Origin: an uncultured Siphonobacter sp.
GTDB taxonomy: Bacteria; Bacteroidota; Bacteroidia; Cytophagales; Spirosomataceae
Length of the DNA: 64,000 nt
Assembly: GCA_913775095.1 (NCBI GenBank)
Contig: CAJYIW010000002.1
Span: 62,001-126,000 of the forward strand
Direction: 5' to 3'
Shown: positions 1-64,000 of the stretch, one piece after another
Position numbering within the stretch: position 1 is the first letter of the stretch
How the letters are laid out: each line of letters starts with the position of its first letter
Made by a program: the position numbers and the translations under genes
The notes under the pieces: model-generated
Told to the model about the DNA's origin: nothing
Database searches by the model: none
Seen by the model: the letters and a program-made list of their open reading frames with translations, nothing else

Positions 1-67
1 ATCTTTGCCTTCAGAACTGACAATAACCCTACAGAACGCTATAGCTTCTGTATCAATCAAAAAAGGC

Positions 68-613
68 ATGAAACGTACGTACTGGCTTTATCTTCCTTTA
101 CTGGCTCTGGCCGCTTTATCTTCCTGTAAAAAAGATAATACAGATCCGGAACCCGATGAAAATGAGTTGATTACTACGGTAGAATTAACGCTTAAGGCGG
201 GTAATGAAACGGCCAAAGTATTTACCTGGAAAGATACCGACGGAGACGGGGGCAACGCTCCGGTCATTACACCCATCAGTCTGGACAAGGGCAAAACGTA
301 TACCTATTCCCTGCGGTTTCTGGACGAATCCAAATCTCCGGTAGAAGACATTACGGGAGAAATTCAGGAAAAAAAGGACGAACACCTGGTGGTTTTTACC
401 CCAACGCCCGCCAGTTTGTTAACCGTGACGGTTACGGACAAAGACAGCAAAAACCGGAATATCGGTTTGGCGGGAACCATGCAGACGCAGACGGCTGCGG
501 GTACGGGTAAGTTAAAAATACAGTTGCGTCACCAGCCCAATGGGACCAAAGATGGAACCGCTACGCCGGGCTCGGATGATGCAAACGTTGATTTTGATGT
601 GGAAATCAAGTAA
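68..613 (+). CDS. Small lipoprotein, possibly linked to a TonB-dependent receptor
   Basis: The 181-residue protein starts at ATG 68. The frame is open upstream to the window edge, but only this start gives a clean lipoprotein signal: Lys-Arg, a hydrophobic stretch, then LSSC with the lipid-acceptor Cys at residue 20. The mature part begins with an acidic linker (DPEPDENE), then a probable beta-sandwich of about 150 residues with motifs such as WKDTDGDGG and an ending VDFDVEIK. Similar Cytophagales lipoproteins often sit next to TonB-dependent receptors. That is a family recollection, and the upstream neighbour is outside the window. A terminator follows at 661-694. The function is unknown. 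Confidence 0.8.
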   Translation: MKRTYWLYLPLLALAALSSCKKDNTDPEPDENELITTVELTLKAGNETAKVFTWKDTDGDGGNAPVITPISLDKGKTYTYSLRFLDESKSPVEDITGEIQEKKDEHLVVFTPTPASLLTVTVTDKDSKNRNIGLAGTMQTQTAAGTGKLKIQLRHQPNGTKDGTATPGSDDANVDFDVEIK

Positions 614-660
614 TCAGAACAACTGGAACGAACCCCTGAGGTTCTGATTAGAAAAGGTTG

Positions 661-694
661 AAACAGCGGCTTCTCTGGAGCCGCTGTTTTTTTT
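661..694 (+). terminator. Intrinsic terminator after the first lipoprotein gene
   Basis: The hairpin AACAGCGGCT / AGCCGCTGTT has a 7-nt loop and runs straight into eight T residues. It separates the lipoprotein gene from the ubiE-porT pair. Confidence 0.85.
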
Positions 695-725
695 GATGGA
701 AGCGTATTCATTCCCGCTCAAAACG

Positions 726-733
726 TACCTTTG
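726..733 (+). promoter_or_regulatory. Putative -7 element for ubiE-porT
   Basis: TACCTTTG matches the Bacteroidota -7 consensus TAnnTTTG and lies about 70 nt before the chosen start, downstream of a terminator. I see no clear TTG at the -33 position, so this is half a promoter by sequence. Confidence 0.4.
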
Positions 734-804
734 TCGAACTTTCTTATCGAATAGATCGTATAGTTTAGGTACCGAAGCCTGTGATTATCAGGCTCTATAA
801 AATA

Positions 805-1536
805 TTGACAGACGTGGTCTTACCTTATAAAGAAGAACAGGATAGCAGTAAAAAAGAGCAGGTTGCGAAAATGTTTGATAACATTTCGCACCGTTATGAC
901 TTCCTGAACCATTTCCTGAGCATGGGGATTGATATCCTCTGGCGGAAAAAAGCCATCAGCCTGCTCAAGCCCGAAAAGCCTCAGACGATTCTGGATATAG
1001 CCACCGGCACGGGTGATTTTGCCCTGGAAGCCTTAAGTCTGAAACCTAAGAAAATTGTCGGCGTAGACATTTCGGAAGGCATGCTGGCTCAGGGTCGCGA
1101 GAAAATCAAAAAGATGGGACTTGAAGGAATCATTGAGTTACAGAAGGGGGATTCAGAAAAGCTTCCGTTCTCGGACAATTCCTTTGATGCTGTGATCGTT
1201 TCTTTCGGAGTACGGAATTTCGAAAATCTCGAAAAGGGCTTAACGGATATGAATCGCGTGCTCAAACCGGGCGGTACCTGCGTAGTGCTGGAGTTTTCGA
1301 AACCCCGCGGCGTTATCTTTAAACCCCTGTATAATTTTTATTCAAACCGTATTCTGCCGTTGATTGGCTCCTTTTTTTCCAAGGATAATTCGGCTTATAC
1401 GTATTTACCCGAATCGGTTCAGGCTTTTCCGGATGGCGATGATTTTCTGGCCGTTTATCAGAAGTCTGGATTCAAACAGACCCGGGCGATTCCATTAACC
1501 TTCGGCATCAGTTCCATTTATATTGGCAAGAAATAG
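805..1536 (+). CDS. ubiE: Demethylmenaquinone methyltransferase (UbiE/MenG)
   Basis: This is a SAM-dependent C-methyltransferase that converts demethylmenaquinone to menaquinone in the last step of respiratory quinone synthesis. The SAM site is the glycine-rich LDIATGTGDF segment in the first third. The family signatures KMFDNISHRYDFLNH near the N-terminus and VSFGVRNFENLEKGL near residue 150 are present. The start is uncertain: GTG 781, TTG 805 and GTG 814 are all in frame. I chose TTG 805 because MTDVVLPYKE resembles the usual short N-terminus of Bacteroidota homologues. There is no ubiquinone pathway in this phylum, so the role is in menaquinone. porT follows 6 nt downstream. Confidence 0.9.
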   Translation: MTDVVLPYKEEQDSSKKEQVAKMFDNISHRYDFLNHFLSMGIDILWRKKAISLLKPEKPQTILDIATGTGDFALEALSLKPKKIVGVDISEGMLAQGREKIKKMGLEGIIELQKGDSEKLPFSDNSFDAVIVSFGVRNFENLEKGLTDMNRVLKPGGTCVVLEFSKPRGVIFKPLYNFYSNRILPLIGSFFSKDNSAYTYLPESVQAFPDGDDFLAVYQKSGFKQTRAIPLTFGISSIYIGKK

Positions 1537-1542
1537 TAAGGT

Positions 1543-2349
1543 ATGAAGCGTAAGCTGCGAGCGAATGAAATTTCAAGGGTAACGGCAGTAGGATCCTTAG
1601 TTGCTGGTTTTAGACAGGCAGTACCCCGGACCCGAAATCTGTCCGTCTGGATCACCCTTCTGTTGAGTAGTGGTGGTCTTCACCAAACGTTCGCTCAGAA
1701 TACGATTTACAAGCGGAAGCACCTGGAATTTTACGATGACAAGAAAGTGCACTATGGCTTCTTTTTTGGGGTGCCCAATACGCGTTTTCAAATCAAACAC
1801 AGCGACGCTTATACGACTTCGCCCGTTCAGGATACGGTTCGTTCGATGAATACGCCTAATTCCATTGGTTTTCGAATGGGCTTTCTGATGAATGTGTACA
1901 TGAGCCCCCGGCTGGACTTTCGCTTTTCTCCCCTGACGCTTTCCATTTACAGTCGTCCGGTTGATTATACCTTTACCGGCGGAAGCGAGCAGCGACTCAT
2001 TCGGGAATCTACCTGGCTGGAATTTCCCTTCATGCTGAAATATAAATCCGTTCGTCGGGGAAATACCCGAATGTACGCCGTCGCCGGACTCAGGGCGGGC
2101 CTCGAAGCGAACGTCAGAAGGCGGCAAAACGCCAATCGGGGTAACGGACAGATGTCTACCCGTTCAGCGGATCTGGCGGTCGAATACGGGGTGGGGCTGG
2201 AGCGTTTTTTCGAATATTTCAAATTCACCCCGGAATTGCATTTTTCTCACGGCATCGCTAACATGATTCAACCCAACAACAGCATTTACAACGCAGGCAT
2301 CAGTCGAATGACCACGCATACGGTTACCTTGTATCTGATGTTTGAATAG
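1543..2349 (+). CDS. porT: PorT-like outer-membrane protein of gliding / type IX secretion
   Basis: A 268-residue PorT/SprT-type protein. After an unusually long basic N-region (about 33 residues) comes a hydrophobic segment ending in FAQ, a plausible signal-peptidase site. The rest has the alternating pattern of an 8-stranded outer-membrane beta-barrel and ends in the aromatic strand TVTLYLMFE. PorT is needed for type IX secretion in Porphyromonas and for gliding in relatives, probably at the outer membrane. The 6-nt gap after ubiE matches the ubiE-porT linkage seen in other Bacteroidota, which supports the name more than any single motif does. It ends at a long palindromic terminator facing ftsZ. 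Confidence 0.75.
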   Translation: MKRKLRANEISRVTAVGSLVAGFRQAVPRTRNLSVWITLLLSSGGLHQTFAQNTIYKRKHLEFYDDKKVHYGFFFGVPNTRFQIKHSDAYTTSPVQDTVRSMNTPNSIGFRMGFLMNVYMSPRLDFRFSPLTLSIYSRPVDYTFTGGSEQRLIRESTWLEFPFMLKYKSVRRGNTRMYAVAGLRAGLEANVRRRQNANRGNGQMSTRSADLAVEYGVGLERFFEYFKFTPELHFSHGIANMIQPNNSIYNAGISRMTTHTVTLYLMFE

Positions 2350-2355
2350 AACGAT

Positions 2356-2409
2356 TAACGCATAAAAAAATCCCGGCAGAAGACTCTGCCGGGATTTTTT
2401 TATGCGTTA
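2356..2409. terminator. Bidirectional terminator, 25-bp perfect palindrome
   Basis: Two perfect 25-nt arms (2356-2380 and 2385-2409) flank the loop AGAC. The GC core TCCCGGCAGA is flanked by seven A and seven T, so both strands show a hairpin plus U-tract. It serves the convergent porT (plus) and ftsZ (minus) genes. The pairing extends past the U-tract into ACGCAT/ATGCGT, which is more than a minimal terminator needs. Confidence 0.9.
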
Positions 2410-2413
2410 TTTC

Positions 2414-3898
2414 TTAATCATTCAGATTGTAGTGATTAACTTTTTCACCTCTCAGAATAACCGTTAAGTCCGCTAAAGGAATGTTTTGACGGATGTAAGC
2501 CGGGGTTTCCAGATCGGTTTCCCAGCCCTGATCGGGATGATCCAGCTTGCCAATGAATTCCTGAATCATACGGGCGTTTCCGGTAGAAGTATCCTCTTCC
2601 CGCCAGATTTCCTTTTCCAGCGATTTTACGACATCTTCTTCCGCCGGGACGGATGCAGGAGCTTCGAAAAGGATTTCCGTTTCCTCCGTTTCTTCAGACG
2701 TGTTTTCCAGAGAAGAAGCTGCCGAAGTAACGGAAGGCGTAAAGGCCGCCTGAGGCGTAGAATCCTGAAGGTAACTGCCGTATCCATACGAAGTATTGGA
2801 AGCCGCTGGTTTGGAAGTACTACCCGAACCGTTTCCCGTACCACTCGGGCGGGCGGGAGCAGACTGTTGAATCAGGGGCTCGTCCACGGGACGCTGATAC
2901 ACGGAATTACCGGGTAAATCAAAACCCGCAGCAATGATGGTGAAACGCATGGCCTTACCCAGGCTGTCATCAGGGATAGGGCTGATTTTCAGTAATCGGG
3001 CTTTCCCACCAATTTTATCTTCAATGTATTTCGTAATGGCTTTCTGCTCCATCATACGCATCGGGTTATCCTTGCTGTATGAAATGGTAATCAGGATGCG
3101 TTTCGCACCTTTGATGTCACGATTATCGAGTAACGGAGAACTTAAGGCTTCTTCGACGCAGGTAACGGCCCGATCTTCTCCTTCGGCACTGTACAGACCA
3201 ATTACGGCTTGTCCGGCCCCTTTGAGGATCGTTTTCACGTCGTTCATATCGGAGTTGATCTTACCGGACTTGGTAACGATCTCGGAGATACAGCGGGCTG
3301 CGTTGGCCAGGACGTCATCAGCTTTCGCATAGGCGTCATCAACGGTCATGTCGGGATACAGTTCCAGTAGTTTCTCGTTAAGAATTACCACCACTGTATC
3401 GCAGTATTTCTGCAACTCCCGAATGCCTTCGCGGGCCTGTTCAATTTTATCTTCTCCTTCGTCGTCGAAAGGAGCCGTGACGATGGCTACCGTCAGAATG
3501 TTAAGATCATTGGCAATGCGGGCAATAACCGGAGCGGCCCCCGTACCCGTGCCTCCACCCATACCGGCCGTGATGAACAACATCTCGGTGTTATCTTCCA
3601 GTACTTTACGGATTTCTGCTTCGCTTTCTTCAGCCGCTAAACGACCCTGAGCGGCGTCCATACCCGCCCCAATTCCTTTTTGGTTAACGGATTGATTACC
3701 CAGCTGAATTTTATAATCAATAGGACTTTCGTCGAGTGATTGTCGATCCGTGTTACAAACAATGAAGTCTACGTCTTCAATGTTCTGGTTAAACATGTGA
3801 CGCACTGCATTACAGCCACCACCTCCTACACCAAATACCTTGATATACGAGCGAAAATGTTTAACGGAGCTAAAAGAATAATTATGGTCAAGAAGCAT
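2414..3898 (-). CDS. ftsZ: Cell division GTPase FtsZ
   Basis: The tubulin-like GTPase that polymerises into the cytokinetic ring. 494 residues, longer than the roughly 380 of E. coli because of a Ser/Thr/Pro/Gly-rich linker (about residues 345-455). The nucleotide-binding GVGGGGCNAV lies at residues 23-32 and the tubulin signature GMGGGTGTG near 112-120. The C-terminal conserved peptide is recognisable as ETPAYIRQN (about 464-472; compare DIPAFLRKQ in E. coli), but about 22 more residues follow it. It is transcribed after ftsA, yet a terminator sits just after the ftsA stop, so ftsZ probably also has its own promoter in the 160-nt gap. Confidence 0.98.
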   Translation of the reverse strand: MLLDHNYSFSSVKHFRSYIKVFGVGGGGCNAVRHMFNQNIEDVDFIVCNTDRQSLDESPIDYKIQLGNQSVNQKGIGAGMDAAQGRLAAEESEAEIRKVLEDNTEMLFITAGMGGGTGTGAAPVIARIANDLNILTVAIVTAPFDDEGEDKIEQAREGIRELQKYCDTVVVILNEKLLELYPDMTVDDAYAKADDVLANAARCISEIVTKSGKINSDMNDVKTILKGAGQAVIGLYSAEGEDRAVTCVEEALSSPLLDNRDIKGAKRILITISYSKDNPMRMMEQKAITKYIEDKIGGKARLLKISPIPDDSLGKAMRFTIIAAGFDLPGNSVYQRPVDEPLIQQSAPARPSGTGNGSGSTSKPAASNTSYGYGSYLQDSTPQAAFTPSVTSAASSLENTSEETEETEILFEAPASVPAEEDVVKSLEKEIWREEDTSTGNARMIQEFIGKLDHPDQGWETDLETPAYIRQNIPLADLTVILRGEKVNHYNLND

Positions 3899-4017
3899 AC
3901 TATTAAGGTTGGTTACGGAGGATCGAGTAAGGCGGTACTCAATTACGTAATGAGTTAGTCAGCGTAAAACCAGGGTAAAATAAATATAAGCTTATTTCCT
4001 AAGTAAGTCTAGGTGGG

Positions 4018-4058
4018 GTAAAAGAGAAACTCAAACGGACCAGGCCGTTTGAGTTTTT
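4018..4058 (-). terminator. Intrinsic terminator between ftsA and ftsZ
   Basis: An 11-bp stem (4028-4038 with 4045-4055, AACTCAAACGG and its complement) lies three nucleotides beyond the ftsA stop. On the minus strand it is followed by TTCTCTTTT. It would end or attenuate the ftsA transcript before ftsZ. Confidence 0.7.
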
Positions 4059-5600
4059 TTATACAGTTTTAGGTTCCCAGCCGTCAGGTCGCTGGCCTCC
4101 TCTTGATTCAAATTCATCCCGGAAAATGGCTTTATACCAGGAGTTCAGATCCATGCGTAAACGCCACCACTTCCACTCCTGCTCGGTTTCCGGCTGTTCC
4201 GGTTCTTTGGCTGGTTCAGGAGGTTTCACGGGCTCGGGAGCCTGGGGCGTGGGTGGATTGGAATAATTTCCATTGGAATATCCACCGTTGTTGCCACTAT
4301 TGGGAGACTGAGGACTATGATGCTGACTCGTCGAATACGTATGGGGTACGTGCTGAACAGGTGGCTGAACAGGCGTTGGTACCGAAACCAGCGATTCGTA
4401 CAACTCATCCCGGGGATCGAGCGAACGGAAGCCCAGACGCACCAGACCCAGGGCAGTAGCGTAGGAAAGGTTATTGGTCGTTTCGGGTTTCTGTTTGTTG
4501 AAACCCTGATTCGGACGGCCTACCTGTACGTGCATGCCCGTAACGGAGCGGAATACATCCTGGATGCTATCCAGACGGGCACCGCCCCCGGTTAACACAA
4601 TACCCGTTTTAATCTTACGGTCGTAGCCTGCGTGGCGAACCACTGCGGCCACAAACGTGGCAATATCTTTGACGCGGGCCTCAATGATGACGGCTACGTT
4701 TTTGAGCGATACATTTTTCGGAGGAAGGCTTTCCAGTACGTTAGGCACGGCAACTACCTCGTTAATCCGAACTTCTTTGTGCGTGGCCGTTCCAAAACGC
4801 AGCTTGAGGTCTTCAGCTACATTTTCTGATACGTCACAACCAATCTCAATATCTTTGGTGATCGACTTTCCGCCCACGGGGAAAGAAGCGACGTAACGAA
4901 CCAGTTCTCCCTGTACGATGACCACGTCCGTTTTACCGGCTCCGATATCCACCAGAATAGCTCCGTGCTCTTTTTCTTCATCGCTCAAAACGGCCATGGT
5001 AGAGGCCAGCGAAGATAGATAGACGTGCTTGGGAGGAACGTGTAAACCCGCCCAGTCCAGACTTTTCAGCAGGGTACTCAGGGGCTTCAGGGGCATGGTA
5101 ATCACCTGGAACTTACCCCGCAAGTGAGTGCCGGTAACGCCTACAATGTGGTAATGTTCTTCCGAGTCGCCGTCGACACTGTATTCCTGCGGCAGTACGT
5201 GGAGAATGGCCGAACCATCGATTTTGGTACGGCCTACACTGCCCAGTAAACGTTGCAGATCATCGTGACGAACTTCATCTCCCTCTGACACGTAATCACG
5301 GGAGATGTCACTAATTTTAGGTATACAGCTAACCTGATGGCTCGCTACACTGATGAAATACTGATTCGGGGTAACTCCAGCCTGTTCAATGGCTTCGGCC
5401 AAAGCTTTTTTAATGAATTTGCTAACGAAATCCGGGTTGAGGATAGCTCCTTTGGTAACAAGATTCTTGAACTTCTTGTCCTTAAATTCAACCCGGCTCA
5501 CGCCACGCACGTCAAGTTTGTCGTCGTGATCTTTTTGGCCGATCACCACACATACCTTGGTCGTTCCTACGTCAATCCCGCAAACGATCTTTTTCTCCAT
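4059..5600 (-). CDS. ftsA: Cell division protein FtsA
   Basis: The actin-like ATPase that tethers FtsZ to the membrane and recruits later division proteins. The N-terminal phosphate-binding loop GIDVGTTKV and the later ATPase motifs DIGAGKTDV and GIVLTGGGARL are visible. At 513 residues it is about 90 longer than E. coli FtsA. The extra part is a Pro/Gln/Asn/Ser-rich linker (about residues 405-475) followed by a basic-aromatic tail containing EWKWWRLRM, which may carry the membrane-binding helix. It follows ftsQ after a 261-nt gap and precedes ftsZ. Confidence 0.97.
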   Translation of the reverse strand: MEKKIVCGIDVGTTKVCVVIGQKDHDDKLDVRGVSRVEFKDKKFKNLVTKGAILNPDFVSKFIKKALAEAIEQAGVTPNQYFISVASHQVSCIPKISDISRDYVSEGDEVRHDDLQRLLGSVGRTKIDGSAILHVLPQEYSVDGDSEEHYHIVGVTGTHLRGKFQVITMPLKPLSTLLKSLDWAGLHVPPKHVYLSSLASTMAVLSDEEKEHGAILVDIGAGKTDVVIVQGELVRYVASFPVGGKSITKDIEIGCDVSENVAEDLKLRFGTATHKEVRINEVVAVPNVLESLPPKNVSLKNVAVIIEARVKDIATFVAAVVRHAGYDRKIKTGIVLTGGGARLDSIQDVFRSVTGMHVQVGRPNQGFNKQKPETTNNLSYATALGLVRLGFRSLDPRDELYESLVSVPTPVQPPVQHVPHTYSTSQHHSPQSPNSGNNGGYSNGNYSNPPTPQAPEPVKPPEPAKEPEQPETEQEWKWWRLRMDLNSWYKAIFRDEFESRGGQRPDGWEPKTV

Positions 5601-5861
5601 ACGGCACAGCTTTAGGGTTGATTAGTAATACTTTTATCAACTCAGCTTATCTATTATTGGTATCCATAAAGGACCTAAATCCGATTATGGTTTAAAGTAA
5701 TAAAAAAAATCGGGCATTGACTAACACGATATTTTATCCCCTTCTTCGGAAATGTTAATTTGCAGGGGAAATCTCCCTATTTTGCACTTCAGAAGCGGAA
5801 ATAAACGGTACCAATGTAGTCAAAAAATAAATACTGTTTTATTTCATTGCCTATACAAAAC

Positions 5862-6677
5862 TTACGGCATAGCTACCAGCTTTAGCGAATCACTGGTGGC
5901 TCGGGTACAGACTACCTGATTTTTGTATTTGACGCTTACTTTCGAGAAACTATTCCAACCGCGTAAAGGCAAAATATTTCGGAAAAAGAGACTCATTTTC
6001 TGAAACTTAGGATCTCTGGCGTAAGCTGAGCCAAACTCAATGGGCAGATCACCTACCTGCGGCCAAATTGTTATCTCACCCTGTTTATCAATTTCCAGCC
6101 ACCCAATTTGTGCTTTCCATAAGGAATCCTGACCAATGGCTTGAATCATATGAAAAAGAGCGGTATCCTGACGGGCTCTTAAATGATTCTTCCGGTCAAA
6201 ATAAGGGCCGGATAGCAACAGAACCCTGGCGGTGTAATGGTCAGAAAGGGGCATAAACTGGCCTTCTTCATTCAGGTAGCGATCCAGACCATTGTCGGGC
6301 AGTTCAGGCTGAACCAAACGGGCAATGGGACGATGGGTCTCTACGTGCACTTCCAGCCAACCCCTCAAATTCCGGGCAATCTGGCACTCCTTAACCAGAG
6401 GACTGGACTTGACCCGACTTTCCAGAAAATCTAAATTGATTTGGTCAAAAGACTTTCCTTCCAGGGGCTTTCTGCCAGATTCTGATAATAAATTACGTAT
6501 ATCCTGCTGAGACAATAACGGCACTTGCTGCTGGCCTTCATTGAGCACAATACTGACTTTTTCGCAGGATTGGAAAGCGTACCATTTTTCGGCAAAACCC
6601 ACCAAAAGACCTATAATTAAGATCCCCAACACGGCCTTAACCCAGTTTCTTAACCGAAAGATAGAAAACTTCTCCAA
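5862..6677 (-). CDS. ftsQ: Cell division protein FtsQ/DivIB
   Basis: A single-pass inner-membrane protein of the divisome. One hydrophobic segment (about residues 13-30, VKAVLGILIIGLLVGFA) follows a short cytoplasmic N-terminus, then a POTRA-like domain and an extracytoplasmic beta domain; 271 residues in all. Sequence similarity in this family is low, so the call rests on topology and on its position between murC and ftsA, the standard place in the division and cell-wall cluster. The 261-nt gap before ftsA is larger than usual for this operon. Confidence 0.9.
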   Translation of the reverse strand: MEKFSIFRLRNWVKAVLGILIIGLLVGFAEKWYAFQSCEKVSIVLNEGQQQVPLLSQQDIRNLLSESGRKPLEGKSFDQINLDFLESRVKSSPLVKECQIARNLRGWLEVHVETHRPIARLVQPELPDNGLDRYLNEEGQFMPLSDHYTARVLLLSGPYFDRKNHLRARQDTALFHMIQAIGQDSLWKAQIGWLEIDKQGEITIWPQVGDLPIEFGSAYARDPKFQKMSLFFRNILPLRGWNSFSKVSVKYKNQVVCTRATSDSLKLVAMP

Positions 6678-6770
6678 GTCCTTAGGGCCTGATTTTCAAA
6701 AATTATCGTATGGTAGTGAGAGAGTTACCCTTAGAAGAGGCTTTCTCATTACCTTTTTCAATGAGCTCAC

Positions 6771-8177
6771 TTATTTTGTACTGACCCGACTCTCCAGATA
6801 ACCGCGAATGGGATCGATCAACATGTCAATGTCACCTGCTCCAATCGTTACCAACACTTCAGGAAGCTCCTGCTGAATGAGGGCCAGAACCTCGTCTTTG
6901 TGACATTGAATTTTTTCTGAACTGGTGATCTTGTCAAAGACAATGTCCGCCGTAACTCCCGGAATAGGTAATTCCCGGGCCGGATAAATGTCCAGTAAAA
7001 TGACCCGATCCGCCAGAGATAATGATTCCGCAAATCCGTCCTGAAAATCCCGGGTTCGGGTAAACAGGTGGGGCTGAAAAATCGCCGTTATTTTGCGTCC
7101 CGGGTACAGAGCTTTTACTGACTTCAGAAACGCCTCAACCTCCGTCGGATGATGGGCGTAATCATCAATATAAGTAACGTCAGGTTGCTGTACGTGGTAT
7201 TGAAATCTTCGCTTTACTCCCCGGTATGAATTAATACCAGCCCGAATTTCCTCCGGAGATAGTCCGGTTTTCAAACAAACCGCGAAGGCAGCTACGGCAT
7301 TTTCGGCATTATGAAAGCCGGGGACCAGCAGGGCAATGTCTTCACAAATACCACCGGGGTAAACGATTGAAAATCTGAATCGGTTATCGGCAATCCGACA
7401 GTCAGTGACGTGATATTCTCCGTCCTCAAAACTGTATGTACGAATCTGAGCCCGGGTCTGATTGCTCAGGGGTAAACCATTTCTTAAAAAGAGCGTCCCA
7501 TCGGGCTTGATCTGACTGACAAAATCACCGAATGATTTCAGTACTTCATCACCCGAACCATAGATATCCAGGTGATCAGCGTCGGTTGAGGTAACAATCG
7601 CCAGATCGGGATGGAGAGTCAGAAAGCTACGGTCAAACTCATCGGCTTCTACTACGCACAAAACCTCCTGCAGATTCTCGGAGGGCTCATTGAGTAAAAA
7701 ATTCGTCTGGTAATTCTGAGTAATCCCACCCAGGAAAGCCGCTACATTTCGACCGCTGTGTTTTAATATATGAGCGACCATCGAAGAGGTGGTCGTTTTA
7801 CCGTGCGTGCCCGCTACGGCAATCAAAAACATTTCTTCCGTTAATAAACCCAGTACCTGAGATCGCTTGAGAATGGTAAAGCCATTATTCTGAAAAAAGG
7901 CCCATTGGGCGTGATCTTTCGGAATAGCCGGGGTTAAAACAACCAGCGTTTCTTCCGGGTTCTGATAAGTTTCAGCGATTTGCGAGACTTCATCCGTAAA
8001 GTGAACATCAATGCCCTCATCCTGTAAGGCGGCCGTAAGTTTGGTAGGTGTTTTATCATAACCCGCTACTTCATAGCCGTTGACGTGGAACCACCGGGCA
8101 ATGGCACTCATCCCAATTCCTCCAATGCCGAGGAAGTAAATAGATTGATAAGATCGAATGGGCTTGGACAGAACCAT
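6771..8177 (-). CDS. murC: UDP-N-acetylmuramate--L-alanine ligase MurC
   Basis: A cytoplasmic Mur ligase that adds L-Ala to UDP-MurNAc using ATP, the first amino acid of the peptidoglycan stem peptide. The N-terminal Rossmann part has FLGIGGIGMSAIA (residues 15-27), the ATP loop is GTHGKTTT (123-130), and the central DDYAHHPTEV is the Mur-ligase hinge. At 468 residues it has standard length. It lies 112 nt after murG and 93 nt before ftsQ. Confidence 0.98.
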   Translation of the reverse strand: MVLSKPIRSYQSIYFLGIGGIGMSAIARWFHVNGYEVAGYDKTPTKLTAALQDEGIDVHFTDEVSQIAETYQNPEETLVVLTPAIPKDHAQWAFFQNNGFTILKRSQVLGLLTEEMFLIAVAGTHGKTTTSSMVAHILKHSGRNVAAFLGGITQNYQTNFLLNEPSENLQEVLCVVEADEFDRSFLTLHPDLAIVTSTDADHLDIYGSGDEVLKSFGDFVSQIKPDGTLFLRNGLPLSNQTRAQIRTYSFEDGEYHVTDCRIADNRFRFSIVYPGGICEDIALLVPGFHNAENAVAAFAVCLKTGLSPEEIRAGINSYRGVKRRFQYHVQQPDVTYIDDYAHHPTEVEAFLKSVKALYPGRKITAIFQPHLFTRTRDFQDGFAESLSLADRVILLDIYPARELPIPGVTADIVFDKITSSEKIQCHKDEVLALIQQELPEVLVTIGAGDIDMLIDPIRGYLESRVSTK

Positions 8178-8289
8178 GTAGTGAACTGAGTAATCTTAAT
8201 GAAAGACTATGAGATTTTATTTTTGTTTACACAATTTTAAAAAAAAACTCAAAGTGCTGACAGACAGGTTAAAAATGATTAAAGTGCTC

Positions 8290-9390
8290 TTAACGAATCA
8301 ATTGTAAAACCTCGGATGCAATTTGCCGGGCGGCCTGAGGTTTAGCCAGTGTCTTGATTCGTTCCGCCATCCGCTGAAGCTTCTCCGGATTTTTGAATAA
8401 TTCCAGCGTTGTAGGAATCAACGTATGCCGGGCTTCTGCGTCTTTTACTAATAAACCTGCCTCTTCCCGAACCAAAGCCAGGGCATTTTGAGTCTGATGA
8501 TCTTCAGCGGCGGTAGGTAAGGGAACAAAAATGGCCGGCTTCCCGACCAGACATAATTCGGAGATCGAAAGAGCCCCGGCCCGGGAGATCACTACGCTGG
8601 AGGCGGCGTAGGCGTAGGGCATCTGGTTAATGAAATCAGAAACCCAGATGCGATTCGACCCAAGGGCTTCCACCCGCTGCCGGGCTTTATCAATATACAG
8701 CTTTCCCGTTTGCCAGATAATCTGGTAACCTGCGGCCAGCAGTTGTTCAAGACCGTTATCAATGCTTTCATTGATGGTACGAGCTCCCTGACTACCTCCA
8801 ATAATTAATAAAGTAGGTATTTCGGGAGAAAGGCCTTTGAAGTATTCCCACACGCTGGGGTCATTTGAGTAGATACTACCAATGTCACTCCGTACGGGAT
8901 TGCCCGTCATTACCAGTTTTTCAGCCGGAAAAAAGGATTGCATGGAGGGATACGCTACGCAGATTTTACTGGCTTTCCTGGCAAGAAATTTATTAGTAAT
9001 TCCGGCATACGAGTTTTGTTCCTGGATGAGGTAGGGGACTCCATTCATCCCCGCTGCCAATAACAAAGGTCCACTGGCATATCCTCCTACGCCTACGGCT
9101 GCATCAGGCTTAAAGTCCCTGATAATCTGGCGTGCAGCCAGAAGACTTTTGGCCAGTTTCAGTGGAAATTCAATATTAGCAATGGGATTCGAACGATTGA
9201 TTCCCGCAATATCCAGTCCTGCAATCCGGTAGCCCGCCTGAGGTACTTTCTCCATTTCCATGCGTCCGTTGGCACCTACAAAGAGAATTTCCGTATGAGG
9301 ATCGTACTCCTTCAGGGCGTTGGCAATAGCAATGGCAGGGAAAATATGACCTCCCGTTCCACCTCCGCTGATGATAATGCGTTTAGACAC
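8290..9390 (-). CDS. murG: Undecaprenyl-PP-MurNAc-pentapeptide GlcNAc transferase MurG
   Basis: A membrane-associated glycosyltransferase that adds GlcNAc to lipid I to make lipid II. The start ISGGGTGGHIFPAIAIA carries the first G-loop. GVGGYASGP and IGGSQGARTINE match the second G-loop and the UDP-GlcNAc-binding half, and SRAGALSISEL is the usual C-domain signature. 366 residues is typical. It is flanked by ftsW and murC in the conserved order. Confidence 0.98.
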   Translation of the reverse strand: MSKRIIISGGGTGGHIFPAIAIANALKEYDPHTEILFVGANGRMEMEKVPQAGYRIAGLDIAGINRSNPIANIEFPLKLAKSLLAARQIIRDFKPDAAVGVGGYASGPLLLAAGMNGVPYLIQEQNSYAGITNKFLARKASKICVAYPSMQSFFPAEKLVMTGNPVRSDIGSIYSNDPSVWEYFKGLSPEIPTLLIIGGSQGARTINESIDNGLEQLLAAGYQIIWQTGKLYIDKARQRVEALGSNRIWVSDFINQMPYAYAASSVVISRAGALSISELCLVGKPAIFVPLPTAAEDHQTQNALALVREEAGLLVKDAEARHTLIPTTLELFKNPEKLQRMAERIKTLAKPQAARQIASEVLQLIR

Positions 9391-9499
9391 GTCGTTTGAA
9401 TGCTAATGAGTATAAAAAAGACTTGTTGATTTTAGATAGTCATTGAGTCTCCGTAAAATCCCACAAAAAAACAACGCAAAGGTTGATAAGTCAATACAC

Positions 9500-10729
9500 T
9501 CAGGCAGCCAGGGCTTCCTTTTCAATGACTTTGGTTGAATTGGCCTCCGCTGCTTCCCGACTGACGCTTAAAATTGCTCCAATCGAAATACCCGTAAAAA
9601 GCAGGGAAGAGCCTCCCCAGCTAATCAGTGGCAGGTTCTGACCCGTCACCGGAATTAACTGAACCGACACGGCCATGTGTACCAGAGCCTGTAAAACGAG
9701 GCTGAAGGCCAGGCCAGCAGCCAGAAAGTAACCAAATGCCTGACCGCTTTCAATTTCCGCTTTCTTCAGTTTACGGAATGCCACGTACCGAACACTGCGG
9801 TAGAGTAAAAAGAGGTAGAGAATCAGGGTGACTACTCCGCCCAGCAGACCCCATTCTTCAATCAGAATGGCATAGGCAAAATCAGAGTAAGCCTGAGTCA
9901 TGAAGTTTCTCTGGAGGCTGTTTCCCAGCCCACGGCCTACCCAGCCGCCTGAAGCGACGGCTACCAGGCTATATTCTTCCTGAGAATCAATGCGTCGGTC
10001 TTCGGGAGTCAGACGCTCGGGAGGTTTTATTTTCTGAATAACCTGCGAAATCACGTTGGTCGGACGGCTGAAGCGACCTTCCCAGGTGGTACCCCGCGAA
10101 CCCAGGGCATAAGCAACGCTCAAAGCAATGGCTCCGGCCATGGTTAGATAAAACAGGTATCGCAACGGAACCTGCCCGATGAACATTAACAACCAGCAGG
10201 GAGCCATTAACAACAGGGCCGCACTACCCGAGTTGAGGGCCAGTAAAAAGCTTAAGAATCCACTCCAGAAAATGGGAGGAACAAATACGAGGGGATCCCG
10301 GTAGTTAGCCTTCAATCGCTTGGCCAGCATGGAGGCCAGATTGGCGATCAGGGCAAACTTGGCTAAATCGGAAGGCATGAAACCCGAAAAGAAAGGAATG
10401 GGTAAGGCCCGCTTGGCCCCGCCACTTTCAATTCCCCAGAACTGCACCAGAATTAATAAAAGAACGGAGAGGTAAAGCAAAAACCTGGAAAGCCCGGAGT
10501 ACATGCCGAAGGGCAGACGGTGACAAACCAGGATAATGCCCAGGCATAAGGTAAGACTTCCAACGTGTTTGAATAAAAATGACTCCCGACCCGGCAAGTG
10601 CTGAAAGGCATACGTCCCACGGGCTGAAAAAACAACCAGCGTTCCAAAGGCTAGCAGGATAAATACAGTGTTCCAGATGGCACGGTCACCTTCCAGACGA
10701 AAAAAAGCACGGATTCGTTCGAGAGTCAT
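9500..10729 (-). CDS. ftsW: Lipid II polymerase / divisome protein FtsW
   Basis: A SEDS-family polytopic membrane protein, the septal glycan polymerase that works with a class B PBP. 409 residues with about ten hydrophobic segments. The family segment WVGRGLGNSLQRNF and the C-terminal LISWGGSSLLF are present. It is the first gene of this cell-wall group here: the usual upstream genes (mraZ to murD, ftsI) are not adjacent, and serine acetyltransferase lies upstream instead. A -7 element (10765-10772) and a terminator for the upstream gene lie in front of it. Confidence 0.95.
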   Translation of the reverse strand: MTLERIRAFFRLEGDRAIWNTVFILLAFGTLVVFSARGTYAFQHLPGRESFLFKHVGSLTLCLGIILVCHRLPFGMYSGLSRFLLYLSVLLLILVQFWGIESGGAKRALPIPFFSGFMPSDLAKFALIANLASMLAKRLKANYRDPLVFVPPIFWSGFLSFLLALNSGSAALLLMAPCWLLMFIGQVPLRYLFYLTMAGAIALSVAYALGSRGTTWEGRFSRPTNVISQVIQKIKPPERLTPEDRRIDSQEEYSLVAVASGGWVGRGLGNSLQRNFMTQAYSDFAYAILIEEWGLLGGVVTLILYLFLLYRSVRYVAFRKLKKAEIESGQAFGYFLAAGLAFSLVLQALVHMAVSVQLIPVTGQNLPLISWGGSSLLFTGISIGAILSVSREAAEANSTKVIEKEALAA

Positions 10730-10764
10730 AGGAAATGAAGGAAGGATGAACGATGAATTGTTTA

Positions 10765-10772
10765 CAAATGTA
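10765..10772 (-). promoter_or_regulatory. Putative -7 element for ftsW
   Basis: Read on the minus strand this is TACATTTG, a full match to TAnnTTTG, 36 nt before the ftsW start and just after the terminator of the preceding gene. It lies in a small AT palindrome (TTTACAAATGTAAA). No TTG is found at a normal -33 distance. Confidence 0.5.
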
Positions 10773-10807
10773 AATTATTTACAATTGGAAATAAAAATAT
10801 AATTTAT

Positions 10808-10850
10808 AAAAAAAGCTTCAACCTTGAATTTCACAAGATTGAAGCAAAAA
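10808..10850 (-). terminator. Terminator of the serine acetyltransferase gene
   Basis: The stem GCTTCAACCTTG / CAAGATTGAAGC (one G-U pair) has a 7-nt loop and is followed on the minus strand by seven T. Confidence 0.85.
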
Positions 10851-10865
10851 ATAAGGAGAAATGTT

Positions 10866-11666
10866 TTAGCCTTTAATGAAAACCTGCTCCTGATGATAAA
10901 TTTTGGTATAGGGCTTAATGCTATGCGTTAACCAGACATTACCACCCACAATGCTGTGATGACCAATGACGGTTTCACCGCCCAGAATGGTAGCACCGGA
11001 ATAAATAACGACATCATTCTCGACCGTTGGATGGCGTTTCTGGGAAGCCAGTTCCTTACTAACGCTTAATGCTCCCAGCGTAACTCCCTGATACAGTTTT
11101 ACATTCCGGCCAATGACGGTTGTTTCACCAATGACGATACCCGTACCGTGGTCGATGAACAGATATTCGTCAATTTCTGCTGCGGGGTGAATGTCAATGC
11201 CCGTGCGGGAGTGAGCAAATTCCGTTAATACTCTGGGTAATAATGGAATATTCAAATCATAAAAGGTATGAGCAATCCGGTAGAAAGCCACGGCATAAAA
11301 GCCGGGATACGCCCGGACAATCTCGTATTCGCTGGTGGCGGCGGGGTCGCCGGCCAGGATCGCCGAAACGTCTGTGCGAAGCAGATGATAGATTTCCGGA
11401 ATTTTCTCCACAAACTGAGCGGATACATGGGCAGGCGTATCGGGTAAATGGCTGTTCATGGACTGAAGCATATCCGTCAGGTCCTTTTCAAGCCGAATGA
11501 ATGCTTCTCCCAGTTTGTCAACCGAATGGTAATGAATTCGGGTTTGTTCGGGAAAAAGCAGAAGAATTAGTCGGGTGACCAGCCGGGCTACGGCTGAAGT
11601 GGGTGGAAAAGAATCCGTATTGGAATGAATCTTATGCAAAGTCTCCAGAAAGTCGCGGGGTAACAT
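10866..11666 (-). CDS. cysE: Serine O-acetyltransferase (CysE/EpsC type)
   Basis: Makes O-acetyl-L-serine from L-serine and acetyl-CoA, the carbon skeleton for cysteine. The C-terminal half is a left-handed beta-helix of hexapeptide repeats. It contains the catalytic region GIDIHPAAEI and FIDHGTGIVIGETTVIG, which is characteristic of serine acetyltransferases. The N-terminal half (about 120 residues) is helical. At 266 residues it resembles the longer Bacteroidota/EpsC form. It stands alone between an unrelated beta-propeller gene and ftsW. Confidence 0.93.
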   Translation of the reverse strand: MLPRDFLETLHKIHSNTDSFPPTSAVARLVTRLILLLFPEQTRIHYHSVDKLGEAFIRLEKDLTDMLQSMNSHLPDTPAHVSAQFVEKIPEIYHLLRTDVSAILAGDPAATSEYEIVRAYPGFYAVAFYRIAHTFYDLNIPLLPRVLTEFAHSRTGIDIHPAAEIDEYLFIDHGTGIVIGETTVIGRNVKLYQGVTLGALSVSKELASQKRHPTVENDVVIYSGATILGGETVIGHHSIVGGNVWLTHSIKPYTKIYHQEQVFIKG

Positions 11667-11747
11667 GTAAAGCTCGTTTATATCAGTGTAGCAATCCGTA
11701 CCTATTAAAATCTACTATTGTATGACTAAAACGTAACAATAGGTTCC

Positions 11748-12593
11748 TTAGCGTCGGGTTATTTTATAGATTTTGCCTTTTTCGTTGGTAATCAGCAAGT
11801 CATGATTAGTAATGAAGACCAATGCTTCTACCTGCCCACGTCCCACTTTCAGACACGAAAGTGGATGTTTAAAATTGATTTCTTTTCCCTGAATCGCAAA
11901 GAAAAAAACTTTTCCGTACGTAAGCACTGCGAAAGTTTGCCGGTCGGGACTGATGTCGGCGGCGGTAATCATTCCATTCAGACGAATGCTGTCTTTAAGA
12001 ACAGCCGTATAGTCACCAGCTTTGGCCGGCAGTGTGTATAACCTGGCCACAGGCTTTCCCCAGTTTTTGGAAAACAGGTAGAGGCTGTCATTAGCGTAGA
12101 AAAAAGCCTCACAATCAAAATTTTTTCCAGCCCTGGGTGGTGGGAAATCCAGTTGATCCGGGTAATGGTATGTGATTTTTTCAGCCTCTTGGGACGGATG
12201 AGTTTTAGAGACTTTATAAATGCATAAATCCTTACGCGTGTTGGTATTATTCCCCGTATCACCGATGTAAATATTTCCCTGCGAGTCGCGGCTCAACTCT
12301 TCCCAGTCTTTATTCTGAAGTTCCGGTAATGCCCAGGTGGAAAGCAGGTTACCCACGGAGTCAATTTCGTAAAGTTCGGGCTTGCCGCCTGAATCGTTGT
12401 GAGTCCAGAAAGTAGGTTTTCCCGAAGCGGTTGCTAACCCTGAGTTCTCGTTGGCAACCTGCGGCATGGTACCCACTCGCTCAATACGATAGTGGCGTTT
12501 GGCCCGTGAAAAGCCCTGCCGATGGATGTCAGGCTGACAGGAGCAGAGGTTTGTTTTTAAGCCGAAAAGAAAGAATAACAATTTTGTAAGCAT
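11748..12593 (-). CDS. Exported beta-propeller-like protein of unknown function
   Basis: A 281-residue protein with an N-terminal hydrophobic segment (LLFFLFGL) followed by cysteines (LCSCQ) that could serve as a lipid-acceptor site. The body has repeated blade-like segments: NSGLATAS...FWTHNDSGG, WEELSRDSQGNIYIGDTGNN, NFDCEAFFYANDSLYLFSKNW and QVEALVFITNHDLLITNEKGKIYKI. These look like a propeller of the NHL/SdiA-regulated type. No catalytic motif is obvious. It diverges from the AI-2E-family gene with a 40-nt gap. Confidence 0.75.
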   Translation of the reverse strand: MLTKLLFFLFGLKTNLCSCQPDIHRQGFSRAKRHYRIERVGTMPQVANENSGLATASGKPTFWTHNDSGGKPELYEIDSVGNLLSTWALPELQNKDWEELSRDSQGNIYIGDTGNNTNTRKDLCIYKVSKTHPSQEAEKITYHYPDQLDFPPPRAGKNFDCEAFFYANDSLYLFSKNWGKPVARLYTLPAKAGDYTAVLKDSIRLNGMITAADISPDRQTFAVLTYGKVFFFAIQGKEINFKHPLSCLKVGRGQVEALVFITNHDLLITNEKGKIYKITRR

Positions 12594-12633
12594 ACTTAAC
12601 GAGAGTTCACACCTTTTACCCTACGAATGTACT

Positions 12634-13830
12634 ATGAATTCAGAACCTACCTTCCCTTATCCGGTTCGATTAGCGGCGAGTCTGATTTGTGTATTGTTAA
12701 TTATCTACGGATTATACGCTCTTCAGGGGATCGTCACGTTGTTACTGTATTCGCTTCTGATTGCGATGTTGCTTTTCCCCCTATGCCGTAAACTGGAGAA
12801 ATGGAAGCTGCCCCGGGTGGCAGCCATCTTCGTTTGTCTGGTAGTGCTGATTGGCGTTCTGGCGGGTATTGTCTGGCTGGTTTCCATGCAAATGGCCAAT
12901 TTTACGGATGATTTTCCCAAGTTTCAGGAAAAAATGAATGCAGTGATTGACCGGGCTCAACGCATGGCAGACGATCAGTTTGGGCTGGACAAGACGCGGC
13001 AGAAGAATGAAATCAAACGGATCACGAACGATGTGCTGCATAACAGCGGCAGTTACATTGGTACTTTTCTTTCATCCACGACCTCTACATTAGCCGATTT
13101 GTCGCTGGTGCCCATTTTCGTATTTTTTATTCTTTTATACCGCGATTTCTTTCGAAGCTTTCTCTATAAACTCTTTTCCAAAACCCGACGCCATCGGCTG
13201 GACGATGTGCTGGGAAAAATCTATGTGGTAGTGCAGGGATACCTGACGGGTCTCGTGCTGGTAATTGCCATCGTTGCCGGTTTGAACACCGCCGGGTTAT
13301 TGATTCTGGGGATTGATTATGCCTGGTTTTTCGGAACGCTGGCGGCGGTGCTGCTACTGATTCCCTACATCGGCATATTGGTAGGCTCATTATTACCAAC
13401 GATTTATGCTCTGGTGACGAAAGACTCCCCCATGTATGCCGTAGGGGTAATTGGCGTCTTCAGTTTTGTGCAAATTCTGGAAGGTAACTTCATTACTCCC
13501 AATGTCGTCGGTTCGAAAGTAAGCGTTAACCCACTGGCGGCCATGGTTGTACTGATTATGGGTGGCCAGTTATGGGGAATTTCAGGCCTGGTACTGGCTC
13601 TTCCCGTTACTGCTATTATGAAAGTGATCTGTGACAATGTAGATGGTTTGAAGCCTTATGGCTTTTTACTGGGCGACCCGGAATACAGCCGGGAACTCAA
13701 GCCAACGACTCGTCTGCCCAGGCTGGATACGTTGCGAAAGCGGAAAGATAAAGTAGAAAATGCCTTATCTAATGAGGAGCAACCTCAAAACCAGTCCGGC
13801 GTCAGAAGTTCAGAGGATCAAAATTTTTGA
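12634..13830 (+). CDS. AI-2E family transporter (PerM/YhhT type)
   Basis: A polytopic inner-membrane protein of the AI-2E exporter family (PF01594), 398 residues with about eight hydrophobic segments. The typical layout is visible: two or three N-terminal helices, a soluble helical segment (about residues 90-150), a block with LVLVIAIVAGLNTAGLLILG, and the signature PYIGILVGSLLPTIYAL followed by GNFITPNVVGSKVSVNPLA. Members have been linked to autoinducer-2 export or Na+/H+ exchange, and the substrate here cannot be told. Its 3' end overlaps the convergent Lon-domain gene by 29 nt. Confidence 0.9.
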   Translation: MNSEPTFPYPVRLAASLICVLLIIYGLYALQGIVTLLLYSLLIAMLLFPLCRKLEKWKLPRVAAIFVCLVVLIGVLAGIVWLVSMQMANFTDDFPKFQEKMNAVIDRAQRMADDQFGLDKTRQKNEIKRITNDVLHNSGSYIGTFLSSTTSTLADLSLVPIFVFFILLYRDFFRSFLYKLFSKTRRHRLDDVLGKIYVVVQGYLTGLVLVIAIVAGLNTAGLLILGIDYAWFFGTLAAVLLLIPYIGILVGSLLPTIYALVTKDSPMYAVGVIGVFSFVQILEGNFITPNVVGSKVSVNPLAAMVVLIMGGQLWGISGLVLALPVTAIMKVICDNVDGLKPYGFLLGDPEYSRELKPTTRLPRLDTLRKRKDKVENALSNEEQPQNQSGVRSSEDQNF

Positions 13831-14425
13831 AATGACCATTGAGCCTGATGCGTTCTTTGGTGCGTTCCAGTTCGTTGATTACGGGCATGATCCGGTTAAG
13901 GTGACGAAGGATGAACTCCTGCCGGTCGGTTTCGGACCGTAGCTGAATAAGCTGATACTCCTCGGCAATGGACAACCCGATTTTATGACCTATCTGAAAA
14001 GAAAAATGGAAGGGAATCTCTTCAAATTCAAAGGAAAGCTGTAAATGGTGGTAGAGCTCCCGCAGACGTTCCAACAGACCAGGAATGATAAGCTGGCCAG
14101 GCGTTTCCGGAACATATTCTACCTCGCCTCCCGCATAGAGTTTCTCTGAAACGGGACTCTGGAAGGTGAGTAGTTTAAAAACCTGCATGCCCCGCGTTTT
14201 AATATCCATACGGCCATCCTCGTAAGCCTGAACGATCTGAATGATCTCAATAGAAGTGCCATACTGCATGACCTGGTTAGGCAGGTAAACAGGAATACCG
14301 AAAGGCTGATGGTTCTGAATACATTCAGTGATAAGCTGAACATAGCGGGGTTCAAAAATGTGCAGATTCAGGTTTTCCCCTGGAAAAGCGACCAGGTTTA
14401 ACGGAAACAGAGGCAGAAAAGGCAT
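13802..14425 (-). CDS. LON peptidase substrate-binding domain protein
   Basis: 207 residues with only the N-terminal (LAN) domain of Lon proteases: LPLFPLNLVAFPGENLNLHIFEPRY at the start, followed by a helical C-terminal part. There is no ATPase or Ser-Lys peptidase domain, so this is a stand-alone substrate-binding type protein with unknown partner. The 3' end overlaps the convergent transporter gene (13802-13830). Confidence 0.93.
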   Translation of the reverse strand: MPFLPLFPLNLVAFPGENLNLHIFEPRYVQLITECIQNHQPFGIPVYLPNQVMQYGTSIEIIQIVQAYEDGRMDIKTRGMQVFKLLTFQSPVSEKLYAGGEVEYVPETPGQLIIPGLLERLRELYHHLQLSFEFEEIPFHFSFQIGHKIGLSIAEEYQLIQLRSETDRQEFILRHLNRIMPVINELERTKERIRLNGHFKNFDPLNF

Positions 14426-14466
14426 AACAGATCCGGGTTAAATAAGCTTTCTGCAAAGGAAACTTT

Positions 14467-14931
14467 CTAGGGATTAGGCTCTACCGTAAGCCCAACACTC
14501 TGAATTTCAGGCAGCGGATCCTGACGCATGTATTGTTCCACCTTAAATGTGTACGTACCCGGGCTGGGGAATTTCTGATTTTTGATGGCCAGAAATTTAT
14601 GATCGTAAATGTCTCCCAGTCCATTGCCCGTCGGTTTTCCCGTAGTAGGGTTCGCCAGAATTAGCTCATCCAGATTCCGCCCGATGGTCTTACCCCCCGG
14701 CCCTATCAGCGTTCGGGTTACGTACAGGTTATAGTACGGATAGGACTTGGTATTACGAAGGTTATAATACAGGTTATACGTTTTCGTAATATCCTTGATT
14801 TCAAAGCTAAAACTCGGAACCGTTTTAACCGGCCATTTGGCGTCCTGCAAATCGACATTCTCCTTGAAAAGGGTAGTCGTTTCGCAGGAAGTCAGCGTGA
14901 CAAGGGTGAAAAGGAATAGCAGTAGTCGCAT
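14467..14931 (-). CDS. gldH: Gliding motility lipoprotein GldH
   Basis: A 154-residue lipoprotein: the short signal MRLLLFLFTLVTLTSC puts the lipid-acceptor Cys at residue 16. The body matches GldH in motifs such as YNLYYNLRNTKSYPYYNLYV and the GDIYDHKFL segment. GldH is one of the lipoproteins needed for gliding and type IX secretion in Flavobacterium. It lies just after ricT (42-nt gap with a hairpin), a linkage common in Bacteroidota. With porT at 1.5 kb it suggests a gliding or type IX-secreting lineage. Confidence 0.9.
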   Translation of the reverse strand: MRLLLFLFTLVTLTSCETTTLFKENVDLQDAKWPVKTVPSFSFEIKDITKTYNLYYNLRNTKSYPYYNLYVTRTLIGPGGKTIGRNLDELILANPTTGKPTGNGLGDIYDHKFLAIKNQKFPSPGTYTFKVEQYMRQDPLPEIQSVGLTVEPNP

Positions 14932-14943
14932 ACTAATGAAAGT

Positions 14944-14966
14944 CCCGGAGACAGAACATCTCCGGG
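14944..14966 (-). other. Hairpin in the ricT-gldH intercistronic gap
   Basis: The stem CCCGGAGA / TCTCCGGG (8 bp, 7-nt loop) lies 12 nt before the gldH start. On the minus strand it is followed only by ACTTTC, so it is a weak terminator at best and may be a processing or attenuating structure. Confidence 0.45.
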
Positions 14967-14973
14967 AGCATAA

Positions 14974-16182
14974 TCATTTTTGATTGCGTCCTCCGGGGTT
15001 GTTAGTATTACCACCGCCAGAACGTTTTTTCTTATTTTTTGAAGCAGGCCGATTTTGAGACTGAAACTTCTTATCCATCCGAACCAGATCACTGTTAATT
15101 CCGGAGGATTTGCTTTCAATCACCGGCATAATCTCGAGTTCTTCAAAGTTAGCCGGAATAATACCCCGGTTGTTCAAGCCTACAATCTTCATCACCTGAG
15201 GAATGGATACGGGGTACCAGTTATCATCCCCCCGGAAGCTGAACCACATGATTTTACGGAAAATATCCGTTTTAATCAGGTTGGCTTCGCCTTTCTGAAC
15301 TCTGATAGGAGCCTCCAGTGTAGGAATATCTCTCAGGGCGTCAATATACGTTTCCAGCTCGTAGTTCAGACAGCATTTCAACCGTCCGCACTGACCGGAT
15401 AATTTTACCGGATTAAGCGAAAGATTCTGATACCGGGCAGCGGATGTAGTTACGTTCTTGAAATCCGTTAACCACGTAGAACAGCACAGTTCCCGACCAC
15501 ATACCCCAATACCACCAATACGGGCCGCTTCCTGCCGCAGACTGATCTGCTTCATTTCAATCCGTACTTTGAACTCACTGGCCAGGATCTTGATGAGTTC
15601 CCGAAAATCCACTCGTTCGTCCGAAGAGTAATAAAACGTAGCTTTCGTTCCGTCGGCCTGAAACTCAACGTCTGATAACTTCATGTTGAGATTCAGCTCC
15701 TTTACAATCTCGCGGGCCCGGTACATCGTTGGTAAATCACGAGCGACGCTTTGTTCGTGTTTCTCCAGATCCTTGGCCGTAGCTTTACGGTAGACCTGAC
15801 GAATCTCGGGATCTTTGATGCTTCGTTTCACAATCTGTAAACGAACCAGTTCTCCCTGCAATGAAACAAAACCCAGGTGATGACCACTTTGCATTTCCAC
15901 CACTACCGGATCACCCGTGTAAAGCTCAAGCTGGGTCGTATTACGGAAATATTCCTTCCGACCACCCTTGAATTTCACCTCCACCAGATTACTCCGCTGG
16001 TTCATCGGTAACCCCAGACCCGGAGCTTCCATATCCGACAACCAGTCGAATACGTTCATTTTATTACAGCCACCCGTTCCACAGGCTCCATTGTTCTGAC
16101 AACCTGATACAGCGGTGGCATCTTTATTACCTTTGGTGCGGATGCTTCCACAGCCACCCGTTCCACATGATGCACATCCCAT
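14974..16182 (-). CDS. ricT: PSP1-domain protein RicT/YaaT
   Basis: 402 residues from ATG 16182; a longer in-frame start at 16248 adds 22 residues before the Cys-rich MGCASCG start and is less likely. The PSP1 domain is clear, with the conserved cysteine segments GVCGRELCCSTW and QCGRLKCCLNYE. In Bacillus, RicT (YaaT) works with RicA and RicF in an Fe-S-containing complex that affects RNase Y. Whether that applies here is unknown. The N-terminus has two Gly-Cys motifs (CGTGGCGS and CGTGGCNK), and the C-terminus is a basic, Asn/Gly-rich tail. It lies between purD and gldH. Confidence 0.9.
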   Translation of the reverse strand: MGCASCGTGGCGSIRTKGNKDATAVSGCQNNGACGTGGCNKMNVFDWLSDMEAPGLGLPMNQRSNLVEVKFKGGRKEYFRNTTQLELYTGDPVVVEMQSGHHLGFVSLQGELVRLQIVKRSIKDPEIRQVYRKATAKDLEKHEQSVARDLPTMYRAREIVKELNLNMKLSDVEFQADGTKATFYYSSDERVDFRELIKILASEFKVRIEMKQISLRQEAARIGGIGVCGRELCCSTWLTDFKNVTTSAARYQNLSLNPVKLSGQCGRLKCCLNYELETYIDALRDIPTLEAPIRVQKGEANLIKTDIFRKIMWFSFRGDDNWYPVSIPQVMKIVGLNNRGIIPANFEELEIMPVIESKSSGINSDLVRMDKKFQSQNRPASKNKKKRSGGGNTNNPGGRNQK

Positions 16183-16270
16183 TTTTTGTATGTAGAATTT
16201 TTGAATGATAGAAAATTGAACGCCACTCCCAAAAGAGCTTTCATTCATTCAGGTATTCTACCATCCAAAA

Positions 16271-17548
16271 TTATAAAAGATCGAGGCCGATGTCCCGTCG
16301 GAAGTACTTGCCTTCGTATTGAACTGCGGCTGCCGCCGTTTGTGAACGCTGGCGGGCTTCGGTAATGGAGGTGCCTAAAGCCGTTACAGCCAGTACACGC
16401 CCTCCGTTGGTAACTACTTCTCCCGCCTCAGAATGCTTGGTTCCGGCGTGGAAGATAGTAGTATAGTTTTGTTTTTCAGGTACTTGAATGACGTCACCCT
16501 TGCCGTAGTCTCCGGGATAACCTCCCGCCACCACAACCGTAGTTAAGGCAGTTTTGTTGGAAACTGCGAAGTTGACGTACTTCAGCTTACCTTCGGCTGC
16601 CGCTTTTAAAATGACGAGCAGATCGGAGTCGATCCGGGGTAATACTACTTCCGTTTCGGGATCGCCCATGCGGCAGTTATACTCAATAACGTAAGGATCG
16701 CCTTTCACATTCATTAAGCCAATGAAAATGAAACCTACATACCGGATGCCTTCCGCCTTCAGACCGTTCATGGTTGGACGAACGATGCGTTCTTCCACTT
16801 TTTTCTGAAAAGCATCGTCATAAAAAGGCACGGGCGAAACAGCTCCCATGCCTCCGGTATTCGGACCCGTGTCCCCTTCGCCAATGCGTTTGTAATCTTT
16901 GGCTTCGGGCAGGATGTGGTAATGTTCCCCGTCCGTTAACACAAACACGGACAATTCAATTCCGTGCAGGTATTCTTCAATGACTACTTTGTGAGAGGCA
17001 TCCCCAAATTTGGCATCTACCAGCATTTCGCGGAGCGTGCTCTGGGCTTCTTCGGCGTTAGCCGCGATGATTACTCCTTTGCCCGCAGCCAGACCGTCAG
17101 CTTTCAGAACCAGCGGAAACTGTTGTTCAGCAATGTATTGCAGACCCTCTTCGAGCGTTTCTTTGACAAACGTGCGTGAAGCCGCCGTGGGAATCTGGTT
17201 TTTAGCCATGAAGTTTTTGGAAAAATCCTTCGATCCTTCCAATTGGGCTCCTTTGCTATCGGGTCCCAGCACTAACACTTTCTTCAGGTCTTCCCGACTT
17301 TCAAAATAATCGCGAATGCCCCGTACCAGCGGTTCTTCGGGCCCCACAATCACCAGTGAAATACTATTTTCGAGAACGGCGGCAGCAATGGCTTCAAAGT
17401 CATTTACTCCGATGGACAGATTGGTTGCTAATTGAGCCGTGCCTGCGTTGCCAGGGGCCACAAATAACTTTTGACACAAAGGACTCTGTACGATTTTCCA
17501 GGCAAAAGCGTGCTCCCGGCCGCCAGATCCTACGATGAGAATATTCAT
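16271..17548 (-). CDS. purD: Phosphoribosylamine--glycine ligase PurD
   Basis: The ATP-grasp enzyme making glycinamide ribonucleotide in purine synthesis. The N-terminal VGSGGREHAFAWK is the family signature. The ATP-grasp core has FPLVLKADGLAAGKGVI and the metal site EYNCRMGDPETEVVL. 425 residues is standard. It stands alone, 101 nt after recQ and before ricT. Confidence 0.98.
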   Translation of the reverse strand: MNILIVGSGGREHAFAWKIVQSPLCQKLFVAPGNAGTAQLATNLSIGVNDFEAIAAAVLENSISLVIVGPEEPLVRGIRDYFESREDLKKVLVLGPDSKGAQLEGSKDFSKNFMAKNQIPTAASRTFVKETLEEGLQYIAEQQFPLVLKADGLAAGKGVIIAANAEEAQSTLREMLVDAKFGDASHKVVIEEYLHGIELSVFVLTDGEHYHILPEAKDYKRIGEGDTGPNTGGMGAVSPVPFYDDAFQKKVEERIVRPTMNGLKAEGIRYVGFIFIGLMNVKGDPYVIEYNCRMGDPETEVVLPRIDSDLLVILKAAAEGKLKYVNFAVSNKTALTTVVVAGGYPGDYGKGDVIQVPEKQNYTTIFHAGTKHSEAGEVVTNGGRVLAVTALGTSITEARQRSQTAAAAVQYEGKYFRRDIGLDLL

Positions 17549-17649
17549 CGGATAATTTTATTGCTATTAAAGAAAACCTAGGCCTCAGGCCTAAATAATC
17601 AAAGCGTTTTAAAGTGAAAATGTGAAACTGTACAGAAAATCTGACCGGA

Positions 17650-19965
17650 TTAGTGGCCTAATTCACTGTGGAATTTGATACGCATGAGGCGAAGCTCTTC
17701 TTCGGAGTAATCACCTCCCAGTTCTTTCATAGCGACGGCCATCGAGTCCGTTTCTGCACTCATGAAGTACTCGTAAATCTCGTCCTGGCGGTCATCGTCC
17801 ATTAATTGGTTGATGTAATAATCCAGGTTGAGTTTGGTACCAGAGTAACAGATGTGCTCGATTTCTTCAATCAGTTCGGTCATGCCCAGGTCTTTGGCCT
17901 CAGCAATCTCTTCCAGATTGATTTTACGATCGATTTGCTGGATAATGAAAATCTTAACTTTAGACTTGTTGGTAGTAGTCTTTACCACTACTTCCGTCGC
18001 CGTCTCGATTTCATTTTCTTCCACATATCGGGTAATGACTTCGATAAACTGCTTGCCAAATTTAACGGCCTTCCCCATTCCTACGCCCGTAATCTGAGCT
18101 AATTCCTGGATAGTGGAAGGATACGTCGTGGCCATTTCTTCCATCGAAGGATCCTGGAAAATAACATACGGAGGAATGTTCTTTTCCTTGGCAATCTTCT
18201 TCCGGAGGTTTTTGAGCATTTCAAAGAGAGCCTCGTCGTATGCTTTCGCATTAGAGCTGATCTCTTCTTTCTCTTCCTCTTTTTCGTCGGCCTGGTGAGT
18301 GTAATCGTGATCTTTCGACAAAGTAACCACGAATGGAGCTTCCAGGAACTGAGCAGCTTTTTCGCTCAGTTTCAGCGTTCCGTAGTTTTCAATGTCTTTG
18401 TCCAGAAAACCCAGAATCGTTAATTGTTTGATGATGGAATGCCAGAACTCCGGTGTTTGTAACCCGTCGTCTTTTTTACCTGAAGTCTTGGGCTTGGCTT
18501 TGGTAATAACATTACCCTCTTCGTCCTCTTCTTCGGCATCATCATCGTCCAGATCTTCCTCGAAACCTACTTTATACTTTCCTTTTCCGAAAACATCCAG
18601 TTTGTTATGTCCGTGACTCAGCACATAAGGATTCTCAACGCCTAGTAAGATATCCGCAATGTGATTACAGTCAAATCGATTACCCGTCAGCTGAACTGCC
18701 TTCAGAATCCATTCTACTTCATCCTGCATCTTAAATTTCTGCGTAGCTTTAAAACAGTTATCGCAGAACCCGCAATCTTTCGGGAAATACTCACCAAAAT
18801 AGCCCAGTAACTGACGGCGGCGGCACAGGCCAATGTTAGAATAACTAACCATTTCCATCAATAAAGCCTTGGCATTGTCACGTTCCGTAACGGGCTTATC
18901 TTTATTAAACTTATCCAGCTTAACAATGTCATCGTAACTGTAGAACATGACGCAGTTACCCTCCAGACCATCGCGACCCGCTCGACCCGTCTCCTGATAA
19001 TAGCCTTCCAGCGATTTGGGAGCATCGTAGTGGAGCACGAACCGAACGTCGGGTTTATCGATACCCATGCCGAATGCAATGGTAGCGACGATTACTTCGG
19101 CTTCTTCGTTCAGGAACGCATCCTGATTGCCCATTCGGGTGTTGGGATCCAGGCCTGCATGGTAAGGCAAGGCTTTGACTCCGTTCACCGTCAGTAACTC
19201 CGCAATTTCTTCAACTGTCTTACGGCTCAGGCAGTAAATAATGCCTGATTTACCCGCCTGACCTTTAATGTATTTAATCAGCTGCTTGTTAACGTCCTTC
19301 GTTTTGGGGCGAATTTCGTAATAAAGATTCTTCCGGTTGAACGAAGATTTATAGACGCAGGCGTCTTCCATTTGCAGGTTTTTGATGATATCCTGCTGAA
19401 CTTTTGGAGTAGCCGTAGCGGTCAGGGCAATGAGGGGTAACGCGGGGTTGATCGTTTCGACGATGTGACGAATCCGACGGTATTCCGGACGAAAATCGTG
19501 GCCCCATTCCGAAATACAGTGAGCTTCGTCAATGGCAACAAAAGAAATGTTGGCTTTCTGAAGAAAAGCCAGGTTTTCTTCCTTCGTCAGTGACTCAGGA
19601 GCTACGTATAACAGTTTTATTTCGCCGTTCAGAACGTCCTTCTTGACCTGTGTCATTTCGGATTTACTGAGCGTAGAATTCAGAAACTGGGCATTTACTC
19701 CCACGGCGTTCAACTGATCCACCTGATTTTTCATCAGAGCAATCAGCGGAGAGATGATAACAGCGGTTCCTTCACTAACCACCGCTGGCAATTGGTAACA
19801 CATGGATTTACCGGCCCCCGTGGGCATGATAACAAACGTGTGATTTCCTGCCAGGAGGTTGCAGATAATGTCTTCCTGCTCACCGCGGAACTGTGAGAAG
19901 CCGAAAACCTCTTTCAATTTTGCCTTGAGGGTTTCCTTCAACGACGCATCAACGAGCATGGCCAT
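17650..19965 (-). CDS. recQ: ATP-dependent DNA helicase RecQ
   Basis: A 3'-5' helicase of recombination and repair, 771 residues (E. coli RecQ has about 610). Walker A is MPTGAGKSMCYQLP, the DEAH box is IDEAHCISEWGHDFRPEY, and motif VI is QETGRAGRDG. The zinc site is CRRRQLLGYFGE...CGFCDNC, followed by the RQC winged helix and an HRDC domain (PSTIQELAQITGVG). Additions are an acidic, Lys-containing insert (about residues 480-520, with DLDDDDAEEEDEEG) and a C-terminal helical domain of about 110 residues. Met3 is an alternative start. Confidence 0.97.
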   Translation of the reverse strand: MAMLVDASLKETLKAKLKEVFGFSQFRGEQEDIICNLLAGNHTFVIMPTGAGKSMCYQLPAVVSEGTAVIISPLIALMKNQVDQLNAVGVNAQFLNSTLSKSEMTQVKKDVLNGEIKLLYVAPESLTKEENLAFLQKANISFVAIDEAHCISEWGHDFRPEYRRIRHIVETINPALPLIALTATATPKVQQDIIKNLQMEDACVYKSSFNRKNLYYEIRPKTKDVNKQLIKYIKGQAGKSGIIYCLSRKTVEEIAELLTVNGVKALPYHAGLDPNTRMGNQDAFLNEEAEVIVATIAFGMGIDKPDVRFVLHYDAPKSLEGYYQETGRAGRDGLEGNCVMFYSYDDIVKLDKFNKDKPVTERDNAKALLMEMVSYSNIGLCRRRQLLGYFGEYFPKDCGFCDNCFKATQKFKMQDEVEWILKAVQLTGNRFDCNHIADILLGVENPYVLSHGHNKLDVFGKGKYKVGFEEDLDDDDAEEEDEEGNVITKAKPKTSGKKDDGLQTPEFWHSIIKQLTILGFLDKDIENYGTLKLSEKAAQFLEAPFVVTLSKDHDYTHQADEKEEEKEEISSNAKAYDEALFEMLKNLRKKIAKEKNIPPYVIFQDPSMEEMATTYPSTIQELAQITGVGMGKAVKFGKQFIEVITRYVEENEIETATEVVVKTTTNKSKVKIFIIQQIDRKINLEEIAEAKDLGMTELIEEIEHICYSGTKLNLDYYINQLMDDDRQDEIYEYFMSAETDSMAVAMKELGGDYSEEELRLMRIKFHSELGH

Positions 19966-20148
19966 TTGTACTTTTCTTCAACATCAAATGATGGTTAGAT
20001 GCTATTAAGGGGAAATAATCCTGACGCTATACGTTTAGCAATCAGAATTGAAATTAATAAAAAAACTCTGGACAGAGCTAAAATCTTTTAGAGTTATGAC
20101 AGAAAAAGAATCACTCAGGCCTTCACTTACTGAAAAGTGAAGAGTCTT

Positions 20149-20622
20149 CTAGCGGAGACGTTCAAAGGCATCCTTGACCTTACGCTCGTCCATTCGGATG
20201 AAACGATTCGCTGCTACATTGGCCAGAAGGGCGATCGTCAGGGCAAAAAAGCCAATTTTGAAGCTACCAGACGTTTCCGGATTGAATAATCCGTTGGCTT
20301 TAACATGCGACTCGTAAGTGGACAGTCCCAGTAAGGTAATCATCACCAGAGTATTAATCAGATTCAACAGCATCTGCCGAACCCGATTATTAAACTGGAG
20401 CAGGGAAAACAAGGCTAAACCGCCCGCCAGAACAGCCAGGGCAGCCAGATAAAGCTTGGATTCCTCTAGCACTTGCTTCGCGGCATTGGTATAGGTTAAT
20501 GAAAAGGCACTCAGGCTAGCGGACTGTTCGCCAACGGTTTTTTCCCAAAGGGGTAAACCTAAAAACAGACCCATGGATACAATAATCAGAGCTAAGAATA
20601 AAGTTTGGGGACGCTGAAGCAT
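20149..20622 (-). CDS. DUF4293 membrane protein
   Basis: 157 residues with four hydrophobic segments and the family start MLQRPQTLFLALI. DUF4293 is a Bacteroidota family of unknown role. It ends with a basic/acidic cytoplasmic tail (RMDERKVKDAFERLR). It lies upstream of recQ in the same direction with a 183-nt gap. Confidence 0.9.
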   Translation of the reverse strand: MLQRPQTLFLALIIVSMGLFLGLPLWEKTVGEQSASLSAFSLTYTNAAKQVLEESKLYLAALAVLAGGLALFSLLQFNNRVRQMLLNLINTLVMITLLGLSTYESHVKANGLFNPETSGSFKIGFFALTIALLANVAANRFIRMDERKVKDAFERLR

Positions 20623-20927
20623 ATACTTTTCAAATGGGATTGATTAAACATCAGTAAAAGATCATCACGAAAGACAGCCCATCTCGTCTGAATGATGAGT
20701 GTGTAAAGTTAAATGTAGAATCAGTGAAATGACTAGAATCAAAGTCAAATAGATTTTTTTAAAAAAAATATGAGCTGTTAAGGGCTGACTTTCAGAGATT
20801 TGTTTCTGTAAGGGGTTGGGGACGAGATAAAAAATATCACTTTTTTTTAGCCAACTCTTGACAAACCCCGTTTTTCGAGCGTACATTTGCATTCCCAAAC
20901 GACGGGTAATACGGCAAATAAAATCAA
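20623..20927. other. Intergenic region upstream of the tRNA genes
   Basis: AT-rich sequence between the divergent DUF4293 gene and the tRNA genes. The right end holds the tRNA promoter (20858-20889). Elsewhere I see only poly-T runs and no ORF of note. Confidence 0.6.
20858..20889 (+). promoter_or_regulatory. Promoter of the tRNA-Gly/tRNA-Leu unit
   Basis: TTG (20858-20860), a 21-nt spacer, then TACATTTG (20882-20889), followed by C. This matches the Bacteroidota promoter TTG-N19-21-TAnnTTTG. The -33 region also reads TTGACA. The predicted start is about 7 nt downstream, some 30 nt before the first tRNA. Confidence 0.75.
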
Positions 20928-21000
20928 GCGAAAGTAGCTCAGCTGGTAGAGCGCGACCTTGCCAAGGTCGAGGTCGCGGGTTCGAACCCCGTCTTTCGCT
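20928..21000 (+). tRNA. tRNA-Gly (anticodon GCC)
   Basis: A complete cloverleaf: acceptor stem GCGAAAG / CTTTCGC, D stem GCTC/GAGC, anticodon stem CGACC/GGTCG with loop TTGCCAA (anticodon GCC at 20961-20963), T-loop TTCGAAC, discriminator T. No CCA follows in the DNA. Confidence 0.97.
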
Positions 21001-21004
21001 CAGC

Positions 21005-21033
21005 AAAAAGGCTCCGCAAGTCGGAGCCTTTCT
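21005..21033 (+). terminator. Hairpin between the two tRNA genes
   Basis: AAAGGCTCCG / CGGAGCCTTT with a 5-nt loop and a short T-rich tail (TTTCTTG). It could be a weak terminator after tRNA-Gly or a processing signal, since no separate promoter is visible for tRNA-Leu. Confidence 0.6.
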
Positions 21034-21040
21034 TGTAGAG

Positions 21041-21125
21041 GCCCGGGTGGTGGAATGGTAGACACGAAGGACTTAAAATCCTTTGGGCAGTGATGCCTGT
21101 ACGAGTTCGAGTCTCGTCCCGGGTA
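21041..21125 (+). tRNA. tRNA-Leu (anticodon UAA)
   Basis: An 85-nt class II tRNA: acceptor stem GCCCGGG with CCCGGGT (first pair G-U), anticodon stem AAGGA/TCCTT with loop CTTAAAA (anticodon TAA at 21074-21076), a long variable arm (TGGGCAGTGATGCC region), T-loop TTCGAGT, discriminator A. Confidence 0.97.
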
Positions 21126-21126
21126 C

Positions 21127-21161
21127 AAAGCCTGATAAGCAATCGCTTGTCAGGCTTTTCT
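21127..21161 (+). terminator. Terminator after tRNA-Leu
   Basis: The stem AAAGCCTGATAAGC / GCTTGTCAGGCTTT (14 bp, one T-G pair, 4-nt loop) is followed by TTCTCTTTT. Confidence 0.85.
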
Positions 21162-21277
21162 CTTTTATATACTTCTTCAAGGCCAAAGCACGCATCGTAT
21201 TATTTTGATGGATCAATGTATGGTGAGTGAATCTTCTCGTTAACTTGTCTGACACTTCCTTACCTATTCTTCCAACC

Positions 21278-22027
21278 ATGCGTTTACTAACTACGCTTGT
21301 CTGTTTTCTATGGAGCCTGGGACTGAGTCTGGCTCAGATTCCTGAAAAACCCAAACTGGAAATCACGAAGCTGAATGAAAACGTGTTCGTGCACGTGACG
21401 TACGGCATGTATCAGAATCAGGCGATTCCTTCCAATGGACTGATCGTAAAAACGAAAGAGGGTGTAGTGCTGATTGATACGGGCTGGGATACTAAAGATG
21501 ATACGGATAATACCCGTCAGATCCTTCAGTGGGTCGAAGATCACTTGCATCAGCCCGTGAAACTTTGCATCGTGACTCATTCACATGAGGATCGGGTGGG
21601 TGGAATCAGTGAATTAAAAAAAGCTGGTGTCCGCGTGATCAGTACGCCACTCACGGCTCAAAAGTCAGTACAGGAAGGATATGAGTCCCCGGAAGCCATT
21701 TTACCAGCTGATACGACGTTTTTAATAGGTCAGGTGCCCTTCCGCTGTTATTTTCCGGGCGAAGGCCATACCAGCGACAATATTGTGGTATGGTTGCCCA
21801 GCTACAGGATTCTGCACGGAGGCTGCCTGATTAAAAGTGTAGCAGTATTTGGGATGGGTAACATTGCCGATGCCAATCTTCAGGAGTGGAGTAACTCTGT
21901 CCGCAAATTAATCCGGCAATTTGGCTCAGCCCGATTCGTTATTCCCGGCCATGATGGATGGGGAGATACCAAAGCTCTGGAACATACGCTGCATCTGGTA
22001 GAAAAATTCAATGCATCCAGGCACTAA
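21278..22027 (+). CDS. Subclass B1 metallo-beta-lactamase
   Basis: 249 residues from ATG 21278; the frame is open upstream to 21227, but only this start gives a signal peptide (ending LAQ, residue 20). All six B1 zinc ligands are present: H101, H103 and D105 in HSHEDRVGG, H164 in GEGHTSDN, C183 in HGGCLIKS and H225 in PGHDGWG. The lysine after the Cys motif and the GMGNIADAN loop also match B1 enzymes. A periplasmic beta-lactam hydrolase is expected, and substrate range cannot be read from sequence. The gene stands alone between tRNAs and a two-component pair, with no mobile element nearby, which suggests a resident chromosomal gene. Confidence 0.93.
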   Translation: MRLLTTLVCFLWSLGLSLAQIPEKPKLEITKLNENVFVHVTYGMYQNQAIPSNGLIVKTKEGVVLIDTGWDTKDDTDNTRQILQWVEDHLHQPVKLCIVTHSHEDRVGGISELKKAGVRVISTPLTAQKSVQEGYESPEAILPADTTFLIGQVPFRCYFPGEGHTSDNIVVWLPSYRILHGGCLIKSVAVFGMGNIADANLQEWSNSVRKLIRQFGSARFVIPGHDGWGDTKALEHTLHLVEKFNASRH

Positions 22028-22044
22028 CTCTGGAGAGATATATG

Positions 22045-22082
22045 AAAAGCGACTAGTCCCTCTGATGGAACTAGTCGCTTTT
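22045..22082. terminator. Bidirectional terminator between the beta-lactamase and response-regulator genes
   Basis: Perfect 13-nt arms AAAAGCGACTAGT / ACTAGTCGCTTTT with a 12-nt loop. A and T runs at the two ends serve both convergent genes. Confidence 0.85.
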
Positions 22083-22110
22083 GATGATACTTTTCTGTAA
22101 AGGTCCTGAA

Positions 22111-22545
22111 TCAGTGCTGATTCGCTTTCTGAGCGAGCCAGAAATCCAACGCCCGGCGTAGCATTTCACTCACTTCCCGGTATCCGCCGGGTTTCACCAG
22201 ATAAGCATTAGCTCCTAGATCGAAGGCTTCCCGCATATCTTTGGGATTGTCCGAAGTGCTGTATACGACAATGGGCAGGTAACGTCCATTCGAGTTAGAG
22301 CGAATCTGCTGCAAAACTTCAAATCCATTACTACCGGGTAAATTCAGATCAAGCAGTAGCATCTTGGGGAGCACTGATTCCTTCGTGTGATAACTACCCC
22401 GACTCAGAACGTAATCTATTGCTTCGTTACCCGTTGTAATTACTTTATATGTAGGAGGCTGATCAATTTTACCAATAACCCGTTTGAAAATATCTACATC
22501 ATCCGGGTTGTCTTCAACATATAATACATCTATCATACTGGCCAA
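22111..22545 (-). CDS. Single-domain response regulator partner of the phytochrome kinase
   Basis: 144 residues, a lone receiver (REC) domain of the Rcp1 type. The acidic pair is E11/D12 (VEDNPDD), the phosphoacceptor is D66 in LLLDLNLPGSNG, the switch residues are in YSTS (95-98), and the conserved Lys is K118 in LVKPGG. There is no output domain. It begins 3 nt after the phytochrome kinase stop, so the two are surely co-transcribed and it is the expected phosphotransfer partner. Downstream output is probably through protein contact or a relay. Confidence 0.95.
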   Translation of the reverse strand: MASMIDVLYVEDNPDDVDIFKRVIGKIDQPPTYKVITTGNEAIDYVLSRGSYHTKESVLPKMLLLDLNLPGSNGFEVLQQIRSNSNGRYLPIVVYSTSDNPKDMREAFDLGANAYLVKPGGYREVSEMLRRALDFWLAQKANQH

Positions 22546-22548
22546 AAA

Positions 22549-24777
22549 TTAAGCTAAGGGAAAAGAGACATAAAAGGTAGTTTCATGACCTGGTTCACTG
22601 TAGAACCAAACTCTACCATGATGTCTTTGCATGATTCGTTTCACAATAGCCAGGCCTACACCGTGTCCCTCGTATTCTCTGGCATTGTCTAACCGTTTGA
22701 ATAAATCAAAAACCTTACCACCTTGTTTCATGTCAATGCCAATGCCATTGTCAGAAACGGAATAAATCACTTCATCATCGTTTTGAATTCCTCTGACCAC
22801 GATATGGGGTTCACTGGTAAATTGTGAGTATTTGATGGCATTAGTCAATAAATTAGTAAAAACCTGCATAATCATGGTTTTGTCACCTTTGATAGGAGGC
22901 GTTTCTCCAATATCAATTTTCAAAGCCTGATTTTTAACACTTACTAATAGCTCATCTCTTAAACTATACAATAATTCTTTCATAGGTAGCGGCTCGGCTG
23001 ACATTTCAGTTCGGCCGCTTCGGGCGTAATGTAAAATCTCCTTAATGAGATCGCTCATTTTATTACTGGCGGAAACAATTTTCTCAAAAAGGGGAATGGT
23101 TTCCTCGTCCAGGCGGTCGATATAATCCATCAGTAAGACTTCGGAATACGTCTTGATGGATGCTAGAGGCGTTCGTAAATCGTGGGAAACCGTGTAACTG
23201 AACGTATCCAGTTCTTCGTAGGCCAGCTTAAGTTGTTCATTCAGAATTCGGATCTGATTGGCTTTCTGCGTAACAATTTGCAGGATATCTTCCCGAAGCT
23301 TAAGGGCCGTATTGATCTCGGCCTGTTTCCAGAGTTCGGAAGTATTGCGAACGAGCTGGGTCCACTTGGCAAAACTTTTCCGGGGACTAAGCCGGTTTCT
23401 GCCGGATTCATCGGTCCACATGATTTTTTCGTCCGGATTTCCGCCCCACGAGACCTGTTGCATTAACTCCGGCTTAAACCAGAGAATGTATTCTTCCAGC
23501 TGCCGGGAAATCACAATCGCCATGACACCCGAGGCCTCGTCCCGGTATTCAATGGCGGGGCCAAAAACCCTGGAAAAGTGATTGGTATGGAAAATGGTAT
23601 CCATTTTAGTCCCCTTGAGCCACTCAATCATTTTGAAGATCTGGGCCTCAGAAGGGGTTTTGCCAAGCGTATGAATTTTCCCTTCAAAAGCCAGAGCCAT
23701 ACCTGAAGCAAAGCAGATGTCGAGCCCCGTGGTTGCCATACGGGTTAAGCCCTGGACCACGTTCCAGTCACGTTGCATTTGTTCAAAGACCGTTTGCTCG
23801 TTTTTCCAGAGTCGGTTAACCATGGTCTGGTCTTCCTCGTCTTTCCGGAATTCCAGAGCCGCCGACAAAAGCTGACTGATCATTTTCCCCGACATCCGCG
23901 ACGTATAATCGACCAGTCGCGGCTCTTCATAGTGATGGCAGGAAATCAGACCCCAGAGTTCACCTTTGTACAGCAGGGAAAAGCTCATGCTGGAACGAAC
24001 GCCCATGTTCTTGAGGTACTCAATGTGAACGGGAGAAACGGCTCGAAGAATCGAATTACTCAGATCCAGGGGCTGACGGGTTTCCAGATTCATTCCGGGA
24101 TAAATCGCCACGGAACGATCCTGAGAATCAACGATCGTTCGAATTAAATTGGTTTTATATAACTCCCGAGCCTGCCGGGGAATATCAGACGCGGGGTAAT
24201 GCAATCCCAGAAAAGGGTCCAGGTGGTTTTCTTTTGCTTCCGCCAGCACTTCACCGTTCCAGTCTTCATCAAAGCGATAAATCATAACTCGGTCGTACTG
24301 GGTAATGGCTTTCATTTCCACGGCCACGCGGTCCAGCAGCTCCTGAATACTCTTGCTCTGTTGCAGGCTGGACATTACCCGACCGACCAGGGTCTGTAAG
24401 GTTCCGGGAAAAAGAACTTCATTTTTGGGTTCAAACTCCAGTAAATACAAGTCACCCACCGGATGAATCACGAGGTAATACTCCCGCTCGCGGATGTGGA
24501 CATTGAAAGGCGTCATGCTTTCAAAGGAACCCTGTTTAACGGCGATGTGGATCAACTGGATTAGTTCAGTACCCGGCAAGTCACCGATGCTGATTTGCTG
24601 AAGTGGGGTATCAATCAGGCTTTCGGCAGAGCCGGAGCACAATTCTTCCAGATTAACGCTAAGCTGACGAACTTTATAGTTGGACTGATCAACTCCCAGC
24701 AAGTATCCGTAGCCCTGAATATGACCTAAAAAGCGAATGGGTTCATGCTCGCAGGCCTGAATATCAATGTTTTGCAT
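22549..24777 (-). CDS. Bacteriophytochrome histidine kinase
   Basis: A red/far-red photoreceptor kinase, 742 residues in the order PAS-GAF-PHY-HisKA-HATPase. The biliverdin-binding Cys is C9 in ACEHEPIRFLGHIQ. The GAF pocket has YPASDIP (194-200), the conserved His in SPVHIEYLKNMGV (251) and H281 in SCHHYEE. The PHY tongue shows WFKPE and PRKSF (465-469). The kinase core has SHDLRTPL with phospho-acceptor H532, then NLLTNAIKYS, DNGIGID and GHGVGLAI. All key residues are intact, so a functional biliverdin photoreceptor is likely. No heme oxygenase gene is in the window; biliverdin would need one elsewhere. Confidence 0.96.
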   Translation of the reverse strand: MQNIDIQACEHEPIRFLGHIQGYGYLLGVDQSNYKVRQLSVNLEELCSGSAESLIDTPLQQISIGDLPGTELIQLIHIAVKQGSFESMTPFNVHIREREYYLVIHPVGDLYLLEFEPKNEVLFPGTLQTLVGRVMSSLQQSKSIQELLDRVAVEMKAITQYDRVMIYRFDEDWNGEVLAEAKENHLDPFLGLHYPASDIPRQARELYKTNLIRTIVDSQDRSVAIYPGMNLETRQPLDLSNSILRAVSPVHIEYLKNMGVRSSMSFSLLYKGELWGLISCHHYEEPRLVDYTSRMSGKMISQLLSAALEFRKDEEDQTMVNRLWKNEQTVFEQMQRDWNVVQGLTRMATTGLDICFASGMALAFEGKIHTLGKTPSEAQIFKMIEWLKGTKMDTIFHTNHFSRVFGPAIEYRDEASGVMAIVISRQLEEYILWFKPELMQQVSWGGNPDEKIMWTDESGRNRLSPRKSFAKWTQLVRNTSELWKQAEINTALKLREDILQIVTQKANQIRILNEQLKLAYEELDTFSYTVSHDLRTPLASIKTYSEVLLMDYIDRLDEETIPLFEKIVSASNKMSDLIKEILHYARSGRTEMSAEPLPMKELLYSLRDELLVSVKNQALKIDIGETPPIKGDKTMIMQVFTNLLTNAIKYSQFTSEPHIVVRGIQNDDEVIYSVSDNGIGIDMKQGGKVFDLFKRLDNAREYEGHGVGLAIVKRIMQRHHGRVWFYSEPGHETTFYVSFPLA

Positions 24778-25100
24778 GTCCTTACTGAATGGATCAACCT
24801 AAGCCGATATCAAAGTATAGCTGAAATAAATTCAAAGCAACGGTGAAGGATTTATATGTAACTATCTAACGAAGGATGGAGTTTAAAATTAACCTATTTT
24901 TCGCGGAACCGTTCAAATAATTCGACTTCTAACAAATTGATTACTAAATTTTTGCACGCTCTATCATGAAATCAATCGCTTGAAGCAACAAAATTTGCTG
25001 GTTAAACACTACGGCTGGTAATGGAGTTAGTCTATTAATCAGGTATATTGCAATGTACTTAAGCTGAGATAACCAGCCGATCAGTGGTAATAAGAAATCT
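24778..25100. other. Divergent intergenic region between two histidine kinase genes
   Basis: 323 nt of AT-rich sequence holding the promoters of the phytochrome operon (left) and the PAS kinase (right). On the minus strand TATACTTTGAT near 24806-24816 resembles a -7 element with one extra base. I see no ORF or clear hairpin. Confidence 0.5.
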
Positions 25101-26117
25101 ATGAATCATTCGGATACTAAGGAGTCTGATGGCTTCTTTACTGTATCTTCTACAGGCATTTTATTGGATTGCAGTTATCACTTTTTACAGATAACCGGAT
25201 ATTCAGTGAAGGAGATCATGGGTCAGCCTCTTCAACGGTTTCTCTCTAATTCTTCCTGGGAAAACTTTCAGTCCAGTGAATACAAACAGCTGGAACTGAA
25301 AAGTATTACGCTTGAATTGACCACCATAGAAACTCATCAGGAGGCAATTACATTCCGGGGTGAGCCCGCTCTGCAAATCCTGTTTCAGCAGGAGCCGGAA
25401 GAGTTCCTCATGAATACGGCCTCTGGCAGTCTGGAAGAATGGACCCTGATGAGTAAGATCTTATCACACGATCTGCGGGAGCCGCTCCGTAAAATTCTGC
25501 TTTACATCGATATGATTCGGGGAAATACCAGAAATCAGATCACCCCCGAAAGTCTGATGCTGCTTCAGATTACGAATGATCAGGGTTATCAGGCCATGCA
25601 ATTGCTGGATGCCATTCGTCAATACGTATCCTTCTCTACTACCAGTAAACTCCTGGTTAAATCCATTGACCTTAATGAAGTACTCGATAAGAGCTGGACG
25701 CGGGTGTACGACGAAAACGGCCTGAAAGAATCCCTGCTTGAAAAGCCCCACTTGCCCGTGATTCGGGGTCAGGGAGCCATGCTTCAGGCACTTTTTTATC
25801 AGATTCTGGATAATTCAGTCAAGTATTCCGAACCCCTCAGACCCCTGCAGATTAAGGTAGATAGTACAATCTATCAGGAGGCTGATCGGGAAATGGTGGA
25901 AATTCGTTTTCAGGACAACGGCGTTGGGTTTGATGACATGTACCGCGAGGATGTGTTTCGCTTGTTCAGTCAGCTCAATCGTAGTTCGTCCGGAAGTGGG
26001 GCTGGGTTAGCCATTTGCAAAAAGATCGTAGAGAGTCACCAGGGCCAGATTGCTGCGACTTCGCAGCCGGGAAAGGGCACTGTTCTGACCATACGACTTC
26101 CCGTAAAACCCCAGTAA
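25101..26117 (+). CDS. PAS-domain sensor histidine kinase
   Basis: 338 residues: an N-terminal PAS domain (about 8-105; ITGYSVKEIMGQPLQRFL), HisKA with SHDLREPLRKI (phospho-acceptor H123), and HATPase_c with QILDNSVKYSEP, DNGVGFDDMY and GSGAGLAICKKIV. No transmembrane segment is seen, so it is cytoplasmic. The HisKA sequence is of the type found in phytochrome-like kinases. It is transcribed divergently from the bacteriophytochrome operon with no response regulator of its own, so it may act on the same receiver; that is inference. Confidence 0.93.
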   Translation: MNHSDTKESDGFFTVSSTGILLDCSYHFLQITGYSVKEIMGQPLQRFLSNSSWENFQSSEYKQLELKSITLELTTIETHQEAITFRGEPALQILFQQEPEEFLMNTASGSLEEWTLMSKILSHDLREPLRKILLYIDMIRGNTRNQITPESLMLLQITNDQGYQAMQLLDAIRQYVSFSTTSKLLVKSIDLNEVLDKSWTRVYDENGLKESLLEKPHLPVIRGQGAMLQALFYQILDNSVKYSEPLRPLQIKVDSTIYQEADREMVEIRFQDNGVGFDDMYREDVFRLFSQLNRSSSGSGAGLAICKKIVESHQGQIAATSQPGKGTVLTIRLPVKPQ

Positions 26118-26225
26118 AAGTTTCTTTTTGTAGTCCTTTGAACGCACGTATTATTTTTAGGTGTCCACTCCGTTATTGTGAAGGAAAAAAGCTAACTTGC
26201 TTAGCGTCAAAACTCTCGCAATACC

Positions 26226-26744
26226 ATGGGCAGAAAAGTATTAGTGCTGAATCAGGATTACTCAGCCTTGACGATATGCTCGGTCGCCAAAGCTTTTTTA
26301 CTGGTCTACCTTAAAAAGGCCGATCTGATTTCAGAATCTCAAACCGAGAATCTGCGGAGCATTACTCAATCTTTCCCCTTACCAACGGTTATTCGCCTGC
26401 ATAAGTACGTGTATCTGCCTTATCGGGGAGTGATGCTGACGCGTCAGAATATTTTTCGACGCGATGGTCATCAGTGTCAGTACTGTGGGACCTCAACCGA
26501 CCTGACGCTCGACCACGTATTGCCCAAGTCCCGAAGTGGCAAGTCCAGTTGGGATAACCTGACGACGGCCTGTAAACGTTGTAATTCACGAAAAGGTGAT
26601 TTTACTCCCGAGGAAGCAGGAATGACCCTGCGGCAACGTCCTTATAAACCCTCGTTTATCATGTTCATCCGGGACTTTTCGGGCGTGAATGATGAAAGCT
26701 GGTTACCCTTTCTGAATCGGAAGGAGAAGCGACTGGCCAACTGA
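26226..26744 (+). CDS. HNH endonuclease family protein
   Basis: 172 residues. The C-terminal half is an HNH domain: CQYCG (C84, C87), the catalytic TLDHVLPKSRSG (H97), SSWDNL, and the second zinc pair CKRC (C116, C119) followed by NSRKGD. The N-terminal part (VLNQDYSALTICSVAKAF) is typical of the chromosomal HNH proteins widespread in Bacteroidota and Cyanobacteria whose role is unknown. No restriction or phage genes are nearby, so it is a housekeeping type. Confidence 0.93.
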   Translation: MGRKVLVLNQDYSALTICSVAKAFLLVYLKKADLISESQTENLRSITQSFPLPTVIRLHKYVYLPYRGVMLTRQNIFRRDGHQCQYCGTSTDLTLDHVLPKSRSGKSSWDNLTTACKRCNSRKGDFTPEEAGMTLRQRPYKPSFIMFIRDFSGVNDESWLPFLNRKEKRLAN

Positions 26745-26860
26745 TGGGTTCATGACGGGTGAAATCCAGGTCTGCTCTTCGTCGACAGACCGTTGGCGAG
26801 TGTTTCCCTGATTTAACCGAATTCTGCATCATTTTTGACATTCCGACGCGGAAATGGCTT

Positions 26861-26887
26861 TTGACCCCACAGAAACTGCTACTTTTG
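26861..26887 (+). promoter_or_regulatory. Putative ruvB promoter
   Basis: TTG (26861-26863) and TACTTTTG (26880-26887) are separated by 16 nt, shorter than the usual 19. The -7 part is a full TAnnTTTG match 29 nt before the start codon. Confidence 0.5.
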
Positions 26888-26916
26888 ACTAGTAGATGTT
26901 AAACTGTGACTGAAGC

Positions 26917-27942
26917 ATGCGGGAAGACTATTTGAAAGGGGATAGAGAAGCCCTGTCGAAAGATGACCGTGAGATCGAAAGAGCCTTACGGCCTTTAAGT
27001 TTTGGCGATTTTACGGGTCAGGATAAGATTCTTGAGAATCTGAAAATATTCGTTTCGGCAGCGAAAATGAGAGAAGAAGCCCTGGATCACGTGCTCTTAC
27101 ACGGTCCTCCGGGGTTGGGAAAAACGACGTTGTCTAACATTATTGCCAATGAGTTAGGGGCCGGTATTAAAATTACTTCAGGGCCTGTTCTGGACAAACC
27201 CAGCGATTTGGCGGGTTTGCTAACCAATCTGCAACCTCACGACGTTTTATTTATTGACGAAATACACCGGCTGAATCCCGTGGTAGAGGAATATCTGTAT
27301 TCAGCCATGGAGGATTACAAGATTGATATTTTGCTGGATTCAGGTCCGAATGCCCGGAGTGTTCAGATTGGGCTGAATCCCTTTACGCTAATCGGAGCGA
27401 CTACCCGGGCAGGCTTATTAACGTCTCCTCTGAGGGCAAGGTTTGGAATTAATGCCCGGCTGGAATACTATGATGCTCAATTATTGTCTTCCATTATCAG
27501 ACGCTCCTGCAGCATCCTGAATATGCCCGTAGAAGATCTGGCGGCTTTCGAGATTGCCCGCCGGAGTCGTGGGACGCCGCGGATCGCCAATAATCTGCTA
27601 CGTCGTACGCGGGATTTTGCTCAGGTGAAAGGAGGGGGGCATATTACGGTAGACATCGCCGAAATGGCTCTGGCCGCTCTGGACGTTGATCAAAATGGTC
27701 TGGATGATATGGATAACCGAATTCTGAGTACCATCATTGAAAAATTCAAAGGGGGACCGGTCGGACTATCCACTATTGCGACGGCCGTTGGTGAAGAAGC
27801 GGAAACCATTGAAGAAGTTTATGAGCCCTTCCTCATTCAGGAAGGATACCTCAAACGTACCTCCCGCGGGAGAGAAGCTACTGAAAAAGCGTATAGCCAT
27901 CTGGGAATTTTGCCAAAATACCGGACCGGGGAACTTTTTTAG
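26917..27942 (+). CDS. ruvB: Holliday junction branch-migration helicase RuvB
   Basis: The AAA+ motor of RuvABC; it drives branch migration with RuvA. Walker A is GPPGLGKT (63-70), Walker B is LFIDEIHR (111-118), sensor 1 is in [10 protein letters not shown], and the C-terminal winged helix includes [10 protein letters not shown] and [17 protein letters not shown]. 341 residues is standard. ruvA and ruvC are not in the window, as is usual for Bacteroidota. Confidence 0.98.
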
Positions 27943-28006
27943 AGGGTAATAGTGGTATTTATTAGATTTTAAAGGAATTTAATTATTGAATTATGGCAAG
28001 AATTTT

Positions 28007-28036
28007 TTGTTATATTTAATAATTTATGTAACTTTG
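28007..28036 (+). promoter_or_regulatory. Consensus Bacteroidota promoter of the microprotein unit
   Basis: TTG (28007-28009), exactly 19 nt, then TAACTTTG (28029-28036). This is an ideal TTG-N19-TAnnTTTG promoter, preceded by a T run. Predicted transcription starts near 28043, about 120 nt before the small ORF at 28162. Confidence 0.75.
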
Positions 28037-28161
28037 AAAACATGCCCCAGGAAACGAAGTAAGCAAGAAGCACCATTGAGTAGTTCTATACTTTGATCGG
28101 AACACTAATTACTTTTTTCCAGGCCTTGTGTTTAATACATACCACCTAAATCCTTAGTGAA

Positions 28162-28320
28162 ATGAAAAATTTGAACCATTATCGGCTCTTGCAGTGGATC
28201 ATTTTTTCACCGATTCTGATTCCAATCTGCATCCTCACCGGAGCTTGGGAAGGAATTCAGCATACGTTTGGAAAAGTAGTCCAGCAAATCAAGACCGACG
28301 TAACCACAGACGTTGCGTAA
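28162..28320 (+). CDS. Putative 52-residue membrane microprotein
   Basis: The ATG-TAA reading frame encodes 52 residues, too short for common length cut-offs. A basic, polar N-terminus (MKNLNHYRLLQW) is followed by one hydrophobic segment (about residues 13-27, IIFSPILIPICILTG) and an amphipathic tail with K and D/T residues (VVQQIKTDVTTDVA). It lies alone between an ideal promoter (28007-28036) and a terminator (28371-28402), with about 120 nt of leader. This gives it the look of a real gene, although the transcript might also act as RNA. I do not recognise a family. Confidence 0.6.
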   Translation: MKNLNHYRLLQWIIFSPILIPICILTGAWEGIQHTFGKVVQQIKTDVTTDVA

Positions 28321-28370
28321 GGCCGTCTTCTTCAATTGTAAATCAACCTTATTGATATATAGTATTCGGT

Positions 28371-28402
28371 AAAAAGCCTCGGATCACATCCGGGGCTTTT
28401 TT
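28371..28402. terminator. Bidirectional terminator
   Basis: AAAAAGCCTCGGAT / ATCCGGGGCTTTTT (14 bp with one T-G pair, 3-nt loop), then T residues. It ends the microprotein unit and, in reverse, the alpha/beta hydrolase gene. Confidence 0.85.
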
Positions 28403-29183
28403 ATAGGCCTTTCGTAGCCAGATATTCCGCCGTTTTCTCAATCATGTGATTATGACCGGAATTTAGGATGATTCGCTGAGCCGTTGGAATCTTTGTACTT
28501 AGCGGTAGAACGGAATCAGGCGGCATCATCCGATCAAACTGACCCATAAAAAACTGAATAGGCAAAGCGTATTGATTGAATAGCGTAATCAGAGAGGGCA
28601 AAGAAAAATGAAAATGCCTGAATGATACCCAGGATAAAAAGATCCGTTTTCGCTTTTCGGGAGAGTCCAGCATCCAGTGGACGAAACGCGACATACTCGG
28701 ATGAATGATTTTCATACGCTCTCCCATGCCGGTCCATTTCATCACCAGCGAAGGATTAGAGGTAACGTATTTAAAAATTCGCCGGGTGAGGCGATTACGG
28801 ACGGCGAAAGTATAGTAGGGATTTTTCAGAATACCATCCGGAGCCAGTAAATACAAGGCATTGACCTGAGCCGTTAGCATTTCGACGGTACTTAGAGCAA
28901 AGCGTCCGCCCATGCTGAATCCGACTACACTGAAACGCGTAATACCTTCTTTTTTAAGTAAATCAGAAATCTGTTGCTTCCATTGCCTTTTGTCTAGCGT
29001 CAGGGGTTTGACCTGATGTTTGGTGTTCTTTCCGTGGAACGGTAAATCGAAGGCGTAAATCGTAAAACGATCGCCCAGTAACTCAACCCACGGGTGATAA
29101 GCGGTGTGATCCTGTCCAATTCCGTGAAAAGCAAGTAAAGGTTCCGGACCGTTTCCTGACTTGGTATAAGTGAGCAATTGCAT
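28401..29183 (-). CDS. Alpha/beta hydrolase
   Basis: 260 residues of alpha/beta-hydrolase fold. The oxyanion HG motif is in LLAFHGIGQDHTAY, the nucleophile elbow is GFSMGG (S90), an acid Asp is likely in FMGQFDRMMPP, and the catalytic His is in SGHNHMIEK near the C-terminus. There is no signal peptide. The substrate is unknown and there is no operon partner. Confidence 0.9.
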   Translation of the reverse strand: MQLLTYTKSGNGPEPLLAFHGIGQDHTAYHPWVELLGDRFTIYAFDLPFHGKNTKHQVKPLTLDKRQWKQQISDLLKKEGITRFSVVGFSMGGRFALSTVEMLTAQVNALYLLAPDGILKNPYYTFAVRNRLTRRIFKYVTSNPSLVMKWTGMGERMKIIHPSMSRFVHWMLDSPEKRKRIFLSWVSFRHFHFSLPSLITLFNQYALPIQFFMGQFDRMMPPDSVLPLSTKIPTAQRIILNSGHNHMIEKTAEYLATKGL

Positions 29184-29484
29184 ACAATGAAATTCACGTA
29201 AGGGCTGTTACCTTCCAAATGGGAAAAGTAAAAATACGAGCTCTGTCCCTGCCAGGCAACTCCTGAAAAAAGAACCATGCTCTGGTAACAAGGACCTTAC
29301 CGCTGAACAGGGAGCTGGATTTTTGAAAAATTATTTATAATTAAACCAAATAAAGATACTTTTTATCCTTTACCTTTGATCCAGAGAGTAGGGCAGGGCG
29401 ACTGATAGTCGCGTTTGTTCTACGCCTGAAGATCTACTTTCCTCGTTGAAATTTAGATAACGTATATCCTATCTGTTACTAACC
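29184..29484. other. Divergent intergenic region before the PepSY gene
   Basis: 301 nt, AT-rich in the middle. The only signal I see is a full -7 match TACCTTTG at 29371-29378, 107 nt before the PepSY-protein start, without a clear -33 TTG. No ORF of note. Confidence 0.5.
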
Positions 29485-30759
29485 ATGACTTTCAAAAAAG
29501 CCATCGGACAAATTCACCTCTGGTTAGGCCTGGCCTCGGGGATCATTGTATTCATTGTCAGTATCACAGGTTGTATTTATGTTTTCCAGCAGGAAATTCG
29601 CGACCTGACCGAAAGCTGGCGTTTTGTGGAAAAGCAATCCAAACCTTACCTGATTCCTTCGCAGCTGATAGCCATTGCTGAAAAGAAACTGAATGGTAAA
29701 AGGGCTACTTCGTTAACCTATGCCAAGCCCAATGAAGCAGCCGTTGTGAGTCAGTTTAATCGCAAGAAAAAGGGTAGTCTGTTTACATCAGTGTACATAA
29801 ATCCTTATACAGGAGAGATTTTAAATATAAGAGCCACTGCCCGTGGAGGCAATGGCGGAGACTTCGACTTTTTCCGTTTCATTCTCAATGGTCACCGAGC
29901 TTTATGGATGCCTTACGAGATTGGACGGCCCGTGGTTGGGGTAGCGGTACTGGTTTTCGTTATCATGCTAATTAGTGGAATGATCCTCTGGTGGCCTAAA
30001 AAATGGAGTAAAGCCAATCGGGACAAAAGTTTCAAAGTGAAATGGGATGGAACATCCAAACGTGTGAACTACGATTTACACAACGTTTGGGGATTCTACA
30101 GTTCATTCTTCCTGCTGATCATTTCTTTAACAGGTCTGGTCTATAGCTTTCCCTGGCTTAGTAAAGGTTTATACTGGGCAACGACGGGCGGACGGAGTCT
30201 ACCCATGGAACGTAATCTGGGTGTTTCCGATACAACCCGGAATTTGCCCGTTACTCTCACCAGCGTCGATAAGGTCTGGTTGAATCTGACGAATCAGGGT
30301 AACGCTACGAAGACGATGTTCATGAGCCTGCCGCAAACCCCTAAGGATGCCATTAATATCACGGTATATCTTAAGCCAGACAATTTTTATAAAACGGACG
30401 TTTACACGTACGATCAGTTTACGCTCAAACCTCTCAAAGCTACGGGGCCTTTCAGCGGAAGGTACGAAGATGCAGACGCGGGTGATAAACTCCGGCGGAT
30501 GAACTACGATCTGCACGTAGGTTCGGTGATGGGATTACCGACAAAAATTCTGGCTTTTCTGGCCAGTTTGATCTCGGCCAGTTTGCCCGTAACCGGATTT
30601 CTAATCTGGTGGGGAAGACGGAAAAAAGGCAAAAAAGAAGAGGGGAAGAAGCCCATTCAGAAACGAACTACGGCTGACCCTTCCCGCCGGCCCACTCCGG
30701 TAGTTCGACGAAAAATTCCCGTTGCTACGGATGTGGCCTCTGAAGTAAAACAGAGCTAG
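29485..30759 (+). CDS. PepSY-associated transmembrane protein
   Basis: 424 residues with four transmembrane segments: near residue 20-40 (ASGIIVFIVSITGCIYVF), around 150-170, around 210-230 and near 360-380. A long periplasmic loop and PepSY-like regions lie between them. FNGHRALWMP-type and YDLHNVWGFYSS motifs with conserved His are typical of PepSY_TM (PF03929). Members are often linked to siderophore uptake or ferric reduction; no TonB receptor or reductase is beside it here. The C-terminus is a basic tail (KKGKKEEGKKPIQKR). Confidence 0.9.
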   Translation: MTFKKAIGQIHLWLGLASGIIVFIVSITGCIYVFQQEIRDLTESWRFVEKQSKPYLIPSQLIAIAEKKLNGKRATSLTYAKPNEAAVVSQFNRKKKGSLFTSVYINPYTGEILNIRATARGGNGGDFDFFRFILNGHRALWMPYEIGRPVVGVAVLVFVIMLISGMILWWPKKWSKANRDKSFKVKWDGTSKRVNYDLHNVWGFYSSFFLLIISLTGLVYSFPWLSKGLYWATTGGRSLPMERNLGVSDTTRNLPVTLTSVDKVWLNLTNQGNATKTMFMSLPQTPKDAINITVYLKPDNFYKTDVYTYDQFTLKPLKATGPFSGRYEDADAGDKLRRMNYDLHVGSVMGLPTKILAFLASLISASLPVTGFLIWWGRRKKGKKEEGKKPIQKRTTADPSRRPTPVVRRKIPVATDVASEVKQS

Positions 30760-30783
30760 AGTAAAGAGGTAACCAGAATATAC

Positions 30784-30818
30784 AAAAGGGACCCTGTCAA
30801 TCGGCAGAGTCCCTTTTA
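30784..30818. terminator. Bidirectional terminator between the PepSY gene and prfB
   Basis: The arms AAAAGGGAC / GTCCCTTTT, with an inner CTG/CAG and one mismatch, have A and T runs outside. Confidence 0.75.
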
Positions 30819-30823
30819 AGTTA

Positions 30824-31916
30824 TTAGCTTTGTTCTTCGCTGACGTCTGACATCAGATATGCTTTAATGAAGTCGTTGATCTCTCCATCCAGCACCGCAT
30901 CAGTATTGGAAGTTTGGTGATTCGTGCGGTGATCTTTCACGCGACGGTCATCCAGCACGTAGCTGCGAATCTGACTGCCCCATTCGATTTTCCGTTTGGT
31001 GGCGTCCAGCTCGGCCTTGGCGGCCAGACGTTTCTCCAGTTCCATTTGATACAGTCGGGATTTCAGTAACCGCATCGCCACTTCCTTGTTCTGAAGCTGA
31101 CTGCGTTCCTGCTGACATTCGATAATAATTCCCGAGGGTTTGTGTTTCAGACGAACGGCCGTTTCCACTTTGTTCACGTTCTGTCCACCCGCACCACCGC
31201 TTCGAAACGTGTCCCAGTCGATATCGGCCGGGTTGATTTCAATTTCAATGGTATCATCCACTAAGGGATAGGCGAAAACGGAAGCAAAAGAAGTATGACG
31301 GCGGGCGTTCGAGTCGAATGGCGAAATCCGAACGAGACGGTGCACGCCAATTTCAGCTTTCAGATTACCATACGCGTATTCACCCAGAATTTCAATAGTT
31401 GCGGATTTGACGCCCGCCACATCACCATCGGCTACGTTAACCACATTAATCTTGAAATTATTCTTCTGAGCCCACATCGTGTACATCCGCAGGAGCATAT
31501 TAGCCCAGTCCTGGGATTCGGTTCCACCGGCCCCGGCGTTAATTTCCAGTACGGCATCCATGTTGTCCCCTTCGTCGGACATCATTTTCCGGAACTCTAC
31601 CTCCGCCAGCTTCGCTTCCAGTTTGGCCGCTTCGGCGTCTACGTCGGCTTCGGAAGCTTCACCTAATTCCTGGAATTCCATCATGGTTTCGGTATCACCC
31701 AGGTGCTGGTTCAACTGATCAAATCCATCCGTCCAGAACTTCAGTCCACGAATTTCCCGCAGAATCTTTTCGGCCCGTTCGCGGTCATTCCAGAATTCAG
31801 GATCCAGCGTCTTTTGCTCCAGTTCTTCTATTTGGTACTTCTTCCCATCGTAGTCAAAGATACCCCCTCAAGGCCTCTATGCTGGCCTTCAAGTCTTTCA
31901 ACTTGTCTTGTGTCAT
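30824..31916 (-). CDS. prfB: Peptide chain release factor 2, with programmed +1 frameshift
   Basis: RF2 recognises UGA/UAA and releases the finished peptide. The gene is in two frames. Frame 0 starts at ATG 31916 and encodes 20 residues, ending at UGA (31856-31854). The slip site reads AGG GGG TAT CTT TGA C, the classic RF2 autoregulatory signal: an SD-like AGGGGG three bases before CUU-UGA. After the +1 shift the main frame reads from GAC (31855) to 30824, giving about 363 residues in total. Family motifs: SPF anticodon-like tripeptide in [14 protein letters not shown], and GGQ in [11 protein letters not shown]. An ATG-only ORF call would start wrongly at 31714. Confidence 0.96.
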
Positions 31917-31989
31917 AATGAATGGGATGTAGGGCAAAAGGGCCTTTCATCGTTAGTGATTAGAGATACAAAAGTAGTAAGCAGGGCTG

Positions 31990-32022
31990 TAAAAAGCGAA
32001 AACCTGACCGAAGCCAGGTTTT
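31990..32022 (-). terminator. Terminator of the PpiD-like gene
   Basis: AAAACCTG / CAGGTTTT (8 bp, 8-nt loop), followed on the minus strand by CGCTTTTT. Confidence 0.7.
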
Positions 32023-32044
32023 CAGTGCTTTCTCTCTTCAGAGA

Positions 32045-34168
32045 TTAAAAATATTTAGCCCGGTAATCTTTCACCTTCGCTTTTTCGCGAACGGCTTCGT
32101 TTACAAAGTAACCGGAACGTTGTAATTCCGTTTGAAGAGCCGAGTTTTTGTACTGGCTGTAATCAGCGATCGCCGGAGCATCGGTTTTCTTCAGCGTTTC
32201 CATGATGAATACGCCGCTTTCGCCTTTGAACGGTTGCGATTTCTGACCCGCTTTCATACCAAACGCCTTACCTAACGCCGTAGGATCGGCACCGGCTGAG
32301 TTCAGTAATCCGCTGTTCAGCGTCAGGTCATTAGCGGTTTCCACTAACGCACCCGCACCGTACTTCTGAGCAATTTGCTCCAGACTACCTGCACCCGCTA
32401 AGCCACTCAGTTTTTTCAGAATGTCTTCGCCTTTCTTCTGGTTACGAACTTTCGCCGTTAACTCGTCGCGGAAGTCATCTACTTTCACTTCGTCTTCAGA
32501 GGTTTTACCCGTCAGAGCTGCTACGATATAGGCATCGTTTACTTCAAATACCTGAGAAACGTCACCTACATCGGTTTTGTCTTCAAAAGCCCAGCGAATC
32601 ACCGGCTGTGCGTTTTGCATCATGTTCAGGTTCGTCGAACCTTCAGGAATGCGGTTTGCCTTCAGCAGTACGATGGATTTATCTTTCTTGGCAGCGGCTT
32701 CCATTTGTTCCAGCGTTTTGTTAGCTGCAGCAAACTCATCGGCTTTGCGATATACTTCGTCACGAGTAGCCTGGCTGGGGCCGAGTTGTTTCGAAACGGC
32801 TACTACGCGGTACTGAAGGTTATTTTTAGCTTCCGTTACTTTAATGATGTGGAAACCGAAATCCGTTTCAACCAGATTAGGTAACAAACCTGTTCCGTTA
32901 TAAGCAAATACGGCCGTTTCGAAAGGCTTCACCATGGAACCGTTGTTCTGGAAGTAACCCAGATCACCGCCACGCTGAGCTGTACCATCCGTACCATACT
33001 GAGCCGCGATGGCGGCGAAATCAGCTCCACCTTTCAGTTCTTTCAGAATGTTTTCAGCACGAACGCGAGCAGAAGCCTTGGCTGAATCGGACTCATTCGT
33101 CGGACGAATCAGGATATGGCTGGCTTTAACCGTATAAAGCGAGTCACGCTTCATGCCCGTGTACTTGTAAATGGTATAGGTGTTATCCGTACGGAAAGGT
33201 CCTGCAATCTGACCGGGGAAGAAATCCTTTACGGCTTCTTTCAGCTGCTCATCCATGTCACGCAGACTCCAGTACAGCGGATGCGGTACGTCTGAGTTCA
33301 TACGGGCAAAAGAAGAATCATTGGGAGCTTTTGCCAGATCTTTCGCTAACTGGGTTAATGTATTTTTCAGAGCTACACTGTCTGATTTCGAAGGAACCAC
33401 GCCGAACGCCACGTAATCCATGCTACGGGTGTTCGCTCCCTGATATTCATCTTTATGAGCGTTCAGGTAATCTTTCAATTCTGAATCCGTCACCTTGATG
33501 GTAGAATCCGCCATTGAATAGAAAGGAACGTACAGGTATTTCGCATCAACTTTAGCCGTTTGTGCTTCGTAATCCTTCTTTGCTTCCGCTGAAGTCACGT
33601 AGCTGGACATGCGGATCAAGTTTACGTAACGGTTCATCAGGTGCTGACGCTGAATGTCGCGAACGAAGGCCTGCCAGCCTAACTGCTGGATGGAGCCCGC
33701 AGGCAGCTGTTGAATCTGAGCCCGTTGCTGCTTGATCCGATTGACATCGAAGATGCCCGTCTGAGGATCCGTAAAGCTTTGGCGAACGGCAGGATCAATG
33801 TATTTACCGAAGAACATATCCTGCTTTTCATCTTCTGAAAGCGTCAGTCCTAAGGCATCAAATTCTTTTTGATACGCATAATCAATTAACAGATCATTCC
33901 AAACTTTCTCGCGAAGCTGAGCGATCACCTGATCGTTCGCGGATTGACCGGACTGAGCTTCGTATTCCATACGAGCCTGGTCCAATTTTTTCTGGAAATC
34001 CTGGGCCAGAATGTTATTTCCGGCAATTTCACCTACTTTCTGAGTCTTCCCTCCAAAAAGTCCCCGTGATCCGAGGAGGTCACCGCCCACAATGAATAAG
34101 ATGAGGGAGATGGCAATAATGGTAATTGCAATTCCTGAACGTTCTCTGATTTTGTTAACTAAAGCCAT
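32045..34168 (-). CDS. ppiD: PpiD-like periplasmic peptidyl-prolyl isomerase
   Basis: A membrane-anchored periplasmic chaperone, 707 residues. One N-terminal helix (about 12-30, GIAITIIAISLILFIVGGD) anchors it. A SurA_N-like helical region follows (about 45-200), then a parvulin (PPIC) domain at about 345-450 with ASHILIRP, GGDLGYF and FGFHIIKVTE. A long C-terminal region of about 250 residues follows, perhaps including a second degenerate parvulin domain. This layout fits PpiD, which helps outer-membrane and exported proteins fold. Confidence 0.92.
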   Translation of the reverse strand: MALVNKIRERSGIAITIIAISLILFIVGGDLLGSRGLFGGKTQKVGEIAGNNILAQDFQKKLDQARMEYEAQSGQSANDQVIAQLREKVWNDLLIDYAYQKEFDALGLTLSEDEKQDMFFGKYIDPAVRQSFTDPQTGIFDVNRIKQQRAQIQQLPAGSIQQLGWQAFVRDIQRQHLMNRYVNLIRMSSYVTSAEAKKDYEAQTAKVDAKYLYVPFYSMADSTIKVTDSELKDYLNAHKDEYQGANTRSMDYVAFGVVPSKSDSVALKNTLTQLAKDLAKAPNDSSFARMNSDVPHPLYWSLRDMDEQLKEAVKDFFPGQIAGPFRTDNTYTIYKYTGMKRDSLYTVKASHILIRPTNESDSAKASARVRAENILKELKGGADFAAIAAQYGTDGTAQRGGDLGYFQNNGSMVKPFETAVFAYNGTGLLPNLVETDFGFHIIKVTEAKNNLQYRVVAVSKQLGPSQATRDEVYRKADEFAAANKTLEQMEAAAKKDKSIVLLKANRIPEGSTNLNMMQNAQPVIRWAFEDKTDVGDVSQVFEVNDAYIVAALTGKTSEDEVKVDDFRDELTAKVRNQKKGEDILKKLSGLAGAGSLEQIAQKYGAGALVETANDLTLNSGLLNSAGADPTALGKAFGMKAGQKSQPFKGESGVFIMETLKKTDAPAIADYSQYKNSALQTELQRSGYFVNEAVREKAKVKDYRAKYF

Positions 34169-34487
34169 ACGACCATTTTATTAGAACCGCAAAATAAGGG
34201 TTTTTTTCAATGATTCCCAAACGAATGTAATGGCCTTTTGTTTGATAGTTCACTCGAAAATAAGTTAGAAATCAGAAAGTATTCTGCGGTTTTTGGGTAG
34301 GAATGGGCGTGTTTTAAAGCAGATGCTGTATTTTCACCGGCCTGAAATAGTAAACCTGTCGTAAGGTTGGCGTTATTTATAGCAATTCGGAGGGGAAGAA
34401 AAGCCTGAATAATTCAGTCTGTTTGATTGCTCAACTATTCTCGTTTTCGTTTTTAACGTCTGACTCTGACCATTTTCAATAGTTGCA
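34169..34487. other. Divergent intergenic region between ppiD and gpsA
   Basis: 319 nt. On the minus strand near 34191-34198 the sequence TTATTTTG resembles a -7 element one base off consensus, about 25 nt before ppiD. Nothing definite is seen for gpsA. No ORF of note. Confidence 0.5.
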
Positions 34488-35498
34488 TTGAACGAAGCAC
34501 ATAAAAGTACTACGACCATCACGGTTATTGGTGGGGGTAGCTGGGCAACCGCCATTATCCGAATTCTTTCGGAAAACGAAGTGAAAATTCGCTGGTGGTT
34601 GCGGAATCGGAAAGATGCCGAACACATTCGTAAATTTCATAGTAACCCGCGTTACCTGAGCGGTGTCGTACTGCACCCCAAGCGAGTAAAGCCCTTTACC
34701 CGTCTTCATGAAGCTATTAAAGGCAGCGAGGTAGTTATTCTGGCGGTTCCCGCCGCTTTTGTTACGGAAGCTCTTGCTGAGTTGAAACCCGAAGATTTTG
34801 CCGGCAAAACCATTGTCTCAGCCATCAAAGGGATGATTCCCGGGGAAAACTTACTGGTAACCGACTGGCTGGAAAAAAACTATGGCGTATCGCAGGATCA
34901 GTTTTGCGTGATTGCCGGTCCCTGCCACGCCGAAGAAGTTGCTCTGGAAAAACAATCTTATCTAACCATTGCCTCCCCTGATTTGCAGCGGGCCACGGCT
35001 TTTGCAGATCTGATGAACTGTCGTTTTGTAAGCACTCACCCGCTGACGGATTTATACGGCGTAGAATACTGTGCGGTGATGAAAAACATCATTGCTCTGG
35101 CCTGTGGCATTTGTCATGGAATTGGATACGGCGATAATTTTCAGGCCGTGCTGGTCTCGAATGCCATGCAGGAGATCAAACGATTTCTGGATGTGATTTA
35201 TCCGTATTACCGCGATTTAATGGGATCAGCTTATCTGGGGGACTTGTTGGTAACCTCGTATTCCCAATTCAGCCGGAACCGCACGTTCGGAAGTATGATT
35301 GGCCGGGGCTATAGTGTTACTTCCGCTCAGATGGAAATGAATATGGTGGCAGAAGGCTATTACGCGGTTAAATCCATTTATGAGATCAATCGTCAGTACG
35401 AAGTAGAAATGCCGATTGTGAATGCCGTTTATTCCATTCTTTATGAACGTTCTTCACCTGCTATTGAAATAGAGATCTTAAAGAATTTATTGCGATGA
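34488..35498 (+). CDS. gpsA: Glycerol-3-phosphate dehydrogenase [NAD(P)+]
   Basis: Reduces dihydroxyacetone phosphate to sn-glycerol-3-phosphate for phospholipid synthesis. The Rossmann loop is VIGGGSWATAI (usually GxGxxG), the substrate/catalytic Lys is in YGVEYCAVMKNIIALACG, and the C-terminal domain has SAYLGDLLVTSYSQFSRNRTFG. 336 residues is normal. It starts at TTG 34488: no ATG lies between the upstream stop and the nucleotide-binding loop, so a non-ATG start is needed. Confidence 0.94.
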   Translation: MNEAHKSTTTITVIGGGSWATAIIRILSENEVKIRWWLRNRKDAEHIRKFHSNPRYLSGVVLHPKRVKPFTRLHEAIKGSEVVILAVPAAFVTEALAELKPEDFAGKTIVSAIKGMIPGENLLVTDWLEKNYGVSQDQFCVIAGPCHAEEVALEKQSYLTIASPDLQRATAFADLMNCRFVSTHPLTDLYGVEYCAVMKNIIALACGICHGIGYGDNFQAVLVSNAMQEIKRFLDVIYPYYRDLMGSAYLGDLLVTSYSQFSRNRTFGSMIGRGYSVTSAQMEMNMVAEGYYAVKSIYEINRQYEVEMPIVNAVYSILYERSSPAIEIEILKNLLR

Positions 35499-35540
35499 TA
35501 ATAAAAAAGGGAGCTCCAACTGAGCTCCCTTTTTTATTAT
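35498..35540. terminator. Bidirectional terminator, 19-bp palindrome
   Basis: Perfect 19-nt arms (35498-35516 and 35522-35540) around a 5-nt loop; GC-rich core GGGAGCTC, then A/T runs. It overlaps the last base of gpsA and the stop of the convergent lipoprotein gene, so two genes share one structure with no spare sequence. Confidence 0.9.
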
Positions 35541-37018
35541 TCTTTTCTCGTTTTCGAAATATATTTGATCTTCATGAACTGCCCGGCCTCTGTTTTGTAT
35601 TCGACCGTTGGGGTAAGGGAAATTCTTCGAATCAGTCCTCGCCAGCCCGGATTACTGGACAGGTCTACTTCATAAGTATGATACTGCCCATCGTTGATAA
35701 GGTTAACATTCTGGAAAAAAGAATCCTGTTCCAGTCCATTAGAGCGGGCCACTTCCCAGAAAATATTCATTTTGGTTCCGCTACCCTTATAGGCTATTCT
35801 TAAATAAAGCTTAGGAACTTCCGCCGCTTTCCAGCTAACCAGCGGTCCCCAGAGATTGGTAATGTGCTTGTCCAGGTTAATAGACCATTCTCCTTTGAAG
35901 GGCACGCCACCGTCATCCACGGGTTCATAAAAAGTCCAGTGCTGTCGGTCGGTAGAGAAGTCAAAGTCAGGTTGAATCAGTTCATTTTTATGGTCATAAG
36001 CGTATTTCCGAACTTCATTTACGTTACCGAGAATAAGAACCGCCTTGCTTTCATAACGAATCTTCCGGTCCAGAACCTCCGTCGTATTCCCTCCGGTAAT
36101 AGCCGAGTTGTAATCAAACTCGCCACCGATGGTAGTTCGTCCGGCAAATCTTGAAGCAAATAAATGAGATCCGGGAACGAAAAGGCCAATGCCCTGTCCG
36201 TTGGCCTCATGTAAAAACACCCAGGACTCCGGTGTATAGGTTTCCAGTACTTTAGATCCGTATCCATCGGGCGTACCCACGGGTGGGTTGATGAGATCAA
36301 AATCGGTTAACCCGGCACTGGAAAAAGGCTGGTCTCCCCAATAGCTTTGAAAGCGATTGAATTTAGGAGTAAAGTAACCCACTTCCAGCTCCTGGCCCCT
36401 GCCCAGCGGCGTAAATGAATCCGTACGATTGTTCTGAAGTACATGCCGCAATTCCAGCACATTTTCAGTCAGTTTCGCATACGTTTCTACGTAACACTCA
36501 CAAGGGACGTTATCGTATCCCCATTGTTTGGGAATGGTTTTGAAGTATAATTCATTACCGTTCTGGCGTTGCTCCACTACTTCAGAGCCGTTGCCGTACA
36601 CATCCCCTGACTGGATGGGGTCCCAGCCAATGGTAGTCCAGGCGGGATGGGGGACTTTTCCATTGGGTAAGTATCCTTCAACCGGAAAGGCATAATAGGC
36701 ATACTGAAGCTGACGGCCCAGGTCATAATTGTTGATCAGGTTAGGGCCATCTCCGGAAAGGTGGGTGATGGTTCCTCCGTACAGCATGTTAAAGCCTACC
36801 CGTAATTTAGAGGAAGACAGATAAACCATAGAGGAGGGCTTCACGACCGGAGGATGGGGAGGGGTCCCACCGCCGCCGCCTTCACCACCGCCGCCTACGT
36901 GACCTGTTGAAGGCCGTTTGGAGGTCAGAAACTGAAAATCATCACAGCTACTCAGAAGAAGTGATATGGGCAGAAGGTAAATAACAAGTCGGGAGAAGAT
37001 AGAGATTTGCTGCTTCAT
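35537..37018 (-). CDS. Large lipoprotein of unknown function, possible carbohydrate-related
   Basis: 493 residues. The lipoprotein signal ends in LLLSSC (Cys25). A Gly-rich linker (HVGGGGEGGGGGTPP) then leads to a large beta-rich domain starting about residue 60 with VGFNMLYGGTITHLS and YDLGRQLQYAYYA. The C-terminal 130 residues (from about FYEPVDDGG) look like a jelly-roll binding module, with W/Y-rich strands and YHTYEVDLSSNPGW. The overall look is of a surface glycan-binding or glycan-acting protein, but I recognise no catalytic motif and no SusC/D pair is nearby. The function is unknown. Confidence 0.75.
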   Translation of the reverse strand: MKQQISIFSRLVIYLLPISLLLSSCDDFQFLTSKRPSTGHVGGGGEGGGGGTPPHPPVVKPSSMVYLSSSKLRVGFNMLYGGTITHLSGDGPNLINNYDLGRQLQYAYYAFPVEGYLPNGKVPHPAWTTIGWDPIQSGDVYGNGSEVVEQRQNGNELYFKTIPKQWGYDNVPCECYVETYAKLTENVLELRHVLQNNRTDSFTPLGRGQELEVGYFTPKFNRFQSYWGDQPFSSAGLTDFDLINPPVGTPDGYGSKVLETYTPESWVFLHEANGQGIGLFVPGSHLFASRFAGRTTIGGEFDYNSAITGGNTTEVLDRKIRYESKAVLILGNVNEVRKYAYDHKNELIQPDFDFSTDRQHWTFYEPVDDGGVPFKGEWSINLDKHITNLWGPLVSWKAAEVPKLYLRIAYKGSGTKMNIFWEVARSNGLEQDSFFQNVNLINDGQYHTYEVDLSSNPGWRGLIRRISLTPTVEYKTEAGQFMKIKYISKTRKE

Positions 37019-37486
37019 ATATTCAATTTAGTGGGACACAAGTTTAGAAGGTATTCCTTTCAGAGAAGGCTTTATACAAGGCTAAATTACAGAGCTCTTT
37101 CGTATATAACGGTATATTTTATGGGGAATGTTTAAAAGCTATTCTCGTAAGGCCTTTCTTTTGGAGCCCTCAAGGCAAGGTACAATCAGCACTAATGGGT
37201 ATAGCGTCTGTAGAAATCTAATGAGTATCTTCTTAAGAAAAAGCTTATATAAATAGTATCTAATTAATAAATAATAGGAATCAGCGGGATAAAACAGGAG
37301 CTTGAAAAAATTACCCTGTTAATTTTTCACTTTAGGTATACTCCATATATCTCAAACTCCTAATTTTGCACGAATTTTGCCCGGCCACTCCGGGACGTTG
37401 ATCGTTATTGAGTCGTCTTTTTATGAAGTGTCCGTTGAAAACCAGCGAATTTCATGGAGAAGGCCTGTTAACAGATACCTGAAAAA
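37019..37486. other. Long intergenic region and carB leader
   Basis: 468 nt between the divergent lipoprotein gene and carB, AT-rich around 37200-37330. A strong -7 element TAATTTTG lies at 37361-37368, which would leave a leader of about 110 nt before the carB ATG. I see no clear terminator/antiterminator pair in that leader and no ORF of note. Confidence 0.55.
37361..37368 (+). promoter_or_regulatory. Putative -7 element for carB
   Basis: TAATTTTG followed by CA is a full TAnnTTTG match. There is no TTG at the -33 distance. It is the only such element in the region before carB. Confidence 0.45.
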
Positions 37487-40315
37487 ATGCCCAAAAATCC
37501 CGACATCAAATCCGTCCTGATCATTGGCTCCGGTCCCATTATCATTGGTCAGGCTTGCGAGTTCGACTACTCTGGCTCTCAGGCAGCCCGTTCCCTCAAA
37601 GAAGAAGGCATTGAGGTCATTCTGATCAACTCCAATCCGGCTACGATCATGACGGACCCCATCAGTGCCGATCATGTGTACTTGAAGCCTTTGGAGCGAA
37701 AGTCCATCATTGAGATTCTTGAAAAACACAAGGTTGACGCCGTTTTGCCGACAATGGGAGGCCAGACGGCGTTAAATTTAGCTATCGACTGTGACAAAGC
37801 CGGTATCTGGAAGAAGTACGGGGTGGAAATCATTGGGGTTGATATCAACGCCATTGAGACGACCGAAGACCGCGAGAAGTTCCGCCTGAAAATGCTGGAA
37901 CTGGGTGTGGGCGTCTGTAAAGGACGTACGGCCCGCTCGTTCCTGGAAGGAAAGGAAATCGCCCAGGAAGTTGGTTTCCCGCTGGTGATTCGTCCTTCGT
38001 TTACACTCGGTGGAACAGGGGGCGGTTTCGTCAACGATCCCAAGGAGTTTGATGAAATGCTGAATCGGGGCTTGCACGCTTCGCCTACGCATGAAGTATT
38101 GATCGAACAGTCGATTCTGGGCTGGAAAGAATACGAGCTGGAGTTACTCCGGGATGGTGACGGTAACTTCATCATCGTTTGTTCGATTGAAAACTTTGAC
38201 CCTATGGGGGTACACACCGGCGATTCCGTAACGGTGGCTCCTGCCATGACGCTGCCTGATACTCTGTATCAGAAAATGCGTGACATGGCCATTATGATGA
38301 TGGACGGCATCGGGAAATTTGCGGGTGGATGTAACGTTCAGTTCTCGGTAAACCCCGAAAACGACGATATCATTGCCATTGAAATTAACCCCCGTGTCTC
38401 GCGTTCGTCGGCTCTGGCTTCGAAAGCTACGGGTTACCCGATCGCGAAAATTGCCGCGAAAATGGCCATCGGGTACCGCCTGCACGAACTGATAAATCCC
38501 GTTACGGGCAGTACGTCAGCGTTCTTTGAGCCTGCCATTGACTACGTAATCGTGAAAGTTCCCCGCTGGAACTTCGATAAATTCAAAGGTTCGGATCGTC
38601 GCCTGGGTCTTCAGATGAAGTCCGTAGGGGAAGCCATGGGTATCGGCCGTAACTTCCAGGAGGCTCTTCAGAAAGCCTGCCAGTCGCTGGAAATCAAGCG
38701 AAATGGCATGGGTGCTGATGGCAAGGAACTTACCGATCAGGATGCAATCCTGCACTCGCTGGCTACTCCTTCCTGGAATCGGTTATTCCATATTTACGAT
38801 GCTTTCCGTTTAGGAATTTCCTTTAAGAAAATTCAGCAGTTAACGAAAATTGACCGCTGGTTCCTGTATCAGGTAGAAGATCTGGTCCGCCTGGAAAAGG
38901 AAATCGAAAAACATACACTCGATACCATTTCCAAAGACTTACTGGAAGAAGCGAAAGTGAAAGGCTTCGCCGACCGTCAGATCGCCCACATGATTGACTG
39001 TCTGGAAAGTCAGGTGTACGAAAAACGCAATGAGCTGGGTATCAAACGGGTTTACAAGTGCGTAGATACCTGTGCAGCTGAATTTGAAGCGAAAACGCCT
39101 TATTTCTACTCGACGTTCGCCAGCGGTGCCCAATCCGAAGACAACGAATCGGTTGTGTCAGGCAAGAAGAAGGTAGTCATCCTGGGTTCAGGTCCAAACC
39201 GGATCGGTCAGGGTATCGAGTTCGATTACTCCTGCGTTCACGGCGTACTGGCCGCAAAAGAAGCCGGCTATGAAACCATCATGATCAACTCGAACCCTGA
39301 AACGGTATCGACGGATCCTGATATTGCCGATAAATTATACTTCGAACCCGTTTTCTGGGAGCACGTGTATGACATCATTCAGCACGAGAAACCGGAAGGG
39401 GTTATCGTTCAGCTGGGTGGACAGACGGCTCTGAAACTCGCCGAAAAACTTTCGAAATACGGGATCAAAATCATCGGTACGAGCTACGAAGCTCTGGATT
39501 TAGCCGAAGATCGCGGAGCATTCTCAAGCCTGCTTCGTGAACTGGATGTACCTTATCCTTTATTCGATACGGTTGAATCGGCAGACCAGGCCGTAGAAGT
39601 AGCCCGTAATTTGGGTTACCCGTTGCTGGTACGTCCCAGCTACGTGTTGGGTGGACAGTCGATGAAGATTGTAATCAACGAAGAAGAACTGGAGCAACAC
39701 GTGGTGAATACGCTCCGTGACATTCCTGGTAACAAAATCCTGCTGGATCACTTCCTCGAAAATGCCATTGAAGCAGAATCCGATTCGATCTGTGACGGTG
39801 AAAATGTGTACATCATTGGAATCATGGAACACATTGAGCCTGCGGGTATTCACTCCGGTGATTCGCATGCGGTGCTACCTACCTTCGATTTGAGCGAAAA
39901 TGTGCTCAAGCAAATCGAGGAATATACCAAAAAGATCGCGGTTGCTCTGAAAACTAAAGGTTTACTGAACATTCAGTTTGCGATCAAGGATGAAAAAGTG
40001 TACATCATTGAGGCTAACCCCCGGGCGTCCCGTACGGTACCTTTCATCTGTAAAGCTTACCAGGAGCCTTATGTCAATTACGCAACGAAGGTAATGTTAG
40101 GCGAGAAGAAAGTAACGGACTTCAATTTCAACCCTGTTAAAAACGGGTATGCGATTAAAATTCCGGTATTCTCGTTCAACAAATTCCCGGGCGTGAATAA
40201 AGAACTGGGGCCTGAAATGAAGTCAACGGGCGAAGCCATTTACTTCATTGATGACCTGACGGACGAAGTGTTCCAGAAGATTTACGCCGAGCGTAACCTA
40301 TACCTGAGTCGCTAA
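37487..40315 (+). CDS. carB: Carbamoyl-phosphate synthase large subunit, without allosteric domain
   Basis: Makes carbamoyl phosphate for pyrimidine and arginine synthesis, together with the glutaminase CarA. The two homologous synthetase halves are complete: the first begins VLIIGSGPIIIGQACEFDYS and the second VVILGSGPNRIGQGIEFDYS (about residue 560). Both ATP-grasp domains carry the EINPR / EANPR metal sites. At 942 residues it is about 130 shorter than E. coli CarB: it ends soon after PEMKSTGEA, so the C-terminal MGS-like domain that binds UMP and ornithine is missing. The stop is followed at once by a terminator, so this is no recent frameshift. carA is not in the window. Confidence 0.97.
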   Translation: MPKNPDIKSVLIIGSGPIIIGQACEFDYSGSQAARSLKEEGIEVILINSNPATIMTDPISADHVYLKPLERKSIIEILEKHKVDAVLPTMGGQTALNLAIDCDKAGIWKKYGVEIIGVDINAIETTEDREKFRLKMLELGVGVCKGRTARSFLEGKEIAQEVGFPLVIRPSFTLGGTGGGFVNDPKEFDEMLNRGLHASPTHEVLIEQSILGWKEYELELLRDGDGNFIIVCSIENFDPMGVHTGDSVTVAPAMTLPDTLYQKMRDMAIMMMDGIGKFAGGCNVQFSVNPENDDIIAIEINPRVSRSSALASKATGYPIAKIAAKMAIGYRLHELINPVTGSTSAFFEPAIDYVIVKVPRWNFDKFKGSDRRLGLQMKSVGEAMGIGRNFQEALQKACQSLEIKRNGMGADGKELTDQDAILHSLATPSWNRLFHIYDAFRLGISFKKIQQLTKIDRWFLYQVEDLVRLEKEIEKHTLDTISKDLLEEAKVKGFADRQIAHMIDCLESQVYEKRNELGIKRVYKCVDTCAAEFEAKTPYFYSTFASGAQSEDNESVVSGKKKVVILGSGPNRIGQGIEFDYSCVHGVLAAKEAGYETIMINSNPETVSTDPDIADKLYFEPVFWEHVYDIIQHEKPEGVIVQLGGQTALKLAEKLSKYGIKIIGTSYEALDLAEDRGAFSSLLRELDVPYPLFDTVESADQAVEVARNLGYPLLVRPSYVLGGQSMKIVINEEELEQHVVNTLRDIPGNKILLDHFLENAIEAESDSICDGENVYIIGIMEHIEPAGIHSGDSHAVLPTFDLSENVLKQIEEYTKKIAVALKTKGLLNIQFAIKDEKVYIIEANPRASRTVPFICKAYQEPYVNYATKVMLGEKKVTDFNFNPVKNGYAIKIPVFSFNKFPGVNKELGPEMKSTGEAIYFIDDLTDEVFQKIYAERNLYLSR

Positions 40316-40333
40316 GTACTCAGTTTATTGCCA

Positions 40334-40365
40334 GCCCCGTTCCGTTTGGAACGGGGCTTTTTTTT
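40334..40365 (+). terminator. carB terminator
   Basis: GCCCCGTTCC / GGAACGGGGC (10 bp, 4-nt loop) followed by eight T. Confidence 0.9.
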
Positions 40366-40531
40366 GGCGTAGGTTTCATTACCCAGTCTAAGGTCTGAGT
40401 ATCTGGGTATTGGGTATGTATTTCATCAAATTATATACTCCTTTTCTACCACGTTGCGGGAACGTCTTTTTTGTTAATAAGCTCGTATTTAACTCTCATT
40501 GACCATTGGTTATGGTCTAAACTGTTTTGTT

Positions 40532-41389
40532 ATGGCTTATGTAGAAACTGCTCCCGGCGTTCAGGTATATTTTGAAGACTGGGGCGAAGGACAACCCGTT
40601 GTATTCCTCCACGGCTGGCCTCTGAATCATAAAATGTTCGAATATCAGGTAAATCAGATTGCGAATCATTACCGTTGCATTATGATTGATCGCCGGGGAT
40701 TTGGACTTTCTGACAAACCCTGGAAAGGATACGATTACGACACGCTGGCGGATGATATTTATGCCGTTCTGGAAGCTCTGGATTTATACGACGTAACACT
40801 GGTTGGATTCTCTCAGGGTGGTGCCGAAGCGATTCATTACATGGCACGTCATCAGGGAAACCGGGTTTCCAAACTGGTGCTGCTAGGGGCTGCAGCTCCT
40901 CATATGCTTAAGACGGAAGATTTTCCGGATGGAGTAGATAAAAGCACGTTTGATGAAATGATCGAAAACTCACTTCAGGATCGGGCGGCTTTTATAGAAG
41001 ACTTCTCCAAACAGTTCTTTGGTATCAGCCTGTTAAACAACCCCGTAAGTGGCAAGCTTGCTGACTGGTTCCACAGTTTGGCCATGCAGGCCTCGCCTAA
41101 AGCTACGGTTGAAAATATTCTGACCTTCAGTCAGGCCGATCTCCGGGCAGACTTACCGCTGATTACGGTTCCTACCCTGATTATTCATGGAACCAGCGAT
41201 CAGGTTGTTCCCTTTGAAATTTCAGGAAAACTTCTGTCTGAAAACATCGTCAATTCTCAGCTTATTGCCTACGAAGGAGCTCCTCATGGATTCTTCTATA
41301 CCGAATGGCCTCGTCTGAATCAGGACTTACTGGACTTCCTGGCTACACCCGTATTAACCGAAACCGTTACCACGACAACAACCTGGTAA
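40532..41389 (+). CDS. Alpha/beta hydrolase, non-heme haloperoxidase/arylesterase-like
   Basis: 285 residues from ATG 40532; the frame is open to 40499, but MAYVETAPGVQVYFEDWG is the natural family N-terminus. The nucleophile elbow is GFSQGGAEA (S94), with Gln instead of the common Met. The acid is in HGTSDQVVP and the catalytic His in PHGFFYTEW. The opening VFLHGWPLNHKMFEYQ is typical of the chloroperoxidase/arylesterase group. It is a cytoplasmic esterase or lactonase; the substrate is unknown. It is monocistronic between two terminators. Confidence 0.92.
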   Translation: MAYVETAPGVQVYFEDWGEGQPVVFLHGWPLNHKMFEYQVNQIANHYRCIMIDRRGFGLSDKPWKGYDYDTLADDIYAVLEALDLYDVTLVGFSQGGAEAIHYMARHQGNRVSKLVLLGAAAPHMLKTEDFPDGVDKSTFDEMIENSLQDRAAFIEDFSKQFFGISLLNNPVSGKLADWFHSLAMQASPKATVENILTFSQADLRADLPLITVPTLIIHGTSDQVVPFEISGKLLSENIVNSQLIAYEGAPHGFFYTEWPRLNQDLLDFLATPVLTETVTTTTTW

Positions 41390-41410
41390 TGCTATAAAAT
41401 ACGTTTCAGC

Positions 41411-41438
41411 AAAAAAGGGGCTCTTGAGCCCCTTTTTT
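41411..41438 (+). terminator. Terminator of the hydrolase gene
   Basis: AAAAAAGGGGCTC / GAGCCCCTTTTTT with a 2-nt loop (TT). Confidence 0.85.
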
Positions 41439-41449
41439 ATTGGGTATAA

Positions 41450-41501
41450 CTCTTAAAAGCGAAACCCGGAAAGTACACTTTCCGGGTTTCGCTTTTAAGA
41501 G
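41450..41501. terminator. 52-nt perfect palindrome, terminator-like, facing the ferritin-like operon
   Basis: Two perfect 25-nt arms (41450-41474 and 41477-41501) around the dinucleotide AC. The core GCGAAACCCGGAAAGT and its complement is bracketed by AAAA and TTTT, so both strands look like an intrinsic terminator with extra pairing outside. It stands next to a separate complete terminator (41411-41438), so it most likely belongs to the minus-strand ferritin-like genes. Confidence 0.8.
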
Positions 41502-41519
41502 AAAAGGGATCAGACCTGA

Positions 41520-42305
41520 TTAGGCAAGGAATAACTTCGCAATAGCTAATACCTGATCTCTACCCAGAGGCTCGTCAAAGCTTTCGCTGAGCGTATTTTT
41601 ATCCTGACCAGCGATTTTGCCAGCCAGTTCAACGCCGCCCTGTTCCGTGTTTAATTCGCCTTCATAGATCGCAGGTACTGCCGGAGCCATGCCATTTTCC
41701 ATGCCATTGCCTACAATCCATCCTTTCTGACCACGCAGGCTGCGAACAACCGCTGCGTGACGAGCTTCTACGGCGTGAATCTGAAGAGCAACCTGCAATA
41801 AATCAGGTGATTCCATCAGGTTTTTCGCTTCGTTTTTGTACGCTCTTACTCCCAAATCTTCGAACGATTGCGAAACAACCAGGAACGTCTTGTAATTAGT
41901 GAATACGTCTGGGTAAGCATCGTACTTAAACTTAGGTTTCATGGCATCAGGAGCAATACCCAATGTCTTTTCCAGCAGACGTACGTGTGCCGTTTCGTGC
42001 TGACTGATAGTAGAGAATACCTCGTAATTATTCTGAGGAATAATGCCGCTTTTTACTCCTTTTTCGTAGTAATCAGCTTCCAGATACTCCAGTGTTAACG
42101 CATATTCCAGAACCCCGCGAGTTTGTGCGGGTAGGTCTGCTCCGTATGCCTTGTTAACGACTGAGCTAAAAAGAGTAGGTAATGCCGCCAGAGCCGTTGC
42201 TTTAGCTCCATTTTTCAGGATATGACGGCGGTTATAGAAAGACAAACGCTCACCTGATTCAGGATCAAGTTCATCGATTTTTGCGAAAAGTTCGAACAAG
42301 TTCAT
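41520..42305 (-). CDS. Ferritin-like domain protein, second gene of the pair
   Basis: 261 residues. The N-terminus has a twin-Arg stretch (YNRRHILKNGAKATALAALP) after about 23 leading residues, resembling a Tat signal. The body is a four-helix bundle of the Ferritin_2 type (PF13668), with metal-ligand candidates in LEYALTLEYLEADYY, QHETAHVRLLE, FEDLGVRAY and HAVEARHAAVV, the ferritin E, E-x-x-H, E, E-x-x-H pattern. It probably binds a di-iron centre in the periplasm. Iron storage, an oxidase or a stress role are all possible. It lies 19 nt after its paralogue. Confidence 0.88.
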   Translation of the reverse strand: MNLFELFAKIDELDPESGERLSFYNRRHILKNGAKATALAALPTLFSSVVNKAYGADLPAQTRGVLEYALTLEYLEADYYEKGVKSGIIPQNNYEVFSTISQHETAHVRLLEKTLGIAPDAMKPKFKYDAYPDVFTNYKTFLVVSQSFEDLGVRAYKNEAKNLMESPDLLQVALQIHAVEARHAAVVRSLRGQKGWIVGNGMENGMAPAVPAIYEGELNTEQGGVELAGKIAGQDKNTLSESFDEPLGRDQVLAIAKLFLA

Positions 42306-42324
42306 AGCAGTAAAGTAGGATTAG

Positions 42325-43047
42325 TTATTTAGGTAAGTTGACCCCTGAAATTTTGGTTTTGATATACATTTGAGCAACGGGCAATACCTCTCCAAAGGTC
42401 ATTGCTTTGTCCAAACCATTGGCGTCAACCTGTCCTGCTGTGAACTGTCCATTGAAACCTTCCAATAAAGTACCGATGATGGCGGCGTGACGAGCTTCCA
42501 CCGAAACGATTTTACCCGCTAATAACAGATAAACGGGCGTTTTCAGGAATTTACCCGCTCCGTTATAGGCAGCAACACCTAAATTTTCAAACGCTTTAGC
42601 TGCTCCTAAAACGCTGGAGCGACTCGTAAAATCAATAGCGGAGAAATTAACTTCCAGTGATGGAATAATCGCACTGGGAGCCGCCGCTGAGATGGCAGTT
42701 TTAAAGAAATCGCGGTGAGCTACTTCGTGGTTTTTGAGGTCAGTCATCACCATCAGTTCCTGTGAAGTTATTCCAGCATAAGGAGTAGCTACAATCTGGG
42801 TATAGAACGCTGCTTCCAGTTGTTCAAGAGCATAGGCGTAATTCAGAATTCCTACATCTCCTGAACCTAAATCTACTGTACCGTCTGGAATGGGGTTACC
42901 ATTGTGGTCTGTACATGAAGATGCGTAAATCGCAGCGGCAGACAGAGAAGCTATACTAGCGGATTTGAGGAAGGTGCGGCGGCCTACGGCAGCTTTGCTT
43001 TCCTGAGTCGTACCCGTAGGAGTAGACTTGGTAGATGAACTTGTCAT
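42325..43047 (-). CDS. Ferritin-like domain lipoprotein with Tat-like signal, first gene of the pair
   Basis: 240 residues. The signal has GRRTFLKSAS followed by a hydrophobic stretch and YASSC (Cys near 45), suggesting Tat export with lipidation. The four-helix ligand pattern repeats that of its neighbour: LNYAYALEQLEAAFY, NHEVAHRDFF, FENLGVAAY and VEARHAAIIG. The two proteins are diverged tandem paralogues that probably work together. No catalase or iron-transport gene is adjacent. Confidence 0.88.
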   Translation of the reverse strand: MTSSSTKSTPTGTTQESKAAVGRRTFLKSASIASLSAAAIYASSCTDHNGNPIPDGTVDLGSGDVGILNYAYALEQLEAAFYTQIVATPYAGITSQELMVMTDLKNHEVAHRDFFKTAISAAAPSAIIPSLEVNFSAIDFTSRSSVLGAAKAFENLGVAAYNGAGKFLKTPVYLLLAGKIVSVEARHAAIIGTLLEGFNGQFTAGQVDANGLDKAMTFGEVLPVAQMYIKTKISGVNLPK

Positions 43048-43414
43048 AAATTTTATTGAAAAAGGATTAGTAATGATGAATTCAGTTAGAAATAGTTGAA
43101 TAGTAATTGTACCTACTAAATGAGACTAAACTAAACTCTTAAGGCCGGCAATATTAACAAAAGTCAACTAAAATCAAAAGACCTACGTATTTTAGTAAGC
43201 AGTTGGATTTAAGATTTTGTACTAAATCAAAAATTTAAAATAAATGGTATTCAATAACAGTAAATAACTGATTAAAACTAGTTTACTGCTATCTGTTTAA
43301 GCGAAAAGAATAAAGGAACAAATAGACCTGATTAAGTGAGGCCAGTTTTTTTTATAAAAAACCTTACCAAAAGCCAGTTGCCTATTTTTTGACTGATATT
43401 GAGTAATTTTTTTC
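43048..43414. other. AT-rich intergenic region upstream of the ferritin-like pair
   Basis: 367 nt, strongly AT-rich, between the wzi-like gene end and the ferritin-like start, both on the minus strand. It must hold the ferritin-pair promoter, but I find no TAnnTTTG on the minus strand. TTTAGTT-type repeats (ACTAAA motifs, e.g. near 43116-43134 and 43166-43196) recur. No ORF. Confidence 0.5.
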
Positions 43415-44923
43415 TTACTTAACATTTCTCCAGCTCTTGGACACAGACAAAAATGCCCCAAAACGAGAATTATACAAGTCTCCCTGATCGTAAGCCAGTT
43501 TACCAGACACTGAAAAGCCGTTCAGCCATTTAGGGTCCGTACGAATGTTCAGGTAAGTCGAAAGTTGGCGGGGTACATTGGGAAAAGGAAAGCTAAAGGT
43601 TCCCCGGTTCAGGGTATAAGTCACGCGGGCCTGGAGATGAATCTTCTCCAGTATGACACCTTCTCCGCCCAGATGAAAGCCCGTGACCCGGTTGACAGGA
43701 AAGAAATTTTCAGTATGGGGCAAACGCTGCGTGTCTAATTCCCGATAAACAGGTAACAGAGGCGTTCCGATGCCCCGGTTGTAATAAGACCAGCCCTGAA
43801 CATATTGGGAGTGATTAAAATAATTATCGCCTCCCTGGAAACGGGCGGTAATATCGAAGGTTGATCCCGCCTGGTTATTGGTCGTAAGAAACTCGAAAAG
43901 CAGCTTATTTAATCTGGATTTCTGGTAACTCGGGTGAGGTAAGGTCCAGCTGGCTCCGTACAGACCGTCGAAGTGATTCAGGAAAAGCAGACCCGAGAGG
44001 TCTTCAAAAATATGCTGATGGTAAAAAAGGAAAGATTGCTGATCTCCTTTGACGGTTAGAGCCAGGTCATAGTTACCCAAATGATTGCCAACCCGGTTTT
44101 CTCCGTCGAAACCCGTAAAACGGTCATTTTCCCGTTCCCGGGAGAGTTGCCCGAACAAGACGCCCCACAGAAAATCTTTAGGAGCCGTCGTTAAGTTTCC
44201 GTCTACGGCGACGGGCGAATTTTTCAGGTAATCGGCGTGTCCGCCCCATTGCACCATGTGATTGATGCCAAAGTAAAAGGCCACTTTACCGTCCGGTTTT
44301 CCAAAACGCCCGTGCAGGGACTTGTAATGCAGATACGCTCCCTGAATATAAGGTACGTCAAACCAGCCATGAGCAAAGCTTCCCTTCAGGGCAACGAAAT
44401 TATTTAGAAACTTAAGGGGAATAAATCCGGCGGTTCCGATCTGAATTTTGGGAATGGGCAAGGCATTATTCGACCAGGCAATCGAACCCGAAGTAAGCGT
44501 AGTATCCGTGATTCCAATGAATTCCCTGCGACGACCTCCCCAAAGCTCCACTTTTCCGTAACGCAGCTTCGCGTAGGCTTCGGGCAGGAGAAAAGCTTTT
44601 TCGGGGCCGGTTACCTGTACACCCTCCACACCCAGACCCCAGTCGAGTCTGCGTCGGTTCACTGCACTGGAATCGGGAAGTGGCGTAACAAAATCAAGGG
44701 AAGCTCCGGCCCGGAATATACCGGCCGGTCCTTTCAGGGGAATTAATCCAAATTGGTTGGCCCGTAACCAGAAAGGAGTTTGTAACTCACCGGCGGTTAA
44801 TCCATCTGCCTGAAGGTGAATTTCATAGGGTTTCCTCAATTGAGCCGAAACACTGCCTGTGGCCCCCCACAGCAGTACGCAACTCAAGACAAGAAATTTT
44901 AAAGGGCGGGGGCAACAAGCCAT
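43415..44923 (-). CDS. Capsule assembly Wzi family outer-membrane protein
   Basis: 502 residues. The signal peptide ends in SVSAQ (about residue 28). The remainder has the repetitive aromatic beta-strand pattern of an outer-membrane barrel and motifs of the Wzi family (PF14052), such as FWLRANQFGLIPL, KLRYGKVELWGGRRREFIGI and SLSKSWRN-like ends. In E. coli Wzi binds K30 capsule at the surface. Many Bacteroidota carry such proteins away from capsule loci, as here, so a direct capsule role is uncertain. Confidence 0.85.
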   Translation of the reverse strand: MACCPRPLKFLVLSCVLLWGATGSVSAQLRKPYEIHLQADGLTAGELQTPFWLRANQFGLIPLKGPAGIFRAGASLDFVTPLPDSSAVNRRRLDWGLGVEGVQVTGPEKAFLLPEAYAKLRYGKVELWGGRRREFIGITDTTLTSGSIAWSNNALPIPKIQIGTAGFIPLKFLNNFVALKGSFAHGWFDVPYIQGAYLHYKSLHGRFGKPDGKVAFYFGINHMVQWGGHADYLKNSPVAVDGNLTTAPKDFLWGVLFGQLSRERENDRFTGFDGENRVGNHLGNYDLALTVKGDQQSFLFYHQHIFEDLSGLLFLNHFDGLYGASWTLPHPSYQKSRLNKLLFEFLTTNNQAGSTFDITARFQGGDNYFNHSQYVQGWSYYNRGIGTPLLPVYRELDTQRLPHTENFFPVNRVTGFHLGGEGVILEKIHLQARVTYTLNRGTFSFPFPNVPRQLSTYLNIRTDPKWLNGFSVSGKLAYDQGDLYNSRFGAFLSVSKSWRNVK

Positions 44924-45032
44924 AGGATCAGGTCGTAATGCGAACCACTACTTAGAGGCAGTAATACTAACTTATTAAATGAGAAGTTGTTTATGAATTT
45001 TCCGTGAACTCTTTCCCATGGCCCCTTATTTT

Positions 45033-45040
45033 TACCTTTG
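45033..45040 (+). promoter_or_regulatory. Putative -7 element for the NUDIX gene
   Basis: TACCTTTG, a full TAnnTTTG match 25 nt before the ATG at 45066. The -33 region has no clear TTG. Confidence 0.45.
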
Positions 45041-45065
45041 TATTTCTCGTTGTAACCAATACCGT

Positions 45066-45698
45066 ATGAGTCAATTACTCGAAATTGCCAAGCGGCTAAA
45101 TGCACTGGCTCAGGCTGGACTGACGTACTCGCCTAACGCCTATGATCTCGAACGTTTCGAAGAAATCCGGGAAATAAGCGTACAACTGCTGCATGAATTA
45201 ACGGAGGAGCCCATTGAAAAGATTTCTCCGCTTTTTGCCAGTGGCGTAGGAGAGTACCCTACTCCCAAAGTCGACATTCGGGCCGTGATCTTTCGGGGAG
45301 AAGAGGAAGTACTGATGGTGCAGGAAAAAATTGACCGCTTACGCTGGACGCTTCCGGGCGGCTGGGCGGATGTCGGATACACTCCTTCGGAAGTAGCGGT
45401 GAAAGAAACTCAGGAAGAAACGGGACTGATCGTTAAACCCGTTCGCCTGTTGGCCGTCCTGGATAAACGACAGCATCCCCATCCACCACAGCCCTGGTAC
45501 GTTTATAAGTTTTTTATTCGTTGTGAAGTAACTGGTGGCGAAATTCGTGCCGATGGACACGACATTGGACAGGTTCGCTGGGTTCGCCGAACTGAAATTC
45601 CGGAGCTTCCGTTATCAGAAGACCGCGTCACTGCTTCTCAGCTGGAAATGCTGTTTACATTTGTAACAAATCCTGACGCTCCGGCGTTGTGTGATTAG
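45066..45698 (+). CDS. NUDIX hydrolase with N-terminal helical domain
   Basis: 210 residues from ATG 45066; the longer frame from 45018 would read through the -7 element and is rejected. An N-terminal helical domain (MSQLLEIAKRLNALAQAGL, about 60 residues) precedes a NUDIX domain with box GYTPSEVAVKETQEETGL, where the usual Arg of the RE pair is Lys. This two-part layout is the family annotated as ADP-ribose pyrophosphatase-like NUDIX. The substrate is probably a nucleoside diphosphate derivative. A possible cluster with DUF4834 and prmC follows. Confidence 0.92.
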   Translation: MSQLLEIAKRLNALAQAGLTYSPNAYDLERFEEIREISVQLLHELTEEPIEKISPLFASGVGEYPTPKVDIRAVIFRGEEEVLMVQEKIDRLRWTLPGGWADVGYTPSEVAVKETQEETGLIVKPVRLLAVLDKRQHPHPPQPWYVYKFFIRCEVTGGEIRADGHDIGQVRWVRRTEIPELPLSEDRVTASQLEMLFTFVTNPDAPALCD

Positions 45699-45727
45699 GT
45701 GTCGTTAAAAATTATAGACTTAACGAA

Positions 45728-45973
45728 ATGATATTCAAGATCTTTTTGGTCATTATGGCCATTGGTTTCATATTCCCCCGCATTGTGCGTTGGGTGTTCC
45801 GCTTATTTCTGAAAGAACAGTTTTCCCGGGTAGAACGGGAATTCCGTCAGGATCAGCAGCGACCCAAACAATCCCCTCCCCGGGACGGGAAAATCAACGT
45901 TGATTACGCTCCGCCCCAGAAAGAAGGGTATAAGGGAGGGGATTATATTGATTACGAGGAGGTGAAGGAATAG
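45728..45973 (+). CDS. DUF4834 small membrane protein
   Basis: 81 residues: an N-terminal membrane helix (IFKIFLVIMAIGFIFPRIV), a basic/amphipathic segment, and an acidic C-terminus ending with GGDYIDYEEVKE. This matches DUF4834, a Bacteroidota family of unknown role commonly found directly before prmC, as here (3-nt gap). Confidence 0.85.
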   Translation: MIFKIFLVIMAIGFIFPRIVRWVFRLFLKEQFSRVEREFRQDQQRPKQSPPRDGKINVDYAPPQKEGYKGGDYIDYEEVKE

Positions 45974-45976
45974 TCT

Positions 45977-46816
45977 ATGACTGCCCAGATTCTTTTTCAT
46001 CAGCTTACCCAATCGCTTTCTGAACTCTACGATTCCAACGAAGCCAAATCCATTGCTTATCTGGTTCTGGACGCTCGTTATGGCCTGACCCGAACGCAGG
46101 TTTTGATGGATATGCCCGTATCAAAACCAGTGGAGGACTTGCCAGCCATTATCGAACGTCTGAAAAATCAGGAACCCGTGCAGTACGTGCTGGGTGAAGG
46201 GGATTTTTACGGCCGGACGTTTAAAATTGCCCCCGGCGTTTTGATTCCGAGGCCCGAAACGGAAGAGCTGGTACACTGGGCTTTGCAGGAGTTGAAGTCC
46301 GTTGCTTCCCCCCGGTTACTCGACATTGGCACGGGCTCCGGCTGTATTGCCCTGACCATGGCCGCCGAACGTCCGGATGCGAAGGTTACCGCATTTGATA
46401 TTTCGGGGGAAGCCTTAACTATAGCCCGGGAAAATGCCCGGAGACTAGCCGTTCCTGTGCAGATCCAGCAGGGCAATGCTTTGCAGGAAGAGGACTTACC
46501 TCAGACCACTTTCGACGTAATTCTTTCCAATCCTCCTTACGTAAAGGCCTCGGAATCGCAGGAAATGTCGGCTCATGTGCTGGAACATGAACCGCATCTG
46601 GCTTTATTTGTGGAAGATAACGATCCGCTCATTTTCTACCGGGCCATTGCTCAATACGCTTTTACACATTTGAACCGCCAGGGCTTCTGTGCCGTAGAGA
46701 TCAATCAGGCTTTGGGATCAGAGACGGTTGAAGTGTTTACAAAGGCGGGTTTTTCAAACGTGGAGTTACGGCAGGATCTATCGGGCCGGGACCGGATGAT
46801 TATGGCCCGGATTTAA
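45977..46816 (+). CDS. prmC: Peptide chain release factor N5-glutamine methyltransferase PrmC
   Basis: Methylates the Gln of the GGQ motif in RF1/RF2. A helical N-domain is followed by a Rossmann methyltransferase with LLDIGTGSGCIAL (114-126) and the catalytic NPPY (185-188). 279 residues is normal. One of its substrates, RF2, is encoded at 30.8-31.9 kb in this window, with its GGQ intact. Confidence 0.97.
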   Translation: MTAQILFHQLTQSLSELYDSNEAKSIAYLVLDARYGLTRTQVLMDMPVSKPVEDLPAIIERLKNQEPVQYVLGEGDFYGRTFKIAPGVLIPRPETEELVHWALQELKSVASPRLLDIGTGSGCIALTMAAERPDAKVTAFDISGEALTIARENARRLAVPVQIQQGNALQEEDLPQTTFDVILSNPPYVKASESQEMSAHVLEHEPHLALFVEDNDPLIFYRAIAQYAFTHLNRQGFCAVEINQALGSETVEVFTKAGFSNVELRQDLSGRDRMIMARI

Positions 46817-46858
46817 ACTGATTTTTACACATCACACCTGAATTAGTTAAGTACGTAT

Positions 46859-47827
46859 ATGGCCGATTTGCAACATTCCCGGAAAATCAAGCAGATGTTT
46901 GCTGAAATGAGCAAAGTCGTGGTAGGACAGGAGCGTTTGCTCAATCGACTGCTGATCGGCTTGTTTACGGGTGGTCATATCTTGCTGGAAGGGGTGCCCG
47001 GCCTGGCGAAGACCTTAACTATTAATACACTGGCCAAAGTGCTGGATCTGGATTTTCACCGGATTCAGTTTACGCCCGATTTGTTACCGGCTGATCTGGT
47101 TGGAACCATGATTTTTGACCGGAAACTGGATGATTTTCGCGTCCGTAAAGGCCCCGTCTTTGCCAACCTGATTCTGGCCGATGAGGTGAACCGGGCTCCG
47201 GCGAAAGTACAGTCGGCCCTACTGGAAGCCATGCAGGAAAAGCAGGTTACCATTGGAGATCAGACCTTTCTGCTGGATCGGCCTTTCTTCGTGATGGCGA
47301 CGCAGAACCCAGTAGAACAGGAAGGAACGTACCCGCTTCCCGAAGCTCAGGTAGACCGGTTCATGATGAAGGTATTCGTCGATTATCTGGATAAAGTGGA
47401 TGAGCTGGAAGTTATGCGGCGGATGACCAATATGGAAGCCGTCTATGAAGTTCAACCCATTTTAAGTAAGGAAGAAATCTTCGCGATTCGGAAAGAAATT
47501 AACCAGATTGCCATTTCTGAAACCCTTGAACATTACATCATCGAACTGGTGTTTGCGACCCGTCGTCCCCTCCAGTACGGTTTGAAAGACGAAGCTCGTT
47601 ACATTCAGTTCGGAGCTTCCCCGCGAGCCAGCATCGCCCTGAATTTAGGAGCGAAAGTGCTGGCGTATTTTGATGAACGCGATTACGTCTTACCCGAAGA
47701 CATCAAGGAAATAGCCCCGGATGTATTAAACCACCGGGTAATCCTGAACTATGAAGCTGAAGCCGACGGTATTTCCAGTTTGCAGGTCATCGATTCGATC
47801 CTGCGTCGGGTAGCCATTGGGCGATAA
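46859..47827 (+). CDS. MoxR-family AAA+ ATPase
   Basis: 322 residues. Walker A GVPGLAKT (45-52), Walker B LILADEVNRAP (104-114), sensor region FVMATQNPVEQEGTYPLPEAQ, and the MoxR lid domain. MoxR ATPases act as chaperones for metal or cofactor insertion and complex assembly, usually with DUF58 and VWA-domain genes. None of these follow here; the next gene is convergent. Confidence 0.93.
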   Translation: MADLQHSRKIKQMFAEMSKVVVGQERLLNRLLIGLFTGGHILLEGVPGLAKTLTINTLAKVLDLDFHRIQFTPDLLPADLVGTMIFDRKLDDFRVRKGPVFANLILADEVNRAPAKVQSALLEAMQEKQVTIGDQTFLLDRPFFVMATQNPVEQEGTYPLPEAQVDRFMMKVFVDYLDKVDELEVMRRMTNMEAVYEVQPILSKEEIFAIRKEINQIAISETLEHYIIELVFATRRPLQYGLKDEARYIQFGASPRASIALNLGAKVLAYFDERDYVLPEDIKEIAPDVLNHRVILNYEAEADGISSLQVIDSILRRVAIGR

Positions 47828-47830
47828 GCT

Positions 47831-48346
47831 TTACTCTTCCAGTAATTTTCGATAGAGAGCAGCATTATCCGCCTCGAAACAAACGAAAATAACTTGTTCC
47901 AAAGCGTCTGGATGTTGATTAATGAAACTTCGGACGGTTTCAACGGCTAGGGTAGCTGCTTCCTTCTTAGGGTATCCATAAACTCCGGTACTGATGTTTG
48001 GGAAAGCAATCGTTTTCAGGTTGTTCTGAATAGCTACGTTCAGGCTGGAGGTATAACAGCTAGCCAGCGTTTCAGCCTCCTGCTGTTGACCCCCGTGCCA
48101 GACCGGGCCAACGGTATGAATGACTTTCTGAGCCGGTAACTTCCCGGCCGTGGTGATCACCGCCTGTCCCGGCATACAGCCCCCCTGCAATGCCCGAATA
48201 ACCTTACATTCTTCCAGAATAGCGGAACCTCCGGCCCGATGAATGGCCCCGTCGACACCGCCGCCGCCGAGTAAGGAAGAATTGGCCGCATTAACGATGG
48301 CATCGACTTCCAGTCGGGTAATGTCTCCCTGAATAACTTCGATCAT
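47831..48346 (-). CDS. Macro-domain protein (O-acetyl-ADP-ribose deacetylase type)
   Basis: 171 residues from ATG 48346. A longer frame to 48472 exists, but its extra 42 residues cross a repetitive intergenic hairpin and are not domain-like. The macro fold is clear: [23 protein letters not shown] (split over strand 1 and the loop), [34 protein letters not shown] and the substrate loop [14 protein letters not shown]. MacroD-type enzymes remove ADP-ribose or hydrolyse O-acetyl-ADP-ribose. It faces the moxR gene with a 3-nt gap. Confidence 0.92.
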
Positions 48347-48420
48347 TTGAGTGGTTGGTTGGTAGTTGCTGGGTAATGCGTTAAAGACTTGTACCATTCT
48401 TAACTGCGATAACCATGAAA

Positions 48421-48459
48421 ACAAAACATCCCGAACGTTTTTAAAACGTTCAGGATGTT
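48421..48459 (-). terminator. Hairpin after nadA
   Basis: AACATCCCGAACGTTTT / AAAACGTTCAGGATGTT (17-nt arms, one C-A mismatch, 1-nt loop), followed on the minus strand by TTGTTTTC. It is probably the nadA terminator and belongs to the unusually palindromic intergenic DNA of this part of the window. Confidence 0.65.
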
Positions 48460-48493
48460 GAATTTCTAACAACTATTAACCAGCAACGATCAA

Positions 48494-49498
48494 CTACTTA
48501 CTAATTTCCAGCATAGCTTTTACGGCTTTCATAGCTTTCACCCGCGTTTCTTCGGGCACCTGAATTTCCGGCATTTCGTAGTACATGCAGTTGTAAAGCT
48601 TTTCAATAGTATTCATCTTCATGTAGGGGCATTCCGAACAGGCACAGAAGTTGTTTTCATTCGCCGGAGCCGGAATAATCAGCTTGTCGGGATTGGCGAT
48701 TTTCATCTTGTGCATAATCCCCGCTTCCGTCGCTACAATGAATTCTTTATTCGGCGACGTCTGTACATAGGCTAATAGTCCCGTGGTGCTTCCTACGTAG
48801 TCGGCTTCCAGCAAAATGTCTTCTTTGCATTCGGGGTGAGCAACCAATAAAGCATTGGGGTGTTCGGCCCGGAGTTTAGCCAGTTTCTCCCGCGAAATAT
48901 CGATGTGAACAATGCAGGCACCATCCCAGAGAATCAGATCGCGGCCTGTTTTCTTCGCCACAAAACGTCCCAGATTAGCATCCGGAGCAAAGATGATTTG
49001 ACGGTCTTTCGGAATGGACTCGACAACTTTCAAAGCGTTGGAAGAAGTACAAATAATGTCCGTCATCGCTTTGATATCGGCCGTGCAGTTAATGTAACTT
49101 ACCACCAGTGCATCGGGATGCTGGGCTTTGAAGACTGCAAAATCTTCTTTGGGAGCAGAATCCGCCAGCGAACAGCCTGCGTTGAAATCAGGAATAACTA
49201 CTTTTTTATTGGGATTCAGAATTTTGGCGGTTTCACCCATGAAGTGAACCCCGCAAAAAACGATCATATCAGCAGTAGTTTCTTCGGCAGCCTGAGCCAG
49301 ACCGAGGCTATCGCCCACGAAATCAGCCAGATCCTGAATCTCACCGTCCACGTAATAGTGAGCTAGAATGACCGCGTTTTTCTCCTTCTTCATCCGAAGG
49401 ATTTCGGCCTTTAAATCAACGTTTTTGGGGACAGAGCGACTGATGTAGCCAATTCGATTGACTTCCTCCTCAGGGCTCATGGGGAATACAGCAGGCAT
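48494..49498 (-). CDS. nadA: Quinolinate synthase NadA
   Basis: A [4Fe-4S] enzyme condensing iminoaspartate with dihydroxyacetone phosphate to quinolinate in NAD synthesis. The cysteine segments FCGVHFMGETAKI, GACIVHIDIS and CACSECPYMKMN supply the expected cluster ligands. AHYYVDGEIQDLADFVGDS is the N-terminal signature. 334 residues is standard. It is followed downstream in the pathway by nadC, encoded just upstream on the same strand; no nadB is in the window. Confidence 0.98.
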   Translation of the reverse strand: MPAVFPMSPEEEVNRIGYISRSVPKNVDLKAEILRMKKEKNAVILAHYYVDGEIQDLADFVGDSLGLAQAAEETTADMIVFCGVHFMGETAKILNPNKKVVIPDFNAGCSLADSAPKEDFAVFKAQHPDALVVSYINCTADIKAMTDIICTSSNALKVVESIPKDRQIIFAPDANLGRFVAKKTGRDLILWDGACIVHIDISREKLAKLRAEHPNALLVAHPECKEDILLEADYVGSTTGLLAYVQTSPNKEFIVATEAGIMHKMKIANPDKLIIPAPANENNFCACSECPYMKMNTIEKLYNCMYYEMPEIQVPEETRVKAMKAVKAMLEISK

Positions 49499-49507
49499 AA
49501 ATTCGTT

Positions 49508-49602
49508 TAGTTTGGAGTTTTGAAGGTTTAGCGTTTTGAGTTTAGGGTTATAGTGTTCTATTAACTCCTAACCCCAAACTCAAAACGCTAAACCCAAAAC
49601 AT
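49508..49602. repeat. Imperfect inverted repeat with GGGTTTAG-like units
   Basis: The left arm around 49516-49550 (GTTTTGAAGGTTTAGCG... ending TTTAGGGTTA) pairs with the right arm 49569-49600 (TAACCCCAAACTCAAAACG...CTAAACCCAAAAC) except for two extra bases and one mismatch; the spacer is about 18 nt. The arms are built from GTTTTGAG and GGGTTTAG-like words. Similar words recur at 57323-57365. It lies in the nadC-nadA gap. Confidence 0.6.
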
Positions 49603-49613
49603 TTTTCTCGTTG

Positions 49614-50465
49614 TTACCAGGCTTTCAGGCTTAAGTCGAGACTTTTGACCTGATGCGTTAATGCTCCCACCGACACGTAGTCCACGCCGCATTCGGCGTA
49701 GGTGCGGATGGTTTGTTCGTTAATTCCGCCGGAGGCTTCCGTAGGATATTTTCGGTTGACCCGGCGAACGGCCTCCCGCATGTCTTCGAAACTGAAATTA
49801 TCGAACATAATCCGGTGCAGCGATTGCGTTTCACCTACGCGTAAAACTTCATCCAGCTCCTTCAGGTTTCGTACTTCGATCTCAATTTGTAACGTTTTTC
49901 CCGTTTCTCTGAGATACGTATTGGCTTTCGTAATGGCAGCCTCAATGCCTCCGGCATAATCCACGTGATTGTCTTTAATCAGGATCATGTCGTATAAGGC
50001 ATACCGATGATTGACCGCTCCGCCAATACGGGTGGCCCATTTTTCACAAATGCGGAAATTGGGCGTGGTTTTACGGGTATCGAGTAACTTACAGGGTAAA
50101 TCCGCAATCAGATCGGCCAGACTTCGCGTGTAGGTCGCAATGCCGCTCATGCGTTGCATGCAGTTCAACACCAGACGTTCGGCTTTCAGAATGGATTGCG
50201 AACGACCTTCGACCGTCAATACAATGTCGCCTTTCTGAATGTGCGTTCCGTCATTAATGAGCACTTCTACCTTGAGTTCAGCGTCGACTTCGGCAAAAAT
50301 GAGCTGGGCCAGTTCAACGCCGGCTACAATTCCGGTGTCTTTTACCAATAAACGGGCCCGGCCCGTAGCCTCGGCCGGAATCGTTGAAAGGGAAGTGTGA
50401 TCTCCGTCGCCGACGTCTTCCTGAAGAGCCAGGCGTATAAATTCGTGAATATCTTGTCCGTACAT
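49614..50465 (-). CDS. nadC: Nicotinate-nucleotide pyrophosphorylase (carboxylating) NadC
   Basis: Converts quinolinate and PRPP to nicotinate mononucleotide. Family motifs: DVGDGDHTS at the N-terminus, ERLVLNCMQRMSGIAT, the active-site DTRKTTPNFR, IKDNHVDYAGG, and the C-terminal EASGGINEQTIRTYAECGVD. 283 residues is typical. It precedes nadA by 115 nt in the same direction, so the two form an NAD synthesis pair. Confidence 0.98.
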   Translation of the reverse strand: MYGQDIHEFIRLALQEDVGDGDHTSLSTIPAEATGRARLLVKDTGIVAGVELAQLIFAEVDAELKVEVLINDGTHIQKGDIVLTVEGRSQSILKAERLVLNCMQRMSGIATYTRSLADLIADLPCKLLDTRKTTPNFRICEKWATRIGGAVNHRYALYDMILIKDNHVDYAGGIEAAITKANTYLRETGKTLQIEIEVRNLKELDEVLRVGETQSLHRIMFDNFSFEDMREAVRRVNRKYPTEASGGINEQTIRTYAECGVDYVSVGALTHQVKSLDLSLKAW

Positions 50466-50619
50466 AATAAATGATAGAGATACACTCCATTAGGAAGGCG
50501 AAAATAATGGATTTCGTAAAGACTCGTGCCTTAGGGGCCTTTTATCACCAAAGGGTTTTCAAAAGCCATCGTTGATTCTTATTTTTAAAGTTACTGAAAA
50601 CCGCTAACCCGCTATCGCT

Positions 50620-51585
50620 ATGAAAACACTTCGTTCCAAACGCCATATTCTTTATTTCTGGGGATTACTGATAATCGTGGCTTTATTCATGATCGGGTTC
50701 GGTGGGCTGGCTACGTACCCGTTTTTTTCTCACTATGGCATTCGGGAAACGACGACCGGAGAAAAAACAGCCCTGGTTTTCGGGATTTTTTGTAGTGTCT
50801 CTTATGTCTACGTGGCTTGGTCGATCTGGGAGCAGGCTCCGAATTGGGTAGTGGATACTGAAAAGTTAATCTATGACCACAAGGAAACGTTCTACTGGAA
50901 AGACCTGGAACGTATGGATTTGACGGGTAAATATTATTCAGACCGACTTTGGAGGAGGGCAGAAGGGGTACGAATGATATTTACAGGAAATAAGGAAGTG
51001 ATCTTCTTTGATGATAAGTATCAGAACCTTGGATCAATGAAGCTTTTTCTGGAGCAGGTTGTCCAGCAAAAACATCCCGTAATACCTGAACCCTTGGTAG
51101 GTGAAAGAGAAACGGGTAAGCTCCTGATCTATAAAGGAAGCGTGTGGCGATCTTTTCTATTTTACCTGCTTCTGTCATTGATTTTCATGTTTTCATTCGT
51201 GTTTACAAATTCCGTAAATCAAGGACCTCTCGGCTATAGTATGTATGCAGGTTTTGTTTTCGTTTTATGGCAGTTAGTGGGACGCTCCCTGTATAACGTT
51301 AGATTGTCTGATCGGGAACTCATCATCAAAAATTCGCTCTGGCCCGGTTATCAGAAAGTCCTGGCTATTGAAAATATACGCGAAGTAGTGTATGAACTAA
51401 AGGGTAAGGGGATGACGACCTTAACCGTAATTCGAAAAGACTTTAAAACCGAATCATTTATTGCCGATGGATTAAGCAACCGCGAGTGGCTTGGATTACG
51501 CGATCAACTCAGGCAGAAAGGGCTGAAGGTGAGAAATGAATGCATTCCTTCCGAAACAGAAGAACCAGAAATGGAGCGGCAGTAA
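50620..51585 (+). CDS. Membrane protein with two TM-pair/PH-like repeats
   Basis: 321 residues arranged as an internal duplication. Each half has two transmembrane helices (about 12-34 and 48-68; then about 172-195 and 203-220) followed by a soluble beta-rich segment resembling a bacterial PH domain. The first soluble part begins VDTEKLIYDHKETFYWKDL and the second LSDRELIIKNSLWPGYQKVLAIENIREV. This resembles the STM3941-like family of unknown function. It is monocistronic, with no informative neighbours. Confidence 0.75.
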   Translation: MKTLRSKRHILYFWGLLIIVALFMIGFGGLATYPFFSHYGIRETTTGEKTALVFGIFCSVSYVYVAWSIWEQAPNWVVDTEKLIYDHKETFYWKDLERMDLTGKYYSDRLWRRAEGVRMIFTGNKEVIFFDDKYQNLGSMKLFLEQVVQQKHPVIPEPLVGERETGKLLIYKGSVWRSFLFYLLLSLIFMFSFVFTNSVNQGPLGYSMYAGFVFVLWQLVGRSLYNVRLSDRELIIKNSLWPGYQKVLAIENIREVVYELKGKGMTTLTVIRKDFKTESFIADGLSNREWLGLRDQLRQKGLKVRNECIPSETEEPEMERQ

Positions 51586-51615
51586 ACATTTTCTGAATAA
51601 ATAAGATACATATCC

Positions 51616-51645
51616 TTTGTGTTCCCCCAGAATGTGTTATTTTCG
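51616..51645 (+). promoter_or_regulatory. Possible promoter very close to a start codon
   Basis: TTTG (51616-51619), an 18-nt spacer, and TATTTTCG (51638-51645; consensus TAnnTTTG with C for T). The start of transcription would fall within a few nucleotides of the ATG at 51654, giving a nearly leaderless mRNA. The match is imperfect. Confidence 0.3.
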
Positions 51646-51653
51646 TCCCCCAA

Positions 51654-52010
51654 ATGAAAAAATCACGGTCCATAGCACGGGTATTCAGCTTGTTTCTGGC
51701 AAGTGTGTTGCTGATTGCTTCAGTGGCAGTGAAAGGAGTGTCGGCAAGACCCTTGCCGCTTCCTGCCGCTCCGGCTGAAAAATCAGATCATACGTCCGGT
51801 ACGCCGAAAGCCACCGTTCAGGCCCTTTCCCCGATGGCAACCGTCACGGTGGCTGATTTTTCATTTACGCAGGATTTCTACCTGCTGCCACCGACGGTGT
51901 ACAGTTTTGAAACCGTAACGCCGCAACCGACGTCGATTGGAATTACCCAATTCCGACTTCCGTATCACGAAGTGCTTTTTGAGCATGTCATTTCCCCGAA
52001 TGCCCCGTAA
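51654..52010 (+). CDS. Small secreted protein of unknown function
   Basis: 118 residues. A long signal-peptide-like N-terminus (MKKSRSIARVFSLFLASVLL...) ends with Ala/Ser-rich sequence near VSARPLPLPAAPA. The mature part is short, Pro/Thr-rich, without cysteines. I recognise no family. It is followed 124 nt later by secDF. Codon use is like the neighbours. Confidence 0.65.
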   Translation: MKKSRSIARVFSLFLASVLLIASVAVKGVSARPLPLPAAPAEKSDHTSGTPKATVQALSPMATVTVADFSFTQDFYLLPPTVYSFETVTPQPTSIGITQFRLPYHEVLFEHVISPNAP

Positions 52011-52134
52011 GTTTCGGGTACGCTGGCAGGCTATTCCGCTTTCCTTCTCCTTACATCATTCAGTAACCCCTTTTCCCTTTATTCATACTCCAATGGCTTT
52101 TCGTAACCGCGAATAGTCAAAAGCTCAATTCTCC

Positions 52135-55100
52135 ATGCAAAATCGTGGTGTCATAGTGGCGTTAACCGGCATATTTGCTGCGTTATGCCTCTACTACCTC
52201 TCTTTCACGTTCGTCTCGCAGGATTACAAGAAAAAAGCGACCGAATACGCTACTGATCTCAAAACGGGTGAAGTAGACAAAGCTAAAAAACAACGTTACA
52301 TCGACTCTCTCTGGAAAGAAGATGTCTGGTTAGGAAGTACGCTTCAACAAGTTACTGAACGTGAACTGAACCTCGGTCTTGACCTTCAGGGTGGTATGCA
52401 CGTGATGCTGGAAGTTTCTCCGGCCGACATCATCAAGTCTCTTTCGGGTAACAGCCGTGATCCTAAATTCCTGGAAGCACTGGCCACTACTCAGAAAGAA
52501 CAGGGTAACTCCCAGTCGAACTTTGTAGACGCTTTTGCCAGTAACTTCAAGCGTCTGAACCCAGACAAAAAACTGGCTGACATCTTCGCGAATACGACGA
52601 ACCGGGCGACGATCAACTTCCAGACTTCTGATGCAGACGTGGTGAAGATGATCAAAACGGAAATGGATGGTGCCGTAGATCGGGCCTTTCGCGTGATTCA
52701 GCAACGGGTGGATAAATTCGGGGTTTCTAACCCTAACATCCAGCGTATTCCTAACTCTGGTCGTATTCAGGTAGAGTTAGCGGGCGTGGATGATCCGGCT
52801 CGGGTGCGTAAACTGTTGACGGGTTCTGCGAAACTGGAATTCTGCGAAGTGTATGAATTACAGGAATACGCTCCCGCTCTGGACGGATTAGGTAACATCC
52901 TGCTGGAAGAAGAGCAGGAACAAAGTGCCGCTTTGAAAAGCCCCGCTACGCAACAGGCTTCTGCTGACACCGCAGCTAAGGCTAACAGTGGCTTAGCTTC
53001 TGCCTTGACGAAAAAAGATTCAGGAGCGGCTAAAACAGATACTACAAAATCGACTAACGCAGGTACTGCGTTAACGAAGCTGTTCATTCCCATGCAGGAT
53101 GGACTGGGTGTAGCCGTAAAAGATACGCCTCGCGTAAACGCTCTCTTGGCTCGTAATGACGTTCGTTCATTGTTCCCAACGGACCTGAACTTCGCTTATG
53201 AGTCGAAGCCTCGTAACCTGAACAACAAGGACATCATGGCTCTGATCGCGGTGAAACGTGGTCCTAACGGTGAAGTTCCTTTAGATGGTTCAGTAATCAC
53301 GAACGCAACACAGGATTACGATCAGAGTGGTCGCGTGGACGTTTCCATGCAAATGAACGCCGAAGGTGCCCGTAAGTGGAAAAACCTGACGGGTGCAAAC
53401 GTAGGTCGTCGCATCGCTATTCTTTTGGATGGATACGTACAATCGGCTCCCGTAGTAAACGGAGAAATTCCGAATGGTAACTCCAGTATCTCGGGTAACT
53501 TCACGCTGGAAGAAGGGAAAGATTTAGCTACGGTATTGAAGGCGGGTAAATTACCAGCTCCTACAACCATCGTTGAAGAGGCCGTGATCGGTTCTACGCT
53601 GGGTTCTGAAGCGGTTAATGCCGGGGTTATTTCTTCCGTAATTGGAGTAATCATCGTGTTACTGTTCATGGTTGCGTATTACAACCGTTCCGGCTTTATC
53701 GCTGATATCGCTCTGCTGATTAACCTGTTCTTCCTGATGGGTATTATGGCCTCATTAGGTTCTGTCCTGACATTGCCCGGTATTGCTGGTATCGTATTAT
53801 CAATTGCTATGGCCGTTGATGCGAACGTACTGGTGTTTGAACGGATCAAGGAAGAGTTAGCCCTCGGAAAGCCCATGAAGCTGGCCGTGGCCGATGGGTT
53901 CAAAAATGCTACATCTTCTATCATTGACTCCAATGCCACGACGATGTTATCCGGTCTAATTCTGTTATTCTTCGGAACGGGTCTGATCTTAGGTTTCGCC
54001 GTAACGCTGGTCATTGGTATCATTACTTCGCTGTTCGCTGTATTCTTAGTGAGCCGCGTATTGATGGATACCTGGGTGGACAAAGGCTGGAAAATCAATT
54101 TCGTTTCTAAACTTACCGAAAACTGGTTTAAAGATTCCTCTTTTGACTTCGTATCGAAACGTCGTCTATACTATACCATTTCTTCAGTAATCATCGCGGC
54201 GGGTATCATCTCCGTAGTGATCAAAGGTTTTGGCTTAGGCGTAGATTTCAAAGGTGGTCGTACGTACGTCGTACGTTTCGAAAACAGTGTAAGTACGGAT
54301 GAAGTTCGTGATGCTCTGACGGCTCCTCTGGACGGTGCTCCCGAAGTAAAAACCTACGGTGGTAGCGGTATCGGTGGTAACCAGGTACTGGTAACTACGG
54401 ATTATCTGGTGGATCAAACTACGGTTGAGTCCGATCGTGAAGCTCAGAATAAATTACTTCAGGGTGTTAGCAAAATTGGTAAAGCAGAAATTCTGAGTTC
54501 ATCGAAAGTTGGTCCTACGATTGCCAACGACATGATTTTCTCGTCTCTGTATTCCATTCTGGCCGGTATTGCCGTTGTATTTGCGTACATTCTTCTCCGT
54601 TTCAAGAAGCTGGCCTTCGGTTATGGTGCCATGGTAGCGGTATCACACGACGTTCTGATTATCCTGGCGATCTTCTCCATCTTCAATGGCTTCCTGCCTT
54701 TCTCACTGGACGTGGATCAGTCTTTCGTAGGAGCCTTGCTGACGATTATGGGTTACTCCATGAACGATACCGTCGTTGTATTTGACCGGGTTCGTGAATA
54801 CCTGCGGGAAGGCAGTGCGAAAAATGAGTCGATTCCAACGATCATCAACAACGCCCTGAACTCTACGCTGAGCCGTACGGCCGTAACGGGTCTTTCGACG
54901 ATGCTGGTACTGATCGTTCTGTTCTTCTTCGGTGGTGAAACCATTCGTGGCTTCTCATTCGCCATGTTGATCGGGGTAATCGTAGGTACGTATTCTTCGC
55001 TCTTCGTGGCCACGCCAATCGTAGTTGACTTCCTGAAAAAAGATCAGGAGAAAAACGCTCTGGCGGTTAATGACGTGAAAGTGGTAAAACCTGCGGATAA

Positions 55101-55212
55101 GTTTGCCGTTCCTTCTCCCGAAGATTTTCTGATCGAAGGCGAAGAGCAACAGGCTCCCGAAGAAAAAGCCAAAAAAGAGAAAAAGGATCGCATCATTAAG
55201 CCGAAACTTTAA
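52135..55212 (+). CDS. secDF: Fused protein translocase subunit SecDF
   Basis: An inner-membrane RND-like motor that uses the proton gradient to finish Sec-dependent export. SecD and SecF are one 1025-residue protein with about twelve transmembrane helices, as in most Bacteroidota. The SecD part has the first periplasmic domain with LGLDLQGGMHVMLEV (80-94) and RVDKFGVSNPNIQRIP. The transmembrane core has DANVLVFERIKEEL. The SecF part has LGVDFKGGRTYVVRFE and STLSRTAVTGLSTML with the DxxVVVFDR-type motif. An Ala/Ser/Thr/Lys-rich low-complexity insert lies at about 258-315. The C-tail is Lys/Glu-rich. Codon use (many CGT and GGT) suggests strong expression. Confidence 0.97.
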   Translation: MQNRGVIVALTGIFAALCLYYLSFTFVSQDYKKKATEYATDLKTGEVDKAKKQRYIDSLWKEDVWLGSTLQQVTERELNLGLDLQGGMHVMLEVSPADIIKSLSGNSRDPKFLEALATTQKEQGNSQSNFVDAFASNFKRLNPDKKLADIFANTTNRATINFQTSDADVVKMIKTEMDGAVDRAFRVIQQRVDKFGVSNPNIQRIPNSGRIQVELAGVDDPARVRKLLTGSAKLEFCEVYELQEYAPALDGLGNILLEEEQEQSAALKSPATQQASADTAAKANSGLASALTKKDSGAAKTDTTKSTNAGTALTKLFIPMQDGLGVAVKDTPRVNALLARNDVRSLFPTDLNFAYESKPRNLNNKDIMALIAVKRGPNGEVPLDGSVITNATQDYDQSGRVDVSMQMNAEGARKWKNLTGANVGRRIAILLDGYVQSAPVVNGEIPNGNSSISGNFTLEEGKDLATVLKAGKLPAPTTIVEEAVIGSTLGSEAVNAGVISSVIGVIIVLLFMVAYYNRSGFIADIALLINLFFLMGIMASLGSVLTLPGIAGIVLSIAMAVDANVLVFERIKEELALGKPMKLAVADGFKNATSSIIDSNATTMLSGLILLFFGTGLILGFAVTLVIGIITSLFAVFLVSRVLMDTWVDKGWKINFVSKLTENWFKDSSFDFVSKRRLYYTISSVIIAAGIISVVIKGFGLGVDFKGGRTYVVRFENSVSTDEVRDALTAPLDGAPEVKTYGGSGIGGNQVLVTTDYLVDQTTVESDREAQNKLLQGVSKIGKAEILSSSKVGPTIANDMIFSSLYSILAGIAVVFAYILLRFKKLAFGYGAMVAVSHDVLIILAIFSIFNGFLPFSLDVDQSFVGALLTIMGYSMNDTVVVFDRVREYLREGSAKNESIPTIINNALNSTLSRTAVTGLSTMLVLIVLFFFGGETIRGFSFAMLIGVIVGTYSSLFVATPIVVDFLKKDQEKNALAVNDVKVVKPADKFAVPSPEDFLIEGEEQQAPEEKAKKEKKDRIIKPKL

Positions 55213-55259
55213 TCAGTTGACTGTTTTCAGTTGACTGGTAATATGCCGTGTAAATGGAC

Positions 55260-55324
55260 AACTGAACACTAAATAAAAGAGGCCCGCCGAAGTTCGGCGG
55301 GCCTCTTTTATTTAGTGTTCAGTT
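55260..55324. terminator. 65-nt perfect palindrome between secDF and folA
   Basis: Two perfect 32-nt arms (55260-55291 and 55293-55324) around a single G. The core is AAAAGAGGCCCGCCGAA with its complement ending in CTCTTTT; pairing then continues through TTTAGTGTTCAGTT and its complement. It works as a bidirectional terminator for convergent secDF and folA, but the arms are about twice the length needed. Confidence 0.85.
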
Positions 55325-55380
55325 ATGACCCCGGAATAGTGGGATAACTTTTAGAGAAGAATAAATGCTAAGAGAAAATG

Positions 55381-55872
55381 TTACTTACGAACGTAGGTAA
55401 CGAAGGAATAAGCTACGGAATGCTTTTCGTCAACGGGATGATCTTCTCGTTTGGTTAACTCAAAGTCAGCCGGATCGAATGCCGGGAAATAGGCGTCACC
55501 TTTGAATGCTCCGTGAATGAAGGTTAGCTCCAGTTGGTCGGCTTTAGGTAAGGTTTCGGTATAAATTTGAGCTCCGCCCAAAACGATCACTTCTGTTTCA
55601 TTACGGTACCGTTCCAATGCTTCTTCAATACTGCTCACTACTTCGAAACCGGGATCGACTTCGTAATTAGGCTGACTGGTCACCACAATGTTTCCTACTT
55701 CTGACCAGATGCGATCAGGCGTATCATAGCTTTTTCGCCCCATGATGGTTTTCTTTCCACGGATCAGTTGCTCAACGTGAGCGTGATCGTTGGGTAAAGA
55801 AGGCCAGGGAAGAATTCCATGGTTCCCAATCAGACGATTGGAATCCATCGCTGCGACAAGTGTAATTTTCAT
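55381..55872 (-). CDS. folA: Dihydrofolate reductase
   Basis: Reduces dihydrofolate to tetrahydrofolate with NADPH. 163 residues from ATG 55872; the frame is open upstream to 55980, but MKITLVAAMDSNRLIGNHG is the family start. LPWPSLPNDHAHVEQLIRGK carries the conserved active-site loop, with Asn-Asp before His. MGRKSYDTP and VLGGAQIYTETLP are the NADPH and fold signatures. thyA, often adjacent, is not here. Confidence 0.95.
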   Translation of the reverse strand: MKITLVAAMDSNRLIGNHGILPWPSLPNDHAHVEQLIRGKKTIMGRKSYDTPDRIWSEVGNIVVTSQPNYEVDPGFEVVSSIEEALERYRNETEVIVLGGAQIYTETLPKADQLELTFIHGAFKGDAYFPAFDPADFELTKREDHPVDEKHSVAYSFVTYVRK

Positions 55873-55998
55873 ACTAAGTATATCGAGGTGAAGTATAAGC
55901 TCCGGCCTCAAAATAACAGGCTCTGCGTTAAGTATCCAAACTAAGACTGCCAGCAAAGGGCTGGCAGTACAAGAGAACAAAGAGTAGAAAATTTAAAA

Positions 55999-56643
55999 TC
56001 AGGCTGCCATACTGAAATGATCAGCGGTTTCATCAGGACTGATTTTCAATACATTGGCGAGTGTTAGAGTGATCAGCGTTTTGGAGGCCATCCAGAGCGG
56101 AATCCGGGCAATTTGCGAGAAAAGATCAACGGTAATATCGTCGTGTTCGCCCAGATATTTCATGAGTACTTCCTCTTTCCGACCGTACTTGAATTTAATG
56201 TCCTGCACGCGGTCTTCCCATTTCAGAATCTGCCGCACTTCCTTACTGGCCTGAATCGAGCGATCATTGACCCGGACGTAGGTTTTCTTTTCCGGTTTTG
56301 CCGCATCCAGACTCACGTAATGGGGACGTTGCTGACTGCGGGGAATACGAAACACCAGGACTTCGCGGTCATTTTCGACGTACACTCGTTCAAGGATGTA
56401 TTCAATTTCAGGAAAGCAGTATTTTTCAATAGCCCGACAGAGAATAAACTCATCATCATCGGCGAATTTCAGACCGGGGATGGACTTGTCGTCACCTACG
56501 CCGACCAGTAAAATTCCCCCCTGGGTATTGGCGAAAGCAACGATCTCGCGGATAATTTTTTCGGGATGGTTTGCTTTGAGCTTAAACTCCAGCCGCTCGT
56601 GTTCACCTTTCTTCACTAATTCTTTCAGGGCTCGAAGATCCAT
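55999..56643 (-). CDS. AlbA_2/Schlafen-like ATP-binding domain protein
   Basis: About 214 residues from ATG 56643; a longer frame to 56730 exists, with three more Met codons, but MDLRALKELVKKGEHERLEFK resembles the usual family start. The AlbA_2 domain (PF04326) is visible in LEFKLKANHPEKIIREIVAFANTQGG (two segments) and ILLVGVGDDKSIPG. The C-terminal half is a helical region like a winged helix. Such proteins are annotated as putative DNA-binding or ATP-binding regulators; the true activity is unknown. It is 126 nt upstream of folA on the same strand. Confidence 0.82.
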   Translation of the reverse strand: MDLRALKELVKKGEHERLEFKLKANHPEKIIREIVAFANTQGGILLVGVGDDKSIPGLKFADDDEFILCRAIEKYCFPEIEYILERVYVENDREVLVFRIPRSQQRPHYVSLDAAKPEKKTYVRVNDRSIQASKEVRQILKWEDRVQDIKFKYGRKEEVLMKYLGEHDDITVDLFSQIARIPLWMASKTLITLTLANVLKISPDETADHFSMAA

Positions 56644-56866
56644 CGTGCCACGTACACTGCGGGTTGCGGTTTTTTCCGCCATTCCCGACCAGCCATCCTT
56701 CATGACCATCGTAGTTAGAGGGTTTCTCAAATTTACTTAATCAGTTCAAAGAAAAAAGCCTTCTCAATGAAATAATTTTACTGATAAAAAAGGATTTTCT
56801 CCCCAAAAAATTCCAAACATTTCAGCCTAATTTGTCGTTTCAACTCAGGTATCATTTGATCATCGT

Positions 56867-57322
56867 ATGGAACTGTTCTGGAATATTTTAATCGCTATAG
56901 GAACGTTTTTTCTCATGGAGGCCGTCGCCTGGTCTACGCATAAATACATCATGCACGGCTGGCTCTGGTCCTGGCACGAGGATCACCACAATCATCATCC
57001 CGGCTTTTTTGAAAAGAACGATTATTTCGCCGTGGTGTTTGCTACCGTGGCGATTTCTTTAATCATTGCCGGTTTAAAAATCCCCGGTTTTGAGTTTCTG
57101 CTGTGGATGGGAGTGGGGGTAACGGGTTACGGGATCTTCTACTTTGTTTTTCACGACGTAATTGTGCACCGTCGGATCAAAATCAGATTTGTCGCCCGCT
57201 CCCGCTACATGAAACGCATGATGCGGGCTCACTACATTCACCATAAAGTTCATACCAAGCGGGGAGCCCAGGCCTTCGGTTTCCTCTACGCCCCCAAGAA
57301 ATTTGAGAAGATGAAAATGTGA
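56867..57322 (+). CDS. crtZ: Beta-carotene hydroxylase CrtZ
   Basis: A di-iron membrane hydroxylase (fatty acid hydroxylase superfamily) that adds 3-OH groups to beta-rings, giving zeaxanthin. 151 residues with the expected histidine clusters: HKYIMH (25-30), HEDHHNHH (37-44), FHDVIVHRR and HYIHHKVH (about 121-128). About four hydrophobic segments. There is no other carotenoid gene in the window, so it stands apart from any crt cluster; many Cytophagales are pigmented. Confidence 0.93.
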   Translation: MELFWNILIAIGTFFLMEAVAWSTHKYIMHGWLWSWHEDHHNHHPGFFEKNDYFAVVFATVAISLIIAGLKIPGFEFLLWMGVGVTGYGIFYFVFHDVIVHRRIKIRFVARSRYMKRMMRAHYIHHKVHTKRGAQAFGFLYAPKKFEKMKM

Positions 57323-57365
57323 GGGTTTTGAGTTTGGGGTTTAGTGTTTAAAGTTTTGAGTTTTT
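57323..57365. repeat. GTTTTGAGTTT/GGGTTTAG repeat tract after crtZ
   Basis: GGGTTTTGAGTTTGGGGTTTAG is followed by TGTTTAAAGTTTTGAGTTT; the word GTTTTGAGTTT occurs twice within 35 nt, and the complementary AACTCAAAACTCCAAACTT lies at 57456-57475. It shares its words with 49508-49602. Confidence 0.5.
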
Positions 57366-57406
57366 GCTGGTTATCCTAAGAACTTTTTTCTGGTTATTGT
57401 ACTAAC

Positions 57407-57444
57407 AAAGAAGACCTTCCAGCTTTCGTTGGAAGGTCTTCTTT
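57407..57444. terminator. Bidirectional terminator between crtZ and ffh
   Basis: AAAGAAGACCTTCCA / TGGAAGGTCTTCTTT, perfect 15-bp arms with an 8-nt loop. Confidence 0.85.
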
Positions 57445-57474
57445 ATTGGAAGTCATTAACTCAAAACTCCAAAC

Positions 57475-58806
57475 TTATTTTTTGAGCATATTCATATTCG
57501 GCAGTTTCATTTTGCCGTCCTGAACTTTGTTCATGGTTTTCATCATCTTCCGCATCTCTTCGAATTGCTTCATCAGGTTGTTTACCTGCTGAATGCTCGT
57601 GCCTGAACCAGTGGCAATGCGGCGACGGCGAGAGCCATCAATGAGATCCGGATTTTTGCGTTCTTTCAAAGTCATCGAGCTAATGATGGCTTCAATGGGC
57701 TTGAACGAATCGTTGCTGATGTCTACGTCTTTAATAGCTCCGCCCAGACCGGGAATCATCCCCATCAGATCTTTGATGTTACCCATCTTCTTGATCTGCT
57801 GAAGCTGGGAGTAAAAATCTTCGAAGTTGAACTGGTTCTGACGAATCTGCTTGTTAATGCGGTTGGCTTCCTCTTCGTCAAATGCCTGCTGAGCCCGTTC
57901 CACCAGCGACAGCACGTCACCCATGCCGAGAATCCGGCTGGCCATACGGTCGGGATAGAAGATATCCAGATCTTCCATCTTCTCGCCCGTGGACATGTAT
58001 TTGATGGGTTTGCTAACCACCTGACGAATGGAAAGGGCCGCACCCCCACGGGAATCCCCGTCTAACTTAGTCAATACTACGCCATCAAAATTCAGACGAT
58101 CGTTGAAGGTCTTGGCCGTGTTCACGGCATCCTGACCCGTCATTGAATCCACTACGAACAGCGTTTCCGTTGGTTCGATGGCTTTCTTGACGTTTTCAAC
58201 CTCCTGCATCATGGCCTCATCAATGGCCAGACGACCGGCGGTATCGATGATGACTACGTTTTTGGAGTTTTTCTTGGCGTATTCAACGGCGTTGCGGGCA
58301 ATCTCAACCGCGTTTTTATTATCAGGCTCCGCGTATACTTCTACGCCAATCTGCTCGCCCAGGGTTTGCAGCTGGGCAATGGCTGCCGGACGGTAGATAT
58401 CGCAGGCCGCCACGATCACCTGACGACCCTGTTTCTTGATATTATGAGCCAGTTTTCCGGTAAATGTCGTTTTACCGGAGCCTTGCAGACCGGCAATCAG
58501 AACAATAGCCGGTGAGCCTTTCAGATTGACACTTTCCGCCTGACCGCCCATCAGTTCAGTAAGCTTATCGTGCACAATCTTCACCAGCATCTGACCGGGT
58601 TCTACCGCAATCATGATTTTCTGGCCGATGGCTTCTTCCCGGATCTGGTCCGTAATATCTTTAGCTACTTTAAAGTTAACATCGGCGTCGGTCAGGGCCC
58701 GACGGATTTCTTTAACGGTCGAGGCCACATTTACATCCGTAATTTTGCCGCTACCTTTCAGCGTACGGATGGCTTTATTGAGCTTGTCCTGTAAATTATC
58801 AAACAT
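57475..58806 (-). CDS. ffh: Signal recognition particle protein Ffh
   Basis: The SRP54 GTPase that binds signal sequences with 4.5S RNA and delivers ribosomes to FtsY. Order: N domain (1-90), G domain with GLQGSGKTT (106-114), DTAGRLAIDE and TKLDGDSRGGAALS, and the Met-rich M domain (about 320-443) with a short C-tail. 443 residues is normal. Upstream is a good -7 element (58901-58908). Confidence 0.98.
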   Translation of the reverse strand: MFDNLQDKLNKAIRTLKGSGKITDVNVASTVKEIRRALTDADVNFKVAKDITDQIREEAIGQKIMIAVEPGQMLVKIVHDKLTELMGGQAESVNLKGSPAIVLIAGLQGSGKTTFTGKLAHNIKKQGRQVIVAACDIYRPAAIAQLQTLGEQIGVEVYAEPDNKNAVEIARNAVEYAKKNSKNVVIIDTAGRLAIDEAMMQEVENVKKAIEPTETLFVVDSMTGQDAVNTAKTFNDRLNFDGVVLTKLDGDSRGGAALSIRQVVSKPIKYMSTGEKMEDLDIFYPDRMASRILGMGDVLSLVERAQQAFDEEEANRINKQIRQNQFNFEDFYSQLQQIKKMGNIKDLMGMIPGLGGAIKDVDISNDSFKPIEAIISSMTLKERKNPDLIDGSRRRRIATGSGTSIQQVNNLMKQFEEMRKMMKTMNKVQDGKMKLPNMNMLKK

Positions 58807-58900
58807 GGTGAATTAAGGAAATGCTGTAAAGTGTGGCCAAATGAGAGCCTTGCGTTAGCTTTAGAATCCCTCTACAGATCGTATTTTTTATATTTTTTTG

Positions 58901-58908
58901 CAAAGTTA
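58901..58908 (-). promoter_or_regulatory. Putative -7 element for ffh
   Basis: TAACTTTG on the minus strand, followed by C, is a full TAnnTTTG match 94 nt before the ffh start. There is no TTG at the expected -33. Confidence 0.45.
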
Positions 58909-58983
58909 CCATTCCCGATTGAGTATTTGAATAGATAAAATGGTATAAACCGTTTTTTTTTAGCTTCGTTTCCCCGTCCTGCT

Positions 58984-58991
58984 TACCTTTG
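58984..58991 (+). promoter_or_regulatory. Putative -7 element for icd
   Basis: TACCTTTG, a full match, 39 nt before the chosen ATG at 59031. A run of eight T lies in the -33 region instead of TTG. Confidence 0.45.
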
Positions 58992-59030
58992 GGGTTCAAT
59001 TCATTACCTGACTCTTTCCGACGTCTAATC

Positions 59031-60260
59031 ATGCAGAAAATTAAAGTAGCGAACCCAGTCGTTGAACTCGATGGGGACGAAATGACCCGAATCATCTGGA
59101 AGTTTATCAAGGAAAAGCTGATTCTTCCCTATGTTGATGTCGATATTAAATACTACGATTTAGGAATCGAATACCGTGACGAGACGAACGATCAGGTGAC
59201 GGTAGATGCCGCTAACGCCATCAAAGAATACGGTGTTGGTATTAAATGTGCTACCATTACTCCAGATGAAGCTCGGGTGAAAGAATTCAACCTGAAGCAA
59301 ATGTGGCGTTCTCCAAACGGAACGATTCGTAACATCCTGGATGGTACGGTATTCCGCGAGCCTATCGTAATGCAGAACGTTCCTCGTCTGGTTTCTACCT
59401 GGACTTCTCCCATCATCGTAGGCCGTCACGCTTTTGGTGATCAATACCGGGCAACGGATTTCGTAGTACCTGGCAAAGGTAAGCTGACGATGAAATTCGA
59501 AGGCGAAGACGGAACCGTACAGGAATACGATGTATTCAACTTCCCCGGTGCTGGTGTGGCCATGGGTATGTATAACCTGGACGAGTCGATCGCTGGTTTT
59601 GCTCGTTCCTGTTTCCAGGTAGGTCTGCAAAAAGGCTGGCCTGTGTACCTGTCTACGAAAAACACGATCCTGAAAAAATACGATGGTCGTTTCAAAGACG
59701 TATTCCAGGCAGTTTTTGATGCTGAATTCGCTGAGAAATTCAAAGAAGCAGGTATCACCTACGAACACCGTCTGATTGACGACATGGTAGCGGCAGCTCT
59801 GAAATGGAGTGGTAGCTACGTTTGGGCTTGTAAAAACTACGACGGTGACGTACAGTCAGATACCGTAGCTCAGGGCTTTGGTTCTTTAGGTCTGATGACT
59901 TCCGTACTGTTAACGCCCGATGGTTCCGTAATGGAAGCGGAAGCGGCTCACGGTACGGTAACGCGTCACTACCGCGAACACCAGAAAGGTAACCGTACTT
60001 CTACGAACCCAATCGCTTCGATCTACGCCTGGACGCGTGGTCTGGCCTTCCGTGGTAAACTGGATGGTAACGAAGAACTGATCCGTTTTGCAACGGCACT
60101 GGAAGAAGTTTGCGTTGAAACCGTTGAAGCGGGTAAAATGACTAAAGATTTAGCCATTACCATCCACGGTAACAAAGTAAATCACGGTGAGCATTACTTA
60201 TACACCGAAGAGTTCCTGGACGAGCTGGACAAAGGCTTACAGGTAAAACTCGCGAAATAA
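59031..60260 (+). CDS. icd: NADP-dependent isocitrate dehydrogenase, eukaryote-like type
   Basis: Oxidises isocitrate to 2-oxoglutarate, making NADPH. 409 residues from ATG 59031; the frame is open from 58989, but the extra residues overlap the -7 element. The sequence is of the homodimeric type II kind found in eukaryotes and some bacteria, not E. coli Icd: [40 protein letters not shown], the substrate-site Ser in [18 protein letters not shown], and [19 protein letters not shown]. Codon use favours CGT, GGT and AAC, as expected for a strongly expressed enzyme. Confidence 0.96.
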
Positions 60261-60277
60261 TTACGAGTCAGTTTGCT

Positions 60278-60315
60278 AAAAAGGCACTTATCCGTCAGGG
60301 TAAGTGCCTTTTTTA
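60278..60315. terminator. Bidirectional terminator between icd and the acidic microprotein gene
   Basis: AAAAAGGCACTTA / TAAGTGCCTTTTT (13 bp, 10-nt loop) with A and T runs outside. Confidence 0.85.
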
Positions 60316-60332
60316 TGGGAGTAGGCGTAAGA

Positions 60333-60494
60333 TTACATATCGTCCAGTTCTTCTTCTTCGAAGTCATCGGTATCTTCATCTTCATCATCCTGCTCCGCTG
60401 TAAACTCGTCCATTTCTTCGGCAGGATCCATGGTATCTCCGCTTTCATCCATGGGTTCATCAAAAAATTCGAAATCGTCCTCGGGTATGCTCAT
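60333..60494 (-). CDS. Hyperacidic 53-residue protein
   Basis: ATG 60494 to TAA 60333. The protein begins MSIPEDDFEFFDEPMDE and ends DDFEEEELDDM. 29 of the 53 residues are Asp or Glu, and there is no Lys, Arg or His. It has no signal or membrane segment and is probably disordered. It is too short for many ORF callers, and overlapping longer frames hide it. Support for a real gene: its own promoter 25 nt upstream (60519-60550, TTG-N21-TACATTTG) and a terminator just after the stop. A nucleic-acid mimic, a chaperone-like tail or a metal/cation buffer are guesses only. Confidence 0.7.
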   Translation of the reverse strand: MSIPEDDFEFFDEPMDESGDTMDPAEEMDEFTAEQDDEDEDTDDFEEEELDDM

Positions 60495-60518
60495 AAGTTT
60501 TAGGTGTTAGATTACACT

Positions 60519-60550
60519 CAAATGTAAACGTAACTATTTCATCGAATCAA
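60519..60550 (-). promoter_or_regulatory. Promoter of the acidic microprotein gene
   Basis: On the minus strand: TTG (60550-60548), a 21-nt spacer, TACATTTG (60526-60519). The spacing and -7 sequence are the same as those of the tRNA promoter at 20858-20889. The predicted start lies about 18 nt before the ATG. Confidence 0.7.
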
Positions 60551-60721
60551 GACCTGAAATGCCTTTTATTGTTTTGTGAAATTTGACAAAGGGATACTTA
60601 ACGAAAGAGAAGTCCCTGAAAGAGGAAGTAAATTAGGTCCTGGCTTCGCATAATCTTGCCTCAAGCCTGTCCCCACGCCTATTTTTTGCTTTACTTTGGC
60701 AGCAAATCCTATTACTGTCTT

Positions 60722-61945
60722 ATGATCAATTATGTACTGTTTGACGGCCCGGAAGTTCGTCCCCATTTATTGCCGCTGGTTTTCACCCGGCCCATGGCTG
60801 AATTAAGGGTAGGCATTCGGACCATTACCGAAAAATGGACAGACTGGCTCGGCGTACAGCCCACGCATTACACACAGTCGTATTTACAGGAGAAGTATCC
60901 TTACCGAAAAGGTTCGGATACCATTTATATCCACGGGGGACTTTGTCCGAGTGAGCGGCTCATTCGCTCCCTGGAAGAGCTGGAACCCGGAGAAGCGTTG
61001 CTTCAGGGCCCTATTTTACTGGCCGTTCGGGGTAAACACCTGCCCCTGGAGAGCCTGGTTCATGACAATACGGCTTTTCATAAGCAATACTACTGGGATA
61101 AAGTAACGGTTGTGCAACGCCTGCCCGATCTGGTGGCTTACAATGGGGAACAAATCTCAGCGGATTTCGAACGCATTACTCACGGCCGCACCAGTCAGCC
61201 CATCACCGATCGGTTTACGGCTTATTACAACGAATCACAGATTTTTATTGAAGAAGGAGTCCAGCTACGCTCTGCCATTCTGAACGCCGAAAACGGACCC
61301 ATTTATCTGGGAAAAGACGTTCAGGTGCAGGATGGCGTGATTATTCAGGGCCCCTTTGCTGCTCTGGAAGGAGCCGTGATTAATCTGGGTGGTAAAATGC
61401 GGAAAAGTACTACCATTGGCCCTCACTGTAAAGTAGGCGGGGAGATCAGCATGAGTATTCTTATGGGTTATTCCAATAAAGGGCACGACGGGTTTCTGGG
61501 TAACTCTTACCTGGCCGAATGGTGCAACCTGGGAGCCAATACCAATAACTCCAACCTTAAAAACGATTACGGTAACGTAAAACTCTACGACTACACCACG
61601 AAACAACTCGAAGATACCGGGCGGCAATTTGTGGGTTTATTCATGGGAGATTATTCCAAGGCGGGCATTTCTACCATGTTTAATACCGGAACCGTCATTG
61701 GGGTTAACGTGAACGTTTTTGGAGCAGGTTTTCCTCCCAAGCATATCCCTTCCTTTAGCTGGGGTGGAGCCGACACCGGTTTCGAGGCGTATCGTTTCAC
61801 AAAAGCGGTCGATGTTGCCCGGAATACGATGGACCGTCGGGGTAAACTCTTCACTGAAATTGAAGAGGACATCTGGAGGACGATTTACGCCCTGGAACAA
61901 ACGGAGTTCATTCACTATACCGACGACGAAGAGAGAGAGGGTTAA
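60722..61945 (+). CDS. GlmU-like sugar nucleotidyltransferase/acetyltransferase (Bacteroidota type)
   Basis: 407 residues from ATG 60722; the frame is open to 60656, but MINYVLFDGPEVRPHLLPL is the family start. The N-terminal part (LVFTRPMAELRVGIRTITEKW) is the diverged uridylyltransferase domain of the alternative bacterial GlmU family. The C-terminal half is a left-handed beta-helix of hexapeptide repeats (IYLGKDVQVQDGVIIQGP, GEISMSILMGYSNKGHDGFLG) that ends in the GVNVNVFGAGFPPKHIPSFSWGG type segment. It is thought to make UDP-GlcNAc for cell-wall synthesis. The convergent downstream gene overlaps its last 4 nt. Confidence 0.9.
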   Translation: MINYVLFDGPEVRPHLLPLVFTRPMAELRVGIRTITEKWTDWLGVQPTHYTQSYLQEKYPYRKGSDTIYIHGGLCPSERLIRSLEELEPGEALLQGPILLAVRGKHLPLESLVHDNTAFHKQYYWDKVTVVQRLPDLVAYNGEQISADFERITHGRTSQPITDRFTAYYNESQIFIEEGVQLRSAILNAENGPIYLGKDVQVQDGVIIQGPFAALEGAVINLGGKMRKSTTIGPHCKVGGEISMSILMGYSNKGHDGFLGNSYLAEWCNLGANTNNSNLKNDYGNVKLYDYTTKQLEDTGRQFVGLFMGDYSKAGISTMFNTGTVIGVNVNVFGAGFPPKHIPSFSWGGADTGFEAYRFTKAVDVARNTMDRRGKLFTEIEEDIWRTIYALEQTEFIHYTDDEEREG

Positions 61946-62604
61946 TACCTCTGCAAATCATCTGATTCCAGGATATGCTGGCCAGGAACCTCCTGGCTGG
62001 CTATATCCAGCATGGCCGAGGCTACCTTACTGGCCTGAATGCCCTTGTATTTTCGAAAAGGGGGTACCAGCAGAGTAAGGGGAGACAGAAGCAGATCAAA
62101 AACCTTTCCCAGTTCTTCTCCCAAACGGAATTCCTTACGTTTTCCCAGTAACATGGAGGGTCGGAAAATGGTATAATTCGGGTAACCCAAAGCAGCGATC
62201 CGGGCTTCTACTTCACCTTTAGTCTTACTGTAAAAAATAGAAGACTGGGCATTGGCTCCAATCGAGGAGACCAGCAGGTATTGCCTGGCTCCGGCCTCCA
62301 GAGCTAATTTCCCGATTTGTACAGGATACACTAAATCCACTTTCTGAAAAGCTTCTTTTGACCCGGCCTGCCTGATGGTTGTGCCGAGGCAACAGAACAC
62401 ATCCTCTGCTCCAGCCACGTCTCCAGGGGTAAGCTGATCGAAATCAACCACCCGTTCTTCAAGCTTGGGGTGTTTTAAGTGCATAGGCTTTCGGACAAGG
62501 GTGATGACTTTCTCGTAACGATCCGACTGAAGTAATTTAAAGACCAGATAATTCCCGACCAGACCAGATGCCCCCATGAGCAGAGCAGTTTTAGAAGAAT
62601 TCAT
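61942..62604 (-). CDS. NAD(P)H-binding oxidoreductase, TIP30/HTATIP2-like
   Basis: 220 residues, an atypical short-chain dehydrogenase. The nucleotide loop is MGASGLVGNYLV (GxxGxxG), FCCLGTTIRQAGS follows strand 4, and YSKTKGEVE supplies a YxxxK-like motif after the SSIGAN segment. It lacks the long substrate domain of extended SDRs. The substrate is unknown. Its 3' end overlaps the GlmU-like gene by 4 nt in convergent orientation. Confidence 0.9.
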   Translation of the reverse strand: MNSSKTALLMGASGLVGNYLVFKLLQSDRYEKVITLVRKPMHLKHPKLEERVVDFDQLTPGDVAGAEDVFCCLGTTIRQAGSKEAFQKVDLVYPVQIGKLALEAGARQYLLVSSIGANAQSSIFYSKTKGEVEARIAALGYPNYTIFRPSMLLGKRKEFRLGEELGKVFDLLLSPLTLLVPPFRKYKGIQASKVASAMLDIASQEVPGQHILESDDLQRY

Positions 62605-62762
62605 AAGTATAGGTGATAAAAACCGTAGATAGGGCTTAAAAATCTGTACGAAGGCCTTTGGGTGGAATAAAATTTAACGCCTCTGAAAAGTTCAAAACCC
62701 ACATTTCCAGAAAATAAAATGGAATACCTATATCTATTCACCCAAAAATATTAGCAGGGAAA

Positions 62763-62793
62763 TTGCCGAACTGGGCTTAGCTTTCTACTTTTA
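62763..62793 (+). promoter_or_regulatory. Putative sucD promoter
   Basis: TTG (62763-62765), a 20-nt spacer, then TACTTTTA (62786-62793; last base A instead of G). The spacing is right and the -7 has one mismatch. The leader would be about 65 nt. Confidence 0.4.
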
Positions 62794-62864
62794 CGCCGGA
62801 TTTTTCTGTTCTTTGCCAGAACAGCCACATTCTTTCCGAACTGGCCACTGCAAATCCCATCTCT

Positions 62865-63755
62865 ATGAGTGTATTAGTTAACAAAGATTCAAAAATCATT
62901 GTACAAGGCTTTACGGGTTCAGAAGGTACCTTCCATGCCCAGCAAATGATTGAATATGGTACCCAGGTTGTTGGCGGTGTAACGCCCGGTAAAGGCGGCC
63001 AGAAACACCTGGACAAACCCGTGTTTAATACGGTAGCTGATGCCGTAAAAGAAACGGGTGCTGATGTATCAATCATTTTTGTTCCCCCCGCTTTTGCGGC
63101 TGACGCCATCATGGAAGCGGCTGACGGAGGTATCAAAGTTATTGTAACCATCACGGAGGGTATCCCCGTGAAAGACATGGTTGCCGTTAAGGAATACGTA
63201 CAGGGTAAAGATATTCGCCTGATTGGCCCTAACTGCCCTGGTATCATTACGGCTGAAGAATGCAAAGTAGGTATCATGCCTGGCTTCATCTTCAAAAAAG
63301 GAACCATCGGTCTGGTATCAAAATCAGGTACGCTGACGTACGAAGCGGTAGATCAGTTAACGAAAGCTGGCTTAGGTCAGACGACCGCTATTGGTATCGG
63401 GGGTGATCCAATCATCGGAACAACGACGAAAGAAGCCGTTGAACTGCTGATGAACGATCCTGAAACCGAAGCCATCGTAATGATCGGTGAGATTGGCGGT
63501 GGCATGGAAGCCGAAGCTGCTCACTGGATCAAAGCTACGGGTAACAAAAAACCAGTAGTAGGTTTCATCGCTGGTCAGACGGCTCCTAAAGGTCGCCGGA
63601 TGGGTCACGCAGGTGCCATCGTTGGTGGGGCAGATGATACGGCCGAAGCTAAAATGAGAATTATGCGTGAATGCGGCTTATACGTTGCTGAATCACCTGC
63701 CGTTATTGGAGAGACCATGCTGAAAGCATTGGCTGACCGTAAGGCTAACGCGTAA
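62865..63755 (+). CDS. sucD: Succinate--CoA ligase subunit alpha
   Basis: The alpha subunit of succinyl-CoA synthetase in the TCA cycle; it binds CoA and carries the phosphorylated His. The CoA-binding Rossmann part has [19 protein letters not shown] (14-32), then GPNCPGIIT and SKSGTLTYE. The active-site His is H248 in [10 protein letters not shown]. 296 residues is typical. sucC is not adjacent, as in many Bacteroidota. Codon use suggests high expression, as for icd 4 kb away. Confidence 0.97.
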
Positions 63756-63860
63756 AAGAGTATTCTGTAATAGCTCTGTTTCCCTGAGTTGATCGGGGGT
63801 TCAGAATTACTGAGAGCGAGATTTGGTGGAGACTGATTTCACTTTTTCGACAGTACGAAA

Positions 63861-63901
63861 GCCTGTGGGTAGTTTTCTAACCCGCAGGCTTCACTGTTTT
63901 T
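63861..63901 (+). terminator. Hairpin downstream of sucD
   Basis: GCCTGTGGGT / ACCCGCAGGC (10 bp with one T-G pair) around a 9-nt loop, followed by TTCACTGTTTTT. It is a likely sucD terminator, although it overlaps the possible start of the next gene. Confidence 0.65.
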
Positions 63902-64000
63902 GGATTTTTATACTTTCCCTCATTACCTGGACCACTGGCTTTGCTCAGACTACCGGTCCCGAGGATGGGTACTTCCTCGTTCATGATTTCCGCGATGACT
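63865..64000 (+). CDS. Possible start of an exported protein (cut by the window edge)
   Basis: An open frame runs from GTG 63865 to the window edge. It encodes a basic N-region (MGSFLTRRLHCFW), a hydrophobic stretch (IFILSLITWTTG), a cleavage-like FAQ, and then TTGPEDGYFLVHDFRDD. This reads as a signal peptide plus mature start. No ATG is available in the frame, and the GTG lies inside a terminator-like hairpin, so the start is doubtful. The sequence beyond the window would decide. Confidence 0.4.
   Translation, partial: MGSFLTRRLHCFWIFILSLITWTTGFAQTTGPEDGYFLVHDFRDD

Follow-up and report, generated by a model that had tools for sequence, protein, structure and literature searches.

Does a 53-codon open reading frame (ORF) on the minus strand of the window, the 64,000-nucleotide stretch of Siphonobacter DNA analyzed here, encode a genuine protein, and, if so, what might that protein do? 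The frame lies with icd downstream and glmU upstream:

59031 to 60260, plus strand: icd, NADP-dependent isocitrate dehydrogenase, convergent neighbor (NCBIfam NF006156, E 2.3e-225); the start is the ATG of the listed ORF, and family searches ran from 59007 in the same frame.

60333 to 60494, minus strand: gene for a hyperacidic small protein (53 codons and a stop), called from its composition, its conservation in all six genomes of the genus, dN/dS and the codon-position pattern.

60722 to 61945, plus strand: GlmU-like UDP-GlcNAc diphosphorylase/acetyltransferase, divergent neighbor (TIGR03991, alt_bact_glmU, E 6e-121).

The protein encoded by minus strand positions 60494-60333 is MSIPEDDFEFFDEPMDESGDTMDPAEEMDEFTAEQDDEDEDTDDFEEEELDDM. 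It contains 15 Asp and 14 Glu, 29 acidic residues among 53, and no Lys, Arg or His, a composition that the earlier note had read correctly; five Phe are also present. The calculated pI is 4.05, and the calculated charge at pH 7 is about -29. Among the 283 ORFs of 40 to 150 amino acids in the window, this one is 55% Asp/Glu (D/E) and the other 282 reach at most 15%. As a chance control, 60 order-3 Markov windows gave a maximum of 26%; the controls used here, order-1 and order-3 Markov sequences, keep short-word composition and not gene structure. The acidic composition is far from chance. Two longer ORFs overlap the gene, one of 89 amino acids at 60194-60463 on the minus strand and one of 76 amino acids at 60273-60503 on the plus strand, in keeping with the suggestion that overlapping frames hide it.

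Conservation was followed in a genus set of six genomes, the window's own (G000) included. An acidic ORF was found at the same place in all six. Five copies, the window's own among them, are full length at 92 to 100% amino acid identity to the window copy, with the other four at 92 to 96%. The sixth copy, from G001, is a 59-amino-acid ORF beside glmU with 42% identity to the window copy; it was missed by the single-sequence search and scored E 6e-20 with a profile that was built with this copy included. It retains DPAEE, EF, DFEEE and LDD (core DPAEE...DDFEEE), and its gaps relative to the window copy, all in frame, amount to two additional codons and a longer C terminus. D/E residues number 27 to 29 of 53 in the five close copies and 33 of 59 (56%) in the sixth; no copy has more than one Lys, Arg or His. 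The start codon is retained in every genome. The C-terminal end reads EELDDM in five copies and DEEEEE in G001. SSB-type tails are acidic and end in a hydrophobic Pro-Phe tip, and an SSB-type acidic C-terminal tip was rejected on the basis of these endings.

The substitutions point to selection on the protein. The five close copies form ten pairs. Three of these gave dN/dS values of 0.015, 0.033 and 0.029, a fourth had one synonymous change and no amino acid change, and dS was saturated in the remaining six. Between G000 and G004, differences at codon positions 1, 2 and 3 numbered 1, 2 and 19 (19/22 at the third position; binomial p 4e-7), and between G000 and G005 they numbered 1, 0 and 14 (14/15; p 2e-6). 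In the four other close species, the 140 nt upstream of the gene are 70 to 81% identical to the window, versus 86 to 91% for the coding sequence. Taken together, the low dN/dS, the third-position bias and the greater conservation of coding than of upstream sequence argue for a selected protein-coding gene. By these comparisons the acidic reading frame is under strong purifying selection, and the ORF is almost certainly a genuine gene. The earlier note had proposed a conserved small gene, and both the acidic pattern and the locus are indeed retained across the genus. It had also named two outcomes that would speak against one, the absence of the ORF from relatives and a dN/dS near 1; the ORF is present in six of six genomes, and dN/dS is 0.015 to 0.033.

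Past glmU, a cell-wall precursor gene, lie a gene for an NAD-binding epimerase-like protein and one for succinyl-CoA ligase alpha. A toxin-antitoxin pair was rejected, since there is no adjacent co-directional toxin gene and the annotated neighbors, icd and glmU, are convergent and divergent, respectively. The acidic gene adjoins glmU in all six Siphonobacter genomes. The end of icd lies directly next to it in the five close genomes, as seen from an alignment of the last icd bases, whereas about 8 kb separate the two genes in G001, where both are on one contig. The expected synteny next to icd therefore held in five genomes and failed in the sixth. Because icd is separated in G001, its link is the looser one, and the acidic gene is bound more tightly to glmU than to icd.

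Three further observations concern this neighborhood. Between icd and the acidic gene, G001 carries a 640-amino-acid ORF and SusC-like, SusD-like and glycosidase-like ORFs (C18:440000-449500, positions 550-8660 of that locus; the three likenesses were read by eye), and the five close genomes have none of this set at this place; the block looks like a polysaccharide-utilization insertion. Within the space separating glmU from the acidic gene, a 20-nt block at 60565-60584 (AAATTTCACAAAACAATAAA, minus strand) is constant, or differs by a single change, in five of the six genomes of the genus while its flanks vary; the block may be part of the promoter of the divergent glmU. In G003 (C30:63627-64409), the GlmU match stops at residue 261 with a stop within, and a second match was counted, so that glmU there is either broken or affected by an assembly error.

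Two promoter elements precede the gene:

60519 to 60526, minus strand: -7 promoter box TACATTTG, with 24 nt between it and the ATG; TAnnTTTG in six of six genomes (consensus from PMC6847099 and PMC9723704).

60548 to 60550, minus strand: candidate -33 box TTG, 21 nt from the -7 box, a spacing shared by G000 and G005 only.

The arrangement TTG-N21-TACATTTG at 60550-60519 on the minus strand recurs identically at 20858, upstream of tRNA-Gly at 20928; the match to the tRNA promoter in spacing and -7 sequence that the earlier note had pointed out is thus exact. Across the genus, TAnnTTTG lies 24 to 34 nt before the ATG in all six genomes, at shifted positions. The box is TACATTTG in three genomes, TACGTTTG in two (G002 and G004) and TATCTTTG in one. 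Work on Flavobacterium johnsoniae narrowed the -7 consensus to TAHHTTTG and found a weak -33 motif (PMC6847099; PMC9723704). Four of the six boxes fit this refined form, and the G of TACGTTTG departs from it in G002 and G004. The TTG of the -33 box stands at N21 in two genomes and at spacings of 13, 23 or 24 in three, and it is absent in G001. Of the proposed consensus promoter, then, the -7 box stands in all six genomes, whereas the TTG at N21 is confined to two of them and two boxes fall outside TAHHTTTG.

Within the window, the bare pattern TTG-N19-21-TANNTTTG is not enriched: 3 sites were observed where 2.6 were expected, and 47 of 100 order-1 Markov sequences held three or more. Since the pattern is no rarer than chance, it is conservation, and not the match itself, that supports the promoter. 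The built-in sigma-70 promoter scan reported nothing in 60150-60800. Besides the tRNA and acidic-gene sites, the third TTG-N19-21-TANNTTTG site is at 28006-28036 on the plus strand and is the only one with the full TTTG, at N17-20.

Adenines at -3, -6 and -12/-13 favor translation in F. johnsoniae (PMC6847099). The window copy has A at -6 and -13 and C at -3; because of this C, exceptional translation initiation of the acidic gene is not predicted.

Downstream of the stop lies one further element:

60278 to 60313, both strands: bidirectional terminator-like hairpin common to the acidic gene and icd, folding on either strand.

The hairpin lies 19 nt past the stop of the acidic gene and has T tracts on both strands. 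Its predicted fold is stable in either direction (minus strand, -19.4 kcal/mol, z -5.7; plus strand, -23.9 kcal/mol, z -7.5), and in G001 a hairpin forms at the same place from a different stem sequence (-24.7, z -6.5). The built-in terminator scan reported nothing in 60150-60800, a silence that its stem rules and its maximum loop of 8 may explain. The putative terminator would serve icd too. A complete unit with its own terminator had been proposed; the hairpin after the stop was found, but it is common to the convergent icd.

Relatives were then sought beyond the genus. A single-sequence search of 222 family genomes matched 8 at E<=10 (5 from the genus, the other 3 weak). Searched with a profile, this set gave 9 matching genomes at E<=1 (6 from the genus and 3 partial matches in open frames of 602 to 1013 amino acids). 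By both searches, no relative was found among the 216 other family genomes. In a sample of 390 order genomes, which overlaps the family set, the profile matched 12 at E<=1, of which 2 were Siphonobacter and 10 were weak, with best E values of 0.019 to 0.56 and partial matches; the best of these contained two internal stops. The translated loci of six of the ten weak genomes held no hyperacidic small protein, and the other four matches lay inside open frames of 288 to 932 amino acids (the inspection excluded a second match in G293). Among named genomes, three loci matched, all of them from Siphonobacter. Neither Pfam nor NCBIfam gave a match for the window protein, and neither Pfam nor PHROGs gave one for any of the six copies. 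Solved structures (PDB) returned one meaningless match, at E 3.6. Plasmids, phages and viral contigs gave no match, but these negatives are weak, since the low-complexity filter of BLAST-type searches may hide an acidic query; the same weakness applies to the BLAST confirmation step of the named-genome search.

The neighborhoods of glmU and icd in other bacteria were also read. At 42 glmU loci from 40 genomes of 23 other genera (flanks of about 0.5 to 3 kb), no ORF of 30 to 160 amino acids exceeded a D/E fraction of 0.24, and none exceeded 0.19 at 26 icd loci (flanks of about 1.5 kb). No report of the acidic gene was found in the literature on small acidic, disordered or DNA-mimic proteins, and, among the matches listed, no paper naming Siphonobacter concerned it by title. 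Homology searches fail with short sequences of biased composition, and a diverged relative may exist elsewhere. On the searches made, the acidic gene appears to be an orphan, known here only from Siphonobacter.

What might the protein do? AlphaFold2, run with the six sequences, gave a mean pLDDT of 63, a pTM of 0.15 and no DSSP elements; this fits a disordered protein, although with an alignment of six sequences of biased composition such a low-confidence model is weak evidence of disorder. Neither the family searches nor the model gave any sign of an enzyme or a folded domain. We tentatively favor, by analogy with known acidic proteins, the reading that this orphan protein is a disordered polyanion whose binding partner would be basic. 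The gene would be transcribed by the housekeeping sigma factor, and its product would be a soluble, cytosolic, intrinsically disordered polyanion whose few Phe, Leu and Met residues sit within runs of Asp and Glu. Less certainly, it might make fuzzy, electrostatic contacts with a partner of positive charge, either a protein that binds nucleic acid or some other basic protein, and might mask or buffer that partner, as prothymosin alpha or acidic protein tails do. It would probably be neither an enzyme nor a folded scaffold. One candidate basic partner is a protein matching the H1-like Hc1 family (Pfam), presumably lysine-rich, which was found in all six genus genomes. It is a lead only, because one of the 14 control genomes, a Bacteroides, has an Hc1 match as well. 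A bacterial prothymosin counterpart, that is, a disordered acidic chaperone or decoy stripping or buffering an H1-like nucleoid protein (Hc1), would be a long shot.

A different reading, possible though somewhat doubtful, is that the protein is a sequence-specific peptide ligand of one partner protein, perhaps a component of the transcription, replication or cell-envelope machinery. Its short acidic-hydrophobic motifs, DDFEFFDEP toward the N terminus and DDFEEEELDD toward the C terminus, would become folded when bound to that partner and would regulate it. The amino acid conservation in the five close species seems to exceed the needs of a bare polyanion, which may point to a particular binding motif. 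Identity to the window copy is higher for the acidic protein than for GlmU in G002 (94 versus 88%), G004 (94 versus 88 to 90%) and G005 (96 versus 94%), but the order is reversed in G003 (92 versus 96%, over the first 261 GlmU residues). Likewise, DPAEE and DFEEE are kept in the 42%-identical G001 copy, yet the N-terminal motif is absent there, and no known family or meaningful solved structure points to such a ligand. The reading is a serious rival nonetheless, since the strong amino acid conservation suggests that more than charge matters.

A polyanion buffering metals or polyamines, for example a calcium binder, is unlikely. It would make use of the 29 carboxylate side chains, and a loose D.D.D......E spacing occurs in three of the six sequences; the other three lack it, and an EF-hand loop (DxDxDG) with its Gly occurs in none. 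Extreme negative charge and small size are all that would recommend a folded DNA mimic or counter-defense protein, which we consider very improbable given the lack of a confident AlphaFold fold for the six sequences, the chromosomal synteny beside glmU in six of six genomes, and the lack of matches in PHROGs, phages, plasmids and viral contigs (the BLAST-type part of which is weak for the reason given above). T7 Ocr, a folded, small, acidic DNA mimic, shares small size and acidity with the Siphonobacter protein, but the latter has no confident predicted fold and no phage or viral match. Least credible of all is that the GA-rich icd-glmU gap is open by accident: GAN codons are stop-free, so that a GA-rich run is easily open, and two antisense frames are nearly free of stops as well (0 or 1 per genome in all six), as expected of frames lying opposite GAN codons, but a chance ORF was rejected on the codon-position bias (19/22 and 14/15 at the third position), the conservation in six genomes, and the conserved start, -7 box and in-frame gaps.

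The favored polyanion reading draws on known systems. Prothymosin is about half Asp/Glu, longer than 53 residues and nearly free of aromatics. Between prothymosin alpha and H1, high-affinity binding of a disordered acidic to a basic protein is established (PMC7661507). The acidic protein is also small, about half Asp/Glu and predicted to be disordered; however, prothymosin alpha is a eukaryotic H1 chaperone with no sequence relation shown, and the present protein has 53 residues, five of them Phe. The delta subunit of Bacillus RNA polymerase (RpoE) has a C-terminal tail that is likewise a disordered, acidic, Asp/Glu-rich stretch, but the acidic protein has no Pfam match and, at 53 residues, is too short for the folded N-terminal domain. 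The gene also resembles the orphan small genes that comparative genomics or ribosome profiling has turned up in bacteria, being short, seen in a single genus, under purifying selection and overlapped by longer ORFs, and it differs from them by its unusually extreme acidic composition. The family is new, an orphan of a kind already familiar. A small gene of extreme composition can face very strong selection at the amino acid level, and low-complexity filters and length cutoffs tend to skip such genes. The acidic gene adds one well-supported orphan gene whose function is still conjectural; if a partner is found, it would offer a simple, testable bacterial case of a dedicated disordered polyanion.

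The window's own genome was also searched for runs of six D/E codons, a search that misses hyperacidic ORFs lacking such a run. The frames around all 43 matches were read, and there was no second hyperacidic small protein among them. By eye, acidic stretches of response-regulator receiver-like proteins account for about 16 of the 43 matches (e.g., L066, L070, L076, L085-L093, L111 and L112). On contig C6 of this genome, two receiver-like proteins occur twice in mirror image with the same spacing, at 11184-14523 on the minus strand and 104498-107837 on the plus strand; this may reflect either a genuine inverted duplication or an artifact of assembly.
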